This document shows, piece by piece, positions 1 to 64,000 of a DNA stretch of 64,000 nt (its first letter is position 1; each line of letters begins with the position of its first letter). The notes under the pieces are model-generated. The model worked only from the letters and a program-made list of their open reading frames with translations. It ran no database searches and had not been told where the DNA came from. A program made the position numbers and the translations under genes. The stretch is from Haloarcula halophila (lineage in GTDB: Archaea; Halobacteriota; Halobacteria; Halobacteriales; Haloarculaceae), in NCBI RefSeq assembly GCF_029278565.1, contig NZ_CP119562.1, positions 1-64,000 of the forward strand, written 5' to 3'.

Positions 1-184
1 CGGTTCGCTTGCACTCCTCGTCGTTGTACGAGCGCCACTCGGGGCCGTGGTCGACGGGCTGCTCGTCGACGACCAGGCCACACTCCGGACAGTGTGTCTC
101 CTGGCCGCCCGTGGCCAGGCTGGCGCCACACTCGGGACAGTTCTGCGTCGATGCGTCGAGTCGTGTCTGGACACGCGAAGACAT
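1..184 (-). CDS. tfb: Transcription initiation factor IIB (TFB), N-terminal part
   Basis: The minus strand from ATG at 182-184 reads into a TFIIB-type zinc ribbon: CPECGASL, then CPECGLVVDE about 20 residues later, then the B-reader-like segment HGPEWRSYNDEE. That pairing of C-x2-C motifs followed by 'GPEWR' is characteristic of archaeal TFB. TFB recruits RNA polymerase to TBP-bound promoters. The gene runs off the left edge after about 61 residues, so the cyclin folds are not visible. Haloarchaea carry several TFB paralogues, often on plasmids. The start is preceded by the shared leader hairpin at 194-222. Confidence 0.88.
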   Translation of the reverse strand, partial: MSSRVQTRLDASTQNCPECGASLATGGQETHCPECGLVVDEQPVDHGPEWRSYNDEECKRT

Positions 185-193
185 GGAGAATCG

Positions 194-222
194 CTCCTCT
201 ACCCGCCTCGGGAGTCAGAAAA
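194..222 (-). promoter_or_regulatory. Shared leader hairpin, copy 1 (before TFB)
   Basis: On the minus strand TTTTCTG is followed by the stem CTCC/GGAG around the loop CGAGGCGGGTAGA, ending 9 nt before the TFB ATG. It belongs to the nine-copy family described in the findings; this copy has GGGTAGA instead of GGGTGA. A role in translation is inferred from its position. Confidence 0.5.
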
Positions 223-240
223 CAACCGCGTCACTGCTGG

Positions 241-905
241 TCAGGCGTCGGGAAGCTTGCCGTCGGGGCGGGGCACCAGCCCCTCGCGAATCTCGATATC
301 GACACGCCGGAGGTGCTTGCACCGATCGGCGGTGTCGGGACAGGTACACGTCTCCTCGAGGACGTCGACCTCGTAGCGACTGTCCGACGCCGAGTGGACC
401 TCGTACACACCGGGCTGTTCCAAGAAGGCGACGTCGATAGACTCGCGCTTGGCCCGCTTGGTCCGTGGCTCGTCTTCGGAGCGGACTGCGAAGGGGTCCT
501 CGGCTGGGTCGGTGATACCGCCATCGTCAACGCGGGCCTGCGCGACACCCCCGTCGGCCACCGCTCGGCGCGGCTCGCCGTCGACGTGCATCCCGAACTG
601 GTCGTCCAGGGCGCCGGCGTCGATCCACTCGGGGATGGGTCGCTCGCCGGTCGCGAAGGCGACCCGCTTGCGGTGCTTGCACTCCTGGTCGGGGTTGTAC
701 TGTTGCCAGGGACACTCGCACGTTCCCTGGTAGGTGTCGACGAGATACTCCGAGCCAGAACTGGAGTTGACCAGGAACAGACCGGTGCGTCCCGCACCCG
801 ACCGATGGAATTCAGGACTGTCATCACCTCGGTGAGTGCGGCGACGGTGCGTTTGTCCGGGCTAGCCTCCTCGACGTCGATCTGCGTAGTGTGGGTGGTA
901 GCCAT
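241..905 (-). pseudogene. SWIM zinc-finger protein, frameshifted
   Basis: From ATG at 903-905 the protein starts MATTHTTQIDVEEAS. Two SWIM-like metal sites follow, but in another frame: CECP..CKHRKRV in the middle and CTCPDTADRCKHLRRV near the end, both C-x-C-x(n)-C-x-H. The frames join if one base is restored near 784-788, in a short C run on the coding strand. The restored product is about 220 residues. SWIM domains bind DNA or protein partners; proteins of this kind are common on haloarchaeal plasmids, with no role known to me. The break may be real decay or a sequencing error (see the frameshift finding). Confidence 0.65.
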
Positions 906-934
906 GTGTTGCAGGCGGGACGTCCTCGTTGGGA

Positions 935-963
935 CACCCCTCAGCCACCGGGGGTGCAGAAAA
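935..963 (-). promoter_or_regulatory. Shared leader hairpin, copy 2 (before SWIM gene)
   Basis: TTTTCTG followed by stem CACCCC/GGGGTG and a 10-nt loop CGGTGGCTGA. It begins directly after the stop codon of the upstream gene (964-1203) and ends 29 nt before the SWIM start. Lying between two tandem genes, it looks more like an RNA element than a promoter. Confidence 0.55.
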
Positions 964-1203
964 TCAGCCCGGAATCTGCTCACCTGATTCGGCTTCTTCT
1001 CGACGAAGCTCCCGCGCTCGCATCCGCAAGTTCGATTGCACTGGTGTGCGGTTCCGGTGCTGGTTCTCGTAGGCGAGATACTGCTGGACGGTCTCGACAG
1101 AGTGCATACAGCGAATCCCGGCTATGATCGGCTGGAGGTGGTCGCCGTCCAACAGCCGCTCGGGCGGGAGTTCGTCGAGGATCGCGTCGCGATCGTCGCT
1201 CAT
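964..1203 (-). CDS. Hypothetical protein, 79 residues
   Basis: A small charged protein starting MSDDRDAILDELPPERLL, with an arginine-rich C-terminal helix. No domain recognised. It is preceded by GGAGGGG close to the ATG, which serves as ribosome binding site, and lies 37 nt downstream of the 87-residue gene in the same minus-strand array. Its acidic N-terminus and in-line position support a real gene; no function is proposed. Confidence 0.55.
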   Translation of the reverse strand: MSDDRDAILDELPPERLLDGDHLQPIIAGIRCMHSVETVQQYLAYENQHRNRTPVQSNLRMRARELRREEAESGEQIPG

Positions 1204-1240
1204 CGCCGCCCCTCCGGGCGCTCTTGCATGTGCTTGCGAG

Positions 1241-1504
1241 CTAAGGAGAGTCCTCGTCGAGTGTCTTGCAGGACCCGATCAACTTCCCAGCCCGCCGAAG
1301 CACCCAGCCCTGGTCCGTCGACCGAAGGAGCAGCGCCGCCGTCGTGTCGGGAACGTGCCAGCCGATCATGTTCCGCGTCCGGGCTTGGAACTCCCACTGG
1401 CCTACGGTAGCGTCGATCGCCGCCTGCTTCTTGTCGATCATCGCCTCCGACCGTCGGCCACCGGCGCCGAAGTCGCCCAGCGTTGCGGTCCCCTCCGAGC
1501 TCAT
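1241..1504 (-). CDS. Hypothetical protein, 87 residues
   Basis: Starts MSSEGTATLGDFGAGG; its ATG overlaps the stop codon of the upstream 100-residue gene (TGATG), which fixes the start and indicates translational coupling. The C-terminal half (VGQWEFQARTRNMIGWHV, then RSTDQGWVLRRAGKL) reads like a small beta-rich domain. No family recognised. A longer ORF in another frame across this region lacks a plausible protein and is treated as a shadow. Confidence 0.6.
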   Translation of the reverse strand: MSSEGTATLGDFGAGGRRSEAMIDKKQAAIDATVGQWEFQARTRNMIGWHVPDTTAALLLRSTDQGWVLRRAGKLIGSCKTLDEDSP

Positions 1505-1803
1505 TCCGGGGCCTCCTGTTGGGGCCAGCTGGCGACCGTTGCTTCGATGGCGTCGACGATCGTCGCGACGCGGGCCTCCAGCGGCGCCGTCTCGTCGAGG
1601 TCGACGTCCAGGACCGTCCGCAGTTCCAGTACGTCCGGCAGATCCAGGATCTCCGAGTGCCGGGCGACCGCCCGCAGGACCACGGCTTCGAGGTCGTGGT
1701 CGCTAGCGTCTTCGCGAGCGCTCCTCGCGATGGACTCGATGAACGCCGAGTGGTTCTGACACGAGACACCCACACTGCCGGGTCGAGACTGGTTTCGAGA
1801 CAT
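1501..1803 (-). CDS. Hypothetical helical protein, 100 residues
   Basis: The start MSRNQSRPGSVGVSC is chosen because ATG at 1801-1803 directly follows the leader hairpin, whose loop contains GGAGGTGA, a full match to the 16S rRNA tail. An in-frame extension upstream would read through that leader. The rest is helical and acidic (HSEILDLPDVLELRTVLDVD). First gene of a three-gene coupled set with 1241-1504 and 964-1203. No family recognised. Confidence 0.6.
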   Translation of the reverse strand: MSRNQSRPGSVGVSCQNHSAFIESIARSAREDASDHDLEAVVLRAVARHSEILDLPDVLELRTVLDVDLDETAPLEARVATIVDAIEATVASWPQQEAPE

Positions 1804-1831
1804 CCTCTCACCTCCAAGGAGGCACACAAAA
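1804..1831 (-). promoter_or_regulatory. Shared leader hairpin, copy 3
   Basis: TTTTGTG followed by stem CCTC/GAGG and an 11-nt loop holding GGAGGTGA; the ATG follows at once. Here the loop is itself the Shine-Dalgarno sequence, so folding would present or hide the ribosome site. Confidence 0.6.
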
Positions 1832-1890
1832 CCCGGGGAGAGAGCTAGCCTGTCTGTAACGGTAGGAAACCGACGAGCTGTCAACCCCTC

Positions 1891-2231
1891 TTACAGCCAG
1901 TTAGAACTGACATATTCCAGCGTGACATCCTTTTGATCGAGATACTCAGACATTTCGTGGACGATGTCGCCGACTTCGCGTGCAGCGAGCGTCTGGTCTT
2001 TCTGGAAGAGAACCCTGGACTCTGAGAGAGGTCCATCTCGGTAAAGAAATCATCATCCTGGGTCAGAATCAGCCGATTTCCGGCCGTCGCGTAACTGGCG
2101 ATAGCGGTATCAGAACTACCGACACCAAGTTCGGAGACGTCTCGAATCCACTCCACGTCGTGACCGAGCTTCCGGAGATACGTGACCGTCGCACGCTCAA
2201 TATTCTCGTCGGCCAAAATACGATACGCCAT
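1891..2231 (-). pseudogene. DUF5615 PIN-like toxin, frameshifted
   Basis: The N-terminus MAYRILADENIERATVTYL...LGHDVEW with downstream LILTQDDDFF is typical of DUF5615/Mut7-C PIN-like nucleases, with conserved acidic residues in ADEN and QDDDF. After DLSQSPG the frame changes; the expected continuation (VLFQKDQTLAAREVGDIVHE, ending SSNWL) is intact one frame over to a stop at 1891-1893. Restoring one base in the C run at 2013-2015 (plus-strand numbering) joins them, about 114 residues. It overlaps the DUF433 gene by TGATG. If the shift is real, the toxin has lost its C-terminal half while its antitoxin is intact. Confidence 0.7.
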
Positions 2232-2512
2232 CAGTCCCGGACGTCGTCAGGATCGGTGGTCAGGTGTTCGTGCTCTTCGATCGCTGCCTCTCTGTCGGCT
2301 TCTACGACCTGCATCTCTTCTGGGTGATCGTAATAATACGTGAGTGCACGATACACATCTGCGACATCAATATCATGGCGGTCAGCGACAGTTCGGGGAC
2401 TGAGACCACGGTCTTCGATCTGTGTCTTGATGAACTGAACCGTGATTCGTCGTCCCTCTAGATGTGGCTCGTCATGGAGTTCACGAACGATCTGACGTGC
2501 CACTTGACTCAT
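2231..2512 (-). CDS. DUF433 family antitoxin
   Basis: 93 residues. The segment ITVQFIKTQIEDRGLSPRTV, followed by DIDVADVYRALTYYYDHPEEM, is the DUF433 helix-turn-helix pattern. DUF433 proteins pair with DUF5615 PIN-like toxins (VapBC45-like), and the toxin gene follows with a 1-nt overlap of stop and start. The antitoxin would neutralise the toxin and repress the operon. The protein looks complete. Confidence 0.78.
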   Translation of the reverse strand: MSQVARQIVRELHDEPHLEGRRITVQFIKTQIEDRGLSPRTVADRHDIDVADVYRALTYYYDHPEEMQVVEADREAAIEEHEHLTTDPDDVRD

Positions 2513-2598
2513 ATTATTCTGTACACTCCGTCGGTACTTGAATTGCAGGCTTCAGAATATCAGCTACTGTACCAGGGGGCCACAATCGAGGGAGTTCT

Positions 2599-2934
2599 CT
2601 AACTGGTATTCAACGGCGGGAACCGAACCGACCCTCCGGCCCCGACGGCGTGGCTCACCGGCTCGAAAGGAACCGTGAGACTCCGAAGAATGTACTCCTC
2701 GCCATCGTACACGAAATTGAGTGAGGCTGTTCCCTGGGACTCGTACCCGCCGTCGCCGTGCTCGAAGACTGCCGTGAACCCACAGGACCGGAGCGTGGTC
2801 TGGCCGTCGCCCTTTGCGAGATCGACATCGTTGTGTGGCACATCTTCGAACCACTGAACAGCCACGTTCCGGGCCGCCTGCCGATCCGCCTCCAGAGCGT
2901 TCACCAGACTTTCTTTGACAGTTTCTGGTAACAT
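2599..2934 (-). CDS. Hypothetical protein, 111 residues
   Basis: From ATG at 2932-2934 it starts MLPETVKESLVNALEADRQAA; an in-frame TTG 15 nt upstream is possible. The second half has alternating beta-like stretches (CGFTAVFEHGDGGYES, TASLNFVYDGEEYILRSL), suggesting a small alpha+beta fold. No motif recognised. It stands between the toxin-antitoxin pair and the zinc-binding gene in the same direction. Confidence 0.5.
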   Translation of the reverse strand: MLPETVKESLVNALEADRQAARNVAVQWFEDVPHNDVDLAKGDGQTTLRSCGFTAVFEHGDGGYESQGTASLNFVYDGEEYILRSLTVPFEPVSHAVGAGGSVRFPPLNTS

Positions 2935-2979
2935 ATTTTCCCACTTCAACAGGAATATAAAATAAAAATATGGATTAAG

Positions 2980-3240
2980 TTATCGCTTAGAACACTGCGT
3001 AATATCTGTCTGCGACCGGTCGACGGCCGTGTCGGACTGCTCTGGGTCCGCCCCTGGACACTGCTCGTAGCCCGCAACTTCGCGGAGCGCTCGCTTGTCT
3101 CGCCCAGCATGGACAGCGCAGGGATGCCCGCTGGGCCGGCGACACTGGCTGCCGACGTCGGCGCCACAGGCGGGGCAGTCGACTTCCAGCGCTGGATCTC
3201 GCTCCCACTGCTCCCCGCAGGTCGAACACTGGACGGTCAC
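2980..3240 (-). CDS. Small zinc-binding protein of phage/plasmid type
   Basis: 86 residues from a GTG start that overlaps the stop codon of the Mom-like gene (GTGA). Two zinc modules are visible: CSTCGEQWE...CPACGAD, and the phage-type motif CRRPSGHPCAVHAGRDKRA with its conserved Cys, Gly-His and His. This arrangement resembles the small zinc fingers of actinophages and halo-elements, thought to bind nucleic acid. The coupled start implies co-expression with the Mom-like gene. The in-frame 45-bp duplication lies just upstream, inside that gene. Confidence 0.65.
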   Translation of the reverse strand: MTVQCSTCGEQWERDPALEVDCPACGADVGSQCRRPSGHPCAVHAGRDKRALREVAGYEQCPGADPEQSDTAVDRSQTDITQCSKR

Positions 3241-4033
3241 TCTGACCACCGTCCGAGCGTTGACTGCTCGCGAACGCGCTTGACCGGGCAGAGAAACCGC
3301 CACTTGAACCGCTCGCGAACGCGCTTGACCGGGCAGAGAAACCGCCACTTGAACCGCTCGCGAATCGGCTTGTCCTCACGGTTGCTCGCTTGCCCTGGCT
3401 CCCGATACCCGGTACAGGTCCAGCCTTTGTCTCGGAGGGCCCGAACCATCGCGCCGTCGAAATCGGCTCGCACCCAGGTCAGAAGGAACCTGATACCGCG
3501 GTCCTCGTGGTCGCGAACGAAACGCTCCTGGGAGCGGGCCAGCGCTGCCGAGGCGAGGTTGGGCATCCGGACACCGAGACAGATCCGGGCGACCTCAACG
3601 ATCGTGTCGCCGGCGACGACTTCGCTGTCGACAACGGGCTCGTCCGTCGACGGGAGGACCCGGCGGGCTGTTGGCCGAATGCCTCGTGGCAATGCCTCGA
3701 CGTCGACGGGTTCGGGACGCAACTGGCCGTCGACGCCGTACCGGATTCGCTTCTTCGAGATCAGCGGATACCGGTACGTAATCGCGCCGACGAGCGACTC
3801 CTGGAAATACAGCCCGTGGTGGGCGAGGTTGACCGACGGCAGCGAGTCCATGTATGAGTGGTGGGCCTCGTAGACGGCGGCTGCGGTCTCCCGGTTGATC
3901 GGGGCGACGTCGACGTGGTCGGCGAATCGAACCCCAGCGGCACCGTGAACGGGTCGCCGCCCGCATGAATCGGACAGGTACAGCTCGTCGACGGACGATG
4001 CTGGAACGACTGCGTGGGTGGGTGAGTAGCCAT
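3237..4033 (-). pseudogene. Mom-like GNAT acyltransferase, frameshifted near its start
   Basis: After the leader, ATG at 4031-4033 gives MATHPPT, then the coherent protein lies one frame over. It includes YEAHHSYMDSLPSVNLAHHG, LYFQESLVGAITY, then VEVARICLGVRMPNLASAAL, LTWVRADFDGAMVRALRD and GWTCTGY. The order resembles GNAT-like proteins of the phage Mu Mom group: an HH-YS-like site, an acyl-CoA loop, a final GW. Mom modifies adenine in DNA to evade restriction; that function here is inference. Restoring one C at 4016-4018 gives about 265 residues. The C-terminus carries a 15-residue tandem repeat, RFKWRFLCPVKRVRE. Confidence 0.5.
3266..3355. repeat. 45-bp direct tandem duplication
   Basis: Two identical 45-bp units, 3266-3310 and 3311-3355, lie in frame at the 3' end of the Mom-like gene and duplicate 15 residues. 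A third unit starts (gctcgcgaa) but diverges at once. Perfect identity suggests a recent slippage or an assembly artefact. Confidence 0.9.
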
Positions 4034-4060
4034 CCTCTCACCCGCCGGAGGAACAGAAAA
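4033..4060 (-). promoter_or_regulatory. Shared leader hairpin, copy 4 (before Mom-like gene)
   Basis: TTTTCTG, stem TCCTC/GAGGA, 10-nt loop CGGCGGGTGA; the last stem base overlaps the ATG. It starts 12 nt after the stop codon of the upstream gene (4073-4747). Confidence 0.6.
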
Positions 4061-4072
4061 CCACCCTGTGAG

Positions 4073-4747
4073 TTACTGTGAGGACTGTTTCGGAGCGACG
4101 AGAACCGCGCTGTCTGGCCCCTCCAGCAGCATCCCATCATCGCCCAGGAAGTACAGCGTGTACCGCTCAGGCGTGTACCGGTGGCCGTCGACGAGCGTTG
4201 CGAGCGCTCGCGACAGCAACCGCGCCGAGAACAGTGGTCGCCCGGAGGGGAACGTGAGTCGTCCGGATTCCAGTGGCTCCCAGGCGTCGAACCGGAACCC
4301 AGCTGGCGGCGTGTATGTTGCCCGGGAGACGGCGACGAGATACTCCTGCCCGTCGACGACCTTGCCGGTGGAACGGCCACGACCCAGGCGGAGCTGGACG
4401 AACCCGTCACACTCGTCGGTCACTTCGTCCTGCCAGGAAATCGGGGTCGGGGCGTCGGCGTTGGGCACCGGCGGCCCTTGGACTGCCTGCTCCCGAAGGT
4501 GGGTTTTGGCCGCTGCTTCGCTCTCGAACTCCTCGCCGCAAGTACAATGAAATTCCTCGTCCTCGACATAGTAGCCGTCGGTGTCCTCGATTCGGACTGT
4601 ATCGCCCTCCCGCAATTGGATACGGTCGACGTACCGCCAGGAGTACGCCGCCTCGATCTCGTGGTCGCCGGCGAGCGTGATGAACTCGAAGCCGCCGGAG
4701 TAGTCGTGAGCCGTTTCCTCGGTCGGAGTGGAACTGTCTGTCGACAT
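4073..4747 (-). CDS. Hypothetical plasmid protein, 224 residues
   Basis: Start MSTDSSTPTEETAHDYSGG is chosen at ATG 4745-4747, directly after leader copy 5. A C2H2-like site, CTCGEEFESEAAAKTHLRE, lies around residues 65-85. The rest mixes beta segments (FVQLRLGRGRSTGKVVDGQE; YTPPAGFRFDAWEPLE; YTLYFLGDDGMLLEG). No family recognised. The inverted repeat at 4791-4832 and the leader suggest it heads a transcript running towards the Mom-like gene. Confidence 0.65.
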   Translation of the reverse strand: MSTDSSTPTEETAHDYSGGFEFITLAGDHEIEAAYSWRYVDRIQLREGDTVRIEDTDGYYVEDEEFHCTCGEEFESEAAAKTHLREQAVQGPPVPNADAPTPISWQDEVTDECDGFVQLRLGRGRSTGKVVDGQEYLVAVSRATYTPPAGFRFDAWEPLESGRLTFPSGRPLFSARLLSRALATLVDGHRYTPERYTLYFLGDDGMLLEGPDSAVLVAPKQSSQ

Positions 4748-4774
4748 CCTCTCACCCTCTGGAGGAACAGAAAA
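4747..4774 (-). promoter_or_regulatory. Shared leader hairpin, copy 5
   Basis: TTTTCTG, stem TCCTC/GAGGA, loop CAGAGGGTGA, overlapping the first base of the ATG. It is nearly identical to copy 4 over the stem while the coding sequences differ, so the element itself seems selected or mobile. Confidence 0.6.
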
Positions 4775-4790
4775 CGGGGCTGGCTGCGTT

Positions 4791-4832
4791 GTAACCAACA
4801 CACCCACAGGAACCCGACCCAGTGTTGGTTAA
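4791..4832. promoter_or_regulatory. TTAACCAACA inverted repeat, copy 1
   Basis: Arms GTAACCAACAC (4791-4801) and GTGTTGGTTAA (4822-4832), one mismatch, arm starts 31 bp apart. It lies 17 nt upstream of leader copy 5 and covers the stop codon of the gene before it. The constant 31-bp spacing in three copies (about three helical turns) suggests binding by a dimeric regulator. Confidence 0.55.
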
Positions 4833-5485
4833 GACCAGCGCCGGAGGTCACTCTGTGCGTCTGTCTGTCCCAGGAACGATAGCCGATCGGAGTCGGGGAC
4901 ACGAACCGCCTCGCCGTCGCGAGTGACGTACTTGTTGAGGTATCGGTAGTCCGCTTCCCGATAACTTCCGTCTTCGTTGGTCGCGGCCTCCGGCGAGACG
5001 TACACGATGCTGAACGCGGGCAGGCCGAACGATCGGGTGCGAGAGACCTGAAGGACCATGCCGTCGCCAGGGCTATGGCACTCGAGAAGGTCTCCCCGAT
5101 GCAGTTCCTCGTCGAGAGGTGGCCGCTCACACTCCGCTCGCGTGAGCTTCTGGCCGTCGTAGCTGGCCTTCCACGGCTTGAGCGGGTCCAGATCCTGATC
5201 GGGACAGACCCGTGCCGTCGTGTCGTCGAGCAACTCGACGACGAAGGGGTACTGGCTGCCAAAGTGGTAGTCGTAATCCGGAGACCGTCGGGCTCGCTCG
5301 ACGTGTGTCTCGACTGCCTCGCTGGCCATCTCTCGGCTCGGGAACAAGCCCTGCCAGGAACAGTGGTGGTCAGCACAGACGGCCAGGAATCCAGTCTCGG
5401 TGGATCTGATCGTCTCTCGATCTAGCGGCGTCCCGACGCGAACGTCGGCTGCCCGTTCGATGTGACGCCCTCGTGGACTACACAT
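4829..5485 (-). CDS. Hypothetical protein, 218 residues, zinc-finger-like N-terminus
   Basis: Starts MCSPRGRHIERAADVRVG; the ATG overlaps the 3' end of the DUF6884 gene by 8 nt, implying coupling. Residues 37-61 hold CADHHCSWQG...HVER, a C-x3-HC...H pattern suited to a metal site. Later blocks are YPFVVELLDDTTARVC and YRYLNKYVTRDGEAVRV. No family recognised. Probably co-transcribed with DUF6884. Confidence 0.6.
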   Translation of the reverse strand: MCSPRGRHIERAADVRVGTPLDRETIRSTETGFLAVCADHHCSWQGLFPSREMASEAVETHVERARRSPDYDYHFGSQYPFVVELLDDTTARVCPDQDLDPLKPWKASYDGQKLTRAECERPPLDEELHRGDLLECHSPGDGMVLQVSRTRSFGLPAFSIVYVSPEAATNEDGSYREADYRYLNKYVTRDGEAVRVPDSDRLSFLGQTDAQSDLRRWS

Positions 5486-6322
5486 CTTGGCCTCCCTCGC
5501 CGCCGTCGGTCGCGAGGCTCGTCTGCCTCGTGGCAAGGAATCGTTCGGGGACGTCTTCGAACGCTTCCAGGCCTGCCTGCTCGGTGCCGTCGACGTCGAC
5601 GCTACTGTGGTCTGTTTGCCACGAGGCACGTTTGCGCTCGAAGCCCCCGTCGAAGGCTGAGAGTTCCGATTCTCTGGCGGGCGTGGCGGCTGTGTCAAGG
5701 TCCTCAGCCCGGTCGGAGAGCCACGCCATCTGGTCGAACATCCCGTCGAACTCCCGCTCCTGGAAGGGGAACCGGACAGTCGCTTTCGGCGGGAGCGCTC
5801 GGTACGTCTCGCGATCGGTCCGAATGGCGGTCGGCCGTCCGTCGAAAATCTCGCGCTCGCAAAGCGCATCGACGTAGTCACTGCCTGCCAGTACGACCAA
5901 CTCCCGGCAGGGCGACTCCTGTTGATCGGCGGCAAACGGGCGGCGAAGCCAATCGCCCAGAGCCGAGTGGACACGAAGCGCCCACTGATCTGACGGGTTG
6001 CGACTCGGTCTCCCGACGGGAGCCGGTAGTGTGGTTCTCCGTCGATCGGTTCGCCCCGCAGGTCCTCGACCGTGGTGTCGTAGGGAGCGACCGTCTGGCG
6101 GGGCAGCAACACGCCGTGTTCGGCGGAGAGGACGCCCCAGGCGTTTGCTCGTCGGTCGGCGGTTCGTGCCCACTGGACGGCCGCTTTGGCGTACTTGCGC
6201 TTGACCGCAAAATACGAGGACGTGTAGAGGTTGCGAGCGTCGGCTGGATCGTCGGTTTTCGCGTCGCCGCAACCGATGAGTACGAAGCGGCCGCGGGTTC
6301 GTTCTGTCTGCGTGGTGGTCAT
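5478..6322 (-). pseudogene. DUF6884 family protein, frameshifted
   Basis: From ATG at 6320-6322 the protein reads FVLIGCGDAKTDDP, ARNLYTSSYFAVKRKYA and WGVLSAEHGVLLP, the DUF6884 signature (GCG-x2-K, LYTS, SAxHGL). The frame breaks after SGDRVAT and resumes as SDQWALRVHSALGDWL to a stop at 5478. One base restored in the run at 5995-5997 unites them, about 282 residues. Members resemble YaaA and the C-S-x2-K domains of deazaguanine-linked enzymes; any link to DNA modification here is inference from the family and neighbours. Confidence 0.65.
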
Positions 6323-6326
6323 CGTT

Positions 6327-6357
6327 GACTCCCTCACCCCGTCAGGGAGTCAAAAAA
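6327..6357 (-). promoter_or_regulatory. Shared leader hairpin, copy 6 (before DUF6884)
   Basis: TTTTTT followed by a perfect 8-bp stem GACTCCCT/AGGGAGTC around a 9-nt loop GACGGGGTG, ending 4 nt before the ATG. It is the longest perfect stem of the family. Confidence 0.6.
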
Positions 6358-6426
6358 CCGCTACTAGAGGCTGTTGGCGGTAAACTAACGTGCGAGATAC
6401 AGAGGTTCTACGCAGCACGACGGCCC

Positions 6427-6441
6427 GTCTCTTTCAGAGAC
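6427..6441 (-). terminator. Small hairpin downstream of the HalOD1 gene
   Basis: GTCTCT-TTC-AGAGAC forms a 6-bp stem with a 3-nt loop, about 30 nt past the HalOD1 stop codon. No strong T-run follows on the minus strand, so a terminator role is only a suggestion. Confidence 0.25.
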
Positions 6442-6472
6442 GCTCTACTGACTCAACTGCTCAGTGTGCGTA

Positions 6473-6799
6473 TCAATCACAGACCGGTTTTTCGAACACC
6501 GGTTCGGGATCGGTTACATGGTTTGGGTCACATACCCGGATAGCACCGTCATCACGAACAAAAACATCCCATTCATTCACGGAGAAATGGAGAAGGTTCG
6601 GCGTACCGTCAGGGCCTGTGAGCAACTTGTCTATCGATTCTAAGTCGATCTCGTCGGACAATGGGTCAAGTTCTATCGGGCTGATGCCCTCGGCTGCTGC
6701 CACCGCTTCGATAATTGCCAGAGACGGGGGGCGTCCGCGTTCACCCTCAAACCGTGTCCCTACTACGGGTGTGCACTCACAGACACTCTGCTCGGTCAT
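6473..6799 (-). CDS. HalOD1 output-domain protein
   Basis: 108 residues from ATG at 6797-6799 (TTG at 6808 is possible). The segments PSLAIIEAVAAAEGISPIEL, DPLSDEIDLESIDKLLTG and LHFSVNEWDVFVRDDGAIRV match the haloarchaeal output domain HalOD1, an orphan domain linked to sensory or regulatory proteins. It stands alone, with a 240-bp upstream gap that carries no leader hairpin, so it is probably separately expressed. Confidence 0.8.
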   Translation of the reverse strand: MTEQSVCECTPVVGTRFEGERGRPPSLAIIEAVAAAEGISPIELDPLSDEIDLESIDKLLTGPDGTPNLLHFSVNEWDVFVRDDGAIRVCDPNHVTDPEPVFEKPVCD

Positions 6800-7041
6800 G
6801 ATAGACAAAACGTGTAGCGGGTGGTATTTGTTTTTTAGGGAGAAAGAATAGCAAGGAGATAGTTGAAGACACGTTTTGGCTATTACGTGGTCGGTTTAAG
6901 CGGTCGGTGAGCAGCCTGTACTGACCGATTCAAGCGGCCTCTTTCTGGCAAGGATTTCATGCGAGATACGCGCCCTGTATGCAGCAAGTCCACCGAGACC
7001 TGTCACGGACCGATGGTTTCAGAAACCAATGCTAGCTGGCC

Positions 7042-7980
7042 TCAGTATTCGGCCTTCGGCGTCAGCCCCTCCCGGTATTCGATTCGCTCTCGCTCATGCT
7101 GATCGCGATAGGCGAGTGTCTGGCCGTTCTCGTACTCGATGACGATGGCGTCCTCCAGAGCCTCCGCAGTCGCCCGGCTGCCGTCGACAGCCCAAACGGG
7201 GTCCATCGGCTCGCTCTCTAGCGGGCTTCGAGCGTCTCCGCTGCTGGGCCAGACGCCCTTGTCCTGCCAGAATCGCTTGATCCACTCCAGGCTCTCGCGA
7301 ACCGTCTCCCGGATCGAGAGATGGTCAGCCGTGCCGTAGCCGTGGGGCGTAAAATACTCGCCGTGTAACGCCGCGAGATGGATACCATTCCAGTCGACGC
7401 CGACGATATCGGCTGGCTCCTCGCCGGTGACACGCGGCTGTGTCAGCGCCTCCATGGCCTCGTACTGTTTCGGGGGACTCGCCCCCAGTAGATGCACTCG
7501 CCGGCCCCGCCAGTCGACGATATCTATGTACTCCTGGGCGGTCTGGTCGGAGTAGCCCAGCGGGTACCCGAGTACGATGTCCTCGTCGATCTCGTCGATA
7601 GCCTCTCGGCACTTCGGGACGACAATAATCTCCGTCTCCGGAAACTTCCGTGTCAGCTCCCGTGCGGCCTTGTTGTAGCGTCTGGCCTCCTGGCGATCGT
7701 ACGCATCGCCGAGTATCCCGACCGACGGCTCGTAGGTCTCGAACCGCTCGATGTACCGGTCCAGGTCGGGATTCCGAAAGTCGTTGTCGAGGATCTCGAC
7801 CGGGATGTCGACGTTCCGGAGCGACGATTGATAGGAGTAGTCCTCGCGAACGCCGACGGCGAATCCCCGCGCGTAGGCGTCGATCACGAAGGGCTCGCGA
7901 TGGAGGAATCCGACGTAGTCTGCGTGCTGTGCGTCGCCGATGGCCGTCGCTGACCAGGAGTGGATCGCCTCGGAGGACAT
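7042..7980 (-). CDS. DUF6610 family protein, possible TGT-like barrel
   Basis: 312 residues from MSSEAIHSWSATAIG at ATG 7978-7980. The central region (ETEIIVVPKCREAID, DIVLGYPLGYSDQTAQEY, RRVHLLGASPPKQYEAMEAL, ADIVGVDWNG) is the pattern I associate with DUF6610 of haloarchaeal plasmids. Repeated beta strands ending in small motifs (VVPKC, LGYPLG, HLLGAS, VGVDWN) resemble the TIM barrel of tRNA-guanine transglycosylases and DpdA, which insert deazaguanine. That comparison is mine and unproven. ADHLSIRETVRESLE near the C-terminus is helical. Leader copy 7 precedes the start. Confidence 0.6.
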   Translation of the reverse strand: MSSEAIHSWSATAIGDAQHADYVGFLHREPFVIDAYARGFAVGVREDYSYQSSLRNVDIPVEILDNDFRNPDLDRYIERFETYEPSVGILGDAYDRQEARRYNKAARELTRKFPETEIIVVPKCREAIDEIDEDIVLGYPLGYSDQTAQEYIDIVDWRGRRVHLLGASPPKQYEAMEALTQPRVTGEEPADIVGVDWNGIHLAALHGEYFTPHGYGTADHLSIRETVRESLEWIKRFWQDKGVWPSSGDARSPLESEPMDPVWAVDGSRATAEALEDAIVIEYENGQTLAYRDQHERERIEYREGLTPKAEY

Positions 7981-8002
7981 GGAGTATCGCGCGCCACTAT
8001 CG

Positions 8003-8033
8003 GGCGCGCCCAGCTGGCCAGCGCGCCACAAAA
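8003..8033 (-). promoter_or_regulatory. Shared leader hairpin, copy 7 (variant)
   Basis: TTTTGTG followed by a 7-bp all-GC stem GGCGCGC/GCGCGCC around an 11-nt loop TGGCCAGCTGG; the loop lacks GGGTGA. A second GGCGCGC nearer the gene could compete for pairing. It ends 22 nt before the DUF6610 start. Confidence 0.45.
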
Positions 8034-8047
8034 TCCCACCCTGGTGG

Positions 8048-9004
8048 TTACTCGTTTTCGACGGCGTCGATGAGATCCGCTGCTGTCGAGGAGATCCGAT
8101 CCAGGCGGTCCCGCAACGTCTCGGCTGCGTCCCCATCCCAGGCAGCGAGATAGAACGCCGAGTTGTCCGGGTCCAGCCCGAAGTGTCGACTGACGATGTA
8201 GGCGACGGCCTCGGCTTCGACCTCACGCTTGTCCCGTTCCGTGTCGTCCTGGACGTCGAAGTGGAGCTTGGCGTGGGCGAACTCGTGGATCAGCACGCTC
8301 GCGACTGCTGCTCGGTTGTCCTGATGCTTCACTTCGACCACAGGATTGGTCGTCGTCACGCTTCGGCGCGTGCAGACCCCCTTTGCGGCTCCGTGGTCCC
8401 ACTCGTCGGACTCGACAAGTTGGGCGTCGACGCCGATTTCGTCGGTCCCAGCCAGAAGGTCTTCGACGAGTCCCTCCGGGTCGCCGTGGGTCTCTGTCTC
8501 CAGTTCGGGGAGTGGCTCGCCCTCGGTCTGGGAGATGTCGAAAACGCTAGCTGGCCGGAACCCGACCAGTCCGCGGGACCACTCGTCCGGGTCGGTCTCG
8601 TCGTACTCGCAATCCGTGTTCTCGTGGTACGACGGCGAGTTCCCGCACTCGGGACACTTGTTCGTGATGATGGGCGCCCAGATCCAGATGGCCGACTCCC
8701 CTTCCTGGACGTAGCGATCGAACTCGTTCTTCCAGGTGTTGTACCCCGCAACGCGGGTCGCGTTGGGACACTGCATCTTGATGAGCAGCGTGTTCCGGGC
8801 CGAGTAGTCATGGAACTTCGACTGGACGTCCAGCCAGCGCTGGAACTGCTCGCTGGCCTGGGCCTCGTCGGTGAGGTCAGCGAGGTCCTCGACCCACCCG
8901 TTGAGGCGCTCGCGCATGTCGTCGGCACGGCTGTCCGAATCGTCGAAGGTAGTGGTCTGCTGGCTGTGCTCCTGGTCGGGGAGGTTGCTCTGTGTCGTCG
9001 ACAT
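8048..9004 (-). CDS. ArdC-like anti-restriction protein with zinc-peptidase motif
   Basis: 318 residues from MSTTQSNLPDQEHSQQT at ATG 9002-9004. The N-terminal half has the ArdC ssDNA-binding pattern FHDYSARNTLLIKMQCPNAT, VAGYNTWKNEFDRYV, GESAIWIWAPI, with CPECG. The C-terminal half has a metalloprotease site, VLIHEFAHAKLHF, and EAEAVAYIVSRHFGLD supplying the third ligand. ArdC proteins protect incoming plasmid DNA from restriction. Its presence with DUF6884, DUF6610 and a Mom-like gene fits an element equipped to evade host defence. Confidence 0.8.
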   Translation of the reverse strand: MSTTQSNLPDQEHSQQTTTFDDSDSRADDMRERLNGWVEDLADLTDEAQASEQFQRWLDVQSKFHDYSARNTLLIKMQCPNATRVAGYNTWKNEFDRYVQEGESAIWIWAPIITNKCPECGNSPSYHENTDCEYDETDPDEWSRGLVGFRPASVFDISQTEGEPLPELETETHGDPEGLVEDLLAGTDEIGVDAQLVESDEWDHGAAKGVCTRRSVTTTNPVVEVKHQDNRAAVASVLIHEFAHAKLHFDVQDDTERDKREVEAEAVAYIVSRHFGLDPDNSAFYLAAWDGDAAETLRDRLDRISSTAADLIDAVENE

Positions 9005-9036
9005 GGTTCTGTGTCGGATCGCGCTCTCGGGCACGA

Positions 9037-9063
9037 CCCCGCACCTCCCCTGGGGGCAGAAAA
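9037..9063 (-). promoter_or_regulatory. Shared leader hairpin, copy 8 (before ArdC-like gene)
   Basis: TTTTCTG followed by stem CCCC/GGGG with 11-nt loop AGGGGAGGTGC, ending 32 nt before the ATG. The loop again carries GGAGGTG. The stem can slide by one base. Confidence 0.5.
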
Positions 9064-9205
9064 TCCCGCTGCTGTACTGCTTGAGGGAGCTGGCACAGGC
9101 TGTCAGAGAGCAGCGCTGTTTTCAGAGCTACTGGGACGAACCAGCTGATCAGTAGGTGTGCGCATCCACCAGAAGCGACTTGAGCTCTAAGATCCAAGAA
9201 AAGAT

Positions 9206-9589
9206 ATGGCGTGGTTAGCAGAGGGACTGGTTTCGCTGTTCTTTCTGGTTCTGATCGGCCAGTATACCTATCGGGAAGCCAAGAGGGAAGGTCGGTCGTC
9301 GCCTGCACTCCGAGGAGTCTTCTGGATTGCGTTTGGTGTCGTCGGTGTCGTTCGCTACCTCGTCCATATCCAAGAACAAGACCCGAAGAAACTGGGATGG
9401 GTCGGGCTTTCGGCGCTGCTCTTTACGCTGTGGGCCATCAGAACCTTCGGGATATGGGGGCTGAGCGGTGGGTTCTATCTCTGGGGAGGGCTGTTCGCCG
9501 GGTTCTTTGTCATATACTGGCAGTTTAACCTTGAACAGGATAGAGGGGGCATAGATGACTTATCTTCTCCAAGTACGGCTGTCGAGTAG
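9206..9589 (+). CDS. Small membrane protein, about 4 TM segments
   Basis: 127 residues, MAWLAEGLVSLFFLVLIGQY at the start. Hydrophobic stretches: LVSLFFLVLIGQY, GVFWIAFGVVGVVRYLV, GLSALLFTLWAIRTFGIW and FYLWGGLFAGFFVIYW. It is the only plus-strand gene between 0 and 10.9 kb. Upstream, 9065-9205 contains a stretch related to 15.6 kb (see findings). No family recognised. Confidence 0.6.
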   Translation: MAWLAEGLVSLFFLVLIGQYTYREAKREGRSSPALRGVFWIAFGVVGVVRYLVHIQEQDPKKLGWVGLSALLFTLWAIRTFGIWGLSGGFYLWGGLFAGFFVIYWQFNLEQDRGGIDDLSSPSTAVE

Positions 9590-9646
9590 TACCGCTGTAC
9601 TGACCTCTGAAGAGATGAAGAAATCAGTAAAGATTCCGTTGTTTTC

Positions 9647-9904
9647 TTACTCGCTTTCCGCTGATTCCCACCCCTTGTGGAAGTACGCCAGCGCGGTGTT
9701 GGACTCGAACAGTTTGCCCGACGGATCGTGACAGATCACTCCGGCCTCTGGAATGAACGAGACCGTCCCCTCGTCGGCTAGCCGCTGAACAATATCGCGG
9801 GCTCGTTGCTCGTCGACCTTGAAGGTATCTGGCCGCTGTCGGTCTCGGTCCTGTGCGATTTGTCGGCGCTCGAAGCGTTCGTAGTCTGGTATTGCAGGGT
9901 CCAT
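9647..9904 (-). CDS. Hypothetical protein, 85 residues
   Basis: From ATG at 9902-9904 (or GTG at 9913) it reads MDPAIPDYERFERRQIAQ, then RPDTFKVDEQRARDIVQRL and SNTALAYFHKGWESAESE. Helical N-terminus, short beta-like middle (VSFIPEAGVICHD). No family recognised. It is preceded by leader copy 9 and inverted repeat copy 2, the same order as at 4747-4832. Confidence 0.6.
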   Translation of the reverse strand: MDPAIPDYERFERRQIAQDRDRQRPDTFKVDEQRARDIVQRLADEGTVSFIPEAGVICHDPSGKLFESNTALAYFHKGWESAESE

Positions 9905-9921
9905 TGTGCTCACGAGGGTTG

Positions 9922-9948
9922 GCCCTCACCCGCCAGGGGCGCAGAAAA
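9922..9948 (-). promoter_or_regulatory. Shared leader hairpin, copy 9
   Basis: TTTTCTG, stem GCCC/GGGC, 11-nt loop CTGGCGGGTGA; ends 17 nt before ATG 9904 and 8 nt before GTG 9913. Confidence 0.55.
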
Positions 9949-9953
9949 TCGGC

Positions 9954-9994
9954 TTAACCAACAGACGCGACAAACGGGTCTCAGCGTTGGTTAA
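9954..9994. promoter_or_regulatory. TTAACCAACA inverted repeat, copy 2
   Basis: Perfect 9-bp arms TTAACCAAC (9954-9962) and GTTGGTTAA (9986-9994); extended arm starts are 31 bp apart as in the other copies. The near arm is 5 nt from leader copy 9, so the repeat probably overlaps the promoter of the 85-residue gene. Confidence 0.6.
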
Positions 9995-10030
9995 ACACAC
10001 CACCGCTTCCGGAGAAAACCACCCACTCAG

Positions 10031-10789
10031 CTACTCTTCGGGCATTTTCGGCGCGATAATGAATTGACAGGCTCCGTCTGCGTCGGGGAACTGCGACTTG
10101 ACGACCAGCGGCAGTTCGTCTCCGATATGGAGAACACGGTTGGCCCCGCTGGGCAGCCCCTTGCTTACCGATGTGGCCAGATCGGCGTCAAAGGCTGCCT
10201 GGACGTCAGCGGGGTCGAATGCCACCAGATCGGTCGCCTCGCGCCGGTAGACCATGCTGTCGGTGTCTCCAACAGCCTCGAACCGGAGTTCGCCGGCGTC
10301 GGGGTCGACGGTCAGATCGAAACGATCGTTGGCCTTCTTCGCCGCCCTGAGTGCGAATTTGAAGTCTCCCTGGTCGAAGTGCGCCGTCGCTGGCAACTCC
10401 ACGGGCGGAATATTCGGTGGGTTGCGGAGCAACTCGACTGGTTCGAGGTCTACAGTTCGGGAAATTCCGTTGATCGTGATCTCCAGCGCTCCACTTGCGG
10501 CTTTGAGAGAGAACTGTACGAGGTCGTCCGGCTCCCCGATCGAGAGTGCTTCCCGGACTCGGCTGACAGTCACCCCCAGCGTCCCCGGACCCGCCGTGAA
10601 CGTCTCGAAAGAGTCTCCGTCGACACTCAGGTCAACCATCAGGTGGTTCATGACGTCGCCCGCTCTGATCGCGAGCGTCGACGTCGACACACCAACTCGA
10701 ACCTCGTCCGCAACCGCCCCGGCGGCGGTGAAGATCTGGTCGAACACCTGGATCTCGCCGCTGATCCGGAGATGGCGGGGCGCATCCAA
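10031..10789 (-). CDS. Divergent PCNA-like sliding clamp
   Basis: About 252 residues, the normal clamp length, if started at TTG 10787-10789; the open frame continues upstream without an obvious ATG, so the start is uncertain. FDQIFTAAGAVADEVRVGVS, RAGDVMNHLMVDLSVDGDSF, GVTVSRVREALSIGEPDDLV, FALRAAKKANDRFDL and HIGDELPLVVKSQF follow the order of PCNA, and the end CQFIIAPKMPEE matches the usual YMLAPRI tail. PCNA encircles DNA and tethers polymerase and repair enzymes. This copy is far from the chromosomal sequence and probably serves the element's own replication. Confidence 0.72.
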   Translation of the reverse strand: MDAPRHLRISGEIQVFDQIFTAAGAVADEVRVGVSTSTLAIRAGDVMNHLMVDLSVDGDSFETFTAGPGTLGVTVSRVREALSIGEPDDLVQFSLKAASGALEITINGISRTVDLEPVELLRNPPNIPPVELPATAHFDQGDFKFALRAAKKANDRFDLTVDPDAGELRFEAVGDTDSMVYRREATDLVAFDPADVQAAFDADLATSVSKGLPSGANRVLHIGDELPLVVKSQFPDADGACQFIIAPKMPEE

Positions 10790-10980
10790 CGTGAACAGAG
10801 ATGACGATTCCTGGAAACAAATATGGTGTGAGTTCCCGTGAGATGAGTATATGCATTTCCCACCAACTCTTCGTCTGGTTATGAGGCGCCCGATGGACCC
10901 CGTGTAACACACAGTGGGGTATCTCTCTAACTGAGAGACTCCACTGGTTATTTTTGTAAATCGGTCAGACACCGTAATTG

Positions 10981-12191
10981 ATGCCCTCCACGTTGCGACG
11001 TACGTTCCTCGGGACAGTCGTATCCGGTGCGGTCGCCGGTATCGCCGGTTGCTCCTCGTCCTGTCCAGACACCGACACACCGGAGCCGTCACACACCGTC
11101 GGGACGGCCGACGGGTCGGCGTTCGAAACAATCCCCGATGGCGTGTGGCCGTCACCGAGGTTCGACGCGGCGAATACAGGGTACACTCCAGTGGAGTCTC
11201 CGTCACCGACGCCGTCAGTCCAGTGGCGGTCGACTATCTCCGTCAGTTCGGGAGACGAGACTGAGCGGCTGACGAGTGGACCGATCGTCGCCGAGGAGAC
11301 GGTCATGGTAGCCACCAGAGCAGGGCTGTTCGGCCTGTCGCTCCGTGACGGCACCGAACGATGGCGCCGCGACCTCGTGCCGGCGGCCGTTGAGTCAGCA
11401 CACGGGTACGGCCAGAACCTGCGTCCCCGATCGTTACGGACGAGACGGTGATTTGTCCGACGGCCGACGGCGTCATCGCCCTCGACATCGCGGACGGGAG
11501 CACTCTGTGGCGTGCGGACAACGTGACAGGTGCGGGGACGCCGGCGCGAACCGGTGAGGGGGTAATCTGTCCGACAACGGACGGGCTAACGATGGTAGAT
11601 ACTCGTGACGGCAGTCCACGATGGACGGCCTCAGTCGACGCCAGGGACCCAGCGGTGGCCGACGACACGATCCTTGTCGGCGAGGATCGGACGGTCGCTC
11701 TCGACGCTGAAACCGGCCAGCGCCGGTGGACCGTGCCGACGGGCACGAATGAGCACGCCGTCGTCGCGGACAGGACGGTGTATCTCAGCACGGGGAACGA
11801 TCTAGCCGGTCGAGCGCTGTCGGACGGCTCCGAACAGTGGCGGATCGATCGTGGTCGGTTCTTGGCCCCGCCGGTCGTCACGCCCGAGAGCATCTACGCG
11901 GTCGAATCACCGGGCGAGGCCGGCGACGCGACGTTCGCGTTCGACCGGGCGGCCGACGGGAAGCCGACGCCACGGTGGTGCTCGCAGGTCGGTAGCGGTG
12001 CCGTGACCGCTGCCGCCGGCGACGGCCTGTTCACGCTCCAGTCAGCCGGGTTGGTCGCGTTCACGAGTGACTTCGGCGACGCCACCTGGCGATACCCGCT
12101 GCAGGACGGGCTACAGCCGCCGGCGGTGCTTGACGATGCCTTGGTAACAGTTTCGCCCGAAGGTGTCGTCGCAGCGCTCGGAGGTGACTGA
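10981..12191 (+). pseudogene. PQQ-like beta-propeller lipoprotein, frameshifted
   Basis: MPSTLRRTFLGTVVSGAV with GIAGCSSS is a twin-arginine signal with lipobox, so the protein is exported by Tat and lipid-anchored. Propeller repeats follow: VMVATRAGLFGLSLRDGTERW, then in a second frame ICPTADGVIALDIADGSTLW, VGEDRTVALDAETGQRRW and LFTLQSAGLVAFTSDFGD. The frames join if one C is restored at 11418-11419, giving about 403 residues. Such propellers bind ligands or proteins at the cell surface. The next gene starts 2 nt downstream. Confidence 0.75.
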
Positions 12192-12193
12192 CC

Positions 12194-12835
12194 GTGTGGC
12201 GTCCCTCATCACGGAGCGGGGGACCGCTGGCCGTCGTCGGCGCGCTGTGTCTGCTCGGCGCGATGCTCCCGCTCGGGGTCTGGCCTGCCCCCCGGCCGGG
12301 GGATTCGTACGTGTTCGACCCGGCGCCGTTCAGCGCGGTCTGGGCACAGCGTGTCGTCGTCCCGGCGTTGACCGTCAGCGCGAACGTGTTCGTCCTTGCC
12401 GGGCTGTACGCACTCTACCGACGCGACGGCCCAGCGATGCCGGACTGGCAACGTTGGACCGCCCGGGTGACGCTTCTAGTGGCTCTCGTCTGGCTGTTCG
12501 GGACCGCTCTAGTCACGTCAGCTGGCCCGAACGACTTCGTCGGCGGTGTCTACGGTGGGCTGCTGGCTGTGCTCTCTCTGATAGTCATCGTCCCGGGACT
12601 CGTCGCCTGGGGCGGGGGCTATCTCCGGAGCGGACAGGTGCGACTCGGCGCCGCCCTTGCCGGCGGCCCGTCGTTGACGGCCCTTTACGTAGGTATTTCG
12701 CTGTCCGGCGTCGACTTCGACCCCGCCGGCGGACTTCTGCTTGCCGTACCGACGGCCGCGATGGCGGCCTTGGTCGGATACGACCTGTTGGTCGTGACTG
12801 CGTCGCCAATCAGCGGCGGGCACACCGAATCATAG
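12194..12835 (+). CDS. Membrane protein, about 6 TM segments
   Basis: 213 residues from GTG at 12194, 2 nt after the lipoprotein stop. TM segments include PLAVVGALCLLGAMLPLGVW, VVVPALTVSANVFVLAGLYA, VTLLVALVWLFGTALV, YGGLLAVLSLIVIVPGLVAW and LLLAVPTAAMAALVGYDLLV. No catalytic motif seen. Very GC-rich with haloarchaeal composition. Probably one operon with the propeller lipoprotein. Confidence 0.65.
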   Translation: MWRPSSRSGGPLAVVGALCLLGAMLPLGVWPAPRPGDSYVFDPAPFSAVWAQRVVVPALTVSANVFVLAGLYALYRRDGPAMPDWQRWTARVTLLVALVWLFGTALVTSAGPNDFVGGVYGGLLAVLSLIVIVPGLVAWGGGYLRSGQVRLGAALAGGPSLTALYVGISLSGVDFDPAGGLLLAVPTAAMAALVGYDLLVVTASPISGGHTES

Positions 12836-12874
12836 TAGTATCGTAATCAATTTCAGCTTGTCATAGGAACTACG

Positions 12875-13051
12875 ATGTGGTCCCCGCAGATGATTGCTAA
12901 CGCTGTTGTCCTCCAGTCAGGTGTTACACTACAGTACGGCGCGACTGATCCAGTCGGGATGGTACTCACTGTTCTTCTCGTGCTGGCGATCAATGTCGTG
13001 ATCTACTCTTTCAAGAAAATTCGAGACCGATATTTAACCGGCGATGAGTGA
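12875..13051 (+). CDS. Small single-TM protein, 58 residues
   Basis: ATG at 12875 gives MWSPQMIANAVVLQSGVTLQ, a TM segment VGMVLTVLLVLAINVVIYSF and a basic end KKIRDRYLTGDE. Small one-TM proteins with a basic cytoplasmic end are common in haloarchaea. It lies 39 nt downstream of the membrane gene in the same direction. Function unknown. Confidence 0.5.
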   Translation: MWSPQMIANAVVLQSGVTLQYGATDPVGMVLTVLLVLAINVVIYSFKKIRDRYLTGDE

Positions 13052-13199
13052 AGCCAACAACGCCTCGGATCCTGCTCTGGCCTGTTGGTTCGAAATTAGA
13101 CTGCTCGTTCGTCGCGTTACTGCCCCGCATCATATTGGGCTGGATCGGACTCGTCAGTAACAGAACGTACAAGCAGCATGATGAACAGACGAGTACGAA

Positions 13200-13454
13200 T
13201 CAGAACCCATCAAACTCGAGGGTAGCAATACCGACCGTGTAGCGCCCCGGACGGCCGAGTACGACGGTCAGACTCACTCCCGTGAGTCCGATAACTATGT
13301 AGCTGTAGGATGGATCTTCGTCAGCATCCACATCCACCGACGCATACAGTTCCCTCCGATCGTCGACAGTATATATACACGACCCCTGGAGGTGGTCAAA
13401 CCGGTAGCCCTGCTGGGGTCGTCCCTCCGAATATAAATTACTAACATCGATCAT
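13200..13454 (-). CDS. Hypothetical protein, 84 residues
   Basis: Starts MIDVSNLYSEGRPQQGYRFD, has an acidic middle (VDVDADEDPSYS) and a hydrophobic run YIVIGLTGVSLTVVLG. It would be divergent from the small membrane gene at 13472. No homologue recognised; it may be a chance frame. Confidence 0.35.
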   Translation of the reverse strand: MIDVSNLYSEGRPQQGYRFDHLQGSCIYTVDDRRELYASVDVDADEDPSYSYIVIGLTGVSLTVVLGRPGRYTVGIATLEFDGF

Positions 13455-13471
13455 CCGTTTGTTGATACCGT

Positions 13472-13645
13472 ATGCCCTCCATCCTTGAGAACCCGCTCGC
13501 GCACTACGGCTTCCCAGCCATCAACGCTGTCGTCATCACAGCCATCGCGTTCACGTTTCTGGACGGGGCCATCAGGTGGGCAGCACTCGGCATCGCTGCC
13601 CTCGAGGTCATCGTCGTACCGCAGATACTGAAACGCGCTGCGTGA
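13472..13645 (+). CDS. Small membrane protein, 57 residues
   Basis: ATG at 13472 gives MPSILENPLAHYGFPAINAV, two hydrophobic segments (FPAINAVVITAIAFTFLDGA and WAALGIAALEVIVVPQIL) and a basic end KRAA. This pattern of a small two-helix protein is, as I recall, widespread in haloarchaea with no assigned role. Start follows a TATA-like stretch. Confidence 0.6.
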   Translation: MPSILENPLAHYGFPAINAVVITAIAFTFLDGAIRWAALGIAALEVIVVPQILKRAA

Positions 13646-13731
13646 GCACGACTGTCGCTCTGCCCGAAAATGCCTACCATACCAGTCGAAAGACGGGGAC
13701 CTCCGGCACACGCTCTGCGGCGAGGTGGATC

Positions 13732-14541
13732 ATGAGTCCAGTCAGTCCGAGTGTGATCGCGTACGGGTTCGGTGCGGTCTTCGGTATCCTCGCGGTCGTC
13801 TACTTCGCCCGCGATATTCTGCTATCCCTCTCGGTTACGTCCAAACTCGCCCTACTGTACGCGGGTTCGCTGTCACTGTTGTCCGTCGGTGTATTCGGGG
13901 ACGGAGCCGTCTCACTCGTCGGCTTCACAATCGGTGGCGCCGGATACGCCGTCTCGTCGTTTTACCTCGTGAAGTGGTACAATTGGCAGCGGATCGGCCG
14001 GTTCGCGATCTCCGCAATCTCGGCGGTGCTGTTCGTGTGTCTGGGCTGGCTGCTGAGTTCGGGTGTCCTCGCCGGCGGGATCGAACTGGCCGGTACGGCC
14101 GGAGTGGTTCTCGTTGGCGCGGCCCTAACACTCGCCGCTGTCGACCGTAACGAAGGCGAGGTGGTACGGTACGAGGTGACGATCGCCGAGACGATCGAGA
14201 CACGGACCGATCGGATCGGTACCGTCGAAGTCAGGAACGAGAGCGGGTTGTTCAGACACGCGTTCGAGTTGCCGAGTTTTCGCTGCGTGGTGGGGAACGG
14301 AAAGGCGGAACAGACGATCCCTGTCAGAGTGGGTTCGGTCGTCGACTCAGGCGCGTCGGCAACTATCGGTCCCAGCGAGAGCCGGGACGCCCCGATCCGG
14401 ATCGAGTGGCGAGCGGTCGAAAAGCGACTCGAAGAGGCCGAACTCCCATCTCGCGATTCATACGAGGCATCCATCGCTGGGGAGGACACACACAGGCTCA
14501 CCACCGAAGCTGGAGAGACGATCACCGTGGAGCTCTGTTGA
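13732..14541 (+). CDS. Membrane protein with C-terminal soluble domain
   Basis: 269 residues; the start MSPVSPSVIAYGFGAVFG is supported by GGAGGT-like GAGGTGGATC just before ATG 13732. Four hydrophobic segments in the first 150 residues (including LLYAGSLSLLSVGVFG and ISAISAVLFVCLGWLL), then a soluble part with beta-like strands (VVRYEVTIAETIETRTDRIG; TVEVRNESGLFRHAFELPSF) and an acidic end. No family recognised. Confidence 0.6.
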   Translation: MSPVSPSVIAYGFGAVFGILAVVYFARDILLSLSVTSKLALLYAGSLSLLSVGVFGDGAVSLVGFTIGGAGYAVSSFYLVKWYNWQRIGRFAISAISAVLFVCLGWLLSSGVLAGGIELAGTAGVVLVGAALTLAAVDRNEGEVVRYEVTIAETIETRTDRIGTVEVRNESGLFRHAFELPSFRCVVGNGKAEQTIPVRVGSVVDSGASATIGPSESRDAPIRIEWRAVEKRLEEAELPSRDSYEASIAGEDTHRLTTEAGETITVELC

Positions 14542-14728
14542 GTGCGATCTTCCACTAACAGCGAACCCACCGCCAGGTCGCCGAACCAGACACCCTACAG
14601 CGGAAGCGGATTCGCGACCACGGTACCCGCCGTCGCGATTATCGACGGTTTGGCCAGCGGTTGGCTAAGCATCGCTTGTCGTCGGTAAACCACAATGAAT
14701 CAGGATTTTGGTCTGAGATATCACCCAA

Positions 14729-14845
14729 TCACAGGTCCGGGGTCCAGTTCTGACCGTCCTTCGGGCCGGCGACCGTGGCACCGGCCGAGCACGCTTTCGG
14801 AAACAGCAGCTTTCTCAGTGCCTTCTCGACCATGCGGTCGAGCAT
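14729..14845 (-). CDS. Possible 38-residue protein
   Basis: ATG at 14843-14845 gives MLDRMVEKALRKLLFPKACS and ends GPKDGQNWTPDL. It is short but compositionally protein-like, in an otherwise empty 430-bp gap (14542-14971). It could be a small real gene or the trace of a larger one. Confidence 0.3.
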   Translation of the reverse strand: MLDRMVEKALRKLLFPKACSAGATVAGPKDGQNWTPDL

Positions 14846-14971
14846 TGTAGAGTCACCAGTGTACCTTAGCTCGATCAGCGAGTAACTCACCGCACAGGGT
14901 CGACCTGTGATCTTGCGGACAGTATGTCAAACTTTTATTTTACGAGGTGTCAAACTGTCGACCACGCTGAG

Positions 14972-15184
14972 ATGGTGATTGACGATATCTTTGGACTTAT
15001 TCTGGATGTGATACTAGAATTTGTCCCCAATATAGTATGGAAGCTTCTGTTTTTATTGCTCGGTATCACAACGATGGCAATCGGTACGACCATGCTTGAT
15101 GAATCACCGCAAACAGGCGGAGGGTTGATACTCGTTGGCGCGCTTCTGCTGATAGGTTCGCTAGTTTGGTTGCTCCGAGACTGA
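14972..15184 (+). CDS. Small membrane protein, 70 residues
   Basis: MVIDDIFGLILDVILEFVPN starts at ATG 14972, chosen because the T-rich stretch at 14930-14942 is placed like a TATA box for a nearly leaderless transcript; ATG at 14924 would add 16 polar residues. Two TM segments: IVWKLLFLLLGITTMAIG and GLILVGALLLIGSLVWLL. No family recognised. Confidence 0.5.
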   Translation: MVIDDIFGLILDVILEFVPNIVWKLLFLLLGITTMAIGTTMLDESPQTGGGLILVGALLLIGSLVWLLRD

Positions 15185-15722
15185 ACGGTAGTTCGACTGT
15201 GCTGCGCGATTCGGCCTAATCGGCTCCGTAGTTTTTCTCGTGCAAGATCCGCGCTCTCTATTCAGCATAGAGTTCACGTTCCAGGGTCTTCCAGAGAAAG
15301 GAACTGCAGGGCTTTGTGAACGAACACGGGGCTCTGGCTACGCCCGAGGTGGTGGAGGTTTACGGACTACGGCGTAAAGAAGCCGAACAGCGTCTACAGA
15401 ATCTGTCCGATGTTTCGTCGTTTGAGGGCAGCACCAGAGACTTCTGGTTTTGATCACAATTTCTGCGAGAAGCACGGCCAGTTTTCTGGAGAGAGTTGCC
15501 ACCGTGAATACGGGAGTCAACGGGGCAAATCGAATACATAGAGACGGAGTCGATGGGCCGTTCCCACAGAGTTGATTTCAGCACCGCTGGGTTGAACCAG
15601 CTGTTCAGTGGGTATGCCTCCCTACCACCATATTCAATCAGTTTCACGGTGAAATCAACAAGCCTGTGGTTTCAGTTTTTAAGGGCGCTTGGCTAAAAAC
15701 GGCGAAACAAGATAACAGACCG
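15185..15722. other. Gene-poor stretch with degenerate mobile-element sequence
   Basis: No convincing gene. On the minus strand a broken reading frame shows YPLNSWFNPAVLKST, which resembles LLISWFVPVALKTAL behind the ArdC-like gene (9100-9160), and NSLQKTGRASRR, which resembles SLQKIVRASRR at 20210-20260. The stretch near 15650 (gaaatcaacaagcc) reads like the end of an insertion sequence. I take it for decayed mobile DNA. Confidence 0.4.
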
Positions 15723-16550
15723 TCAGGACCTCCGCGTGGCGGCAACCGCTATGAGCAAAAGCGTGGTGACAGTCAGTTCAAGTCCGAAGCCGGGACCGGA
15801 CCCGCCGGTCGTCGTGTCTACGAGGTCACTTTTTTCTTGCACGTCAGGGTCGTTCGGGGCGTAATCTTCGGAGTCAATCACGCCGTCCCCGTCGCTGTCT
15901 TGGATGGTGTCTTCCTCCGTACCTCCGTTCGTATCACTTACAGTGACCGTATCGGTCGTGGTTGGAGAATGGGTCGCGGTCGGCGTCGGGGTTTCGGTAG
16001 GCGTGGGTGATGGAGTTGGGGTCGGCGCCGATCCATCGGAAGCAGGATACCACCGGTGTTCGTTGTTCTGGCTGATCGTGAAACTCCATTTGTACTCACT
16101 CTGGAATCCACCGTTTTCGAACATACGGAGACAGATGGGACCGTCTTCTTCCGCATATATCTTGAATGACGCATTCTCCGTCGGCTCCGAACGCTTGTAA
16201 TAATCGGCGTCAGTACGGTACTCTTCCATGTTTTCTAATTCGGCAGCCGACGTGTCTGGACTGAGGTCAAACGTGAGCCGCCGTTCCGCGTCGCCAATGT
16301 TCTCATGGAAGATAGTCACGGCGAAATAATCGCCTTTCTCAGCCTGAAGCGACAACGCGTCGGTATCTCCGGGTGAGTTGATCGCGCCGCCGACGGCTGT
16401 CGCGTTCGCGTCGTATTTGTCCTCAAGTTCCTCGATACTATACGGCGTGTAATCACAGTTATCAGCGATCTCGTCGTCAGTCGCCTGTACGACTGCGGGC
16501 GTGGCCGCGACCAGAACCAATATTGAAATGACAACAAAGGCCTTGTTCAT
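15723..16550 (-). CDS. Secreted surface protein with PGF-CTERM sorting signal
   Basis: 275 residues. N-terminal signal peptide MNKAFVVISILVLVAATPAV cut near VQA-TDD. A domain of about 150 residues (GDTDALSLQAEKGDYFAVTI) resembles pre-peptidase-type beta folds. Then a Thr/Pro linker (PTPTPSPTPTETPTPTATHS), an EF-like calcium loop DSDGDGVIDSEDYAPNDP, and the end GGSGPGFGLELTV plus a TM helix and RRS: a PGF-CTERM signal for archaeosortase A, which removes the tail and lipid-anchors the protein. Likely a glycosylated cell-surface protein. Confidence 0.85.
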   Translation of the reverse strand: MNKAFVVISILVLVAATPAVVQATDDEIADNCDYTPYSIEELEDKYDANATAVGGAINSPGDTDALSLQAEKGDYFAVTIFHENIGDAERRLTFDLSPDTSAAELENMEEYRTDADYYKRSEPTENASFKIYAEEDGPICLRMFENGGFQSEYKWSFTISQNNEHRWYPASDGSAPTPTPSPTPTETPTPTATHSPTTTDTVTVSDTNGGTEEDTIQDSDGDGVIDSEDYAPNDPDVQEKSDLVDTTTGGSGPGFGLELTVTTLLLIAVAATRRS

Positions 16551-16740
16551 TCAGTCCGACTATTTAACACTGGATAATAAAATATTCCGAAAGGCTCAGC
16601 TTTTTCCACAGTTCGTACTGTTCTATGTCCACTTCGATACAGTCGTGTTCATTCAATAGGACTCTTTTATACTTGAGATGCTACTTTCTTCCTCTGTAGT
16701 GAACGTTCGAGGAATATGGTGGAGGAGAGTAATATACGGG

Positions 16741-17747
16741 TTACTTACCTTGCACGCCGTCCACACTGAGAGATTGACCAGCGGTATCAGGTACAAGCTT
16801 ACTCGGCACAACCCGTGTGAGAATTACCATGCCCGACAGTTCGACGAGTGTTTGGGTTACGACGATGGCTGGCGCAAGCGAATAACCTGATGGCAGTGCG
16901 AGTGCCAGGGGAAGGACGACAAGCGAATTCCGTGTCACCGATGTGAATACCAGCGAGCGGCTTTCTCCAACTCCCATTCCGAGGAGTCCAGCCGCGAGCC
17001 GTCCAAGGAGCGGCATGATGACCAGAAAGGCGACGTATATCGGGACGACAGCAGCGATCTTCCTGATTGAATCTTGTACCCGAGGGAGCTGTGAGGCGAT
17101 GATCACGAACAGTGTTACGCCCATCATCGGTACCGAGAGCCACCCCATCACGTCTTGCCACGTTTCGCCACGGGGAGAACGCTCTGCGAAGTATTCCGTC
17201 GCCCACGCGAGTGAGAGGGGATGGCAATAATCACGATGAACGCCTCGATGAATGGGCCAGCTTCGATGAATTCGGCGACTTGCTGACCCATGAACAGCCA
17301 GAGATACAGCGGGAGCAACACGAGCTGAATCAGCATGAGAGCGGGTGTCGCGGCCGTAATCTGTTCGGAGTCGCCCCCACCGAGTTCTGTGAACGTGATA
17401 ACGTAGTCGATACACGGCGTCAGCAACACCATGAACGCGCCGACAAGAATTGCCGGCTCTTGTGGCAGGAACCGTGTGAGACCAAACACGACCACCGGAA
17501 CGACGACGAAGTTCATTCCGAGAGCTGCCCCCATGAATCGCCCGTTCCGGAACGCTCGGCGGATGCGAATGAACGGGATCTCTAAGAACGTCACATACAA
17601 CAAGACTGCCAGAACAGGATTTATCAGCGGTTCTAGGACCGCGCTCGCACCCGGTATCCCGAGACCGATACCGATAGCGAACAGGACGGAAACGGCATAC
17701 AGTGCGACCTGATTGTGCTGAATCCACCGTTTCGAGAGCCCACTCAT
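16741..17747 (-). pseudogene. BASS/ArsB-type transporter, frameshifted
   Basis: From ATG at 17745-17747 the first 185 residues form five or six TM segments (VALYAVSVLFAIGIGLGIPG; NPVLAVLLYVTFLEIPF; LLTPCIDYVITFTEL). After FIVIIAIP the frame shifts and continues PLSLAWATEYFAERSPRG to a further five TM segments. Restoring one C in the run at 17217-17220 yields about 335 residues. The motif CIDYVI and overall layout fit the arsenite/bile-acid transporter superfamily (arsenic resistance protein, PF01758). No arsR or arsC beside it. Confidence 0.72.
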
Positions 17748-18080
17748 AGCCGTACTACTGTACCCCGGCGGCTAAGTCAGGAGAACCAATCATAGGGATG
17801 TCCAGCCTCGTGTGGCGGTGCGCACATGCATTTTTGACTGTGTATCATGCGAGGTGTCTGCGTCTGAAAAGTGAGCGGATTGTTATCGTAGAAACCAAAC
17901 CGCGGCACTTGTGTAACGCATTAATCGTTACTCTGGACGGTCAGCTGTTAGCCTGTACCGACCGTCAGTTTGCTTGGTCGAGTATGCTGGGAGAAGCACG
18001 ACCAGTTTCTAAGGAAGGGGCTACTGCCTTTGAGTAGCGTAAAAGGCAGGATTGCAATTCGAGGCTCTGTTGAACTCCTA
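17748..18080. other. Intergenic region with dispersed repeat
   Basis: No gene supported. It contains one copy of the dispersed repeat (17953-18015) and, at its end, ggctctgttgaa, which resembles the terminus of an insertion sequence and recurs at 21560. The IS5-type element inserted directly after it. Confidence 0.45.
17953..18015. repeat. Dispersed repeat, copy A
   Basis: Shares 28 bp with one mismatch with 20183-20210 (CTGTAC, then GACCGTCAGTTTGCTTGGTC), followed in both by gagaagcacga and a run related to ttttttggagagag. Contains the internal pairing GACC...GGTC. Confidence 0.6.
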
Positions 18081-19201
18081 TTGCCTTGTTTAATCACAAG
18101 ACAACGGCCGGATAGGGCTACTCAGACACATTTTCACAGCGTCAGCGGCACAATTTCGGGACCAGACGATGCAGTAGCTGTCACTACTGGTGCTTGGTGA
18201 ATGATCAGAACTATGGCATTTTGTTCCCACGGTCAAGTGACGACGGCGATACCTCTCCTGGATATGTCCGGAGAAGGGGAGCAGGCGGCGAGCCTAACTC
18301 GCCGCCTGCGTTAGGTTATGCACGATGCACTTGCGTGTGAGCTCCCGGAACTGGCCGTGCCAGCTCCGGGAGCGGAGCTTCTCGCCGTCGTCTTTCTTCA
18401 ACTGCGAGAACCCGGTTTCACTCATCCAGCGCTGGTTGTAGTCCTCGTTCATTCGTGCATTGTGAGCTTTCTGTAGCGGTGTCTGCTCTCGGTGCTTGAT
18501 CAACGGCCGCGTTGAGTTGGAGCGACACTCCTCACGGAGGTCGCTCCAAGAGTAGTTGGCGTCAGCAGACAACACACGCAGGTCTTCCGCGTTCCGGCGG
18601 AAGACCTGCATCCCAATATGGCCGTCCCACGCCTTCTGCGTCGTGTAATGAGTATCCTTGATTGCAGCGTGTTCACGTCAATCAGAATCGTCGTCTTCAT
18701 CTTCTGGAATGAGAAGTCTGCGCGGTCGCGGTAGTGGTAGCTCGTCTGATCGCGTTGGAAGCCACTTGCATCAATCGCTGCTTCACCGCTCCAGCCCGCC
18801 TGCTCCGCCGAAGTGCGGAGCAGGCGGCGGAGCTCACGCATCCGATACTCATCCTCCCACCGACAAATCGAGCTGTAGTGTGGAGCCTCCTCAAGGCCGA
18901 ATACAGCTAAAATACCGGACATCTCGTTGAGATAGTCTTCAGTTTCTCGTAGACTCTTTTCCAGTTCGACACGGAACAGAATCAACGCTATCTGTGTCCA
19001 CTCGGCGTACCCGTCCGCGCCTTCCGGCGCGGCGGGTACGTCAGGATCGTCTACGTGTTCTTTGGCAAGTTCTCGACACATCCACGCTAGCCGTCTGAGC
19101 GATACCATATCGCCAGACGGCGTCCATTTCCGGGTTAGCTTAACGGAATATTCCCGTCTGAGCGTCTGAGGCTGCCGCCATTAGCAGGCAAAACAAGGCA
19201 A
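18081..19201 (-). mobile_element. IS5-type insertion sequence
   Basis: Bounded by 11-bp inverted repeats TTGCCTTGTTT (18081-18091) and AAACAAGGCAA (19191-19201), 1121 bp. Flanking CTCCTA on both sides is the target duplication; because the flanks and ends share bases it can be read as up to 10 bp (AACTCCTATT). Removing the element restores gttgaactcctattgaatcc, itself like an IS end, so it landed in older mobile debris. The transposase is frameshifted. Confidence 0.75.
18294..19108 (-). pseudogene. IS5 family transposase, frameshifted
   Basis: From ATG at 19106-19108: MVSLRRLAWMCRELAKEHVD, then GWSGEAAIDASGFQRDQTSY with the first catalytic Asp. The frame breaks after DVNTL and resumes KDTHYTTQKAWDGHIGMQVF, LSADANYSW (second Asp) and LIKHREQTPLQKAHNARMNE, then RWMSETGFSQLKK with the catalytic Glu. 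One base near 18667-18669 joins the frames. The restored protein is about 270 residues, normal for IS5 relatives. Confidence 0.8.
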
Positions 19202-19238
19202 CTCCTATTGAATCCACACCTTTCCCGCTGAAACAGCC

Positions 19239-19257
19239 GGTAGGTAGGTAGGTAGGT
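19239..19257. repeat. GGTA short tandem repeat
   Basis: Four and a half GGTA units just outside the IS5 element and about 100 bp upstream of the sensor gene. No function evident. Confidence 0.75.
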
Positions 19258-19352
19258 GTGCCAAGTCATCGAAGCGAGCTGGCAAGCTATGCTAACAGTT
19301 GGCACAAACACTAATTGCCTGAGGTTAGAACTACACTTACAACCCTTTCGCT

Positions 19353-20114
19353 ATGAGTTCATTTGCGTTGGAGGACGTGAAGGTCCTTCACGTCGACGAC
19401 GAACCCGATTTCACGGATCTGGTTAAGGACATTCTCGAAAGTGAAGATTCGGCGCTATCGATCTGCACTGCTACAAGCGTAGACGACGCATTATCAATTC
19501 TCCAAGTCGAGGACCTCGACTGTATCGTGAGTGACTACGACATGCCGGGAAAGAATGGGCTTGATTTTTTAGAACTGGTTCGAGACGAGTATCCGAGCCT
19601 TCCGTTTATCCTGTTTACCGGGCGCGGTTCAGAACAAATCGCAAGCGAGGCGATCTCTGCCGGGGTCACCGAGTATCTCCAGAAAGAGACCGGGACAGAC
19701 CAGTACAAGATCCTCACGAATCGAATTCGAAACTCGGTCCAGAGTGTGCGCGCCGAAGCGGCCTTTGAGCGAACTGAAGAGCGCTATCACAATTTGGTGG
19801 ATACTGCTCCGATACCGATCGTTCTCTTCGACGAAGAGGGACGAGCCGTCTACTCGAATGAGGCTGCGGTGGAATTCTTTGATGCCGATTCACACGCTGA
19901 AGTCGAAGGAAAATCCTTTGTCGAGTTTCTGCATCCCGAAGATAGGGACGTTTCACGCGAACGCTTTGAGCAGCTCATGACGGAGGATCAACCGATGCCA
20001 GAAATTGAATATCGTATACAGACGATGAACGGCGAAATTAAAACCGCGACAGTTGCGACCGCTCCCGGAATCTACCATGGAGAGCCCGTCGCGCAGGCGA
20101 TGGTATATCAGTAA
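19353..20114 (+). CDS. Response regulator receiver-PAS protein, truncated
   Basis: 253 residues. The receiver domain (about 9-120) has the acidic pair in HVDDEPDF, the phosphorylated Asp in CIVSDYDMPGKNGLDF, the Thr in ILFTGRGS and the Lys in YLQKETG. A PAS domain follows (about 140-250: YHNLVDTAPIPIVLFDEEGR). Haloarchaeal REC-PAS proteins usually continue into a histidine kinase; here the frame stops right after AMVYQ, where the kinase linker would begin. The dispersed repeat starts about 70 nt later, so the kinase half was probably lost by rearrangement. Confidence 0.8.
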   Translation: MSSFALEDVKVLHVDDEPDFTDLVKDILESEDSALSICTATSVDDALSILQVEDLDCIVSDYDMPGKNGLDFLELVRDEYPSLPFILFTGRGSEQIASEAISAGVTEYLQKETGTDQYKILTNRIRNSVQSVRAEAAFERTEERYHNLVDTAPIPIVLFDEEGRAVYSNEAAVEFFDADSHAEVEGKSFVEFLHPEDRDVSRERFEQLMTEDQPMPEIEYRIQTMNGEIKTATVATAPGIYHGEPVAQAMVYQ

Positions 20115-20182
20115 GTTAGTCGACTGTCCTGATAGAGTTGTCTCGCCGGTGTCTACCGACGTGTCGCTGGTGACTGTAGGCC

Positions 20183-20262
20183 CTGTACTGACCGTCAGTT
20201 TGCTTGGTCGGTAGAGCATTCGGCGAGAAGCACGAACAATTTTTTGGAGAGAGCTGCCATCC
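20183..20262. repeat. Dispersed repeat, copy B
   Basis: Second copy of the repeat at 17953-18015, directly behind the truncated sensor gene. It continues cggcgagaagcacgaacaat, also related to 15465-15500. Proximity to the truncation point suggests it took part in the rearrangement. Confidence 0.6.
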
Positions 20263-20361
20263 CTAACCAGTGTGAGACGCACAAACTAACTCAATCAGAC
20301 CAAGAGATTTAGAAAAGATAGAGATTGGTGGCGTCCACAACATAAACAGAGGCAACTGTAG

Positions 20362-21495
20362 ATGCCGTTCATCGCGCGTTTGGGATCGCGGGGCGGGGAA
20401 CTAGTCTCTCCCGGCCAGGTTGATGCTGAGAACAAACTCTACTGCCCGGAGTGTGGAGGTGAGATGGGTATCAGGGATGGCGACGGAAAGAAACGGCACT
20501 TCTGGCACACCGAGAAGCTTGGTGGTGCGGACGGACACGAGTGTGATGGTGTTGGCCGGGAGACCGCTGAATCTGAGATCCACAGTCGGGTGAAAGCGTA
20601 TGCTGTCGAGGCTCTCGCAGACCGGTTCGTTAGCCTAGATACAAAACGAAACGGGGAGGAGATACCGGTTGAGGTTGCAGAGACCAGCAGCAAGAGCGAC
20701 TACCGCAGGGCCGATGCGATGGCCGAGTTCGAAGCGGAAAACCGGTTGTTTGGGCGCGGGCTGGCCGTAGAGATTCAGCACAGACATGAGGAAAAGAACA
20801 TTCCTCGGGTGAGCGCGGACTTTATCGAGGCTGGATACACTGTCCTCTGGATCGATACAGCAGATGTCGAAACACAGCGGGAGTTTCCTGATATCGACCT
20901 AGCGCTCCAGTCCGAACAATTCGTATCTTATACGCCGTACAACTGGTCTGAAATCGAGGTGCTTAATGACTTTGCGGCCGAGGAGTGGTTTCAGCTCGAA
21001 GAAGACTGGCAGCTAGAGGATCCGTTCCCGAACTGCACACACGAGTTTCAACAACAGGGCTCGATTGCGATGTGTGCTCTGTGTGAAACCAAATATCGGT
21101 GGCATGACCCTTCAAAACGCCCGGCGTTCGAGGAGACATGTGGCTTCGAGTTTGATACACGTGTGAACGGTGAGAGACCGGACTTTCCCGACAGCCCTGA
21201 ACCACATATCCACCATTGGTTCTCTATCGAACAAAACCCTGATTCTGCGGACCCTAGGTACAAAACCTCTGTCCAACGGAAGAGATGCGGGAAATGTCGG
21301 GCCTCAAAGGTTATAGATTCGGATGGAAATTCAATCATTGATCATACCGAGAAAGATATCTACGAAATCAAGACGGGACTGATGAGGCGTCAAGAACACT
21401 GTGATCACAACTGGCACCGGTACGAGGAACGATGCACACTTTGTGACCTACCGAGGTCAGATATAGATAAGGATTTCAGCGGAGGTTGGTTCTAA
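20362..21495 (+). CDS. CoiA-like nuclease-fold protein
   Basis: 377 residues. LYCPECGGEMGIRDGDGKKR and HFWHTEKLGG form the zinc and His region seen at the start of CoiA proteins. ESEIHSRVKAYAVEAL, DYRRADAMAEFE and GLAVEIQHRHEEKN follow: the E...D...E-x-Q pattern of a restriction-endonuclease-like core. TVLWIDTADVE closes the fold. The C-terminal 170 residues carry further Cys/His pairs (CALCETKYRW, CGKCRASK, CTLCDLPRS). CoiA acts in competence of Gram-positives; in archaea the role is unknown and a DNA-processing or defence role is inferred. Confidence 0.7.
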   Translation: MPFIARLGSRGGELVSPGQVDAENKLYCPECGGEMGIRDGDGKKRHFWHTEKLGGADGHECDGVGRETAESEIHSRVKAYAVEALADRFVSLDTKRNGEEIPVEVAETSSKSDYRRADAMAEFEAENRLFGRGLAVEIQHRHEEKNIPRVSADFIEAGYTVLWIDTADVETQREFPDIDLALQSEQFVSYTPYNWSEIEVLNDFAAEEWFQLEEDWQLEDPFPNCTHEFQQQGSIAMCALCETKYRWHDPSKRPAFEETCGFEFDTRVNGERPDFPDSPEPHIHHWFSIEQNPDSADPRYKTSVQRKRCGKCRASKVIDSDGNSIIDHTEKDIYEIKTGLMRRQEHCDHNWHRYEERCTLCDLPRSDIDKDFSGGWF

Positions 21496-21712
21496 TCCCC
21501 TTCTTAGAGTCTTCTAAAGAGAAAACACAGAATCAGGCGCCTGTTCAAAACTAACAGAGAGTGGCTCTGTTGAAATCCTATTCTTCAGACGGACTCTCGT
21601 CTGAAACAGCTGGCCGATGAGAACTGCTCAAGAGCAATACAGTGAGGAGCCGAAAAAGTGCTCGCGGTCGAGTTGATGCTGGATACAGCCGGTCTCAAGT
21701 GACTGCGCTTGC
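21496..21712. other. Intergenic with insertion-sequence-end-like sequence
   Basis: At 21561 ggctctgttgaaatcctatt repeats the sequence into which the IS5 element inserted near 18063. It is probably the terminus of a lost insertion sequence. No gene seen. Confidence 0.4.
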
Positions 21713-22690
21713 TCATTTCCGACCACCCTCCACATCCGTCTCTGTCTCGGTTTTCGCATCGCTCTCGCTCTCCTTACCAGCATCCACCGAACCACTCTCG
21801 CTATCTCGTTCCGTCCACTCAACTATCACCTCATCATCACCAGGTAACTCAGCGCCATCCGGCACCGACACAAACACATCTAAGTACCGAACTGACTCTG
21901 CAACATCCTCTGGCGGCTCCCCGACTTCCTCAACGAGCTCCCCGAACTTCACCCTCGACGCTTCCTGCACCGTATCTAACACATTCTGATGACGCTCCGC
22001 TCGCTCTTCCTGTTCCTTGCGCTCCTGTCGCTCCCGCTCTTTCTGCTCGTCCGTCTTCCCTATCTCCTCTAAATGCGTATTCGCCGCCCCCAGCTCGTCC
22101 TCGATACCCTCGACAGCAGACACAATCTTGTCCTCATTGCTATCGCGAATAATCTGATTCATATTCTCCACAACGTCGAAGTACTCGATCTCCTCGTGTT
22201 CCTCGTACTCCGTTCCAAACGGGCTCTCAAACTCAGTATCGACGTGCAAGATACCCTCGGAATCGCGCTCTTCTAGCTTCGACTCAATCCCGTGCATGTT
22301 AGTGGTGAAGGGTTTGTCGTCATCGAGCGGGAACCCGAGTTCGTACGACTCCCCGGGCTGGAGTATCGACGTGCGGAACTCCTGAGGGTCGTCGTCGGTG
22401 TCGGCGAAATCGAGCGTGGCATGTAAGTCGTGTGCCGCAGCATTCCCCGTGTTCGTGATTTCAACCACGAGACTAGTCGGGAACATGCTGGTAATACCGC
22501 CGCGTACTACGGGCTGGTTCGACATCTCCCGTGTGTCCGCCATTTCGTCAGTTTGTTGCTTGGTAAAGTACGTGTACGCCACCGTGACCACCACGAGCGC
22601 GGCTGAAAGGGCTATTTGCGCGGTCGAAGTAGGGTTTGTGAGGATGTACGACCAGACTTCGCCGAGCTGAAGCACGACGGAAAGAACCAT
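21713..22690 (-). CDS. Membrane-anchored coiled-coil protein
   Basis: 325 residues. An N-terminal TM helix (AQIALSAALVVVTVAYTYFT) follows a short hydrophobic segment. Next is a beta-sandwich-like stretch PTSLVVEITNTGNAAAHDL, as in COG1361-type domains, then a strongly charged coiled coil (EQKERERQERKEQEERAERH) and an acidic tail. Topology predicts a cytoplasmic C-terminus. No known family. Function unknown. Confidence 0.6.
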   Translation of the reverse strand: MVLSVVLQLGEVWSYILTNPTSTAQIALSAALVVVTVAYTYFTKQQTDEMADTREMSNQPVVRGGITSMFPTSLVVEITNTGNAAAHDLHATLDFADTDDDPQEFRTSILQPGESYELGFPLDDDKPFTTNMHGIESKLEERDSEGILHVDTEFESPFGTEYEEHEEIEYFDVVENMNQIIRDSNEDKIVSAVEGIEDELGAANTHLEEIGKTDEQKERERQERKEQEERAERHQNVLDTVQEASRVKFGELVEEVGEPPEDVAESVRYLDVFVSVPDGAELPGDDEVIVEWTERDSESGSVDAGKESESDAKTETETDVEGGRK

Positions 22691-23243
22691 TTCTCTCGGA
22701 GTTCAGTCGCGCGTATATTTTTCTTTGTGGTGAACACTCACAAACGTTCCAACGTTACGCCTGTTGTGCCGAGGAGGACGTCCCCACAACGTTCAGTGAA
22801 AAAGATACACACTTACTCCCACCCCGATAGTGAACGATGGTACACCACCCACAGAAACGAAGAAGTCAGTATCCGCGAAAAATATCTGACGGCTCATCAC
22901 TGATTTTCTGAACGGTCATGAGCTTTGTCACGCTAGCGTAGATATCCACGCAGTGCGCGTCAATCAGCAGGCTGTTGTCTCTCACGTGCGCGTCGTCGCG
23001 GTTATTTATCGTCTGCGATTCCGGCAGCGTATCGCACAGCAACTACTTCTGCTTCTTCTGCGACGCGAACGGTCCGTAGTTTCGTGGCAGGTGGTTGTCT
23101 CGGGAATTATAATCAACGTAGATGGTATACTGGTCGTTAGAGAGTTCGGTTGAGCATACGTCAGTAATCAGAACCAAACCTCTGGTTCATGATATGGGCT
23201 GTACATACTCTGTGGTGTCAAAAGATGGTTTAGACTAAGTAAA
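22691..23243. other. Intergenic region, no gene seen
   Basis: About 550 bp without a supportable gene on either strand. The right end merges into the defence operon promoter. Confidence 0.5.
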
Positions 23244-23280
23244 GGTTATATCACGCGATTGTAATGACATAACCATCCAG
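23244..23280 (+). promoter_or_regulatory. Promoter of the defence operon
   Basis: TTATATC (about 23246-23252) is a TATA box about 30 nt before ATG 23281, fitting a nearly leaderless transcript. GGTTAT (23244-23249) and ATAACC (23269-23274) form an inverted repeat spanning the transcription start, a plausible operator for the AbrB-like first gene product. Confidence 0.5.
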
Positions 23281-23508
23281 ATGACTCAGAAGACAATTGG
23301 ACAGAACACCGGTCAATCGGGCCGGGTGAATTTGTCGGGACCCGAACTCGACCAATTCGATGCAGAGGTTGGAGACGCTATCAAGGTCGATGTCGCCGAA
23401 TCGAAGGGAATCGCCAAGGCGATTATCGAGAACAGCACGGAGAGTGAGTTCGTGATCGTGTCCAAACCATCAGCTGATTCATCATCCATGGAGGAAATCG
23501 ATGAGTAA
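23281..23508 (+). CDS. AbrB-like small protein heading the defence operon
   Basis: 75 residues: GRVNLSGPELDQFDAEVGDA, IKVDVAESKGIAKAIIE and FVIVSKPSAD resemble the swapped-hairpin AbrB fold used by antitoxins and transition-state regulators. It overlaps the ATPase gene by 8 nt. The most likely job is autoregulation of the operon through the inverted repeat over its promoter, which is inference. Confidence 0.6.
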   Translation: MTQKTIGQNTGQSGRVNLSGPELDQFDAEVGDAIKVDVAESKGIAKAIIENSTESEFVIVSKPSADSSSMEEIDE

Positions 23509-26500
23509 CAAGTACCCCTCTCTTTTCGAGAGCTGTCAGCCACGAGACGATGTCTTAGACGGCTCACTTCAGGAGGACCAGTTCGCCGCAAGTTTAGCTA
23601 CGGTTGCTCACGATCCAAACAAGGCGGCCCCAAATTACCGTGAGGCCTCTCGGTTCTTCGAGATGACCTACCCCACCGAGGGGCTGAAGACGCTGTTGAG
23701 TAATCTCACGGGACGATTCCTCGCAAGTGGGACGAACCAAGGGACAGATTATACGAGTAGTATCCTTTGTCTCGACACGCGGTTCGGTGGTGGGAAAACC
23801 CACGACCTCATCGCTTCGTACCATCTGGCTGAACACGCTGGCGATATCGAGAATCTGGAAGACCATCTTCTACCTGATGATGAGCGTAGTGCAAGTGCGT
23901 ACCAGGAGGCCGTAGAGGAAGGCCTCTCAGTTGACTCGGCGGTCTTCGTCGGTGGGCACGTCGACGCCCGGAACGCCCGCAGTGACCGGAACGATCCAGA
24001 CGCCCCGAACACGAAGACGATGTGGGGCGAGATCGCCTACCAGCTGTACGGTGCAGACGGCTACGAAGAACTCAAAGAGTACGACCAGAACAAGAACGCA
24101 CCTGGGCAGAACAAACTCAAGGACCTCTTCGAGCTCGGCGATGGTCCCGCTCTTGTCCTCATCGACGAGATTGCTGCCTACCTGGAGAGTGCATCGGCCG
24201 TTGAGGTCGGCAACGCAACGCTGGCCAGCCAGACGCTGAGCTTCGTTCTCTCACTCTTGGAGACGGCGTCCGAGTCCGATGATGTCACCATCGTCTACTC
24301 GATCGCGGACACCGCGTTCGAGGAGGAAGCCGAGGACGTCCGTGGGCTTATCGACGAGCTCAACCAGATCGGACGCCGTCAGCATAAGACGGTCACACCA
24401 ACCGACGAGAGCGAGGTCGGGCAGGTGCTCCAGCATCGTCTCTTCGAGGATATCGACGATGAGGCCGCAGCTGAGGTGTCCCAGTCGTACTTCCAGTTGT
24501 ACACCAACAGCGAGCGGCAGTTCCCCCAAGAAGCGACGGACGCGAGCTATGTCGACCGGCTCGAACGAGAATACCCGTTCCACCCGACGGTCATCGATAC
24601 GCTCACGGAGAAGATCGACACGATTCCGAAGTTCCAGCGAACCCGTGGGGCGCTGAAGCTCCTTGCGCGGGCTGTCTACTATCGCTGGAACAACCGCCCG
24701 GACCACTACGAGCGTCAATGGGTACGGCTATACGACCTCACACCGGCGGACGACGCTCCGAGCGGGAGTATCAGTTCGACCCTCCATGAGTCGTTATTCG
24801 AGTTCGTCGACCTCAGTTCCGCTGTCTCCGCAGACATCTACAACGATGACGGGACTGCCCATGCACAACTCGAGGATCGCAAGTGGACAGAGAAGGGAAT
24901 CCCGGCACTCGGCTCACACATGACCACCGCCGTTCTCTGGCATAGCCTAGCCTACGGAGAACAGGCGACCGGGATCACTCGGGCCGAAATGAACGAAACG
25001 CTAGGTCACCCGGACATTCGCTTCGACAACTACGACTCGGCCCTTGATGCGCTGGCGGGAGCGGACATGAGCGTCGCGTGCTACTACCTCTACGACGAGG
25101 AGCGGGTTCGATTCAAGTCCGATCCGAACCTCATCAGAATCATCGACCAGCGCGTCGACAATACCCCCGACGCGCAAGCGCGCTCGCGATTCGAAGCCAG
25201 ACTGGAGAGCGAGACCGGGACTGGCGCGTTCGAACCGGTTTCCTACCCAGAATCGCCGGCCGATCTCCCGGACAAGGCGTCGACGCCACAGCTCGCCGTG
25301 ATGCACATGGACACGGCGCCGGTCACTAAGGAATTACTCGAAGACGAATCGAACCCCGAGTCCGTCCCCGAGAAGGTTCAATCACTGTACCAGAAGTCAG
25401 CCACGAAGCAGGGCGGCGATGTCCAGAGTCGAGTCTACAAGAACTACGTTCTGTTCCTCGCCCCAGACGACGAGCGCGTGCGTAGTGCCGTCGACGAAGC
25501 CCGACACCTCGAAGCCATCGAAGCGCTCCTCGATGACTCTCAGCAGACCGCAGACCTCTCAGAGGACCAAATCGAGGAGCTTCGCGAGCGCCAGGACAAG
25601 AAGTACGGGCTACTCGGTGAGCTCGTCCGCGGGGTCTATCGCCATCTCTACTACGTCGACCGCGATGGGCTCACCCATATTACGATCAACGCGACCGAGG
25701 CGAACGGCGGCACCTCGCTCGTCAATGCCGTTGAGGAAACCCTCGACGACCGCCTGATCCGCGCCGACGCCGACGCGAAGGGTGTCGCGTTCTTCAAGCA
25801 GAAACTCTGGCAGCGGACGCAGGACTCGATGACGACGCAGCAGCTCGTCGAACAGTTCGCGAAGAAGCCGGGACTCCCGTACCTCCTGAGCACAAAGCCG
25901 CTGCGCAAGACCGTCGCGAAGATGGTCGACGAGAGCGGCTACACCTACTGGGACGCCGAAACTGAGACCGCCTACTGGGACGGCGACGCCGATGACCACC
26001 CCGAGAACTGGCGGAAGCGGGAGCCATTCGCTGACTCGCCGGACGTTCGTACCTCGATCAAGGATACTGACGTGAAGATCGGGAACGACTACGTCGTCTA
26101 TACGGGCATCGAAGCTCTCCTTGACGTCCACCACGACTCGATCCGACCGCCCGAAGCTACAGAGGTTGGGTGCACCGAGGACGGCTGTACGACGATGGTT
26201 GAGCCGTCTGATGACGGCCCAGCGTATTGTGAGGAACACCGAAAGCCCCCAGAGAAAGCTCGCTGTCAGAGCTGCGGCGAGAAGTACGACGAGAGCGAAC
26301 TGAACGCCCGGGGGATCTGCCCCGACTGTGCGCAGCCTTCGGGCTGGGACACGGCGACGAGCCAGATGGCGGCGTCGCGGGCGTTCAACGAGGTACGAAC
26401 CCACGCGCTCTCGAAAGCGGCGTCGGGGGGCGCACCAGGCGTCTCGCAGGCCACGGTCGAAGTGGTGGGCGAGGATCGGCTCTCGAAGGGATCGTTCATT

Positions 26501-26827
26501 GCTCAGCGAGATGCCTTCACCGACCGGTCGGACGCGATCTCGGTCCGGATGAGCTACGACGTGAAGACATCGACGGGGTCGAGCTACAGCGCGGACTACC
26601 AGGGAAGTCTCGACGATTTCTCTCGCGTGACGAACCAGCCCGACCCGTTCGGCGAGTCGGTCAACGTCACGCTGAAGTTCCGGGTTGACCTCGACGAGCC
26701 CGAACCGATAACTGACGCCGAGGACGACGTGCTCGCAGAACTACAGGCGGGGCTCGGCCAGACCAATATCGACGTGAAAGTTCAAGCCAGAGGACTGACC
26801 GAAGTACCCCCTGAGGCAACCCAATGA
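23501..26827 (+). CDS. DUF499 ATPase of a helicase-methylase-ATPase defence system
   Basis: 1108 residues. Walker A is RFGGGKTHDL near residue 92; Walker B is LVLIDEIAAYLESA near 215. The start (SLFESCQPRDDVLDGSLQED; FFEMTYPTEGLKTLLSNL) is typical of DUF499 proteins, relatives of the BREX ATPase BrxC/PglY. A zinc ribbon (CQSCGEKYDE...GICPDC) lies near 925-945, and the C-terminal 150 residues form beta strands. It probably powers or gates the methylase and helicase encoded downstream. Overlaps the next gene by ATGA. Confidence 0.8.
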   Translation: MSNKYPSLFESCQPRDDVLDGSLQEDQFAASLATVAHDPNKAAPNYREASRFFEMTYPTEGLKTLLSNLTGRFLASGTNQGTDYTSSILCLDTRFGGGKTHDLIASYHLAEHAGDIENLEDHLLPDDERSASAYQEAVEEGLSVDSAVFVGGHVDARNARSDRNDPDAPNTKTMWGEIAYQLYGADGYEELKEYDQNKNAPGQNKLKDLFELGDGPALVLIDEIAAYLESASAVEVGNATLASQTLSFVLSLLETASESDDVTIVYSIADTAFEEEAEDVRGLIDELNQIGRRQHKTVTPTDESEVGQVLQHRLFEDIDDEAAAEVSQSYFQLYTNSERQFPQEATDASYVDRLEREYPFHPTVIDTLTEKIDTIPKFQRTRGALKLLARAVYYRWNNRPDHYERQWVRLYDLTPADDAPSGSISSTLHESLFEFVDLSSAVSADIYNDDGTAHAQLEDRKWTEKGIPALGSHMTTAVLWHSLAYGEQATGITRAEMNETLGHPDIRFDNYDSALDALAGADMSVACYYLYDEERVRFKSDPNLIRIIDQRVDNTPDAQARSRFEARLESETGTGAFEPVSYPESPADLPDKASTPQLAVMHMDTAPVTKELLEDESNPESVPEKVQSLYQKSATKQGGDVQSRVYKNYVLFLAPDDERVRSAVDEARHLEAIEALLDDSQQTADLSEDQIEELRERQDKKYGLLGELVRGVYRHLYYVDRDGLTHITINATEANGGTSLVNAVEETLDDRLIRADADAKGVAFFKQKLWQRTQDSMTTQQLVEQFAKKPGLPYLLSTKPLRKTVAKMVDESGYTYWDAETETAYWDGDADDHPENWRKREPFADSPDVRTSIKDTDVKIGNDYVVYTGIEALLDVHHDSIRPPEATEVGCTEDGCTTMVEPSDDGPAYCEEHRKPPEKARCQSCGEKYDESELNARGICPDCAQPSGWDTATSQMAASRAFNEVRTHALSKAASGGAPGVSQATVEVVGEDRLSKGSFIAQRDAFTDRSDAISVRMSYDVKTSTGSSYSADYQGSLDDFSRVTNQPDPFGESVNVTLKFRVDLDEPEPITDAEDDVLAELQAGLGQTNIDVKVQARGLTEVPPEATQ

Positions 26828-27444
26828 AAACTGGAGTCGACTCGACGAAAGCCAGCGCGGCAACTGAGGACGCGCCGACGTCCTCCTTCGGGAGTAGCGT
26901 CTACGGCGGCCGGCCGACGTTCGCGATGACGCGCCGCGAAGGGTCGAACGGCGGCGCGGTCACGCTGTACGAACTGCTCCCCGAAGAACAGGCTACCGCC
27001 CGTCGCGACCGACTCGAACGCCGCGGGCGTTCGCTAAACATCGAGTCCTTCGAGGAGGTCTTCGACGATTCGTCGGCCGACGAAGCGACGCGCTGGGACT
27101 GGGAGGGATGGACGGCGGTGAAGATCGCGCGTCTCGACGGCTGTCGCTTCCGCGCTCTCTCCCCACTCATTAAGGAGACTGTCGACGGCGCGGAACTTGA
27201 CGCCACCACTGTGACGACCAGCGGTGTCGGCGACCTCTTCCTCCCGGAGACCGTCGGCGTTCGCCTGGCGCTCGCGTTCCGCGGCATCAAACCGCTCCAG
27301 CGTGTTGACCGGATGCGTGCCCTGTGCCGCGGCATCGCCCGCATGGGCGACGAGGAGTGTTACTACTGGCACGCGAAGTGTCGCGCCCCGTCCAGCCCGA
27401 ACGGCGAAAAAGCACTCCGGACCCTGCTGACTGACCACCTATGA
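26824..27444 (+). CDS. DUF7680-type protein of the defence operon
   Basis: 206 residues, wedged with 4-nt overlaps between the ATPase and methylase genes. Recognisable stretches are FAMTRREGSNGGAVTLYELL, GVRLALAFRGIKPLQRVDRM and ECYYWHAKCRAPSSPNGEKA near the end. I associate this protein with DUF7680, found next to DUF499/DUF1156 pairs; no activity is known to me. The conserved basic C-terminal half might bind DNA or a partner. Confidence 0.55.
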   Translation: MKTGVDSTKASAATEDAPTSSFGSSVYGGRPTFAMTRREGSNGGAVTLYELLPEEQATARRDRLERRGRSLNIESFEEVFDDSSADEATRWDWEGWTAVKIARLDGCRFRALSPLIKETVDGAELDATTVTTSGVGDLFLPETVGVRLALAFRGIKPLQRVDRMRALCRGIARMGDEECYYWHAKCRAPSSPNGEKALRTLLTDHL

Positions 27445-30305
27445 CAGACCACGACGACGATCTGAAACCGCTCGCTATCGAGGGACAGCTTCCGTTGAAA
27501 GCGGTGGGTATCGAGAATCTACGAGAGGCGAATCCTCAGTATCTTCCCCCACATCGCTATCTCCATCCGTGGTTCGCACGGCGTCCGACCCCTGCTTCCA
27601 GATTAGCTATTCTGGCGTCTGTACTCCCCAAGGGAGTTGACTCAGATGACCTACTAAATTGGATGCAGATTGGGCCTAAGGAGGGGATTGATGAAGATCT
27701 TGCATCTTATATAGAGAGAAAAAAGGCGACAGAAAGTGAAAGGAGTGGAAATCTAGAAAGCCATTACGGATACCCTCGACCGTTCACTCGTTCACCAAGG
27801 CAGGCAGAGCGAGAAGAGTTGCATGAGGTTCTTGAGAACCATTGGGAGGGAAATTTACCCACTGTCTTTGATCCGACAGCTGGAGGTGGGGTAATTCCGT
27901 ATGAATCTCTCCGCTATGGGCTTCCCACACATGCGAATGAACTGAACCCTATCCCCTCATTGATACTTAAAGTGCTATTGGAATTCGCGCCGAATGTGGG
28001 GGATATTGAACAAGAAGTTGAGCATTGGGCAAACGAAGTTGACTCTGAAGCATCGTCAGTAATTGAAGAGTATTTCCCCGGTAAGGAAGAGGGTCAGACC
28101 CCCATAAATTACGTTTCTACATATAGTATTCAATGCAGATCATGCGGCGCTGATATTCCTCTTGTCCCAAAATGGTGGATTCGAACGAGAAGTGACGGTA
28201 TTGACGTAGTTTCTCGCCCAGAGGTTCAAGATGATGGGTCTGTGGAATATGAGGTATTGATTGACCCATCTGATAAAGAATTAGAAGGGTTCGATCCGGG
28301 TGACGGTCCAGTTTCGCGAGGGGGAGACACGGAATGTCTGAGGTGCGGGGTAGTTACTGAAGACGATGAAGTTAGATCCCAACTAAAGAACGGCGAGTTT
28401 GACTACGATATATACTGTGTGAGATACAGGGACCAAAGCGGAGAGCGTGGATTCAGATCGCCTGTACAAGAGGACCAAGAGGCATTAGAGAAAGCAGAGT
28501 CCTTCATCCAGTCTGACTACGAACTATCCACCTTCTTGGACACACCGATCCCGGACGGAAACAAGACTACAGAACCAAGAAATTACGGAATGAATGAATG
28601 GCGGGATTTGTTCGCTCCTCGCCAACTGATTAGCAATCACGCGTACGTTCAGGCGATAAACAACCAGCGACCGCAGATTAGGTCAGAACACGATGAAGAG
28701 ACGGCTGATACAATAGTTACCTTACTCACCCTCTCTATTAGCAAGCTCATAGACAGAAACTCTCGCCTGACATCATGGGATACTAGTAAGGGATACCCAA
28801 GTCAGATGTTCAAATCACAGAATCTGGCTTTCAAGCGTGTCTTTGTAGATTCAAATATCTCTATTGGAGGTACTGACTTCCTTTCGTACTTAGATAAGAT
28901 ATACGATTCATATAAGGAGATTGTCTCATATCTGCCAGAAGACTCAAAGGAAGGTAATGTAACGAATGCTGACGCCGCTGACCTCCCTCACGAGACGGAT
29001 AGTATCTCTGCAATAATCGCTGACCCGCCGTACTACAGCAGTATCCAGTATGCCGAACTCTCGGACGTGTTCTACGTCTGGATGCGTGAATGCCTCAAAG
29101 GTGTCTTTCCCGACCTCTTCTCTGAAACCCTCACAGACAAGAGTTCAGAAGCAGTTGCTAACCCGGATCAGTTTTCCGATGTTTCGGGTGGTGGTTCATC
29201 AAAGAGAGAACTAGCCAACAGAGATTATGAGAAGAAGATGAGCGACATCTTCTCTGAACTCTATCGGGTTCTGGAACCCGGCGGCGTGATGACGGTTATG
29301 TTCACGCACAAGGAGACGGATGCCTGGGATACGTTGACGATGTCGCTCATCAACTCTGGGTTTGTTATCACTTCGACCCATCCAATTACGAGCGAGATGC
29401 CACAGCGGGCAGGAATGCGCAACAGCGCCTCGGCAGATTCCACTCTTCTCCTCACAGGCCGCAAACCCCACGAGGAACGCGACCCCGACAACACGGTCCC
29501 GACGCTCTGGAGCGACGTCGAAGCCGACACCCGAGCAGCCGCGAAGGAAGCCGCCCGCGACCTCCTCGAGTCCGGAATCTCCCTGACCAAGACCGACGTC
29601 ATCATCTCGGCGTTCGGGCCGACACTCCGAGTCTTCGCCGACGCCTACCCGGTCGTCGACGACCAGGACGAAGAGGTTCCCCCGCGGAAGGCCCTCGAAA
29701 CGGCGCGGGAAGCCGTGACGCAGATACTCGTTGACGAATATCTCGAGGGGATGGCCGTCGACAACCTCGACGACGTTACCGAGTGGTACATCCTCTGCTG
29801 GCTCGTCCACGAGTCCGAGACGTTCGCCTACGACGATGGACTTCAGCTCGGGCACGGTATCGGCGTCGACATCGATGAGATCAAGCGCTCGACGAAGACG
29901 TGGCGGAAGAGTCGCGGCGACATCAGCCTCCGCGGGCACGACGGCCGCGTGCAGAACATCAACGAGAAGCCCGAAGACCGGTCGAGTCGCCTGCCCGTCG
30001 ACCCAGACGACCTCTCGTTCCCGCGTTCCCTCGACGCCGTCCACGCCGCGATGCACGTCTACGACAAGCGCGGCGAAACCGAGACCATCGAGTGGCTGCG
30101 GGAGCGGAACTTCGACTCCGACAGTCAGTTCAAGTCGACGCTGAAGGCGCTGCTCCAGGTGCTGCCGCACAACCACGAGGACTGGGAACTTGCTCGGGAC
30201 CTCGCCGTCGGTCGCACGAGCGATGTGCTTGATTTGGACTTCAGCCCCAACGTCTTCGCCGAGGACGGCGACGAGACGAAACAGAGCACGCTCGGTGAGC
30301 ACTAG
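27441..30305 (+). CDS. DUF1156 adenine-specific DNA methylase
   Basis: 954 residues. N-terminal DUF1156 (YLPPHRYLHPWFARRPTPAS), motif I in VFDPTAGGGVIPYESLRYG near residue 142 for S-adenosylmethionine, zinc-like CRSCGAD (about 230) and CLRCGVV (about 300), and catalytic motif IV DPPYYSSIQYAELSDVF near 526. DUF1156 enzymes are the methylases of BREX type 3 and of helicase-methylase-ATPase loci; here it should mark self DNA. Roughly the first two thirds (27.5-29.4 kb) are clearly poorer in GC than the rest and than its neighbours, pointing to a replaced segment. Confidence 0.82.
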   Translation: MTDHDDDLKPLAIEGQLPLKAVGIENLREANPQYLPPHRYLHPWFARRPTPASRLAILASVLPKGVDSDDLLNWMQIGPKEGIDEDLASYIERKKATESERSGNLESHYGYPRPFTRSPRQAEREELHEVLENHWEGNLPTVFDPTAGGGVIPYESLRYGLPTHANELNPIPSLILKVLLEFAPNVGDIEQEVEHWANEVDSEASSVIEEYFPGKEEGQTPINYVSTYSIQCRSCGADIPLVPKWWIRTRSDGIDVVSRPEVQDDGSVEYEVLIDPSDKELEGFDPGDGPVSRGGDTECLRCGVVTEDDEVRSQLKNGEFDYDIYCVRYRDQSGERGFRSPVQEDQEALEKAESFIQSDYELSTFLDTPIPDGNKTTEPRNYGMNEWRDLFAPRQLISNHAYVQAINNQRPQIRSEHDEETADTIVTLLTLSISKLIDRNSRLTSWDTSKGYPSQMFKSQNLAFKRVFVDSNISIGGTDFLSYLDKIYDSYKEIVSYLPEDSKEGNVTNADAADLPHETDSISAIIADPPYYSSIQYAELSDVFYVWMRECLKGVFPDLFSETLTDKSSEAVANPDQFSDVSGGGSSKRELANRDYEKKMSDIFSELYRVLEPGGVMTVMFTHKETDAWDTLTMSLINSGFVITSTHPITSEMPQRAGMRNSASADSTLLLTGRKPHEERDPDNTVPTLWSDVEADTRAAAKEAARDLLESGISLTKTDVIISAFGPTLRVFADAYPVVDDQDEEVPPRKALETAREAVTQILVDEYLEGMAVDNLDDVTEWYILCWLVHESETFAYDDGLQLGHGIGVDIDEIKRSTKTWRKSRGDISLRGHDGRVQNINEKPEDRSSRLPVDPDDLSFPRSLDAVHAAMHVYDKRGETETIEWLRERNFDSDSQFKSTLKALLQVLPHNHEDWELARDLAVGRTSDVLDLDFSPNVFAEDGDETKQSTLGEH

Positions 30306-30310
30306 GCATA

Positions 30311-31282
30311 ATGCGAGCGTTCGGCGACCTCACCGCGGTTCACCTCGCTCTCCGGGAGCAGGGTGATGGGTCGCCGACGAAGCTTCAGGTTCCGCTTCCC
30401 GGTGACCAGTGGCACGCCGCGATTATCGACCTCTGCGGGCGACGGTTCCAGTATTGTCTTCACGTCCATAACGAAGCCATGTCGGTCTACGAAACCGACA
30501 TCGAACGCCGCCGTTCATCTGATGGGCGAGTCCTCGACCCGCTACCAGTACGGCTCAGCTGGGGGATGGGAGAAGTCGCCGATCTCCTCAGCGGCTTCGA
30601 GTCGACCTTCGATGCGTTCACTGCGTCCATAGATGCGTGCCGGCAGCGAGCAACGTTCGGAAACGAAACCAGCTACGAACTCCTGTCACGCCGCTGGCTT
30701 CGGGAGTCACGAGAGCTTCGTGACCGAATCGAGTTCTCGCTTCAGACGTCGATGTGGGTCCAGTGGATTAGCGAAAGCGTCTGGCAAGCCGGTGAGCTGT
30801 CGACACATTTGCGGGACGAAGACTCGCGCTATCTACAACAGTACGGGCCCGACATGTTCAGCTATATCGCCCATCCACCGCTGCTCGTGGCCGTCCTGAC
30901 CAGTGCGGCGATGGTCGAGGAAGTTGGAGCGGTCACAGTGAAAGAGCTTGATACAGGTATCGACCCAAATTTGGACGAAACCACGCTTGAGGAAGTTATT
31001 GGGTGGGTTCGAGACGAAGGATTTGCACCAGAGAGCGTCGACTTGGAGGTTCTTGACGACACACTCCGGGAGGCACGAAACGATCTCTCTCACTCGATGA
31101 CGGCACGAGGGACGACAGTAACCTTGGACACGTTCGAGACGTACATCGAAGCAGTCCAGATAGCAGTAGGATTGGGCCTGAGTCTCGCTGACCGGCTGGC
31201 TACCGATGTGCTGGCAGACTTGGCCGATCTATCCCTGAGTCCGAACAGGGACAATAGCGGAGCGACTGGAGTGATTAAGTAG
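30311..31282 (+). CDS. Unknown protein of the defence operon
   Basis: 323 residues, 5 nt after the methylase and 32 nt before the helicase, same direction. MRAFGDLTAVHLALREQGDG starts it; the rest is mostly helical (RLSWGMGEVADLLSGFESTF; REARNDLSHSMTARG, which recalls HEPN-like R-N-x2-SH motifs). The RNDLSH hexamer lies near residue 256 and fits the R-x4-6-H HEPN ribonuclease pattern, so a HEPN-type effector is possible, though I cannot confirm the fold. Confidence 0.55.
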   Translation: MRAFGDLTAVHLALREQGDGSPTKLQVPLPGDQWHAAIIDLCGRRFQYCLHVHNEAMSVYETDIERRRSSDGRVLDPLPVRLSWGMGEVADLLSGFESTFDAFTASIDACRQRATFGNETSYELLSRRWLRESRELRDRIEFSLQTSMWVQWISESVWQAGELSTHLRDEDSRYLQQYGPDMFSYIAHPPLLVAVLTSAAMVEEVGAVTVKELDTGIDPNLDETTLEEVIGWVRDEGFAPESVDLEVLDDTLREARNDLSHSMTARGTTVTLDTFETYIEAVQIAVGLGLSLADRLATDVLADLADLSLSPNRDNSGATGVIK

Positions 31283-31314
31283 CACCAGATTGAGATAGTC
31301 AAATAAGCTCACTA

Positions 31315-34300
31315 ATGGCTGACCTTCAGACCTATTCTTGGGACTCGATTTACGAGAGCCAGCCTTCGACGAGCGGTTCTCATCTTGTTGATGAATTCTA
31401 TGTTCCAGCCCTCGAACGAAGCGTTCGCTACGACCGAGTAGCAGGATACTTCTCTAGCAGTGCTCTCGCCGTTGCAGCTCGCGGTGTCCACGCACTCGTG
31501 GAAAACGATGGGGAGATGCGACTCATCGTCGGCGCTGAACTCTACGAGACTGACCGTCCTGTTCTGGAAGCGCTCTCCGACGAACTCAGCGAGGGCCTTG
31601 ACGAACTCGACGACGAACGGCTCGACGCGCAGCTCCAACTTCTCGCGCAACTGCTTCGGGAGGAACGACTCACGATCAAGGTCGCTGTGCCACGGCGAGG
31701 GGACTGGGGCATCTTCCACCCGAAGGTCGGCGTCTTCCATGACGACCAGGAGAACTCGCTGTCGTTTGAGGGCAGCGTCAACGAGACAGCCGGCGGCTGG
31801 GAGCGCAATTACGAGCGCTTCAAGGTCCACCGAGAGTGGCGCGATGGACAGCGGGAATACGTCGAAGGCGACGTCGACACGTTCGACCGTCTCTGGGACA
31901 ACGATCACACCTACGTCGAAGTCTACGACCTCCCCGAGGCCATCGAAGAGGAGATTATCCACTGGAAGGCTCCCGACTCCGATACTGAGGTCGACACCGC
32001 CATCCAGATTGCACGCGGCGAGGCACCCCCGACCGAGCGCGACAAAGCAAACATTATCGCTGACGGCTCGCTCGCACCCGGCGGATTGGCTCTTGCTGAA
32101 GAGGGTAGTACGATCACTCCTTGGCCCCACCAGCGCGTCGTCTCTGACACACTGGTCAACACCTACCCGAACAGTTTCCTCCTGTGTGACGAAGTCGGCC
32201 TCGGGAAGACGATCGAGGCTGGTCTGACGCTCTCTCGGCTTGGGTTAACAGACGATTTGGACACTGGTCTCCTTCTCGTCCCCGCAAGCCTGAGGATTCA
32301 GTGGCAAGAGGAGCTCTGGGAAAAGTTCAACATCAACGCCTACCGCTTCGATCGAGGGAGCGGAAATCAGTACGTCTTCCACGATGTATTCGGCCGTGAG
32401 CACGCGCCACCCTCTGCTGCAAGTCTCGACCTCGATGCCGACGAGCGGTCGAAAGCGTGGGTTGAGAGTCCAATTTGGCGGTTCCTCCATGACCAGCAGT
32501 CCGACGACCAAACCGACGGCCCATCGATCGTCATCATGTCGTGGCACACCGCCCGGCTTGATGACCGCTGGGATCAGGTCGCTCCCCGCGACGAAGGCGA
32601 TGTACGTACTCGCGACGATGTCCCAGCGAGCGCACGCGGACGCGACACAACCCGTCGTGAGGGCGTCTGGGACGCCGTCATCATCGACGAGGCACACAAC
32701 GCTCGCTCCGGAAGCAAGTTCTACACGCTCCTCGAGCGGCTTCGTGAACACACCCAGACGTACTACCTGTTGACCGCGACGCCGATGCAGCTGCACGCCG
32801 GCGAACTCTATGATTTGATGGCGTTACTGGACCTCCCTGGCGAGTGGGACCGGAAAGACCAGTTCGTCGAGTTCTTTGAGACTCGGCAGGCCCTCAATCA
32901 GGCGCTAAAAGAACAGGTCGAGAGCGGTGGAGGGTCCTCAGGGGGATCCTGGTCGGCCCAAGCCACCTTGGACGAACAGCGGTACCAGGATCGGCTCCCA
33001 AACGAACGAAGGCTCTCCGATAGGGTCTTCGACGCGGTCGCGGAGAAACTCGAGATCAACGATGAACAGCACGCACGCGGAATCGCGAAACAGCGTGTAC
33101 TCGAAGCGTGCAATCTTGCTTCGAACTACGGGGATCAGTACGACGGGTACGTCGATCGGTTCGAAACGGCGGTACAGGAGTACAACGTCGACCCATTCGA
33201 AGCGAACGAAGACGAGAAGCTCAAATACCTCCTCTATCCGGATTGGAAGGCCGAGGAAGAGTGGCTCACCTACTCACGGAACGATCAACTCAGTGCCCTC
33301 GATGATCTCTCAGAGGCTGGCTGGCGAGTCGTTCGGGACGTTCTCGCGGATTCGACGCCCGTCGACGCCCTTATCCACCGGAATACGCGTGATACCCTGC
33401 GGAAGTACGAGAAAGTCGGACTACTGGATGAGACCGTTCCGAACAGAAACCCGGAGCAGCGGAAGATCGAACTGACAGACGAAACGCGAGACGTCTACGA
33501 CCGCATCGACGAGTACACGAGCAAGTTCTACAAGCTCGCCCAGCAGTCCGATGAGGCCGAGACCAGGGCGATTGGCTTCGTGATGACTACCTACCGCCAG
33601 CGACTCACGAGCAGCGTTTACGCGATTTCACAGAGTCTGCAAACCCGCCTCGAAACCCTTCGAGCACAGCGAACCGTGCTGAAGGGGAAACAACGTGCCG
33701 CCAATCCCGACCGTTCTCAAGGTAAGTCCAGCCAAACCCTCTTCGAATCCCTCTCTGAGTACGAACTGGACGACCTCGATACGATTGACGAGGTCAGTGG
33801 TGACCTCGAAGACGCCGACCTCGCCGAGATTATCCCGAACGTCACCGACCAGGGAATCAATCTACTCGAACAGGAAATCAAAGAGCTGGAGTCGTTCGTT
33901 AATGATCTCAAGCGTATCGACGAAGACCCGAAGGTTAGTCAACTCATCAGCGACCTGGGGAAACTGGACCGTGAAGGACATAATCGAGTCATAATCTTCA
34001 CCCAGTACACCGACACGATGGACTTCATCCGGAACAGCTTGACGTCTATCCACGGCGCAACGGTCGCAACGTACTCTGGTCGCGGTGGCGAGATGTATGA
34101 CCTCGACAGCGAGGGCTGGACGACCGTTGGTAAAGAGCGTGTGAAGCGAGAGTTCGCTGACGACGACGGCCAGGTCGATATACTCGTATGTACTGACTCA
34201 GCCAGTGAAGGGCTGAACCTTCAGGAGTGTGGGGCCCTCATCAACTATGACCTCCCGTGGAACCCAATGCGGGTCGAACAGCGTATCGGGCGAATCGACC

Positions 34301-35250
34301 GTATCGGACAGCGGTATGACGAGGTCACGATTCTCAACTACAGTTACGAAAATACTGTTGAGACAGACATCTACGACCGCCTCGACGACCGGATCGGTCT
34401 ATTCGAGAACGTGGTGGGCGATATGCAACCCATCCTCTCGGGTGTGAGCAAACAGATACGAGACGCCACCTTGAACGCCGATTCTGACGACCGTCAGGAG
34501 ACGGTTAAAAAAGCGGATGAACAGCTATCAAGGGATATCGAGCACCAGAAGGAGGACGACCGTGTCGACGTCGGCGAGTCCCTTGATGACGTTGACGAGC
34601 TTGTAACACAGGATGTCCTCGACGAAGCAAAACTTGATGCGTGGCAGTCCTACAGTCACCCGGATCTCGTCGACGTCGGCGAGGAGGAGTACGAGTACCA
34701 ACCCCCGTTCGAGACACCGAGTCTTCAGTCAGTATTGGTCGATAACGATGCGCTTGCTGAGGCCGGTGTTGAATTCACCCCGGTTCACGAGATTGACTTC
34801 GAGTACGATGACGGGGACTTCGATTTTGCGGACAGTACATATCGCCTCTCAGTAGGTGATGCACCGATTGAGGTCCCATCCGTGGATGGGGAACAGACGA
34901 TTGCAGAGGCTATTGCGACTGGTGCTGACGAGGTGGCGGTGACGTTCTCTGCTGTATGTGCTGACGAGTTCCCATCGGTTCAGCATCTTGCACCAGGCCA
35001 TCCACTTCTAGGACACCTCCTCACAGTACTGCAGGATGTGAGTGAGGATACGTCGCGACTCCAACAGCGGATCGTGACTCGACCCGATCAAGACCAAGAG
35101 CCAGTCGTGTGTGCGTGGGGGCGAGACGGCGTGTTTACTCGGATTGCAGGCGATGGGACTGTGACTGAAAATGGACCGATGGATTCCCTTCCGACGTGGT
35201 GTGACCAATTCCTCGACAACCGAGAGAAGTCAACAAAGCAGCCACAGTAG
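31315..35250 (+). CDS. PLD-SNF2 helicase of the defence operon
   Basis: 1311 residues. N-terminal phospholipase-D-like domain with FHPKVGVFHDDQENSLSFEG (HxK, then the S-x-E stretch) near residue 135. SNF2 motifs follow: I DEVGLGKTIEAGL (about 292), II IIDEAHNA (about 456), III LLTATPMQL, V CTDSASEGLNLQECG and VI QRIGRIDRIGQR (about 989). A long acidic C-terminus follows. Related helicases serve DISARM (DrmD) and BREX type 3. It would translocate on unmodified invader DNA, the PLD domain being a candidate nuclease. Confidence 0.82.
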   Translation: MADLQTYSWDSIYESQPSTSGSHLVDEFYVPALERSVRYDRVAGYFSSSALAVAARGVHALVENDGEMRLIVGAELYETDRPVLEALSDELSEGLDELDDERLDAQLQLLAQLLREERLTIKVAVPRRGDWGIFHPKVGVFHDDQENSLSFEGSVNETAGGWERNYERFKVHREWRDGQREYVEGDVDTFDRLWDNDHTYVEVYDLPEAIEEEIIHWKAPDSDTEVDTAIQIARGEAPPTERDKANIIADGSLAPGGLALAEEGSTITPWPHQRVVSDTLVNTYPNSFLLCDEVGLGKTIEAGLTLSRLGLTDDLDTGLLLVPASLRIQWQEELWEKFNINAYRFDRGSGNQYVFHDVFGREHAPPSAASLDLDADERSKAWVESPIWRFLHDQQSDDQTDGPSIVIMSWHTARLDDRWDQVAPRDEGDVRTRDDVPASARGRDTTRREGVWDAVIIDEAHNARSGSKFYTLLERLREHTQTYYLLTATPMQLHAGELYDLMALLDLPGEWDRKDQFVEFFETRQALNQALKEQVESGGGSSGGSWSAQATLDEQRYQDRLPNERRLSDRVFDAVAEKLEINDEQHARGIAKQRVLEACNLASNYGDQYDGYVDRFETAVQEYNVDPFEANEDEKLKYLLYPDWKAEEEWLTYSRNDQLSALDDLSEAGWRVVRDVLADSTPVDALIHRNTRDTLRKYEKVGLLDETVPNRNPEQRKIELTDETRDVYDRIDEYTSKFYKLAQQSDEAETRAIGFVMTTYRQRLTSSVYAISQSLQTRLETLRAQRTVLKGKQRAANPDRSQGKSSQTLFESLSEYELDDLDTIDEVSGDLEDADLAEIIPNVTDQGINLLEQEIKELESFVNDLKRIDEDPKVSQLISDLGKLDREGHNRVIIFTQYTDTMDFIRNSLTSIHGATVATYSGRGGEMYDLDSEGWTTVGKERVKREFADDDGQVDILVCTDSASEGLNLQECGALINYDLPWNPMRVEQRIGRIDRIGQRYDEVTILNYSYENTVETDIYDRLDDRIGLFENVVGDMQPILSGVSKQIRDATLNADSDDRQETVKKADEQLSRDIEHQKEDDRVDVGESLDDVDELVTQDVLDEAKLDAWQSYSHPDLVDVGEEEYEYQPPFETPSLQSVLVDNDALAEAGVEFTPVHEIDFEYDDGDFDFADSTYRLSVGDAPIEVPSVDGEQTIAEAIATGADEVAVTFSAVCADEFPSVQHLAPGHPLLGHLLTVLQDVSEDTSRLQQRIVTRPDQDQEPVVCAWGRDGVFTRIAGDGTVTENGPMDSLPTWCDQFLDNREKSTKQPQ

Positions 35251-35293
35251 ATGGGTAGTTTTGTAACCATGGACTTCCCAGATGAACCAATAG

Positions 35294-35458
35294 ATGCCAA
35301 ATACTGCTCTTGAAGCAAATATCCGCGCTATCGGAGACGGTGCGAGACTGGAACAGTTAGCTGTTGACTTGCTTGGTCGAGAAGGATACGACGTCGATTC
35401 CGTATTCGACCAAAATCTCAAACAGAGCCTCCACGAACTCGCTAACCTTCTGGGGTGA
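35294..35458 (+). pseudogene. Remnant of a restriction-endonuclease-like gene
   Basis: 54 residues: ANIRAIGDGARLEQLAVDLL, then GREGYDVDSVFDQN, then a short tail LKQSLHELANLLG. The first part looks like the N-terminus of a restriction-type nuclease whose catalytic middle is missing, joined to what may be its last residues. It sits between the helicase and the GmrSD-type gene, so an internal deletion of a third nuclease gene is likely. Confidence 0.4.
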
Positions 35459-35521
35459 CTTGACTCGACCCGGAAACCCGCCCACAACGGTAAATGGACG
35501 GACTACAAACAGCAGTCAATA

Positions 35522-37963
35522 ATGTCGAACGAGGCTGACGATTTGTATGATAAGTACATCGACTACGATGGCAGAGATCTCGATACCCGGAATGTCGGTG
35601 ATGGGAAAGTAGTTCGGCCGATTACGGCCGAGAACTTTGAGATGGAGAAACGGACTCTGGGGGAGGTTCTCACCGATCAGAAGTTCAACGTACCAGAGTA
35701 CCAGCGACTGTACTCGTGGAAGAATATCCACCACGAACAGTATTGGTCGGACATCGAGCAGTTCGTTAATGCCGACCTGGTCGCTGACCGACGCGAGGTG
35801 TCGGACGTATTCTTCAGCTCGATGTACTTCGCAGTCAACGACGACAAACAGGTCTATGAGGTCATCGACGGTCAACAGCGGCTGACGACGACACACCTGT
35901 TGTTACGCGTCCTTATGGAGCACCTCGAGGACGTCGATCCAGTTTCTATCGAGGACGATACTATAGCAGAGTTCCGGGACTATGGGATCGGGCGAATCAC
36001 CGGTATCCTGTATGTGGAGGAAGCGTTCGGGAAACGTGAGCCACGGCTCACGCTGAACAAACACGACGCTGAATTTTTCAAAGCCCTCATGATGGGGCCG
36101 TCCGCCCAGGTGAACTACCTCAAGAATGAAGCTGACTTCAGCATTCACGGTAACAACAGCGACGCAGTACAGGTCTCGGAATGTCTGGACCGGTTCGGCA
36201 CCACGGAAGATGAACTCGCGAACTTAGATACGGACTCTCTCTCATCGGGGGCGTTCTTCAAACTATATCGCTCACACAGGCGGTTGTTGAACGCTTACGA
36301 GTTCTACGACCTGAAGATCAGCAACGTCGTCGCCGACGCCGAGACGCCGGACGAGACGGTTCGAGCGCTTGTGAACATCCTCAATTACGTTTACAATTCC
36401 TACCACGTCGGGGAATACCTGATTCGAGAGGCGGAATCGGACTTCCGAATGCAAATCTTCGAGATTTTGAACGACCGTGGCGTCGATCTGACAAAGATCG
36501 ACCGTATCAGGGCCGCAGTCGTGAACGCCTTCTTCGATACCGACGTGAAAGACGAGTACGTCGACAAGTGGGAAGACATCGTGGTGGCGTTCGCGACCGA
36601 TGGTGATGCCATCGACGACTACCTCTCCATCTATCTGAGTATCGTCGACGATGGCATCGACAGGATTGGTGACGCGAGCGCCGAACTGACCAACGCTTTC
36701 GACACGCGGAACATCGACTCGGATGTCGTCCCGAGGCTTCGGAATATCGATGAAGCGAAAGCCTTCCTTGACTACGCACACGACCTCATCGACTACTACC
36801 AAGATATCACTACGACGGAGCTCGCCGCTGAGGACCTTGAGTTAGCCAGCCACCGAGAGCAGTGTCAAGAAATCCTTGTTCGCCTCAATAACCAACAGAT
36901 GGACCAGTGGCGGCCATTCGTCCTGGCGCTCTACTATCACACCAATCCTGAATCGGAACGGGATGCAGCACAGTTCTACCGCGTACTAGAGACCATCGAG
37001 AAACTCAACTTGCGACGCCTCCTCATCTCTGAACGACCGAGTATTTTCCGCGAGGTCTTCATCGAGACCGTCGAGGAGTTCAATCTCGCACCAACTGCCG
37101 ATGCCACCCCAGATAGTGTGTACGAGGCTTCTCGAGAGTATCTCATCACCGAAATGCGTTCCTCTACGCCGACGCTGTTCGGCGACCGGTTCATCGATAC
37201 GGTCGTCCAGACTCAGTCTTGGAGTACCGGAACGGCGCGACTGCTCTTCGGGAAGATCGCCCAGGATCACTTCGACGACAGTAGTCGTGCCGTCGAGCGA
37301 GACCTGAACATGGGGAACATCCATCTCGAACACGTCCTCCCACAGACTCCCGTCAGCGACCCGGAAGACCCTACGTGGCTTCGAGAGTTTTTCAAACTCG
37401 ATTCGGAGCCGGATATCGAGATCGCCTCAGAGATCGAGCGCTACATCGAGCTGGTGCAGCGCTCTGATCTCGACGAAGAGGAGGAGCGACTGAAAGACAA
37501 CATCTCGGAGTTCATCACGCAGGGGTTCATCGACGATATTGGGAACTTCCTCCTGCTTCGTGACTCCGATAATATCGGAGCGAGCAACCGGCCACTCGCC
37601 GAGAAAATGACGCAGTATTACACCGAGATCGACGGTTTCGCGAGTATCTACCCTAATCGGTATTTCACGGCCGAATATGGCAACGTCGACCGCGAACCTC
37701 TCGACAAACTCCGTGAGCAGCACGATGGCGGTGACGTTTCGACCGTGGACGCCGATGTAGTGGCATATTTCAATTCATTCTGGACCTATGAGTCACTACA
37801 GGACCGACGGGTTGAGCTGCTGTTGGATATTCTAACGACGCTAGGCTTCGAGTCGTTTGAGGATGAGTTCGGGATCGGCTCTGATCAAGAGGAGGTACGC
37901 CAAGAAATCCGAGAGAAGACTGACCAAGAGTTTAAGAAACGACTTTCTGTCCGCTCTCTTTGA
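35522..37963 (+). CDS. GmrSD-type DUF262/DUF1524 restriction protein
   Basis: 813 residues. The DUF262 ParB-like NTPase site is seen in FNVPEYQRLYSWKN (about 55-68) and YEVIDGQQRLTTTHLLLRVL (about 113). The DUF1524 HNH-like nuclease has LEHVLPQTP near 602 and RPLAEK near the end. These domains are fused as in one-protein GmrSD enzymes, type IV systems that cut modified phage DNA and use NTP. Its placement next to a methylation-based locus would give protection against both unmodified and modified invaders. Confidence 0.82.
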   Translation: MSNEADDLYDKYIDYDGRDLDTRNVGDGKVVRPITAENFEMEKRTLGEVLTDQKFNVPEYQRLYSWKNIHHEQYWSDIEQFVNADLVADRREVSDVFFSSMYFAVNDDKQVYEVIDGQQRLTTTHLLLRVLMEHLEDVDPVSIEDDTIAEFRDYGIGRITGILYVEEAFGKREPRLTLNKHDAEFFKALMMGPSAQVNYLKNEADFSIHGNNSDAVQVSECLDRFGTTEDELANLDTDSLSSGAFFKLYRSHRRLLNAYEFYDLKISNVVADAETPDETVRALVNILNYVYNSYHVGEYLIREAESDFRMQIFEILNDRGVDLTKIDRIRAAVVNAFFDTDVKDEYVDKWEDIVVAFATDGDAIDDYLSIYLSIVDDGIDRIGDASAELTNAFDTRNIDSDVVPRLRNIDEAKAFLDYAHDLIDYYQDITTTELAAEDLELASHREQCQEILVRLNNQQMDQWRPFVLALYYHTNPESERDAAQFYRVLETIEKLNLRRLLISERPSIFREVFIETVEEFNLAPTADATPDSVYEASREYLITEMRSSTPTLFGDRFIDTVVQTQSWSTGTARLLFGKIAQDHFDDSSRAVERDLNMGNIHLEHVLPQTPVSDPEDPTWLREFFKLDSEPDIEIASEIERYIELVQRSDLDEEEERLKDNISEFITQGFIDDIGNFLLLRDSDNIGASNRPLAEKMTQYYTEIDGFASIYPNRYFTAEYGNVDREPLDKLREQHDGGDVSTVDADVVAYFNSFWTYESLQDRRVELLLDILTTLGFESFEDEFGIGSDQEEVRQEIREKTDQEFKKRLSVRSL

Positions 37964-38074
37964 TCCCCTGAAAATCGATTGGGAGCCCTCAATCGAATCC
38001 CTGCGACTCGTTTCGGGGGAAGCCTATTCCTATCTCCGATCTGAAACCCCACGTACCCATTTGGTATCAACGCG

Positions 38075-38821
38075 ATGACTAGCGATTCCGATCTCCATCC
38101 AACGCTCCAGCCGGATTATCATATCGCAGAGCGTGTGCGGATGCAACTGGAAGTATTCCCGAGAAAATTCCGCCAACTGAACGAAGGCGGCCAATTAAGC
38201 ACCATTCTCCGTAGGACGCAAACACTCCCGGGGGCACGGGTCGAACAGGCGCCGGAAGTATTCACTGAGCAATATCTCATCGAGCCAGTCCTGAACGGAC
38301 TCGGGTACCGCAACCCAGCCTCCGAACAATATACAGGCGACGGGCCACACTTCATTCGCCAACCCCTCACATATGACAAGGTAGAGCCGTTGCAACCGGA
38401 TTATCTACTCAAGGAAATCGCTCCTGAAGTGGTTTGTATTGTCGAGGCGAAAGCGGCGAATCGAGAACAAATGTGTGGAGCCAAACAAAAAGCGACAGAG
38501 GATATTCGAACCTATATCGAAGAGGACACATTCTGTAAGTACCTTCGAGATATGGAGCAACGGTATCTGGTCGGCATCGGAACTGACGGACTCCGATGGA
38601 CACTATGGCTGAAAGATCTCGGAACCGGGGAAACAAAATCCGGTGTCCCGAAAGTGGATCTCACACCGATCATCGAGCAAGAGGCGATTCGGCTCGACAC
38701 AATCGATGGTGAAGTCGCTGACGGACGAAATGCTGCACGGAATCTACTTTTAGATGAGTTTGTTCCTGCATTTGCAGTAGATAATTTGCTCGACCATGTG
38801 AAGACTGAATTCAGTGGCTGA
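38075..38821 (+). CDS. PD-(D/E)XK nuclease-like protein (type I R N-terminal type)
   Basis: 248 residues. QYLIEPVLNGLGY, then PDYLLKE and VVCIVEAKAANR give the P-D...E-x-K core of restriction endonucleases, as in the N-terminal domain of type I R subunits. TDIRTYIEE-like DIRTYIEED and YLVGIGTDGLRWTLW match the later helix and strand. No helicase is fused to it, so it is either free-standing or serves with the DUF262 protein 111 nt upstream. Confidence 0.7.
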   Translation: MTSDSDLHPTLQPDYHIAERVRMQLEVFPRKFRQLNEGGQLSTILRRTQTLPGARVEQAPEVFTEQYLIEPVLNGLGYRNPASEQYTGDGPHFIRQPLTYDKVEPLQPDYLLKEIAPEVVCIVEAKAANREQMCGAKQKATEDIRTYIEEDTFCKYLRDMEQRYLVGIGTDGLRWTLWLKDLGTGETKSGVPKVDLTPIIEQEAIRLDTIDGEVADGRNAARNLLLDEFVPAFAVDNLLDHVKTEFSG

Positions 38822-39223
38822 CTATCTAATATGGTACCACACAGGCTCCTAACACTGAGTGACTGGTCGGTGTCTAGCTTGTGTTGGCCATTGGGCTGTT
38901 GACCGTATCGACCGTGGCGTGGATGGTGCGATGACCGGGATCTTAACCAACAGGCGGTGGTAAAAGGTGGCAGTGTTGGTTAACAAACGCCACCATTCGA
39001 ATCAACCGATAACCGGTCGGTAATTCGAGAGTTGAACAACCAGAGCGAGTTCACGCCATGGCTTCGAACTGTCCAGAACGTCCCTATTTGAGTTGAATTT
39101 CAGTCTGTAGTTCTTGCTTCAGTTCGACCGATTCGTCCAACAAGACCTCTGACTGGACAATATATTCCTCACTAAGTAGTTCAAAACTGTCTAACGTCCT
39201 CGCGAATCTCTTCCCGCTCTCGA
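38822..39223. other. Intergenic region with operator-like repeat
   Basis: No gene firmly supported. It holds inverted repeat copy 3 and a minus-strand frame (39084-39356) ending FELLSEEYIVQSEVLLDESV that could be a small helical protein but overlaps the plus-strand gene at 39224. Confidence 0.4.
38943..38983. promoter_or_regulatory. TTAACCAACA inverted repeat, copy 3
   Basis: Perfect 10-bp arms TTAACCAACA (38943-38952) and TGTTGGTTAA (38974-38983), arm starts 31 bp apart. Unlike copies 1 and 2, no leader hairpin lies beside it. It is 29-34 kb from them, so any regulator would act on dispersed sites of the element. Confidence 0.6.
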
Positions 39224-39490
39224 ATGGAGGGATTCCCTCTCGGTGAGTCTGCCACTCCACCTGGTGCTCATATTGAACTCCTTGAGAGTCCGCCCGCCTT
39301 TTTGACCATTCCGGCCGTAACGTGTGATGGTGCCTGTGACACGCTCCACTTTCCAATGATCACCGAGACTACACTCGGCATATGCCCGTTTTACGAGACG
39401 CAGATACCAGCAGGTATGGTACTTACTAAATACGAGGATGGCGTCTACGCGGAGTGTCTCTCATGTGAGGAGCCAGTCCACCCAAGTTAA
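39224..39490 (+). CDS. Small Cys-rich hypothetical protein
   Basis: 88 residues: MEGFPLGESATPPGAHIELL, VTCDGACDTLHFP, ICPFYETQIPAGMVLTKYED and CLSCEEPVHPS. The Cys pairs (CDGAC, CLSC) suggest a zinc site. It converges on the CARF-like regulator with a 4-nt overlap of 3' ends. The start is uncertain; M at the later MITETTLG is possible. Confidence 0.45.
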   Translation: MEGFPLGESATPPGAHIELLESPPAFLTIPAVTCDGACDTLHFPMITETTLGICPFYETQIPAGMVLTKYEDGVYAECLSCEEPVHPS

Positions 39491-40377
39491 TTCGTTTCAA
39501 CCCACATTCGGCCCATAGTCGACAGCTCGGTTTCGAGACGATTTCCTTCTTTCTCACGGTCCACATAGCCCTTTTCGTCAAGTTTCGTGACGTTGTATTG
39601 GACTCGGCTTCGGAACGACTCATCATACTCGACATCCAACGATTGGGCCAGTTTCTCAGCCAGTGACGACGTTGACGATATCGAGTCTCTCCCCCTTAGG
39701 AAATTCAGTATCTTCTTTTCAAAGTCGTCAACATCGCTACCCGGAGACGAGGGGAACTCGACGTACATCTGCCCATCCATATCCTTCGCTCCTTCCGTGA
39801 CACCACCATCCTCAACCTTCTCCAAGATTTCGCAAATGTTCTGGTACTGTGGATAGACATCGAGACTTTCCTGGCCCTTCATCCAGTCTCTGGCATCTTC
39901 CAACGCTTCAATCATATCGAGGACAAGGTAGTTATCCGGTGGGACGTAGTAGGTATGGAGCTTATTGCGGATCTCCTCGACTTCCTTTTGATACTCAGTA
40001 ATGATTGAGTCAGCGGCGGTCGCAAAGGCGAACGCGGTGGTCCTCGGCATCGAGGAAATGTTGACATAGACATCGTTACCTTCCACGATTTCGTTGAGGA
40101 TGTAGTCGTGCGCTTCGGGATAGAGGAGCTCGTATTGGTACAACTTTTCGACCTCCAATGTTTCTCGTTCGACTTCGACGTCGAAAAGGTCAAAAGAGTT
40201 CTCCAGTCTATCGGTCAATCTCGACGCGAGTTCCGCTGCACGGCTAGGGTCATCGTTATTTTCGATATCATGCGTCACGAGTACGACACGGTCGGCTTCC
40301 ATCTGTCCCTTCGAAATCGGGAGGATGAGCCGGTCAAAATCGAATCCAACCGGCAGGAAGTGGACCCGTTCAGTCAT
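39487..40377 (-). CDS. CARF-like HTH regulator (DUF6293/HFX_2341 type)
   Basis: 296 residues. The N-terminal Rossmann-like half (HFLPVGFDFDRLILPISKG; VVLVTHD; NDVYVNISSMPRTTAFAFAT) has the fold and NISSxPR motif of the CARF-related DUF6293 family. The C-terminal part (SVFR-free linker, then SSLAEKLAQSLDVEYDE, SRVQYNVTKLDEKGYVDRE) is a winged helix. Relatives such as Csa3 sense nucleotides and control CRISPR or defence genes. No CRISPR is nearby; it may govern the adjacent defence genes. Confidence 0.75.
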   Translation of the reverse strand: MTERVHFLPVGFDFDRLILPISKGQMEADRVVLVTHDIENNDDPSRAAELASRLTDRLENSFDLFDVEVERETLEVEKLYQYELLYPEAHDYILNEIVEGNDVYVNISSMPRTTAFAFATAADSIITEYQKEVEEIRNKLHTYYVPPDNYLVLDMIEALEDARDWMKGQESLDVYPQYQNICEILEKVEDGGVTEGAKDMDGQMYVEFPSSPGSDVDDFEKKILNFLRGRDSISSTSSLAEKLAQSLDVEYDESFRSRVQYNVTKLDEKGYVDREKEGNRLETELSTMGRMWVETN

Positions 40378-40481
40378 GGTTCTCTCTGTATCTGTTTCAT
40401 GCTAAAGACCTTCGTTATCCGCTATCTATGTGTGTCGAGTTATGTCCCGAACCCAAATTCGTATTTCGTTTCGCCTAATCT

Positions 40482-41342
40482 ATGACACTCTTAGAAGAAT
40501 TTCCAAACAACATTTATCTGTGTTCGTCTCGTAGTGGTCAAACAGGTGCCATTGGAAAAATACTGCACCTAACGATCTACATGACCCCGTTCCCCAAGGA
40601 TTTCGGCGGCAAGGTACATCCAAGCCATCCGGCGCACAAAGAGCTGTTCGCACACCGACCAGACTCCGTTCCGTTCGTTGCCTGCAAGTTCCACCGAGCG
40701 TCGTGGTTCGTCAATCACCCTCGGATACAGTTCTTGCACCCCGACCAAGACCTGTTCATCATGACGTACGAGAACGACGGCCACATACTTGGACGCACTC
40801 CCACTGACGAGGTCGACCGATACGAGAAGTTGGAGGACGACGCTCAAGGCGTGTTCCCTGGAGACCGGTTCACCTACGACGAGGGGATGAACCGACGCGA
40901 GCTCGTCAAGGAGATCGAGGAGAGTGTCAAGCGACAACTCACGGTGCAGGAGCTGATGACGGATATCGACATCCCGGTCTACCCGTGTATCATGGGGTGG
41001 GAGGATTGGCACTTCGAGCGATGCCGTCCCCTTGTCGAGAACATCAGTCGCTCCGTCGGATTCGACGCGACCCAGTACTACTCCAAGTACCGACTGAAGG
41101 AACACGTCGAGACGATGGTGGAGGTCCTCGATGTCAACCGGGTCTTCGTCAACGGACGTATCGCACCGGAATGGCTCAAGATGCTCCCGGAGTGTGTCGT
41201 ATCCTGCTCAGGAGCCTGGAACATCCGTCAGGAGGCGAAGGACGCGACCGGGGAACTCCAGGGCGACCGAATGCCCGACATCGCAGCGAGGCGCGTAGAC
41301 GCACTGAACGAATGGCAGTCCGACATCACAAACTTCCTATGA
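40482..41342 (+). CDS. Unrecognised protein, possible TIM-barrel enzyme
   Basis: 286 residues: NNIYLCSSRSGQTGAIGK, FVACKFHRASWFVNHPRIQF, PVYPCIMGWEDWHFERCRPL, SVGFDATQYY, NRVFVNGRIAPEWLKMLPEC and VVSCSGAWNIRQEAK. The last blocks are spaced like the beta-strand ends of transglycosylase-type barrels (P-V-x-GW...RC; VFVNG; SCSGAW), a weak likeness I cannot test. It is divergent from the CARF-like regulator and coupled to 41339-41800. Confidence 0.55.
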   Translation: MTLLEEFPNNIYLCSSRSGQTGAIGKILHLTIYMTPFPKDFGGKVHPSHPAHKELFAHRPDSVPFVACKFHRASWFVNHPRIQFLHPDQDLFIMTYENDGHILGRTPTDEVDRYEKLEDDAQGVFPGDRFTYDEGMNRRELVKEIEESVKRQLTVQELMTDIDIPVYPCIMGWEDWHFERCRPLVENISRSVGFDATQYYSKYRLKEHVETMVEVLDVNRVFVNGRIAPEWLKMLPECVVSCSGAWNIRQEAKDATGELQGDRMPDIAARRVDALNEWQSDITNFL

Positions 41343-41800
41343 CTCGAAAAACAGGTGGTCCACCGAAGGATAGAACAGACGAAGAACCATGGAAACCACC
41401 GGGTGGAGAGAAACCAATGCAACGGTCTCTCGACCTGGCCTTGCAGCGGGAAGATCTGAACGACACCGAGGAGGAACCCGACTTCATCTACGGCGACATC
41501 GTACACAACACAGAGACAGAAGACCCGATTGCATTGGTCGTCGTCAACGTTCCCGGACTCGAAATCTGTGAGTGGGAGTTTGAGGACGGAGAGACCCTCG
41601 CCGATCGGACGGACAAGTGCCCGGAAGATGACGAAGTGGTCATCGTAGTCCCCTTGACGGTCTTAGAAGATTACCTTCCCAAATGGAACGAGCGCGAGGT
41701 CCCCGTGGATATCGACGACCTCATTGAAGACCAAGTTCCGTTCGCACCATTCCCGTCACTCCAACTGGTCCGGGTACAGGACTCTTTCCTCCGAGACTAA
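41339..41800 (+). CDS. Unrecognised partner protein, 153 residues
   Basis: The ATG overlaps the stop of the gene before (ATGA). MTRKTGGPPKDRTDEEPWKP is a basic, proline-rich start; the rest is acidic with beta strands ALVVVNVPGLEICEWEFEDG and DEVVIVVPLTVLEDYLPKW. No family recognised. The coupling says the two proteins act together. Confidence 0.55.
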   Translation: MTRKTGGPPKDRTDEEPWKPPGGEKPMQRSLDLALQREDLNDTEEEPDFIYGDIVHNTETEDPIALVVVNVPGLEICEWEFEDGETLADRTDKCPEDDEVVIVVPLTVLEDYLPKWNEREVPVDIDDLIEDQVPFAPFPSLQLVRVQDSFLRD

Positions 41801-41853
41801 ATCGAGAATATTTATCACGAGAGTTATTATGCGTCACTCGTTCGAATAAATCA

Positions 41854-42750
41854 ATGGTCTCTGGTTTCTATGGAGCCCTCGCGGCATCTGCCAGTGTCTT
41901 CATTGGTATTCTAACAGCACTGCTCGCGAGCAACCTCTCTAACCTAAATGCACAACGAGAACGAATTGATCGACGGATTGGGACTATTGATTCCCGATTA
42001 GAGAATCTAAACAAACAGTATGAGCATTTTCGTGATACAATAGAGGAAATCCGAGAGCAACAACAAGCTGAGCAACGTTGTGAGCAAGCAGAAGAGGAAG
42101 TAGACAACTTCATTGAGGAGCATATCCGTGTGGAGTTCACTGCCGATCCAGACGAACTAACACCCCGAATGTTGCAGCGTGAATTAGCCGATTATCTTGA
42201 TGTAGATCGACTCAACGAGGAGCAACACAATGTCCTGCAAGAGCGGTATGAGGATATCCAATCGGCTCTTACCACTACATCTTCATATGGAGGAGACATT
42301 CCTGATGACGCGTTTATTGACGCGGAGGTAATGGCTATCAATAATCAGATAGACCATCAGTGGCAGATACACACGGAGCAACGATATAATCGGAACTACC
42401 GACGATGGGTTCAGACCATGACCGAAATACGGTCTCTGCAGGACGAACGGAGTCGCCTGGCTGATAGGCACGAGTCACTTGACCCATCCCGGATTCGAGG
42501 TAGTCTCCGTGCCACCGTAGTCACAATAGGTCTCTCGGTTGGGATACCACTCCTATTCTACTTTTTCCGAGTAGCAGAACTCAGTTTTGCGAACTTCCCA
42601 CCATGGGTGGAACCGACATTAGTCTCTTTACTGTGGGTCGGTGGTCTTCTCCATGTATTCTCCCACCTCAGAGACCAAGTTAATGAGGAGACCGGAGACC
42701 TCCCGGATGAGCCTGATGTGTCATTAGACGATGACACAACTGACCTATAA
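41854..42750 (+). CDS. Membrane protein with coiled coil
   Basis: 298 residues. One N-terminal TM segment (FYGALAASASVFIGILTALL), a long coiled coil (RIDRRIGTIDSRLENLNKQY; DTIEEIREQQQAEQRCEQ) and two TM segments near residues 215-270 (VVTIGLSVGIPLLFYFF; WVEPTLVSLLWVGGLLHVF), ending in an acidic tail. No family recognised. Probably independent of the coupled pair 54 nt upstream. Confidence 0.6.
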   Translation: MVSGFYGALAASASVFIGILTALLASNLSNLNAQRERIDRRIGTIDSRLENLNKQYEHFRDTIEEIREQQQAEQRCEQAEEEVDNFIEEHIRVEFTADPDELTPRMLQRELADYLDVDRLNEEQHNVLQERYEDIQSALTTTSSYGGDIPDDAFIDAEVMAINNQIDHQWQIHTEQRYNRNYRRWVQTMTEIRSLQDERSRLADRHESLDPSRIRGSLRATVVTIGLSVGIPLLFYFFRVAELSFANFPPWVEPTLVSLLWVGGLLHVFSHLRDQVNEETGDLPDEPDVSLDDDTTDL

Positions 42751-43400
42751 AGAATCCACTGGCACGCAGGCACGGGGTCGTAGTCCGAGTAGCGCTTGGC
42801 GTTGGTCTGGTTGAGCGTGAGGACAAGACATAGCCCACCCAAGGTAGAGTTTAACTTCTTTAGTATTCCCAGTGCTACTTTGAGTACTGGTCCGTGGCGA
42901 TCCATGCCGTACCGTGCGTCTGACGTCGTGTTGTTGCACGTCCGAGGCAACGCTGTGGGTTGGATTCTACCGTTAGAATCTTGGCTCCTATTACAGGATG
43001 GTGTGTGACCTTGTGGGGTACAATCAACGTTCGATGGAACAAGGCTGTCTCAAGCCATGTAGTTCGCAAAAAGCTAGTGGTTCCTGCGGATCGGTTAAAA
43101 AGGCGGGTGGCTTAATACTCGGCTGAGAACCCAGAAAGTATGCCTGGTATCGGCATCTACGTTTGTGGTCTTACTGCAGACTAAGACCAGCAATAACATC
43201 TCAAGGACCTCCGAGAGTTTGCTCAAGACACGTACGACGAGCCAGAGATCTAGAGCTTATGCCGACATAATCTGTGGAACCGATATCGACCGTTGTAAAG
43301 AGTACCAGCGGCACGGTAAAGATATCAAAGACCGTAATTTAGACACTGTTCGTCTTTGCGCATAAGAAATATTAGTTTAGAAGTTTGTTAACACCATAAC
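42751..43400. other. Gene-poor stretch, probable decayed mobile DNA
   Basis: No intact gene. Short minus-strand frames such as KVALGILKKLNSTLGGLC and VIGAKILTVESNPQR look like pieces of old proteins. I cannot assign them. The GC content falls towards the AT-rich genes that follow. Confidence 0.35.
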
Positions 43401-44102
43401 GTGGCATCAGTTAGACCACTGAAGGCCGCTCCAATAATCTTGATGGCAACAGATGGCGCCAAACTCCTGTATGGCGGTGTTTTCTCTTGGGATGGAAAAA
43501 AGGTATTAGCGGGATTAACATGGACAATGGGTGGTTTTTTCTGTGGGCTTTCACTTGCTCTTTCAGCGTTTATTCAGTCTGCTAAAGTAATTAGAAGAAA
43601 CAATTCTTCTAGTATTTCGCCATATAGTCCACCAACGCTTGTATTTTTGATATTAATAGGGCTCGCCAGTGCGATAGCTCATATCTCAATTATCTTAATC
43701 CCAGGGTTACTAATATATTTATTCCGAAATTTTCTCACTCCATTATGGGTCATTGTTAGTCTGATTCTATTAGCAATGATGGTTGGCGAGTTTACTTCAG
43801 GACGTAACAAAGTGATAATTAAGATTTTAGGAGAGGATATTGAGCGACGTTTGAACCCTCATAGGTCTTCACATGCCAAATCGATAGAACCTGACCCAAT
43901 TGACTTAAGCAAATATTTTCGAAGCACACCCGCAGAAATCACAGAGTCTGCATTAGATGAAGTATTCGGAAAATACGATCGCTCGAATACTAAAGGAATT
44001 TCGAATAAAAATTCTGACCAAACAACCAGCAGGCGTTTATCTACTGACGAAGCTAACAATAAACTGGAACAAATTAAAAAAGAACTGGAGAAAAATAATT
44101 AA
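43401..44102 (+). CDS. AT-rich membrane protein, 3-4 TM segments
   Basis: 233 residues from GTG 43401: TM segments WTMGGFFCGLSLALSAFI, LVFLILIGLASAIAHISIIL and PLWVIVSLILLAMMVGEF, then a polar tail with EANNKLEQIKKELEKNN. Codons are AT-rich and Lys/Asn-rich, unlike the flanking haloarchaeal genes, pointing to a foreign source. The stop converges with the next gene by 4 nt. Confidence 0.55.
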   Translation: MASVRPLKAAPIILMATDGAKLLYGGVFSWDGKKVLAGLTWTMGGFFCGLSLALSAFIQSAKVIRRNNSSSISPYSPPTLVFLILIGLASAIAHISIILIPGLLIYLFRNFLTPLWVIVSLILLAMMVGEFTSGRNKVIIKILGEDIERRLNPHRSSHAKSIEPDPIDLSKYFRSTPAEITESALDEVFGKYDRSNTKGISNKNSDQTTSRRLSTDEANNKLEQIKKELEKNN

Positions 44103-44896
44103 GACCGAAGCCAAATTCTAATGTCACGAATACGGTGTTTTAGTCCCATCACTACTGGTTCCTGCTGGTCTCTAATCAGTATGGCGGCAGCAAACCAAAA
44201 TCCAATTGTGTAACCAAATGCACCAGCTAGCGTCGCGATTAACTGACCGATGAATGCAAAGTTAAACAGTTCCGCACCGGTTGTGAATAATATGACACCA
44301 AAAATAATCTTTTGATCGAACTTGTCGCGAACCGGTCGGAGCTTCCAGTGGAGGCCAATAAAGGTCACAAAAAGAGTGACTATCGTCCAGATGAACTGAA
44401 TAGTATACCCTAGCGAACGGAGAAACGGGCCGTTTACTATAACATATCCTATAAAATAAAGGCCTATAAATATAATAAAAATAGCTGTGAGCTTATGTTT
44501 TATTTTAGCTCCGAAATCTCCACCCCATCTCCGTGACCGTGTAAACCGTATCACTTTCTTATAGAATCTGATTGCTGCAACGCCCTCAATTGCTCGTCCA
44601 CAAAATAATAGTAATATAATATACCAGTTTGATATTTGGTAATTTTGAATTACAGCAATAGCTGATAGCAGGATGCCAAATGTTAACCCAGAGATTAGTA
44701 ATTTATAATCACGAGTTGGTATAGTTATTTTATCGGTGTGTTGGAGATCGGTGTTATCCCGGGGAAACACATAGACACTCTGCTGAATATGGTAGATGAG
44801 AATAAGCTCAACTCCGAGCAGAACAAGTAATGGAGCCAGCCAAAGCGGGACTGAATCAATCCAAAAACCAAGCTGCAGAAACAGTGAGAGAATCAT
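44099..44896 (-). CDS. AT-rich polytopic membrane protein, about 7 TM
   Basis: 265 residues with hydrophobic segments throughout, e.g. VPLWLAPLLVLLGVELILIY, LLISGLTFGILLSAIAVIQ, AIFIIFIGLYFIGYVIV, IQFIWTIVTLFVTFIGLHW and ATLAGAFGYTIGFWFAAAIL. Basic loops (RFTRSRRWGG). No family recognised. Overlaps the upstream gene by 4 nt, so the two form an operon. AT-rich like its neighbour. Confidence 0.6.
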   Translation of the reverse strand: MILSLFLQLGFWIDSVPLWLAPLLVLLGVELILIYHIQQSVYVFPRDNTDLQHTDKITIPTRDYKLLISGLTFGILLSAIAVIQNYQISNWYIILLLFCGRAIEGVAAIRFYKKVIRFTRSRRWGGDFGAKIKHKLTAIFIIFIGLYFIGYVIVNGPFLRSLGYTIQFIWTIVTLFVTFIGLHWKLRPVRDKFDQKIIFGVILFTTGAELFNFAFIGQLIATLAGAFGYTIGFWFAAAILIRDQQEPVVMGLKHRIRDIRIWLRS

Positions 44897-45255
44897 ATAT
44901 CTGCCCTCACCAGCTCCTTGATGATCAGCACAGAGAATCCGATGGGGAGTAGCAATAGTAGGACGAATGACATATATCCGTAGATTTCGGTGATAAGCGG
45001 GGAAACATGGATGCCACCAATTCCGGTGCCCCCAAGAGAGAGCGCAAACAGATATCGCGTTCGCTGATTCATTTTCATGTGTTCATTTGTCATTCTAGCG
45101 TTCATTATAGCGGTAGTGAGTAGACCGACTGCCGTTCCAATTGTTCCCATACCTAACATCAACAGAAGTTCTGGATTTAGCATCTCAAAAGGCCCAGGCA
45201 TATCCAAGAACTCGTCAATCAGCGTTTGCAACCATAAAATCGTCATTCGATTCAT
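44893..45255 (-). CDS. AT-rich small membrane protein, 3 TM segments
   Basis: 120 residues: MNRMTILWLQTLIDEFLDMP, TM MLGMGTIGTAVGLLTTAIM, YLFALSLGGTGIGGI and YMSFVLLLLLPIGFSVLIIK. Translationally coupled to the 265-residue gene. It diverges from the TRIP13-like ATPase across a 182-bp AT-rich gap. Confidence 0.55.
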   Translation of the reverse strand: MNRMTILWLQTLIDEFLDMPGPFEMLNPELLLMLGMGTIGTAVGLLTTAIMNARMTNEHMKMNQRTRYLFALSLGGTGIGGIHVSPLITEIYGYMSFVLLLLLPIGFSVLIIKELVRADI

Positions 45256-45437
45256 AATTTGACAGTCATTTTATATTTGGGTTTGTTTTAATTGAATCTG
45301 AGTGATGTCTACCCCTCAAATATGTATATTTATGTATGGGCCACGATACGGAATTTAGATCACTTTCCGAGTTGTAGAGTTTTTCGCTCAAATTGGCACC
45401 CTAAGATATTAATTGATGTCAATACTTGTTAAGCAAT

Positions 45438-46445
45438 ATGGCTCGTCGGGCAACAGGCACTGAAGACGAGGACATATCGGGGGCAGAATTCGTACGCCGG
45501 TATGATCTCTCAGAAGTTGACTGGAAGGAGAAATGGGATAGAATATATATTAACGAGAAGGACAAAGAGAAGCTGATCAACTACGGTTTACTGGAACAAC
45601 AATTACAAGCGGCATCGTTTGATCAGATGACGTTAAGCCGACACGGTGCGGTATTGCTATCAGGACCGCCTGGGACGGGGAAAACAACGCTCGCAAAGGG
45701 CGCGGCGTACAAACTCGCCGAGGAAATCGACCGCGAAGCGCTTGGACTTGAGCGCGTCGTGTTCAAGCAGATTGAGGTTAGGAATCTATTTTCGAGTGAC
45801 CACGGCGATACGCCGAAACTCGTTGAGGAGGCGTTTGACCGGGTGATAAAGGGTGGCCAGCGTGGTCACACCTACCAAGTTGTCCTGCTCGACGAGGTTG
45901 AGTCACTATTCGCGAATCGAGGGTTGCTCGGTGACACCGACCCGATGGACGCTATCCGCGCGGTCAACACTGCCCTTGATTGTCTAGACGCGTTATCTGA
46001 CCTCGACAATATCTATGTCATCGCGACATCGAACCAACCAGGCGCCGTTGACAGTGCATTTGTGGACCGCACAGACGAGCAGATTTATATCGGGAATCCG
46101 GAGCCGAAACACCGGCGCCAGATACTTGAAGACATCTTCACCAGCCTCGAGGAGGCATTCGAGACGCAACTGTCGCCAACGGACGAACATATAGAGACGC
46201 TGGTCAGGCTTTCGGACGGCTTCTCCGGCCGACGGATGCGAAAGAGTGTCCTCTCAGCTCTGGCCAGAGAGACATCGACGGTTCGGGATCCGGCGACACT
46301 CTCAATCGACCAACTGCTTCGCGAGTTCAAACACAAACGGGAGATGCTCGACAACGCCGGCAATGATTACATCCAGCTCGGAGTAACGCCTGACCAACCT
46401 AACGACGCAAGCAACGACAACGACCAGGAGGGAGCTACCGAATGA
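45438..46445 (+). CDS. Pch2/TRIP13-like AAA+ ATPase
   Basis: 335 residues. Walker A GPPGTGKTTLAKG (about 76), Walker B VVLLDEVESLF (about 148), then DAIRAVNTALDCLDAL, sensor I VIATSNQ and FVDRTDEQIYIGNPEP. The DEVESL box and the F-V-D-R-T/A-D...YIG-P block are hallmarks of TRIP13/Pch2. These hexamers pull the N-terminus of HORMA proteins to remodel them; in bacterial CBASS (Cap6) they switch the system off. Two or three HORMA proteins are encoded just downstream, which makes the assignment strong. Overlaps the next gene by ATGA. Confidence 0.85.
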   Translation: MARRATGTEDEDISGAEFVRRYDLSEVDWKEKWDRIYINEKDKEKLINYGLLEQQLQAASFDQMTLSRHGAVLLSGPPGTGKTTLAKGAAYKLAEEIDREALGLERVVFKQIEVRNLFSSDHGDTPKLVEEAFDRVIKGGQRGHTYQVVLLDEVESLFANRGLLGDTDPMDAIRAVNTALDCLDALSDLDNIYVIATSNQPGAVDSAFVDRTDEQIYIGNPEPKHRRQILEDIFTSLEEAFETQLSPTDEHIETLVRLSDGFSGRRMRKSVLSALARETSTVRDPATLSIDQLLREFKHKREMLDNAGNDYIQLGVTPDQPNDASNDNDQEGATE

Positions 46446-47224
46446 GCAATGGAACAGCCGAATCCACCGATATCGGTGTCGACACAATCGTCGACAATCG
46501 CACCGCACTGTACGACCAATTGGAAGCCCAACCGTATCGTCTCCTGCAGGAGGAGGTCGCGGAACTCATCACGAGTACCGTCGAGGCGGCGGGACGGGAC
46601 GCTAACGATGTCGAGACGGCGCTGCTGTCTGATCCCCTCGACGAGGACTGGTGGTTCTCGATTGCAAACGGGCAGGCACTTGATGCGATTGTCGTCACCG
46701 GTAACGAGGGGGTGATTCGCGTCGACATCACGTACGAACTCGGCGACGAGCGGGATCTCACAGTCCCGAGCCCGGACGCGCTTCCCATCCTCGATGACGG
46801 GGACGAGTTGACGATTTACTGCCTGATGAATCGCGACATCGACCTTTCGGCTACAACCGGGAACGTCAAAGTAGAGAGCATAGTGCCGGAGCCAAAAGAG
46901 GAGATAACCGATCCAGGGCCGGCGGAAGAGAATCCAACCGACGGAGAGGGCGAGACCAAGGGCCGCGATAAGCCGTCTACTGACACTGAGCCTGTCACCC
47001 TCACACTCATCGGGCCAGAAGGCCAGGAGGACACCACTGAGTTACCACATGACCAGACAATGGGGTTCGTCGTCACGGATCTAAAGCAGTCGCACGACGT
47101 ATATGACGCTGAAATTGGTCTGTACGAGGATAAAAAGTACTCGACAGCTATCGACAATAGTGCCGACCCTGGATCATACGACGGAGGGACCGTATACTGG
47201 CAAGTTGAACGGAGGGCGGCTTGA
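46442..47224 (+). CDS. HORMA-cassette protein with possible ubiquitin-like C-terminus
   Basis: 260 residues. The N-terminal part (LQEEVAELITSTVEAAGRDA; WWFSIANGQALDAIVV) is alpha+beta; a polar Pro/Glu/Asp linker spans about 150-190. The last 75 residues (PVTLTLIGPEGQEDTTELPH, TMGFVVTDLKQ, YSTAIDNSADPG, GTVYWQVERRA) read like a beta-grasp domain: two strands, helix, then a final strand. This is inference; no Gly-Gly end is present. Coupled to the ATPase, so it belongs to the same system. Confidence 0.5.
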   Translation: MSNGTAESTDIGVDTIVDNRTALYDQLEAQPYRLLQEEVAELITSTVEAAGRDANDVETALLSDPLDEDWWFSIANGQALDAIVVTGNEGVIRVDITYELGDERDLTVPSPDALPILDDGDELTIYCLMNRDIDLSATTGNVKVESIVPEPKEEITDPGPAEENPTDGEGETKGRDKPSTDTEPVTLTLIGPEGQEDTTELPHDQTMGFVVTDLKQSHDVYDAEIGLYEDKKYSTAIDNSADPGSYDGGTVYWQVERRAA

Positions 47225-47291
47225 GATGTGCTGCACCACCATCTCTCAAATCGAGTTGAATCAAAGGCGAACAATTTGGAGGAAGTAACTT

Positions 47292-47894
47292 ATGGCGAGT
47301 AAATCGGGAGTTCATACGGATGTCAACGCAAAGGTCACGCATAAAGTGTGGACGGAAACTGCGAACTTCGTGGTCAACTCCACGGTTGGATTCCTGTTCG
47401 ATTATGCTCAAGCGCGTGGTTTGGGGACTGATCGGATCTCGAACAAACGAGAGGAATTAGAGAGCGCGTTATACACATATCTTAACACGAGACACTTGCG
47501 GAGGGTATCGATCGAGGTTTACGAAGAAGGTGCTGGGAAAGATGACGAGGCTATCGAGCGGTTCGACCTTACCTTCGACGTGAAGGATCCAGACAATCTC
47601 TCGGACGATGAAATCAAAAAACTACAAGATAGAGACTTCAATCAGTATCGAAAGGATGTAATGAGTCAGTTACAGGATCTCGACTCACTCCCATCTAATG
47701 TAAACTATCGAATCCTCATCTGGTGTGTGTCAGAGAACGACCTTGGCCAACCGAAACCGGATGTCAAAGGTTGGTCGTCGACGACAGCTCGGTCGACTGA
47801 CCACCTGAGTAAAAAAAATCTCGGGGATGACGAGGATGGTAGTGCGATTCGGGCCGGAGCAGTCAACGCTGACGCTAGTCTGTGGATTCGCTAA
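47292..47894 (+). CDS. Bacterial-type HORMA-domain protein 1
   Basis: 200 residues. KVTHKVWTETANFVVNSTVG, ISNKREELESALYTYLNTRH, LRRVSIEVYEE, IERFDLTFDV, LPSNVNYRILIWCV and, near the end, PDVKGWSSTTARSTDHLS. The order, and especially the P-D-V-x-GW...RSTD block in the safety-belt region, matches bacterial HORMA proteins of CBASS loci such as the Pseudomonas one I know. HORMA proteins close around a short peptide and activate a partner. Here, TRIP13 would reset it. I rate this high because the ATPase is adjacent. Confidence 0.75.
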   Translation: MASKSGVHTDVNAKVTHKVWTETANFVVNSTVGFLFDYAQARGLGTDRISNKREELESALYTYLNTRHLRRVSIEVYEEGAGKDDEAIERFDLTFDVKDPDNLSDDEIKKLQDRDFNQYRKDVMSQLQDLDSLPSNVNYRILIWCVSENDLGQPKPDVKGWSSTTARSTDHLSKKNLGDDEDGSAIRAGAVNADASLWIR

Positions 47895-47908
47895 GGAGGC
47901 CCCACGTA

Positions 47909-48190
47909 ATGCCAACAGTCAAATTCACCATCGACGGCGACGAGCACGAAGTCGAAATCGACGGCGCGCATCCGAACGATGTGTATCAAAAGGGCGACGA
48001 AGTCGTTGACGCAATCGAGCAACTCGGCTACGAATACACTGAGAGCCCACCGACTATCCAAAACCTCGCGGACGCCGACCGGATGACCCGCGAGGGTGGC
48101 GTCATGGATCTCGGCGAGATAGACGATCAGGTGACTGGAAGTAGCAGTGGGGGTAGTGGTGGAACGCCAGAGACTGAGGAGACCTCTTAA
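47909..48190 (+). CDS. Small acidic protein of the HORMA cassette
   Basis: 93 residues; start MPTVKFTIDGDEHEVEIDGA at ATG 47909 with AAGGAGG 9 nt upstream. The beginning looks like the first beta hairpin of a ubiquitin-like fold, followed by a helix (VDAIEQLGYEY). The C-terminus is a flexible Ser/Gly tail (TGSSSGGSGGTPETEETS). Either a small ubiquitin-like protein or a carrier of a HORMA-binding peptide is possible. Both are speculation. Confidence 0.5.
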   Translation: MPTVKFTIDGDEHEVEIDGAHPNDVYQKGDEVVDAIEQLGYEYTESPPTIQNLADADRMTREGGVMDLGEIDDQVTGSSSGGSGGTPETEETS

Positions 48191-48196
48191 CCGAGG

Positions 48197-48730
48197 ATGT
48201 CATGGAATTATCCCACAGTGAGGGTGTTCGCGAACCCAGAGAACCAAAACTTCGTCGTCACCCAAACGGTGGGATTCTTGATTTCTTTTGCTCACTCGCG
48301 TGGCATAGAAACTGAGCAAATATCGAACAAAAGAGAAGAACTCGATAGCGCCTTATATACATATATTGCTACGCGACATCTACAGGTAGTCCGAATCGAG
48401 GTAGTTGACCAAGAAGACATTAACACCGCGATTGAGTGGGCCGACCTCTTGTTCGAGTGGGTATCTGCAGATGACCTCGAAAAAGGACAAGAATCGGACT
48501 TCGACCAATCTCGAAAAGATGCGATGAAGCAGTTGCAAGGTCTCAACCCGTTTCCGTCGTCTACCGAGTATCGGGTTTTGCTCGGCATCGCGAGTGAAAA
48601 CGACCTCGGACAAGCGCCTCCTTCCATCGACGGATGGGTAAAGACAACTCCTCGCAGCCCACCGGAATCTGCCGACGTTCAAGATAAAGACCGACAGTGC
48701 GACCTCACCTGGTACGAACACATTCTATGA
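48197..48730 (+). CDS. Bacterial-type HORMA-domain protein 2
   Basis: 177 residues, paralogue of the protein at 47292: NFVVTQTVGFLISFAHSRGI, ISNKREELDSALYTYIATRH, VVRIEVVDQE, QLQGLNPFPSSTEYRVLLGI and PPSIDGWVKTTPRS. The shared ISNKREEL(D/E)SALYTY box shows a duplication within the locus, while the tails have diverged. Two HORMA proteins with one remodeller occur in some type III CBASS loci. Overlaps the next gene by ATGA. Confidence 0.75.
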   Translation: MSWNYPTVRVFANPENQNFVVTQTVGFLISFAHSRGIETEQISNKREELDSALYTYIATRHLQVVRIEVVDQEDINTAIEWADLLFEWVSADDLEKGQESDFDQSRKDAMKQLQGLNPFPSSTEYRVLLGIASENDLGQAPPSIDGWVKTTPRSPPESADVQDKDRQCDLTWYEHIL

Positions 48731-49203
48731 CACGTAACTCTAGCAACACCGGAACGAACACCAAGCAAACGACGAAAGCCCACTCGAAGACCCTGGTACA
48801 GAACCAAATTGCGCAGCTGTATTCTTTGATTAGGCTGGAGTCAGATGTCAAACATGACTTCCTTGAGAACAACCGTGATATCTTAGAGAACATCTTTGAG
48901 ATGGGACTTGACCAGGAGCGGCTTGACGAGGTGTGGTTCGTAATTGTTGACCAGCAGCATCGCATCGTTGACGAATGGGTACTTGACATATCATATAATA
49001 GCGGATTTTACGAGCTTACATCGCCCGCACGCGAGACGGTCCAAGAGGAGGTTGCGTATTACGGAACCAACGATGGTTACAAGGCTTTTATCCTCCCAGT
49101 AATCGACGGTCAGAACGTCTTCAACACGCCAGATAGCGACGGTTTCGGCGTCGGTTCGTTTGGTGGACCCGGTGTCAACGTGGACATCGGCCACCTGCGG
49201 TAG
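48727..49203 (+). CDS. Possible third HORMA-fold protein
   Basis: 158 residues, coupled to HORMA protein 2. FLENNRDILENIFEMGLDQE, LDEVWFVIVDQQHRIVDEWV and LDISYNSG align by eye with the helix and the two strands that follow in bacterial HORMA proteins (N-x-R...LRKV-x-EIY...W-DIDIVYG). The end, GYKAFILPVIDG and a glycine-rich tail, differs. A divergent HORMA fold is my best guess at moderate-low confidence; a dedicated partner is the alternative. Confidence 0.5.
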   Translation: MTRNSSNTGTNTKQTTKAHSKTLVQNQIAQLYSLIRLESDVKHDFLENNRDILENIFEMGLDQERLDEVWFVIVDQQHRIVDEWVLDISYNSGFYELTSPARETVQEEVAYYGTNDGYKAFILPVIDGQNVFNTPDSDGFGVGSFGGPGVNVDIGHLR

Positions 49204-49322
49204 CTAGGCGACCCCGAAAACCACCAGAGTCTCAGTTTCTCAGGGGATTTATCAACTCTGAACCCGACAGAGTTAGGCCCAAGATGGTAAAAAAATAAGT
49301 ATGTAACTCAAAATAACACTTT

Positions 49323-50222
49323 GTGGACGCAAAAGTAGATACATCCCTTGAGACTTCTCGGCGACATTTTGTTTCGTCGGTTGGGGCATCTGTAGCATCC
49401 ATAAGCGCCGGTAACCAGATATCTCCTCAAGCAAATCTTCAATCAGATATACTGTTCTATGAAGATTTTGAGTCCGGTGAAACATCTAAATTCACATCAG
49501 TAGGGACAGGGCCAAATACGCTACCTGCAGTTGTTGAGGACCCTGCTGTGGCTGAAGGGCAATATATGTTGAGAACTGGCCGCGGCGGCACAAGCACTGC
49601 GGATCCGATTGAAATACCCGATTCTGGTGCTTTCCAGATTTCTTTTTCTGTTGCCCTCATCTCAAGTAGATACTATGCTGAATCAGCAATTGCTACTATA
49701 AATTACAACTCGCAAGAAAAAAACCTTTTATCATTATTCGGGGATCCTGATGGTAATTTCAGTTCAGGTATTAATGATATTGACCTTGGCAGTTTTGAGC
49801 TAGACGAGTGGACTAATTTTAGAGCTGTTTTCGAAAAGAACCAGGAATCTGTTGAGTGTGTGTACTATCTTAATGGTTCTCAAAGGGGGACAGCTGAAAT
49901 CGAGTCTGATATTTTTGGTACAAACCTTGAACTGGAAGTGTATTCTGGAGAGGCTGCCCTATGGGATGAATTTAGAATCGAATATCAAGAAGAGTCAGCA
50001 AACGCGGGCGATTCTAATTTTGGTTCTGATGGTGTAGGAATTCTGTCTGGGTTTGTGGCTCTTGTTTTAATGGCTTTTGCCATTATATTCACCGCGATAT
50101 CTTCTTCAATCGGTTCAGGAAGTGAATCTAAGACAGGCTCCCAACGACAAGTTACAGAAGAAGATGTACAGGATGGTCTTGAGAAAGCAGAGGAATCCCT
50201 ACAGCGAGACCGTCGTCGATGA
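49323..50222 (+). CDS. Exported membrane-anchored protein, LamG-like
   Basis: 299 residues from GTG 49323. A twin-arginine-like signal (SRRHFVSSVGASVASISAG), a jelly-roll/concanavalin-like domain of about 190 residues (ILFYEDFESGETSKF; LDEWTNFRAVFEKNQESVEC; ALWDEFRIEYQE), one TM helix (LSGFVALVLMAFAIIFTAIS) and a charged cytoplasmic tail. AT-richer than neighbours. It lies 119 nt behind the HORMA cassette in the same direction; membership of that system is unproven. Confidence 0.55.
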   Translation: MDAKVDTSLETSRRHFVSSVGASVASISAGNQISPQANLQSDILFYEDFESGETSKFTSVGTGPNTLPAVVEDPAVAEGQYMLRTGRGGTSTADPIEIPDSGAFQISFSVALISSRYYAESAIATINYNSQEKNLLSLFGDPDGNFSSGINDIDLGSFELDEWTNFRAVFEKNQESVECVYYLNGSQRGTAEIESDIFGTNLELEVYSGEAALWDEFRIEYQEESANAGDSNFGSDGVGILSGFVALVLMAFAIIFTAISSSIGSGSESKTGSQRQVTEEDVQDGLEKAEESLQRDRRR

Positions 50223-50754
50223 GTTCAAATGATCCACTCGGCTTTGCTCGTTAGCGTCGGCGGTTGAGTGAATGAAGAGGCTGTCTATCTCGCTCATGGG
50301 GTCATCGACATGTCCACCATCGTTGTTTCGAACCCACGAGAGGAGATTATACTCTGGCTTAACGATCTATGAGATGAAGATGGTGTTTCGTCTATTATAC
50401 CAAAGAGAATATGGCTGGGACCACGATATCGTTCTCATCGAATACTTCTTTTAACACATACTACATAGCTGTCTCGTCACACGGTACTGCCGCCTAAACT
50501 ACGTTTCAGCTAGCTATTGGTCGATTGAAACCGGGTTGCGAATACGTGCCGAACACGTTTTCGGGATATAGAGCGTCTACAAACCAGTATCTGTCGAATC
50601 AAACGGAGTTTGAGATGTTCTCACGGTGATGCTATGCATTGGTCGTGGATTGGCGGGAAGTCACGGACCAATTGAGAGAGAACAACCGATATCGTACTCA
50701 GACCGCGAGTCCTGCGGCTTGCCGCAGGCGAGCGACAGGTGTTGCATCACCTTC
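50223..50754. other. Intergenic region left of the IS4-type element
   Basis: No gene supported. It contains the left member of a diverged direct repeat (core 50464-50490) and the probable left end of the insertion sequence, including a hairpin-like ctgcggcttgccgcag near 50713. Confidence 0.4.
50464..50490. repeat. Direct repeat flanking the IS4-type element, left copy
   Basis: 27 bp beginning CATAGCTGTCTCGTCACACG are identical to 52591-52617; similarity continues with mismatches for about 60 bp in both copies (AGCTAG, TTGGT, ACGTG, CCGAA). Same orientation on both sides of the transposase. Confidence 0.7.
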
Positions 50755-52509
50755 TCACCCGGCTTTCCGGAGAAAGTTCCCGACCGCCCGGACGAACGTC
50801 CTGGCGGTCACGATTGGCGGCGACCTGATTTCTCGCTCTATGCCGACTTTCACCAGAAAGTCGGTGAGTCGCCACAGATTGTACAGTAGCGCTGCGAACG
50901 TGAAGTTGAACAACCGCACTCGGTAGTCTGTTGAGGAGGTCTTGGGGAGGTACGCTTTCACCGACTTGTACTGGTTTTCGATGTCCCAGCGACGGCTATA
51001 GCTGTTCGTCACGTGAGCGATCTCGTCGGGATCGACGTGATCGCGGTTGGTCACGAATACGGCGTACTTGCCTTCAGCGTCGTCACTGGTGGCTGGAACG
51101 TACAGATATTCTGCAGTATGATCGACGTCCCCGTCTATCCCGACGGGGACGCCGTGGTTGACGGCCGCGTCTACCCCGTCTTTGCTCTCGATTTTCTCAA
51201 TGGCCTCGTAATCCGGCTCGTACTTCGGTACTGGCATCGTGTACAGCAAGCCACGACCGTTGATCTCTGCACGGACGTTTCTCGTGTAGAAGCCACGATC
51301 TAGCAGAATCTCGTCGAGATCAACGTACCGCCGGGCTCTCGAAAGCAGACGCGCTACGACGTCTGCTTTCGAGTCAGCTGGGGCGTCGACTGGTTCCCAG
51401 TCTGAATGTTCCTTGACGCCCTCAATCCCAAGGATGATCGGAACGTCGTTCCCGACGATTGTGATCGTCGCGAACGTGTAGCCGTGTTTCAACTCACCGT
51501 CGTCGACGTACCCGCTCACCATGGGCGGGTACGTCGACTTTGGGATCTGTTCGTCCTTGTCGATCCACGGCCAGACGTGATAGGGGACGTGCGTGAAATC
51601 GACGGCCGCCACCACGTGGCGGTCGTCGAATGGATCTTCGTAACGTATCGTCTGGAGGATGTTCTCGGTGGCAGTATCGAACGCGTCCATGAGATACTCG
51701 CGGAACACCTCGGTGAACGCGACGATATCCTCGATTTGTTGCTCTTGGAGTGGGATAGAGACCTCCTGATCAGCCGACATTGCGAACTGCTTGATTACAC
51801 GGAGGAACGTCGAATCGTCACAGGTGTCGTTCTCGTCGAGAAACCAGCCAGCTTCGCCTTCAGAATGGGCGCTTCCTTGGGTGAGGCATGCCGAGGCGAA
51901 CAGATCGAGGATCTGTTCGTCCTCGTAGACTTTGTTATCGGCTCTGTGAGAGTCGAACTCGCCGAAGGCGTGCCTTCGGGCGAGCTCGACGATCTTGTTC
52001 CCCTGCTTTCGAACGTGCTCGCGTGTTACGGTCGGTTCATCATCGTTCTCCTCGATATCGTCTTCATCTGGGATAATCGGAACCCGTGCTTCCAACACGA
52101 CGCCATGATCAACGGCTTCTTGTGCGATACCCGTAGCTGCGGCGTTAAGCGTCCGTTTGGTCTGTTCGCCGAACTGCTCCCACGCGTACGAGAGTGATTG
52201 CTGGCTCGGTGCCTTCTCCAATTCAAGTGTTTTCAGGAGTGATGGTCGGTTTTCGAGGCGATCTGCGACCTCGCTCTGGGCGAGGTCGTAGATCTCCTGA
52301 TAGAGATACACCCGAGCCATCGGTTCAGTGCCGTTTGCGACCTTGTGTTGCTGGCGGTCGTCGGTGAGTCCGTCAACTGGAATCGATACCTCTCCAAGGA
52401 CACGCCAGAGATGATCCACTGATTCACAGACTTCCCCAGCGTGATAGACGACCGCCCCCGCGAGCGCGGGGGCGTCGTCATCGACTGCCGTCAATCGGTT
52501 AGAACTCAT
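50755..52509 (-). CDS. IS4-superfamily (IS1634-like) transposase
   Basis: 584 residues from MSSNRLTAVDDDAPALAG at ATG 52507-52509; TTG at 52542 is possible. Catalytic residues are visible as AAVDFTHVPYHVWPW (first Asp), DEILLDRGFY (second Asp) and YSRRWDIENQYKSVK, which fits the Y-2-R-3-E-6-K signature of IS4 transposases exactly. Length suits IS1634-type members. The reading frame is intact, so the element may still be active. Its exact ends were not resolved. Confidence 0.8.
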   Translation of the reverse strand: MSSNRLTAVDDDAPALAGAVVYHAGEVCESVDHLWRVLGEVSIPVDGLTDDRQQHKVANGTEPMARVYLYQEIYDLAQSEVADRLENRPSLLKTLELEKAPSQQSLSYAWEQFGEQTKRTLNAAATGIAQEAVDHGVVLEARVPIIPDEDDIEENDDEPTVTREHVRKQGNKIVELARRHAFGEFDSHRADNKVYEDEQILDLFASACLTQGSAHSEGEAGWFLDENDTCDDSTFLRVIKQFAMSADQEVSIPLQEQQIEDIVAFTEVFREYLMDAFDTATENILQTIRYEDPFDDRHVVAAVDFTHVPYHVWPWIDKDEQIPKSTYPPMVSGYVDDGELKHGYTFATITIVGNDVPIILGIEGVKEHSDWEPVDAPADSKADVVARLLSRARRYVDLDEILLDRGFYTRNVRAEINGRGLLYTMPVPKYEPDYEAIEKIESKDGVDAAVNHGVPVGIDGDVDHTAEYLYVPATSDDAEGKYAVFVTNRDHVDPDEIAHVTNSYSRRWDIENQYKSVKAYLPKTSSTDYRVRLFNFTFAALLYNLWRLTDFLVKVGIEREIRSPPIVTARTFVRAVGNFLRKAG

Positions 52510-53040
52510 CGTAGTTTCGAGCGCGGCAGCGAGCGGTTTCAAGTCGTCACATTAGTCGCCAAATCGACTGTTCCAGATTCTTATCGAATTCATAGCTGTC
52601 TCGTCACACGGTACTGCTGTCCAATCAAAGTATCACCAAGCTAGTGGTTGGTAGAAATCGAGATCCCGAAAACGTGGCCGAAATGTGTAGAAAATGGTAT
52701 AGCGATATATGATACATCGGTATTCCAAAAACTAAAAATCCACCTTTGTAGGCTCTCAGGAGACCAAATACGAGTGATTCTCGCCCTTTCTCAAGTGCTT
52801 ACGTTTACTCCAATAGACGTACCTACTCGGCCTGGCATGGCTTCACCGGGTGAACGAAGGCGCGTACAAGATTTGCACTCCACACCGCTCCCAGAGGAAA
52901 GTCTCGCTACTGGCACACTACCGGGTGTGTGCTACCTTTAGAGAGATAAGATACATTACTATTCAATTGCAGCTACCACAAGAAGTACTGCCAGAACGAG
53001 TTGACCCTTTAGCCTCCTACAATATTTGGATTAGTTAGCA
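52510..53040. other. Intergenic region right of the IS4-type element
   Basis: No gene supported. It contains the right direct-repeat copy and AT-rich sequence leading into the ParA iterons. Confidence 0.4.
52591..52617. repeat. Direct repeat flanking the IS4-type element, right copy
   Basis: Partner of 50464-50490, 2127 bp apart. Divergence outside the 27-bp core suggests an older repeat pair rather than a fresh target duplication. Confidence 0.7.
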
Positions 53041-53158
53041 TAGGTAGATCAGCTACAATCTTTACCTTAGGTACCTTAGCTGACCCACCTTACCTAAAAT
53101 ATTCACCTTAGGTAGATTATCTACCTTACCCAACACAGCTAAGTTACCTTAGGTAGAT
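53041..53158. repeat. ACCTTAGGT iterons, probable partition site
   Basis: Three copies of the palindrome ACCTTAGGTA (53064-53073, 53105-53114, 53146-53155), about 41 bp apart (roughly four helical turns), and several half-sites (TAGGTAGAT, ACCTTACCTA) fill 118 bp ending 9 nt before the ParA start. The layout suits a centromere and operator bound by the small partner protein or by ParA; an origin is an alternative. Confidence 0.65.
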
Positions 53159-53167
53159 GAGTTAGCT

Positions 53168-54031
53168 ATGTCAGGTACCTCACGGGCGGTAGCTGTCGGC
53201 GTTTTAAAAGGCGGGTTCGGAAAGACCACGACAGCAGTCAACCTCGGTCGGGAGCTGGCTCACCGCAACGATCGAACGCTCCTGATCGATCTCGACGACA
53301 ACGGCCACATGACGCTTAACCTCGGTCACGAGGAAGCCTATAGCGCTGAAACAAACCACGCGGCCGAAGTACTACTTGATGGGGCCGATCCACATCAGTA
53401 CACCGTTGACGTGGTTGATGGCTTAGACCTGTTCCCAGCACACGTCGCGTTGGAGGATGTCCAGTCGGGTCTCAAGGAAGCCACGATGGGGACAACGCGA
53501 TTGAAAGAAAATCTGGTCGACGAAGTCCTCGAATCAGACTACGAGTACATCATTATCGACTGTCCAGCGAACCGGGGGAAACTCAACGACAATGCGATGT
53601 ACGCAACTGGGAACATCATCATTCCACTTCGGCCAGAGAATGGCTACGAGAGTGGATTGACGAATACGATTCAGCGACTCGTAATGGAGGCACGAGAGTA
53701 CTTTGACCTGGATATTCTCGCTGTTACACCAACGGATCTCTCGGATCGCATCGACCAGGATACTCGGGACCGCCGTCTCCTGCGCGAGTTGACTACGCGC
53801 GACGCAGTCGCTCGTCATGTTCCGAACTATGCGTATCTCTCCGAGGATGACTGGGATGCTGTTGACAACGGCGACTATGACGGTGCTCTCCCAGGAATCC
53901 GACACCGGGGGGCAATCGATAATGCGAACGATGCAGGTCTCCCGCTGCGTGACCACGACTCGACGTGTGATCAATTGACGTGCTATGATGAACTCGCTCA
54001 GATTGTGGAGGCTGGGGAGGTGCAGCGCTGA
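53168..54031 (+). CDS. parA: ParA-type partition ATPase
   Basis: 287 residues. The deviant Walker A KGGFGKTTTAVNLG lies at 14-27; Walker A' LLIDLDDNGHMTLNLG and Walker B YIIIDCPANRG follow. These define the ParA/Soj family, which segregates plasmids. The protein has no N-terminal HTH, so DNA recognition should rest with the partner encoded immediately after it. Iterons directly upstream support a partition operon. Confidence 0.85.
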   Translation: MSGTSRAVAVGVLKGGFGKTTTAVNLGRELAHRNDRTLLIDLDDNGHMTLNLGHEEAYSAETNHAAEVLLDGADPHQYTVDVVDGLDLFPAHVALEDVQSGLKEATMGTTRLKENLVDEVLESDYEYIIIDCPANRGKLNDNAMYATGNIIIPLRPENGYESGLTNTIQRLVMEAREYFDLDILAVTPTDLSDRIDQDTRDRRLLRELTTRDAVARHVPNYAYLSEDDWDAVDNGDYDGALPGIRHRGAIDNANDAGLPLRDHDSTCDQLTCYDELAQIVEAGEVQR

Positions 54032-54384
54032 TGGCCTTCGACGACCTCAACGATGCTCTGGATGAGCAGGATAACGAAGATACTGACTCAAGCTCTGACT
54101 CTACCCAGAGCGACACAACCGAGACTACTACCTCGACGGGAACGAGTACTGAGACAGAGCCATCAGGTGGCCCGGCGTTCAGCTTTGACGATACAAAGCA
54201 AGAAGCGATATACGCTCGACCGTCTTCCCTCGATGAGTTGGGTGATGCACTGGCGGAACTGGATCTGGAGCTCCGAAATCGGGGCTTGAGAGATGTCCCA
54301 AAGCGGGAGAAACACGACGCCCTCGCCCGATTAGCTGGAAATCATATTGAGGAGCTTGCTGACCTGATCGAGGCGGAGAGATAA
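54031..54384 (+). CDS. ParA-partner protein, 117 residues
   Basis: The ATG shares its A with the parA stop (TGATG). An acidic Ser/Thr-rich N-terminal half (MAFDDLNDALDEQDNEDTDS) precedes a helical C-terminus (SSLDELGDALAELDLELRNR; KREKHDALARLAGNHIEELA). As in archaeal partition operons, this is probably the DNA-binding adaptor that loads ParA at the iterons. No ParB motif is seen. Confidence 0.65.
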   Translation: MAFDDLNDALDEQDNEDTDSSSDSTQSDTTETTTSTGTSTETEPSGGPAFSFDDTKQEAIYARPSSLDELGDALAELDLELRNRGLRDVPKREKHDALARLAGNHIEELADLIEAER

Positions 54385-54399
54385 TATATCGCGATATAT
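54384..54399. promoter_or_regulatory. 16-bp perfect palindrome
   Basis: ATATATCGCGATATAT starts on the last base of the partition operon. It could be an operator, a recombination site or a weak terminator; the sequence does not decide. Confidence 0.4.
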
Positions 54400-54853
54400 A
54401 GTTTATCATATCAGAAACGGGCGACTGAGGGATTGTATCGTGTACTTTCAGGCGTATTCAGGCAATTCAGTTTGTACTGCACATTAGATCAATAATGTGC
54501 TGTGGGTTGGAGTGAGTCGCCGCCCTCGGGGAAACACGAAAGCTGCAACCACCTCATGAGGCCGCTTCCCCAGGGGAAATCCTGTGACTCTCCCGCTCGC
54601 ATCTGAGGTTAACGGTGAATCTCCAACAATGTCGTCGTACCTGTATCGAGACTATAGGCGACCGCCGGAGGGTGTCATAGAACCGTTCTCACACCCTGCT
54701 AATCGTCGCAGGGAGAATCGGTCGATACAGGCGAGAGACTTACCGTTTGATGCAGGTGGTATCTATACCCGACATCTCGTTAGCGCTCTGTCACCCAGTT
54801 TCTCACATGTGACCCCATTTATACGCCCTCGGGGCCAATTTATAATCAATCGT
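54400..54853. other. Intergenic region
   Basis: No gene supported. A frame open from 54584 into the regulator gene is rejected as a start. atttatac at about 54814 is a fitting TATA box for the regulator. Confidence 0.4.
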
Positions 54854-55258
54854 ATGATGTCAAACCGTCGATATAACGGGGAACAGGTCATCGACAACTG
54901 GGATTCCGTCTTCAGAGCTCTCTCGTCAGAACCCCGTCGTCAGATCATTGTCTCCTTATTAGACGCCCCGGCAGACCAATCAGTCCCGTTGCCAGAGAGT
55001 GCAGTCAATCCCAACGTTCCACCGAACACGGAAACACTTCGTCAGCAATTACATCACGCTCACCTGCCGATGTTAGCAGAGATGGGCTTCATTACGTGGG
55101 AGACAGAGCCGTTCGTTGCCGCCCGCGGCCCGCAGTTCGAGGAAGCCGCAGTGGTATTCGACGCGCTCCACACAGAAGCAACCAGTATCCCCGGTTCGTT
55201 AGTTTTCGGCTGTCAACGGCTCGAAGAAGAACAGCAGCAGAACATCGACATCGAATAA
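54854..55258 (+). CDS. Winged-helix transcription regulator, 134 residues
   Basis: ATG at 54854 (or 54857) gives MMSNRRYNGEQVIDNWDSVF. RALSSEPRRQIIVSLLDAPA is the recognition pattern of haloarchaeal ArsR/DUF7344-like winged helices, and LHHAHLPMLAEMGFITWETE the wing and dimer helix. The upstream TATA (about 54814) fits a short leader. It may control the toxin-antitoxin or partition genes nearby. Confidence 0.7.
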   Translation: MMSNRRYNGEQVIDNWDSVFRALSSEPRRQIIVSLLDAPADQSVPLPESAVNPNVPPNTETLRQQLHHAHLPMLAEMGFITWETEPFVAARGPQFEEAAVVFDALHTEATSIPGSLVFGCQRLEEEQQQNIDIE

Positions 55259-55468
55259 ATCATCCCCTGATCAGTTCGCACAGTCATTCTAATAGCTGAT
55301 TCACCTAATCGTGGGTGCAAACAACACCTTGGGAATCGTTCTATGACACCCTAGACCACCATCGAATCAGTGACCGGCCAAGAAACGAGACACGAATCCA
55401 GGTTCACTTATTAAGAATAGGCGTCAATACATATAATCTATTTATAGTAGTGATTCGTGTAACGGCAC

Positions 55469-56164
55469 ATGAGCCACGAGACGGTAAACACAGATAACTC
55501 GGGGACATCTATTTCGCTTTCAATACCTCCTTCAGATCCGAGTTTATTCAAACACAAAGCGACAAGCGATATTCTCCTATTTTTAACTAATCACAGACTT
55601 AGTGACTTCTCGCTCCGAGAACTTGCGGCGCAGGTCGACCATTCACCTCAGACCGTCCGGCGGGCAGTGGACGTTCTCAGTGCGAATGATCTGGTCGTCG
55701 AGTCTTCCGAGAGCAACCAGCGACTCGTCCAAATCAACAGACAACGCCTCTCAGTCCCAGACGATCCGATCCTCCGAATTCCGCAAGCAGAGTATCACCA
55801 GCCGGTCAAAGCCGCTGTCACGAAGCTTCGTGAGAATATCAGTGACGTCGTCGGTATCATCCTGTATGGCAGCGTTGCCAGGGGAGACGCTGACAGACGA
55901 AGCGATATCGACCTCTGGGTACTCACACGCTCCGGGCGAGCCGAAAGCCAACGGGAAGCAAATGCTGTTGCCCGTGATCTCGAAGAGAAAAAATTCGATG
56001 GGAACCGATACGCCTACGACATCGATGTTGAGGCTGTCCAAGCGATTCCGGCCTATACAGAGGACATCCGGGAAATTATCGTTTCTGGCATTCCGGTCTA
56101 CCAGACGAACGACTTCCAAACGGTCGAAAACCTCCTCTTAGAGGAAGGTGGCGACGATGAGTAG
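55469..56164 (+). CDS. HTH-MNT nucleotidyltransferase antitoxin
   Basis: 231 residues. N-terminal winged helix (SDFSLRELAAQVDHSPQTVR) and C-terminal minimal nucleotidyltransferase with GSVARGDADRRSDIDLWVL, the G-S...D-x-D active site. MntA-type enzymes AMPylate and silence their HEPN toxin; the HTH likely represses the operon. The HEPN gene overlaps its end by 8 nt. Confidence 0.82.
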   Translation: MSHETVNTDNSGTSISLSIPPSDPSLFKHKATSDILLFLTNHRLSDFSLRELAAQVDHSPQTVRRAVDVLSANDLVVESSESNQRLVQINRQRLSVPDDPILRIPQAEYHQPVKAAVTKLRENISDVVGIILYGSVARGDADRRSDIDLWVLTRSGRAESQREANAVARDLEEKKFDGNRYAYDIDVEAVQAIPAYTEDIREIIVSGIPVYQTNDFQTVENLLLEEGGDDE

Positions 56165-56666
56165 CGGTTCGGACCCCGCAGCTGTGCTCGAAGCACTCGA
56201 GCGTGCGCAGGATGCCTTCGAAATGGTTGGACGCGGTCGAACGGAGTTTGAAGAAGGAATTAGCGCTGATGCAGACTGGGAGACACAGCTGACGAAAGCG
56301 TGTCGCCTTCTCGAAGTTGTCGATACACTCCAATCACAAGACGGGTACTACACCGCTGTTATCGAGGTCTGTTTCGGGGCCATTGAACGGTCTATTGAGG
56401 CGTATGCGCTCTCAATGACGAACGATACGCTCCAAGATTTTCAGGATCACCAGTTCAGTTATCAGCGCGCCCATCAAATCGGGCTCTTCGAGAAACAGAC
56501 TGCAGAGGAAATGAAAGACCTCTACAGCGAAAACCGGACAGAGAGTTACTACGGCGGCGGTCGACCAACCAAAGAACAAGCAAGAGCAATGACCGAACTC
56601 GCCACTGCTGTCCATCAATTCGTGGTAGATCAGATTCGAGAGGGTGGAGTCTGTTTGTGTGGCTGA
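56157..56666 (+). CDS. HEPN-type toxin partner
   Basis: 169 residues from MSSGSDPAAVLEALERAQDA (GTG at 56148 possible). Helical throughout; YYTAVIEVCFGAIERSIEAY matches the second HEPN helix, and SENRTESYYGG stands where HEPN toxins have R-x4-6-H. Here the His is replaced by Tyr, which may mean altered activity or a subfamily with R-x4-Y. Paired with an MNT gene as in MntA-HepT systems. Confidence 0.72.
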   Translation: MSSGSDPAAVLEALERAQDAFEMVGRGRTEFEEGISADADWETQLTKACRLLEVVDTLQSQDGYYTAVIEVCFGAIERSIEAYALSMTNDTLQDFQDHQFSYQRAHQIGLFEKQTAEEMKDLYSENRTESYYGGGRPTKEQARAMTELATAVHQFVVDQIREGGVCLCG

Positions 56667-57100
56667 CTGTCTATAGGGTTCAAACCATATTTTCGCGATC
56701 TTCATCCACTACGTGACTACTGTGTAGTGGAGTTACTAGCCCGCCAGCACTCGTAACAGCCAGAAATGCCTGCTAACACCCTGGGATTCACGTCGCCCCT
56801 CAGACACTCTCGATGCCCACATCGAAGCCAGCGAGCTTGCCCAAGACAACTCCGATATCTTCGATGATGAGTGAGTAGCCCCTCTTGTGGGTTCACAATT
56901 CTACCCCCTCTTTCGAGTGTTCCAGTACGTCGTCAAAGCACCCAGAAATAGTTCCAGATGTTACCATAATATGTGCCGCTATCACCCCCCACCCCAACAA
57001 TTCAGGAATACATAGTATTCCCTGAATTGTACCCCATTAAATTTGATCTACTATCCGTGAATTTTTATTCGGTGAGGTAGGTACATTTCGACGGAGAGCG
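56667..57100. other. Intergenic region
   Basis: No gene supported. An AT-rich stretch with tttttattcggtgagg precedes the next operon and may hold its promoter. Confidence 0.4.
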
Positions 57101-57367
57101 ATGGAACAAAAGATCATCCAACTCCGAGACTATCAGAAGGAGTTCGAAGAGAACGCCGAGAGCTTCAACATCTCGGGATTTGTCCGGCAAAAGCTCGACG
57201 AAGAAGTCATTCCAAACGACCAGATTCCCGAAGAACATCTGCCTGACCCATCGTCTGGCATCACACTCCACGATTATCAGAAGGAGTTCATCCGATGGAT
57301 GCTGAGTAGACAGGCCATTCCGGACACCGACACGTCTGAGACACCTACCACAGTTACCAATGACTGA
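57101..57367 (+). CDS. Small protein heading the transfer-like operon
   Basis: 88 residues: MEQKIIQLRDYQKEFEENAE, FNISGFVRQKLDE and TLHDYQKEFIRWMLSRQ. A repeated DYQKEF motif (residues 10-15 and 58-63) stands out. The first half resembles the helical end of ribbon-helix-helix proteins; no clear fold. Overlaps the next gene by 8 nt. Confidence 0.5.
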   Translation: MEQKIIQLRDYQKEFEENAESFNISGFVRQKLDEEVIPNDQIPEEHLPDPSSGITLHDYQKEFIRWMLSRQAIPDTDTSETPTTVTND

Positions 57368-57851
57368 CGATACTACTGATCCTGATACCCCCGCCGACGA
57401 ACCGCTTTTCAAGACACTGCGATCGCAGGCCAAAACCCACGCCGAAGCAACCCTCCAAGATCCACTCGCCCACGTCACAGCACAGGCCGGGTTTCTCTGG
57501 ATGCTCTTGGGAGGCCAAGCCTCCCTCTACGTGATGCCCGTCGTCGCAGCGAACACCTCGACGATCGGGAGTGTATTCTGTTCAACTCCAGTTGCCGACG
57601 GAATCGGACTCATCTTCGGCGCGATCGCCGGCCTGGGACTCCCAGCGACGATGTTCTTCATGGGCCGTTCGGGCCTCTCATACATGCGATCCTCGGGGAA
57701 CCCGAACAAGAAAAACAAGGCCCGGTCCGATCTGATCCTGACCGCCACCGGCTTCGGGATCGTTGCCCTCGCGATTGTCGCTCCCGAACTCGTCGACAAG
57801 GTCGGCAGTACGATCGGCTTTGGCTTCTCCAGCTGTGTGATGCCATACTAA
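57360..57851 (+). CDS. Small membrane protein, VirB2/TrbC-like layout
   Basis: 163 residues with three TM segments: FLWMLLGGQASLYVMPVVA, GIGLIFGAIAGLGLPATMFF and LILTATGFGIVALAIVAPEL. Gly/Ala-rich hydrophobic segments separated by a basic loop (NPNKKNKARSD) recall pilin-like components of type IV secretion. Its place at the head of this row supports that reading, which remains inference. Confidence 0.5.
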   Translation: MTDDTTDPDTPADEPLFKTLRSQAKTHAEATLQDPLAHVTAQAGFLWMLLGGQASLYVMPVVAANTSTIGSVFCSTPVADGIGLIFGAIAGLGLPATMFFMGRSGLSYMRSSGNPNKKNKARSDLILTATGFGIVALAIVAPELVDKVGSTIGFGFSSCVMPY

Positions 57852-57873
57852 TCCCGGATACTGCCTCGTCCCC

Positions 57874-59850
57874 ATGTCCCCTGTGCTCAAAATCGGTCTG
57901 TTGGTCCTCTCCCTCGCTGCGATAGTCGGTCCGGCCGCCGCCGGTTCGGCATCCCAGACAGCCAGCGACGCGGCTGTCAATAGTGAGATATCCCACGATC
58001 TCGGCAGTGAGTACCGACAGGTCGACTGCTTCAACGGGTCCTCTTCGCCCACGAAACATCCGAACGCGACGAAACTCCCCTCGCGGGTTCACTCACTCAA
58101 CGAGACACAGTTCCGCATGTACTGGTCCGGTGACATGGATTATACGAATCCGAACATCAGCCGGAGCCAGATCCGAGGGCCTGCCAGCTTCCGGGGAGCG
58201 ACCGCCTGCCAAGACGATATCTGGTTTCCCTCCCCGCCCGACATGAGTGGGTGGAACAACCAGGAGTTGAAGCGGTACAACTCGCTGGGAAAACGAATCT
58301 CGGTCTATCCAGACCGTGCAAAGCTGAAATCCAACGGATCGATCAGAGACGCCTACATTGAGATAGTCCGGGTGACCCCTTCCACCGTCGTTCATCACAG
58401 CAATAACACAACGCAGTACGTTCGGTCAAATGGGTCAGTGAAGGCGATTGCGAACTATCGTGTCGAGACCCCTCCGCCGGTCATCAAGCCAACACGGACC
58501 GTCATATGGACCGTCTTGGACGCTGAAATCGAAGATCCGGAATTATGGATCAACGGCTCAATCGAGGACTCCGTCTCCTCGACGACAAAGCCGACGTTCC
58601 AGTTCACGAACACTACCGGGAACTCGACCCTAAAAGTCAACGGGACAGTCGATGTGGCTCTGCAAAAGACGACGACGTTCAGCGCCAATGGGACGGTCAA
58701 AACCTCGAAGCAGGTTGTGACCCAGGATATCTCAGATACGCGGCGAGTGAGGACTCAGCGGCTGAACGGAACGACAGTGTATGGAGAGACAGCTGTCCAT
58801 CGTAACAGCACAGGCGCCGTTGTGAATGTCCCCCGGATGTGGCAAAACATCAAGTTCACAACCATCGACCGGACTGTTCACAGCCGGTGGTTCTTTTACA
58901 CTCGGAGCCCGCCTGGATGGGAACACTGGTCGAAGTCGACGAGCCCACGGAGCAAACCAGGTGGGCCGCCGTTCAATGAGATCCGGCCGCTACAAGTTCA
59001 CGCTGTCCCAATAAAAAGCGCTCCAACAAGCGGATTACGAGAGGAAAAGCGGGGAGCGGATCGCACATTCCTCGATGGGAGCCGGGGCTACACCCGGAGC
59101 AACCGAGAGTTCCGCGTCGCAAAAGCGACCGGGCCAAACACGTCTGGTCCTGTCAACACCTCACAGACAGTAAACATAGACGTATCTGAAGAATACAGGA
59201 GGACCAAACGAGTCGAAGTTCGGGACGCTGGCTCGAACAACCCATACAAGTACCAAGATATCATGGTGAAGGGGATTGTCCGCGGAAGCCAGCAATCGGC
59301 CCGGCTTCGGAATCCCACTGTGGTCCACCCGGCTAACCTGACTGCCAAGGTAACGAACCGGAGCAAGAAAGGGACAGAGTTCGAGATCTCAATTCTGTCG
59401 CCCACCGACCAGCCGGTTAAAAAAGGGACGCTGATTCTTGATCCTGGGCAGCCAGGTGCGAGAACTGGCATTAATATAACTCACGCATACACAACCGGTG
59501 GCGCTCCCCGGTCCCCTGCGACAGTCATAAACACGTACGCCAGCGGCACCATCGTCGTTAGAATCCCTCAGACAAACATTCGGGAGTTCGAGATGCTGTA
59601 TATCCCACCGGAGCCGTGGTGGGATCAGTACATACGCCTTGGGCCGGTTGTCGCGGCGATGGGGAAAACTAGGACGACCCTGCGCGTTGGAACAGGGCTC
59701 CCACCGTTCAAACGCTTGATCGAACTGGCAGTGGTGACATTGCTATGGTTTGGACCGCTGCTGGGGATGCTATACCTCGCAGATGTATTGACAAACGGAC
59801 GACTCATCGGACTGTATTCCAATGACTCACAACACGAATTCGCAGACTGA
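57874..59850 (+). CDS. Large secreted membrane-anchored protein of the transfer-like operon
   Basis: 658 residues. N-terminal signal (ILKIGL-like KIGLLVLSLAAIVGPAAAG), an extracellular region of about 560 residues with many N-x-S/T sites (NSTLKVNGTVDVALQ) and beta character, and one TM helix near the end (LIELAVVTLLWFGPLLGMLY). No family recognised. It overlaps the lipoprotein gene by 29 nt. A surface part of a conjugation apparatus is plausible. Confidence 0.55.
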   Translation: MSPVLKIGLLVLSLAAIVGPAAAGSASQTASDAAVNSEISHDLGSEYRQVDCFNGSSSPTKHPNATKLPSRVHSLNETQFRMYWSGDMDYTNPNISRSQIRGPASFRGATACQDDIWFPSPPDMSGWNNQELKRYNSLGKRISVYPDRAKLKSNGSIRDAYIEIVRVTPSTVVHHSNNTTQYVRSNGSVKAIANYRVETPPPVIKPTRTVIWTVLDAEIEDPELWINGSIEDSVSSTTKPTFQFTNTTGNSTLKVNGTVDVALQKTTTFSANGTVKTSKQVVTQDISDTRRVRTQRLNGTTVYGETAVHRNSTGAVVNVPRMWQNIKFTTIDRTVHSRWFFYTRSPPGWEHWSKSTSPRSKPGGPPFNEIRPLQVHAVPIKSAPTSGLREEKRGADRTFLDGSRGYTRSNREFRVAKATGPNTSGPVNTSQTVNIDVSEEYRRTKRVEVRDAGSNNPYKYQDIMVKGIVRGSQQSARLRNPTVVHPANLTAKVTNRSKKGTEFEISILSPTDQPVKKGTLILDPGQPGARTGINITHAYTTGGAPRSPATVINTYASGTIVVRIPQTNIREFEMLYIPPEPWWDQYIRLGPVVAAMGKTRTTLRVGTGLPPFKRLIELAVVTLLWFGPLLGMLYLADVLTNGRLIGLYSNDSQHEFAD

Positions 59851-60712
59851 CCCACGTATCGACCGTCGAACCATGCTCAGCCTCACCGGGAGTGGGATGA
59901 CCGCTCTAGCTGGCTGTATCGGTGGCTCTGGATCGTCATCACCAGATTCAACGGCCACTCCAAGCCCAACGGAAGTTGAAGAAATCAGGAAAATCGAGTA
60001 TAACACCCCAACCGAAGCGACGCTTGGTTCAGATATCTGGCTAGATATCACTCTCCGCGAGGGACACGGGATACGGAAAATAAATCTAATTTCTGATGGT
60101 GAATTATTTGATTCGGTACGCCTGGCAGAAGGAGAAACCAAGGCTCGTCTTTCAATCATTGGCGCAGATCCATTCACTGGAAACAGTGCCGGTAGTATCT
60201 CGCCAAACGATACTGAGGTCATCCTCATTAGCAACAAGGGAAAGACAAAGACACCACTGCGTTACAAGCCGGAAATCAAATTCAAACAGGTACTGGCCCC
60301 TGGCGAACATGAAGATCTTAGCAAATATGATCCCCACATTGGGATTCTTGTAGAAAACCCGACAAACAAGCCGGCCTTACTAAAACAGGTCAGGCACCGC
60401 TATTCAGGTGGGACTCGGGGCACCGACTGGATGGAAACTTACTACCCATTAGAACAAATTATCCCAAAAAATTCGGAACATCTCCTTATTGATAAAGAAT
60501 TTCTTAATGTCCGACTATGTGAGGATCTTTCGGGAGAGACACACGATGAAAGGATCTCAATTTCGATGGCGTTTGCCGAGGATTTGGGTCTGAAAATTCC
60601 AGTGTCCTACAATCAGGAAAATAAAAGCGATGGTTGCCAGACTTCGTTAGCCGGTGAAGCAGAAACAGCTCCTCCGAGGACTGAAACTCCGACAGAAACT
60701 GATCAGGGGTAA
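59822..60712 (+). CDS. Tat lipoprotein of the transfer-like operon
   Basis: 296 residues: DRRTMLSLTGSGMTALAGC is a twin-arginine signal with lipobox (LAGC), so it is exported folded and anchored outside. A Thr/Pro spacer is followed by beta segments (IWLDITLREGHGIRKINLIS; GILVENPTNKPALLKQVRHR). No enzyme motif. Short gap of 2 nt to the next gene; probably a subunit of the same surface apparatus. Confidence 0.6.
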   Translation: MTHNTNSQTDPRIDRRTMLSLTGSGMTALAGCIGGSGSSSPDSTATPSPTEVEEIRKIEYNTPTEATLGSDIWLDITLREGHGIRKINLISDGELFDSVRLAEGETKARLSIIGADPFTGNSAGSISPNDTEVILISNKGKTKTPLRYKPEIKFKQVLAPGEHEDLSKYDPHIGILVENPTNKPALLKQVRHRYSGGTRGTDWMETYYPLEQIIPKNSEHLLIDKEFLNVRLCEDLSGETHDERISISMAFAEDLGLKIPVSYNQENKSDGCQTSLAGEAETAPPRTETPTETDQG

Positions 60713-60714
60713 CA

Positions 60715-63462
60715 ATGATAGAGGGGACTACAGGACGGTACACAGACGACTCACCGGATGCGCTAGCCGAACTTACAAGCTCAGATACCAGTGTCACAGC
60801 GGCCACTGGAGAGAGTGGCGTGACTACCGAGTCGGCTACCACTGCTGGGATCAATTCATCAACGGTTCAATCAGCTGAAATAGCATCACAACCCAGCAAC
60901 TCGTCGATAGCTGAGGCGTTGGTCTCAAATTCAAATCTGTCAACATCTGCTTCGGTATCTGCACCCCCGGGTGGCGGAGTCCCCCAATCGGGCTTTCTCC
61001 CGAACGGGTCACTCACGAATGCAACATACCTTTCCGAAGGGGTATCAAATGGCGTTGGAGGTTTATTCACCGGTATTCTCACTGGTATTATAAAAGAAAT
61101 TGAAAGATTACTTACTGGAATGTTGAAGACATTGGTTGGTACACCCGGTCCCGAAGGCGCTGGGAGTGGGATCAATATCGCATATATGAGTGCTACAAAT
61201 TCGCCGTGGAAGGCGCTGATAAACGATCTGTATTGGCAGTATTCCTTGGGTTTAGCGATCGGGATTCTAATAATTGTTCTCGCATTCGTTGGACTCCGAT
61301 ATAATGCGATAGATCCAGGAGTCCGAAAGAAACTCACTCGGAGGATTTTCTTTGCATTTTTGTCGATTTTTTTCTGGTTGCCGATGGCCTCGCTCGCAAC
61401 TCAGTTTCTCAATGAAGTGGGAATTGTGATCGCTAACGGAGCTGGAGGGGGAACCAGCCTTACAACGGTTGAAACATTTATTCTCGAAGGTGTCAACCTA
61501 GCGTTAAATAATAAGAAGGGTCTTGGTCAGTTCTTATTTGTATCTGGAATTGTCATATACATATACCTCAAAGTTATATTCACCGCACTTGGGCGCTGGG
61601 CCGGGATATTCCTCCTGACGATCTTTATGCCTGTTTTGGCGGTCTTCTGGGCGCTAGAGGTATGGCCATTAAATCGCTTTGCTGGACTCTCAAAAAGGAT
61701 TGCGGGAGCATATCCAGGCCTCATAGCTGGTGGCCTCCCAGCCGCAATGTTGGTCCGCCTCAGTGTTATAGGGGGCAATTGGGGGCTACCAGCCGAGGTT
61801 GGGGCCTATGTCGATATCCTCGCTTTGTTTATCGCGGTCAAAGCCCAGCTGGTCATGGTAAAAAAGAGCAGTAAGCTTGCTGCAAAGCCTGCGAAGATTG
61901 GTGGCGCAATGCTGGCGACAACTTCCGTTGCAGCCTCGTACGCTGTCGGAGGTCCTGCTGCCGGTGCAGCAGCCAGTGGAGCACAAAAGGCTGCAAAGGG
62001 GCAGACCGGGGGGATGGAAGCATACCAGCTTCACCGGGCAATGTCCTCCAAACAACCACCACAGATCGGGTCCCAGAATAAAAGCTCTGGAGCACAAGAT
62101 GAAGAGACACCATCGGGTAGCAACAGTTCGTCACCTGGGGACAGCTCCAATAGTACATCTGATGAGGGGGAGCTATCTGGAGATCTCTCTGGTAGTTCTC
62201 CTGATGAGGAACCGACAGAGAGTGGCGGCAGTGAAACCCCCAATACGGACGACGGCGACACCCCCGAAGATTCGGGAAGGAACACCGATCAAGAGACCCC
62301 AGGTCAATCTGCGGAGGGTCCAGAACAATCTCCCGACACTAATTCGACCGGGAGCGGTTGGTTCAGTGCGACGGAGTCCGGCCAAAGCAGCTCCGAGATA
62401 GCCGACGCTTCACAAGAGGGCTATTCTCAGGGCGACCGCGTGGTAATCGACTCAGAGGACTTCGATCACACTGATAAACGTGCTGTCGTCACCAGCTCCG
62501 TCCCTGGTCACGTCAAAGTCCGGCCCGAGTCGCGTGAGCGATCTGAAGACATGACACTGGAAGCCTCTGAGGTTGCGATGTACGAACCCGGACCAGAGGT
62601 TGACCGCCAGTTCAATCCCGGGGATCCAGTTCGGATCACTGCCGATGAATTCGAGGCTGCTGATAGCCGGGCGACCGTCACAAAGCCCCCCGTCCCTGGG
62701 AAGAAAGCCACCGTACGGCCAGTCAATCTGCCCGGAGAGATCGAAGTGTCAGAAGCTGACCTCGCTGCTGTCCCCACAGAGAGTCCCCAGCCGACAGATA
62801 CCAGCGAACCAGAGCCTGCCGTTCCCGAAGGCTGGGACGGCGATGACGGCCGCGATTCACCCGTTGAACCGGAACGGATTGCTCCAGTTGGACCACGAAC
62901 TACCACTACCCAGTCCGACCCCCTCGCTGATCTCCAGGGCCAGGACTCCGGCCAGTCTGTAGTAACCGAATCGAGTGACACTAGCACGTCTGCTGGTGAG
63001 CACGGCTCCGAGCCCCAGGGAGAGCGCAGTGGATCGGAACCAGTGTCGGCTGATCCACCCCAGCCTGGTGATGAAGTTCCCAACACCGAAGGGGTCGAAA
63101 CCCCCGGGCGATCGGCAACTGAAATCACAGATACCTCCCCAGGTGATCAGCCCCCTCAAGAGAAGAAGACAGCCACAACATCGGAACTCGATCCATCGGA
63201 TCTCGTCGCGAACCCAGATGCCGAAAAGTATCAACAAGGGTTCGACGACAGGTCCCAAGAGACGACCCAGGACGCACCGGAAGCAACCGAACGGAGTTCT
63301 CAACAATCCGACTACCGCAGTTCGGAGACTGAAGACACCGACGTGGGCTCAGACTCCAGCCAAACCATCGACGAAGCACTCGCGACCGACGACGACATAC
63401 TCGGTCGTGAAGCCTACGCAGACCCCTTCGAGACGGAAACTACCGAGAGTGATGACTCATGA
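60715..63462 (+). CDS. TrbL/VirB6-like polytopic protein with long soluble tail
   Basis: 915 residues. Residues about 170-390 hold six or more TM segments (LGLAIGILIIVLAFVGL; IFFAFLSIFFWLPMASLA; IFLLTIFMPVLAVFWALEVW; LIAGGLPAAMLVRLSVI), as in TrbL/VirB6 channel proteins. The rest is a disordered acidic Ser/Glu-rich tail with two tandem modules (QGDRVVIDSEDFDHTDKRAV near 570; PGDPVRITADEFEAADSRAT near 634) resembling KOW/SH3-like barrels. Overlaps the next gene by ATGA. Confidence 0.6.
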   Translation: MIEGTTGRYTDDSPDALAELTSSDTSVTAATGESGVTTESATTAGINSSTVQSAEIASQPSNSSIAEALVSNSNLSTSASVSAPPGGGVPQSGFLPNGSLTNATYLSEGVSNGVGGLFTGILTGIIKEIERLLTGMLKTLVGTPGPEGAGSGINIAYMSATNSPWKALINDLYWQYSLGLAIGILIIVLAFVGLRYNAIDPGVRKKLTRRIFFAFLSIFFWLPMASLATQFLNEVGIVIANGAGGGTSLTTVETFILEGVNLALNNKKGLGQFLFVSGIVIYIYLKVIFTALGRWAGIFLLTIFMPVLAVFWALEVWPLNRFAGLSKRIAGAYPGLIAGGLPAAMLVRLSVIGGNWGLPAEVGAYVDILALFIAVKAQLVMVKKSSKLAAKPAKIGGAMLATTSVAASYAVGGPAAGAAASGAQKAAKGQTGGMEAYQLHRAMSSKQPPQIGSQNKSSGAQDEETPSGSNSSSPGDSSNSTSDEGELSGDLSGSSPDEEPTESGGSETPNTDDGDTPEDSGRNTDQETPGQSAEGPEQSPDTNSTGSGWFSATESGQSSSEIADASQEGYSQGDRVVIDSEDFDHTDKRAVVTSSVPGHVKVRPESRERSEDMTLEASEVAMYEPGPEVDRQFNPGDPVRITADEFEAADSRATVTKPPVPGKKATVRPVNLPGEIEVSEADLAAVPTESPQPTDTSEPEPAVPEGWDGDDGRDSPVEPERIAPVGPRTTTTQSDPLADLQGQDSGQSVVTESSDTSTSAGEHGSEPQGERSGSEPVSADPPQPGDEVPNTEGVETPGRSATEITDTSPGDQPPQEKKTATTSELDPSDLVANPDAEKYQQGFDDRSQETTQDAPEATERSSQQSDYRSSETEDTDVGSDSSQTIDEALATDDDILGREAYADPFETETTESDDS

Positions 63463-64000
63463 GTGAGACAAACACCGAGTACAGCACGAACATCATCCAC
63501 GAATCCCTCGGAAGCAAAACCGAGTTCTGGGGAGAGTATACCCTAGCAGAACTCGCCCTGTTCGTCGTCCCGATCTTCGGGTATTTCCTCTTCCTAGGCA
63601 TCCCCTTCGTGCCAGCAAGTGCGTTCCTGCCAGCAACAGGCGCCGTCATCGCCCTCGAAATCTTGCTGTTTGCACTCTTCCAGGTCAAACCCAGCTACTA
63701 CCGACTGACCGAGTGGCTCATGGTGAGACTGCGATTCGCCGTCCAGAAAGAAAAACACACCATCGACGACGGCAATCAAGATACCCGCCATGTCACTCGC
63801 CTCAAACGGATCATGCCCCACGGAATCGAGCGCATCGACGGTGCCCACGTCGGGGCTGTCGAAGTTCGCCCGGCAAACATGGCCCTCGAAGACGGCAAGC
63901 AGTGGGCCAATGCCGTCTCCTCGCTCACAGACCTCGTCACTGCCCTCGAAGGGACCGCCGAAATCTACGTTACGACCACCAACGTGAGCAACCGGCCACA
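63459..64000 (+). CDS. Start of a probable VirB4/TraC-type transfer ATPase
   Basis: The ATG overlaps the stop of the TrbL-like gene. About 180 residues are visible: MSETNTEYSTNIIHESLGSK, two TM segments (LALFVVPIFGYFLFLGI; AVIALEILLFALF) as in the PrgI/VirB3-like lead, then GIERIDGAHVGAVEVRPANM and TALEGTAEIYVTTTNV, typical of the region before the ATPase domain. The Walker motifs would lie beyond the right edge, so the call is provisional. Confidence 0.55.
   Translation, partial: MSETNTEYSTNIIHESLGSKTEFWGEYTLAELALFVVPIFGYFLFLGIPFVPASAFLPATGAVIALEILLFALFQVKPSYYRLTEWLMVRLRFAVQKEKHTIDDGNQDTRHVTRLKRIMPHGIERIDGAHVGAVEVRPANMALEDGKQWANAVSSLTDLVTALEGTAEIYVTTTNVSNRP

What the first reader, a model, noticed from the sequence alone, without database searches (positions are those of the whole stretch)
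45438..49203. HORMA/TRIP13 cassette without a cGAS-like synthase, in an archaeon
A clear Pch2/TRIP13-like ATPase (DEVESL, FVDRTD...YIG) precedes two HORMA proteins of bacterial CBASS type (shared ISNKREEL...LYTY; PD-x-GW...RS). In bacteria these sit with a CD-NTase and an effector; none of the adjacent proteins shows a GS...D-x-D site. The six-gene unit with overlapping starts looks like a complete system in which HORMA sensing drives something other than cyclic nucleotides. I know of no described system of this make-up.
Basis: partly seen in the sequence, partly recalled or inferred. Interest (0 to 1): 0.92.

Follow-up and report, generated by a model that had tools for sequence, protein, structure and literature searches.

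The report
Cyclase-free HORMA/TRIP13 cassette in haloarchaea
Three salt-loving archaea carry a mobile gene set in which the peptide-clasping HORMA proteins and their TRIP13 motor, known in bacteria as controls on a nucleotide-making antiviral enzyme, occur without that enzyme and instead with membrane proteins that share a common tail.

Summary
Window 45438-46445 is a TRIP13/Pch2 AAA+ ATPase; 47292-47894 and 48197-48730 are HORMA proteins of CBASS HORMA2 type; 48727-49203 is very likely a third HORMA. No CD-NTase lies in the unit, and none was found in the three genomes that carry it. The same genes in the same order occur in Halorientalis regularis and Salinibaculum litoreum, with no shared flanks. 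HORMA was otherwise not found in 391 sampled Halobacteria or the family's 146 held genomes. The conserved unit is about ten to eleven genes, not six: it adds a Tat-signal single-pass membrane protein (49323-50222) and three membrane genes (43401-45255). Two unrelated membrane families share a C-terminal tail not found elsewhere in these genomes. In the single-pass protein the tail is 85-91% conserved while the ectodomain falls to 23%. All six bacterial HORMA loci examined have a CD-NTase beside HORMA. Best reading: a cyclase-free HORMA-TRIP13 switch that captures membrane-protein tails, probably for defence (the window copy borders an Hma/DUF262/CARF island). Composition is well supported; tail capture and defence are inferred. 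It is not CBASS, whose defining enzyme is absent.

The parts
43401..44102 (+). mA: multi-pass membrane protein, 233 aa, with the shared C-terminal tail SRRLSTDEANNKLEQIKKELEKNN (start codon uncertain)
   Evidence: 64% identical orthologue in Salinibaculum L022:3316-4122; hydropathy; tail
44099..44896 (-). m265: multi-pass membrane protein, 265 aa, no tail
   Evidence: 78% identical orthologue L022:4119-4916; distant relatives without HORMA in other haloarchaea
44893..45255 (-). m120: small membrane protein, 120 aa, overlapping m265
   Evidence: 72% identical orthologue L022:4913-5275
45393..45423 (+). conserved imperfect palindrome TTGGCACC-N14-GRTGTCAA upstream of TRIP13, probable promoter/operator
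   Evidence: near-identical in all three loci; one site per genome
45438..46445 (+). TRIP13/Pch2-like AAA+ ATPase, 335 aa
   Evidence: 88-89% identical between loci
46442..47224 (+). g2: 260 aa; conserved N-terminal domain (1-142), variable linker, conserved C-terminal domain (184-260); family unknown, N domain perhaps HORMA-like
   Evidence: no family; AF2 model unusable; weak collinear similarity of N domain to the third HORMA; regional conservation
47292..47894 (+). HORMA1, 200 aa
   Evidence: PF18173 4e-17; PADLOC 7e-19; PDB 6p8r 8e-9
47909..48190 (+). g4: 93 aa, no family, 92-95% identical between loci
48197..48730 (+). HORMA2, 177 aa, fast evolving (43-50% identical between loci)
   Evidence: PF18173 2.3e-6
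48727..49203 (+). HORMA3, 158 aa, 92-95% identical between loci
   Evidence: PADLOC HORMA 0.0013; AF2 core pLDDT 65-82; Foldseek first hit HORMA2 6p8r 4.5e-4; VIA top four all HORMA2, Z 5.8-6.5
49323..50222 (+). g7: Tat-type signal, extracellular lectin-like domain, one transmembrane helix near 233-266, tail SQRQVTEEDVQDGLEKAEESLQRDRRR (start codon uncertain)
   Evidence: tail 85-91% conserved, ectodomain 23-24% against the other two loci; weak CBM_4_9/Laminin_G_3

Best explanation
A cyclase-free HORMA-TRIP13 switch carried on mobile DNA of haloarchaea. Three HORMA proteins, probably with g2 and g4 as partners, clasp the common C-terminal tails of the membrane proteins g7 and mA (and of mB where present). 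TRIP13 uses ATP to unfold the HORMAs and reset the complexes. A trigger, sensed through one of the variable parts (HORMA2 or the g7 ectodomain), shifts the balance towards the clasped state and assembles or opens the membrane proteins, which act directly, most likely as a defence response. Shown here: gene make-up, TRIP13, HORMAs, absence of a CD-NTase by the profiles used, conservation of the unit, the shared tail, the variable ectodomain and HORMA2. Inferred: tail binding, reset by TRIP13, membrane action, defence.
For: TRIP13 and HORMA assignments. Same unit in three genomes with no shared flanks. No CD-NTase in the three genomes. The tail is shared by two unrelated membrane families: 1 of 2000 column shuffles reaches the observed score, and none of 321 other ORF ends scores as high; a tail profile finds only cassette proteins below E 0.01 in three genomes. 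The g7 tail is 85-91% conserved while the ectodomain is 23-24%. Window genes just upstream are Hma, DUF262-type and CARF defence proteins. HORMA-peptide binding regulated by TRIP13 is the described mechanism of type III CBASS (PMC9122588; PMC10419184).
Against: No binding data, and no co-folding could be run here. The tail is short, charged and probably helical, so part of the similarity may be generic, and peptides known to be clasped by HORMAs lie in the clasp as extended strands (own knowledge). mB is absent from the window, and its Halorientalis copy lacks the tail close to a contig end. m265-type proteins occur without HORMA. No known effector was recognised. Defence neighbours were tested in the window only.
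Confidence: 0.4

Rival explanations
1. Same switch, but not defence: HORMA-TRIP13 controls assembly of a cell-surface complex for recognition, adhesion or DNA transfer between cells, and rides on plasmids for that reason.
For: g7 has an exported lectin-like domain that differs between carriers; the cassette sits on a 114-kb contig with a ParA gene, near an integrase, and in a third place on a chromosome.
Against: Defence island directly upstream in the window; the closest relatives of TRIP13 and HORMA are all defence genes.
Confidence: 0.25
2. HORMA-TRIP13 acts on the soluble partners g2 and g4 only; the membrane genes are a separate module that travels with it and the tail similarity has another cause.
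For: The m120/m265 pair occurs alone in other haloarchaea, next to FHA-bearing kinases; the tail is short; mB varies in presence.
Against: The tail is shared by unrelated families, only in this unit, and it is the conserved part of an otherwise diverged g7.
Confidence: 0.2
3. The cassette still makes a nucleotide messenger through a highly diverged nucleotidyltransferase (g2 or g4) or one elsewhere in the genome.
For: g2 and g4 have no assigned fold; the g2 model failed.
Against: No GS-x(n)-DxD signature in g2 or g4 (sequence); g4 is 93 aa; the CD-NTase profiles used find nothing credible in the three genomes, the weak G168 SMODS hit lying in what reads as an archaeal CCA-adding enzyme.
Confidence: 0.08
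4. A decayed CBASS that lost its cyclase.
For: TRIP13 and HORMA are clearly of CBASS type.
Against: All genes open and 64-95% conserved in three carriers apart from HORMA2 and g7, with extra specific genes and a conserved promoter element.
Confidence: 0.04

Closest known systems
Type III (two-HORMA) CBASS, e.g. Polaromonas JS666 plasmid 1
   Same: TRIP13 36% identical; HORMA of the same PADLOC/Pfam family; AAA followed by HORMAs in one operon
   Different: CD-NTase and NucC-type effector there, neither here; here three HORMAs, g2, g4 and tail-bearing membrane proteins; archaeal
Rhodococcus opacus pLPS8 CBASS with S-4TM effector
   Same: AAA ATPase and HORMA next to a membrane effector gene
   Different: An annotated CBASS cyclase lies between HORMA and the membrane effector
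Eukaryotic HORMA-TRIP13 switches (Mad2, Rev7, Hop1/HORMAD)
   Same: HORMA fold, TRIP13-type ATPase, and no nucleotide messenger (established knowledge)
   Different: Partners here are haloarchaeal membrane proteins; no sequence link to checkpoint or repair partners
m120/m265 membrane pair beside FHA-bearing protein kinases in other haloarchaea
   Same: Same kind of membrane gene pair
   Different: No HORMA or TRIP13 seen beside them

Membership tests
Type III CBASS | CD-NTase (cGAS-like cyclase) in the operon | tested here: not met
   No cyclase match among the ten proteins, in the window or two related loci, or in the three genomes
Type III CBASS | TRIP13-type AAA+ ATPase | tested here: met
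   PADLOC TRIP13 5.5e-61
Type III CBASS | HORMA regulator(s) | tested here: met
   Two over the Pfam cut-off, a third by profile and fold
Type III CBASS | Nucleotide-activated effector | tested here: inconclusive
   No PADLOC effector match in the unit; an undescribed effector would be missed
HORMA domain proteins | HORMA profile, HORMA1 and HORMA2 | tested here: met
   PF18173 over its curated cut-off for both
HORMA domain proteins | HORMA fold of 48727-49203 | tested here: met
   Profile 0.0013 and fold agree independently; model confidence only moderate, mean pLDDT 58
HORMA domain proteins | HORMA fold of the g2 N-terminal domain | tested here: inconclusive
   Collinear similarity to HORMA3, z 1.2 to 6.5 by pair; model failed
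HORMA domain proteins | Clasping of a partner peptide | not testable with these tools
   Needs co-folding or a binding assay
TRIP13/Pch2 ATPases | AAA+ core of TRIP13 type with Walker A and B | tested here: met
   GPPGTGKT and LLDEVESL in the sequence
TRIP13/Pch2 ATPases | ATP-dependent unfolding of HORMA | not testable with these tools
   Needs biochemistry

The most novel reading that the evidence does not exclude
A prokaryotic HORMA-TRIP13 system that uses no nucleotide messenger at all: a peptide-clasp switch acting directly on the cytoplasmic tails of variable membrane proteins, an immune or recognition system of a kind not described, and a prokaryotic parallel to the cyclase-free HORMA switches of eukaryotes.
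Probability: 0.45. Interest if true: 0.9.

Novelty: new variant of a known kind. Interest (0 to 1): 0.75.

Why it matters
In prokaryotes the HORMA-TRIP13 pair is described only as a regulator of CBASS cyclases; in eukaryotes it runs checkpoints, meiosis and repair without any cyclase. A cyclase-free prokaryotic unit would show that the clasp switch is portable among outputs outside eukaryotes and would give a small system in which to ask what HORMAs sense. The shared tail makes the question directly testable: it predicts the HORMA ligand inside the cassette. It would also be an undescribed defence type in archaea.

Tried and rejected
Distant HORMA hits elsewhere in Halobacteria: G282 is an acidic coiled coil and G131 reads as a helicase; both rejected. 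SMODS hit in G168 reads as an archaeal CCA-adding enzyme; the weaker hit in Salinibaculum (E 0.08, below cut-off) was not read. Structure of g2: unusable model, pLDDT 32; no matches searched with it. g4 hits to designed alphaRep proteins look like composition and are not used. A ubiquitin-like pattern in the g2 C domain was suspected by eye; Pfam gives nothing and it is not claimed. Viral contigs with HORMA, g2 and HORMA3 queries: no relatives. Phages with TRIP13: none. Plasmids with g2, HORMA3 and mA: nothing credible. Literature: no paper in the library describes HORMA-TRIP13 in archaea or without a CD-NTase; Ye et al. 2020 and Burroughs et al. 2015, the key papers, are not held, so earlier mention of such loci cannot be excluded.

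Full report
Observation. 45438-46445 is a TRIP13/Pch2-type AAA+ ATPase: PADLOC TRIP13 at 5.5e-61, next best IetA at 7.6e-18, and the best solved structures by sequence are Pch2 and TRIP13. 47292-47894 and 48197-48730 match Pfam bacHORMA_2 at 4e-17 and 2.3e-6, both over the curated cut-off, and the first matches the solved CBASS HORMA2 of P. aeruginosa (6p8r, 6p8s). They are 52% identical to each other.

A third HORMA. Gene 48727-49203 (158 aa; the searches used it from 48730) matches PADLOC HORMA at 0.0013 over residues 10-90 and aligns collinearly with the HORMA profile. Its AF2 model, made with only three close sequences, has mean pLDDT 58 with a core of about 65-82. Foldseek's best PDB match is the same HORMA2 (4.5e-4), and the list is dominated by HORMA2, Rev7 and Mad2. 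VIA-align gives HORMA2 chains in the top four places, Z 5.8-6.5, rmsd 4.1-6.7 over 104-113 residues, with unrelated chains at 4.6 and below. These Z values alone would be middling; together with the independent profile match I take it as a HORMA. The N domain of g2 aligns collinearly with HORMA3, but the strength varies by pair (z 1.2 to 6.5), so a fourth HORMA-like domain is only a suspicion.

Recurrence and size of the unit. A scan of the species-level genome collection found the cassette in Halorientalis regularis TNN28 and on the closed chromosome of Salinibaculum litoreum HD8-45. With a HORMA profile no other credible carrier appeared among 391 sampled Halobacteria or the 146 held genomes of the same family; the Pfam model found only the window's genome in 393 genomes of the phylum. 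Halorientalis and Salinibaculum are Haloarculaceae. Synteny shows that the conserved unit is larger than six genes: in Salinibaculum it runs from mA through m265, m120, mB, TRIP13, g2, HORMA1, g4, HORMA2, HORMA3 to g7; mB is missing from the window, and the Halorientalis contig ends within mB. DNA similarity stops at the ends of the unit, so the three copies sit in different surroundings. A near-identical 31-bp imperfect palindrome lies just upstream of TRIP13 in all three, once per genome.

No cyclase. No protein of the unit matches a cyclase model, a bacterial CD-NTase finds nothing in the window or the two related loci, and two cyclase profiles find nothing credible in the three genomes. 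The closest bacterial HORMA relatives in plasmids are type III CBASS. In all six loci examined a CD-NTase lies directly after HORMA: Polaromonas, Sulfitobacter and Methylobacterium, Tistrella and Shinella, and Rhodococcus. Two further records, Bradyrhizobium and R. rhizogenes, have a cyclase under or beside the match.

The tails. g7 is a Tat-signal, single-pass protein with a weakly lectin-like ectodomain; mA and mB are related multi-pass proteins. All carry the same kind of C-terminal tail, R-x-hydrophobic-[ST/E]-x-[DE]...L-x-x-[IA]-x-x-x-L. Shuffling columns reaches the observed score in 1 of 2000 trials, and none of 321 other ORF ends scores as high. A profile of the tail finds only cassette proteins below E 0.01 in the three genomes; it was built from these proteins, so only the absence of others is informative. 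Between the window and the other two loci the g7 ectodomain is 23-24% identical and the tail 85-88%. At DNA level the 3' end of g7, about 150 bases, aligns at 85-86% while the rest does not. HORMA2 is also variable (43-50%) whereas HORMA1 (79-86%), HORMA3 (92-95%), g4 (92-95%) and TRIP13 (88-94%) are not.

Mechanism. In type III CBASS, peptide-binding HORMA proteins and TRIP13 regulate the cyclase (PMC9122588; PMC10419184), and TRIP13-HORMA has been read as a threshold switch (PMC7159879). Keeping the switch but losing the cyclase leaves the question of what is clasped. The conserved tails inside the unit are the best candidates: attached to unrelated membrane proteins and conserved where the rest of g7 is not. 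I therefore propose clasping of membrane-protein tails, reset by TRIP13, with direct membrane action. The defence reading rests on relatedness to CBASS and on the window's neighbours: HmaC, HmaB, SNF2/PLD helicase, DUF262-type protein and CARF protein within 20 kb upstream. It is the weaker part.

Verdict. Not CBASS, because the defining enzyme was looked for and not found; it probably works like the HORMA-TRIP13 part of CBASS. I rate it a new variant of a known kind, the kind being HORMA-TRIP13 clasp switches. If direct action on membrane tails is shown, it would be a new kind of prokaryotic system.

Noticed in passing
window 23501-41342: Defence island directly upstream: HmaC/DUF499, HmaB/DUF1156 methylase, SNF2/PLD helicase, DUF262-type (HEC-06/Orf5-like) protein, CARF3 HFX_2341-type protein, weak TGT-like protein.
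   Followed up: partly
L046:4964-7382, L047:3230-6138, L050:4868-7532: Relatives of the m120/m265 membrane pair (m265 alone in L050) lie next to FHA-bearing serine/threonine kinases in other haloarchaea, apparently a separate conserved module.
   Followed up: partly
L057:3088-6566: One m265 relative with a small upstream membrane gene lies among genes that look by eye like phage terminase genes, perhaps a provirus.
   Followed up: no
L058:5942-6712 (G000:C4:90962-91600) and G000:C1:2831257-2831943: Two further m265 relatives in the window's own genome, one on the same 114-kb contig.
   Followed up: no
window 50755-52542 and 53168-54031: A transposase-like ORF (by eye) and a ParA-type ATPase follow the cassette, fitting a plasmid-like contig of 114 kb.
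   Followed up: no
L014:938-2083: A tyrosine integrase lies about 3 kb from the end of the cassette in Halorientalis.
   Followed up: no
L014:10791-10917: The Halorientalis mB gene departs from the Salinibaculum copy just before the tail, 126 bases from the contig end; tail loss or assembly effect.
   Followed up: partly
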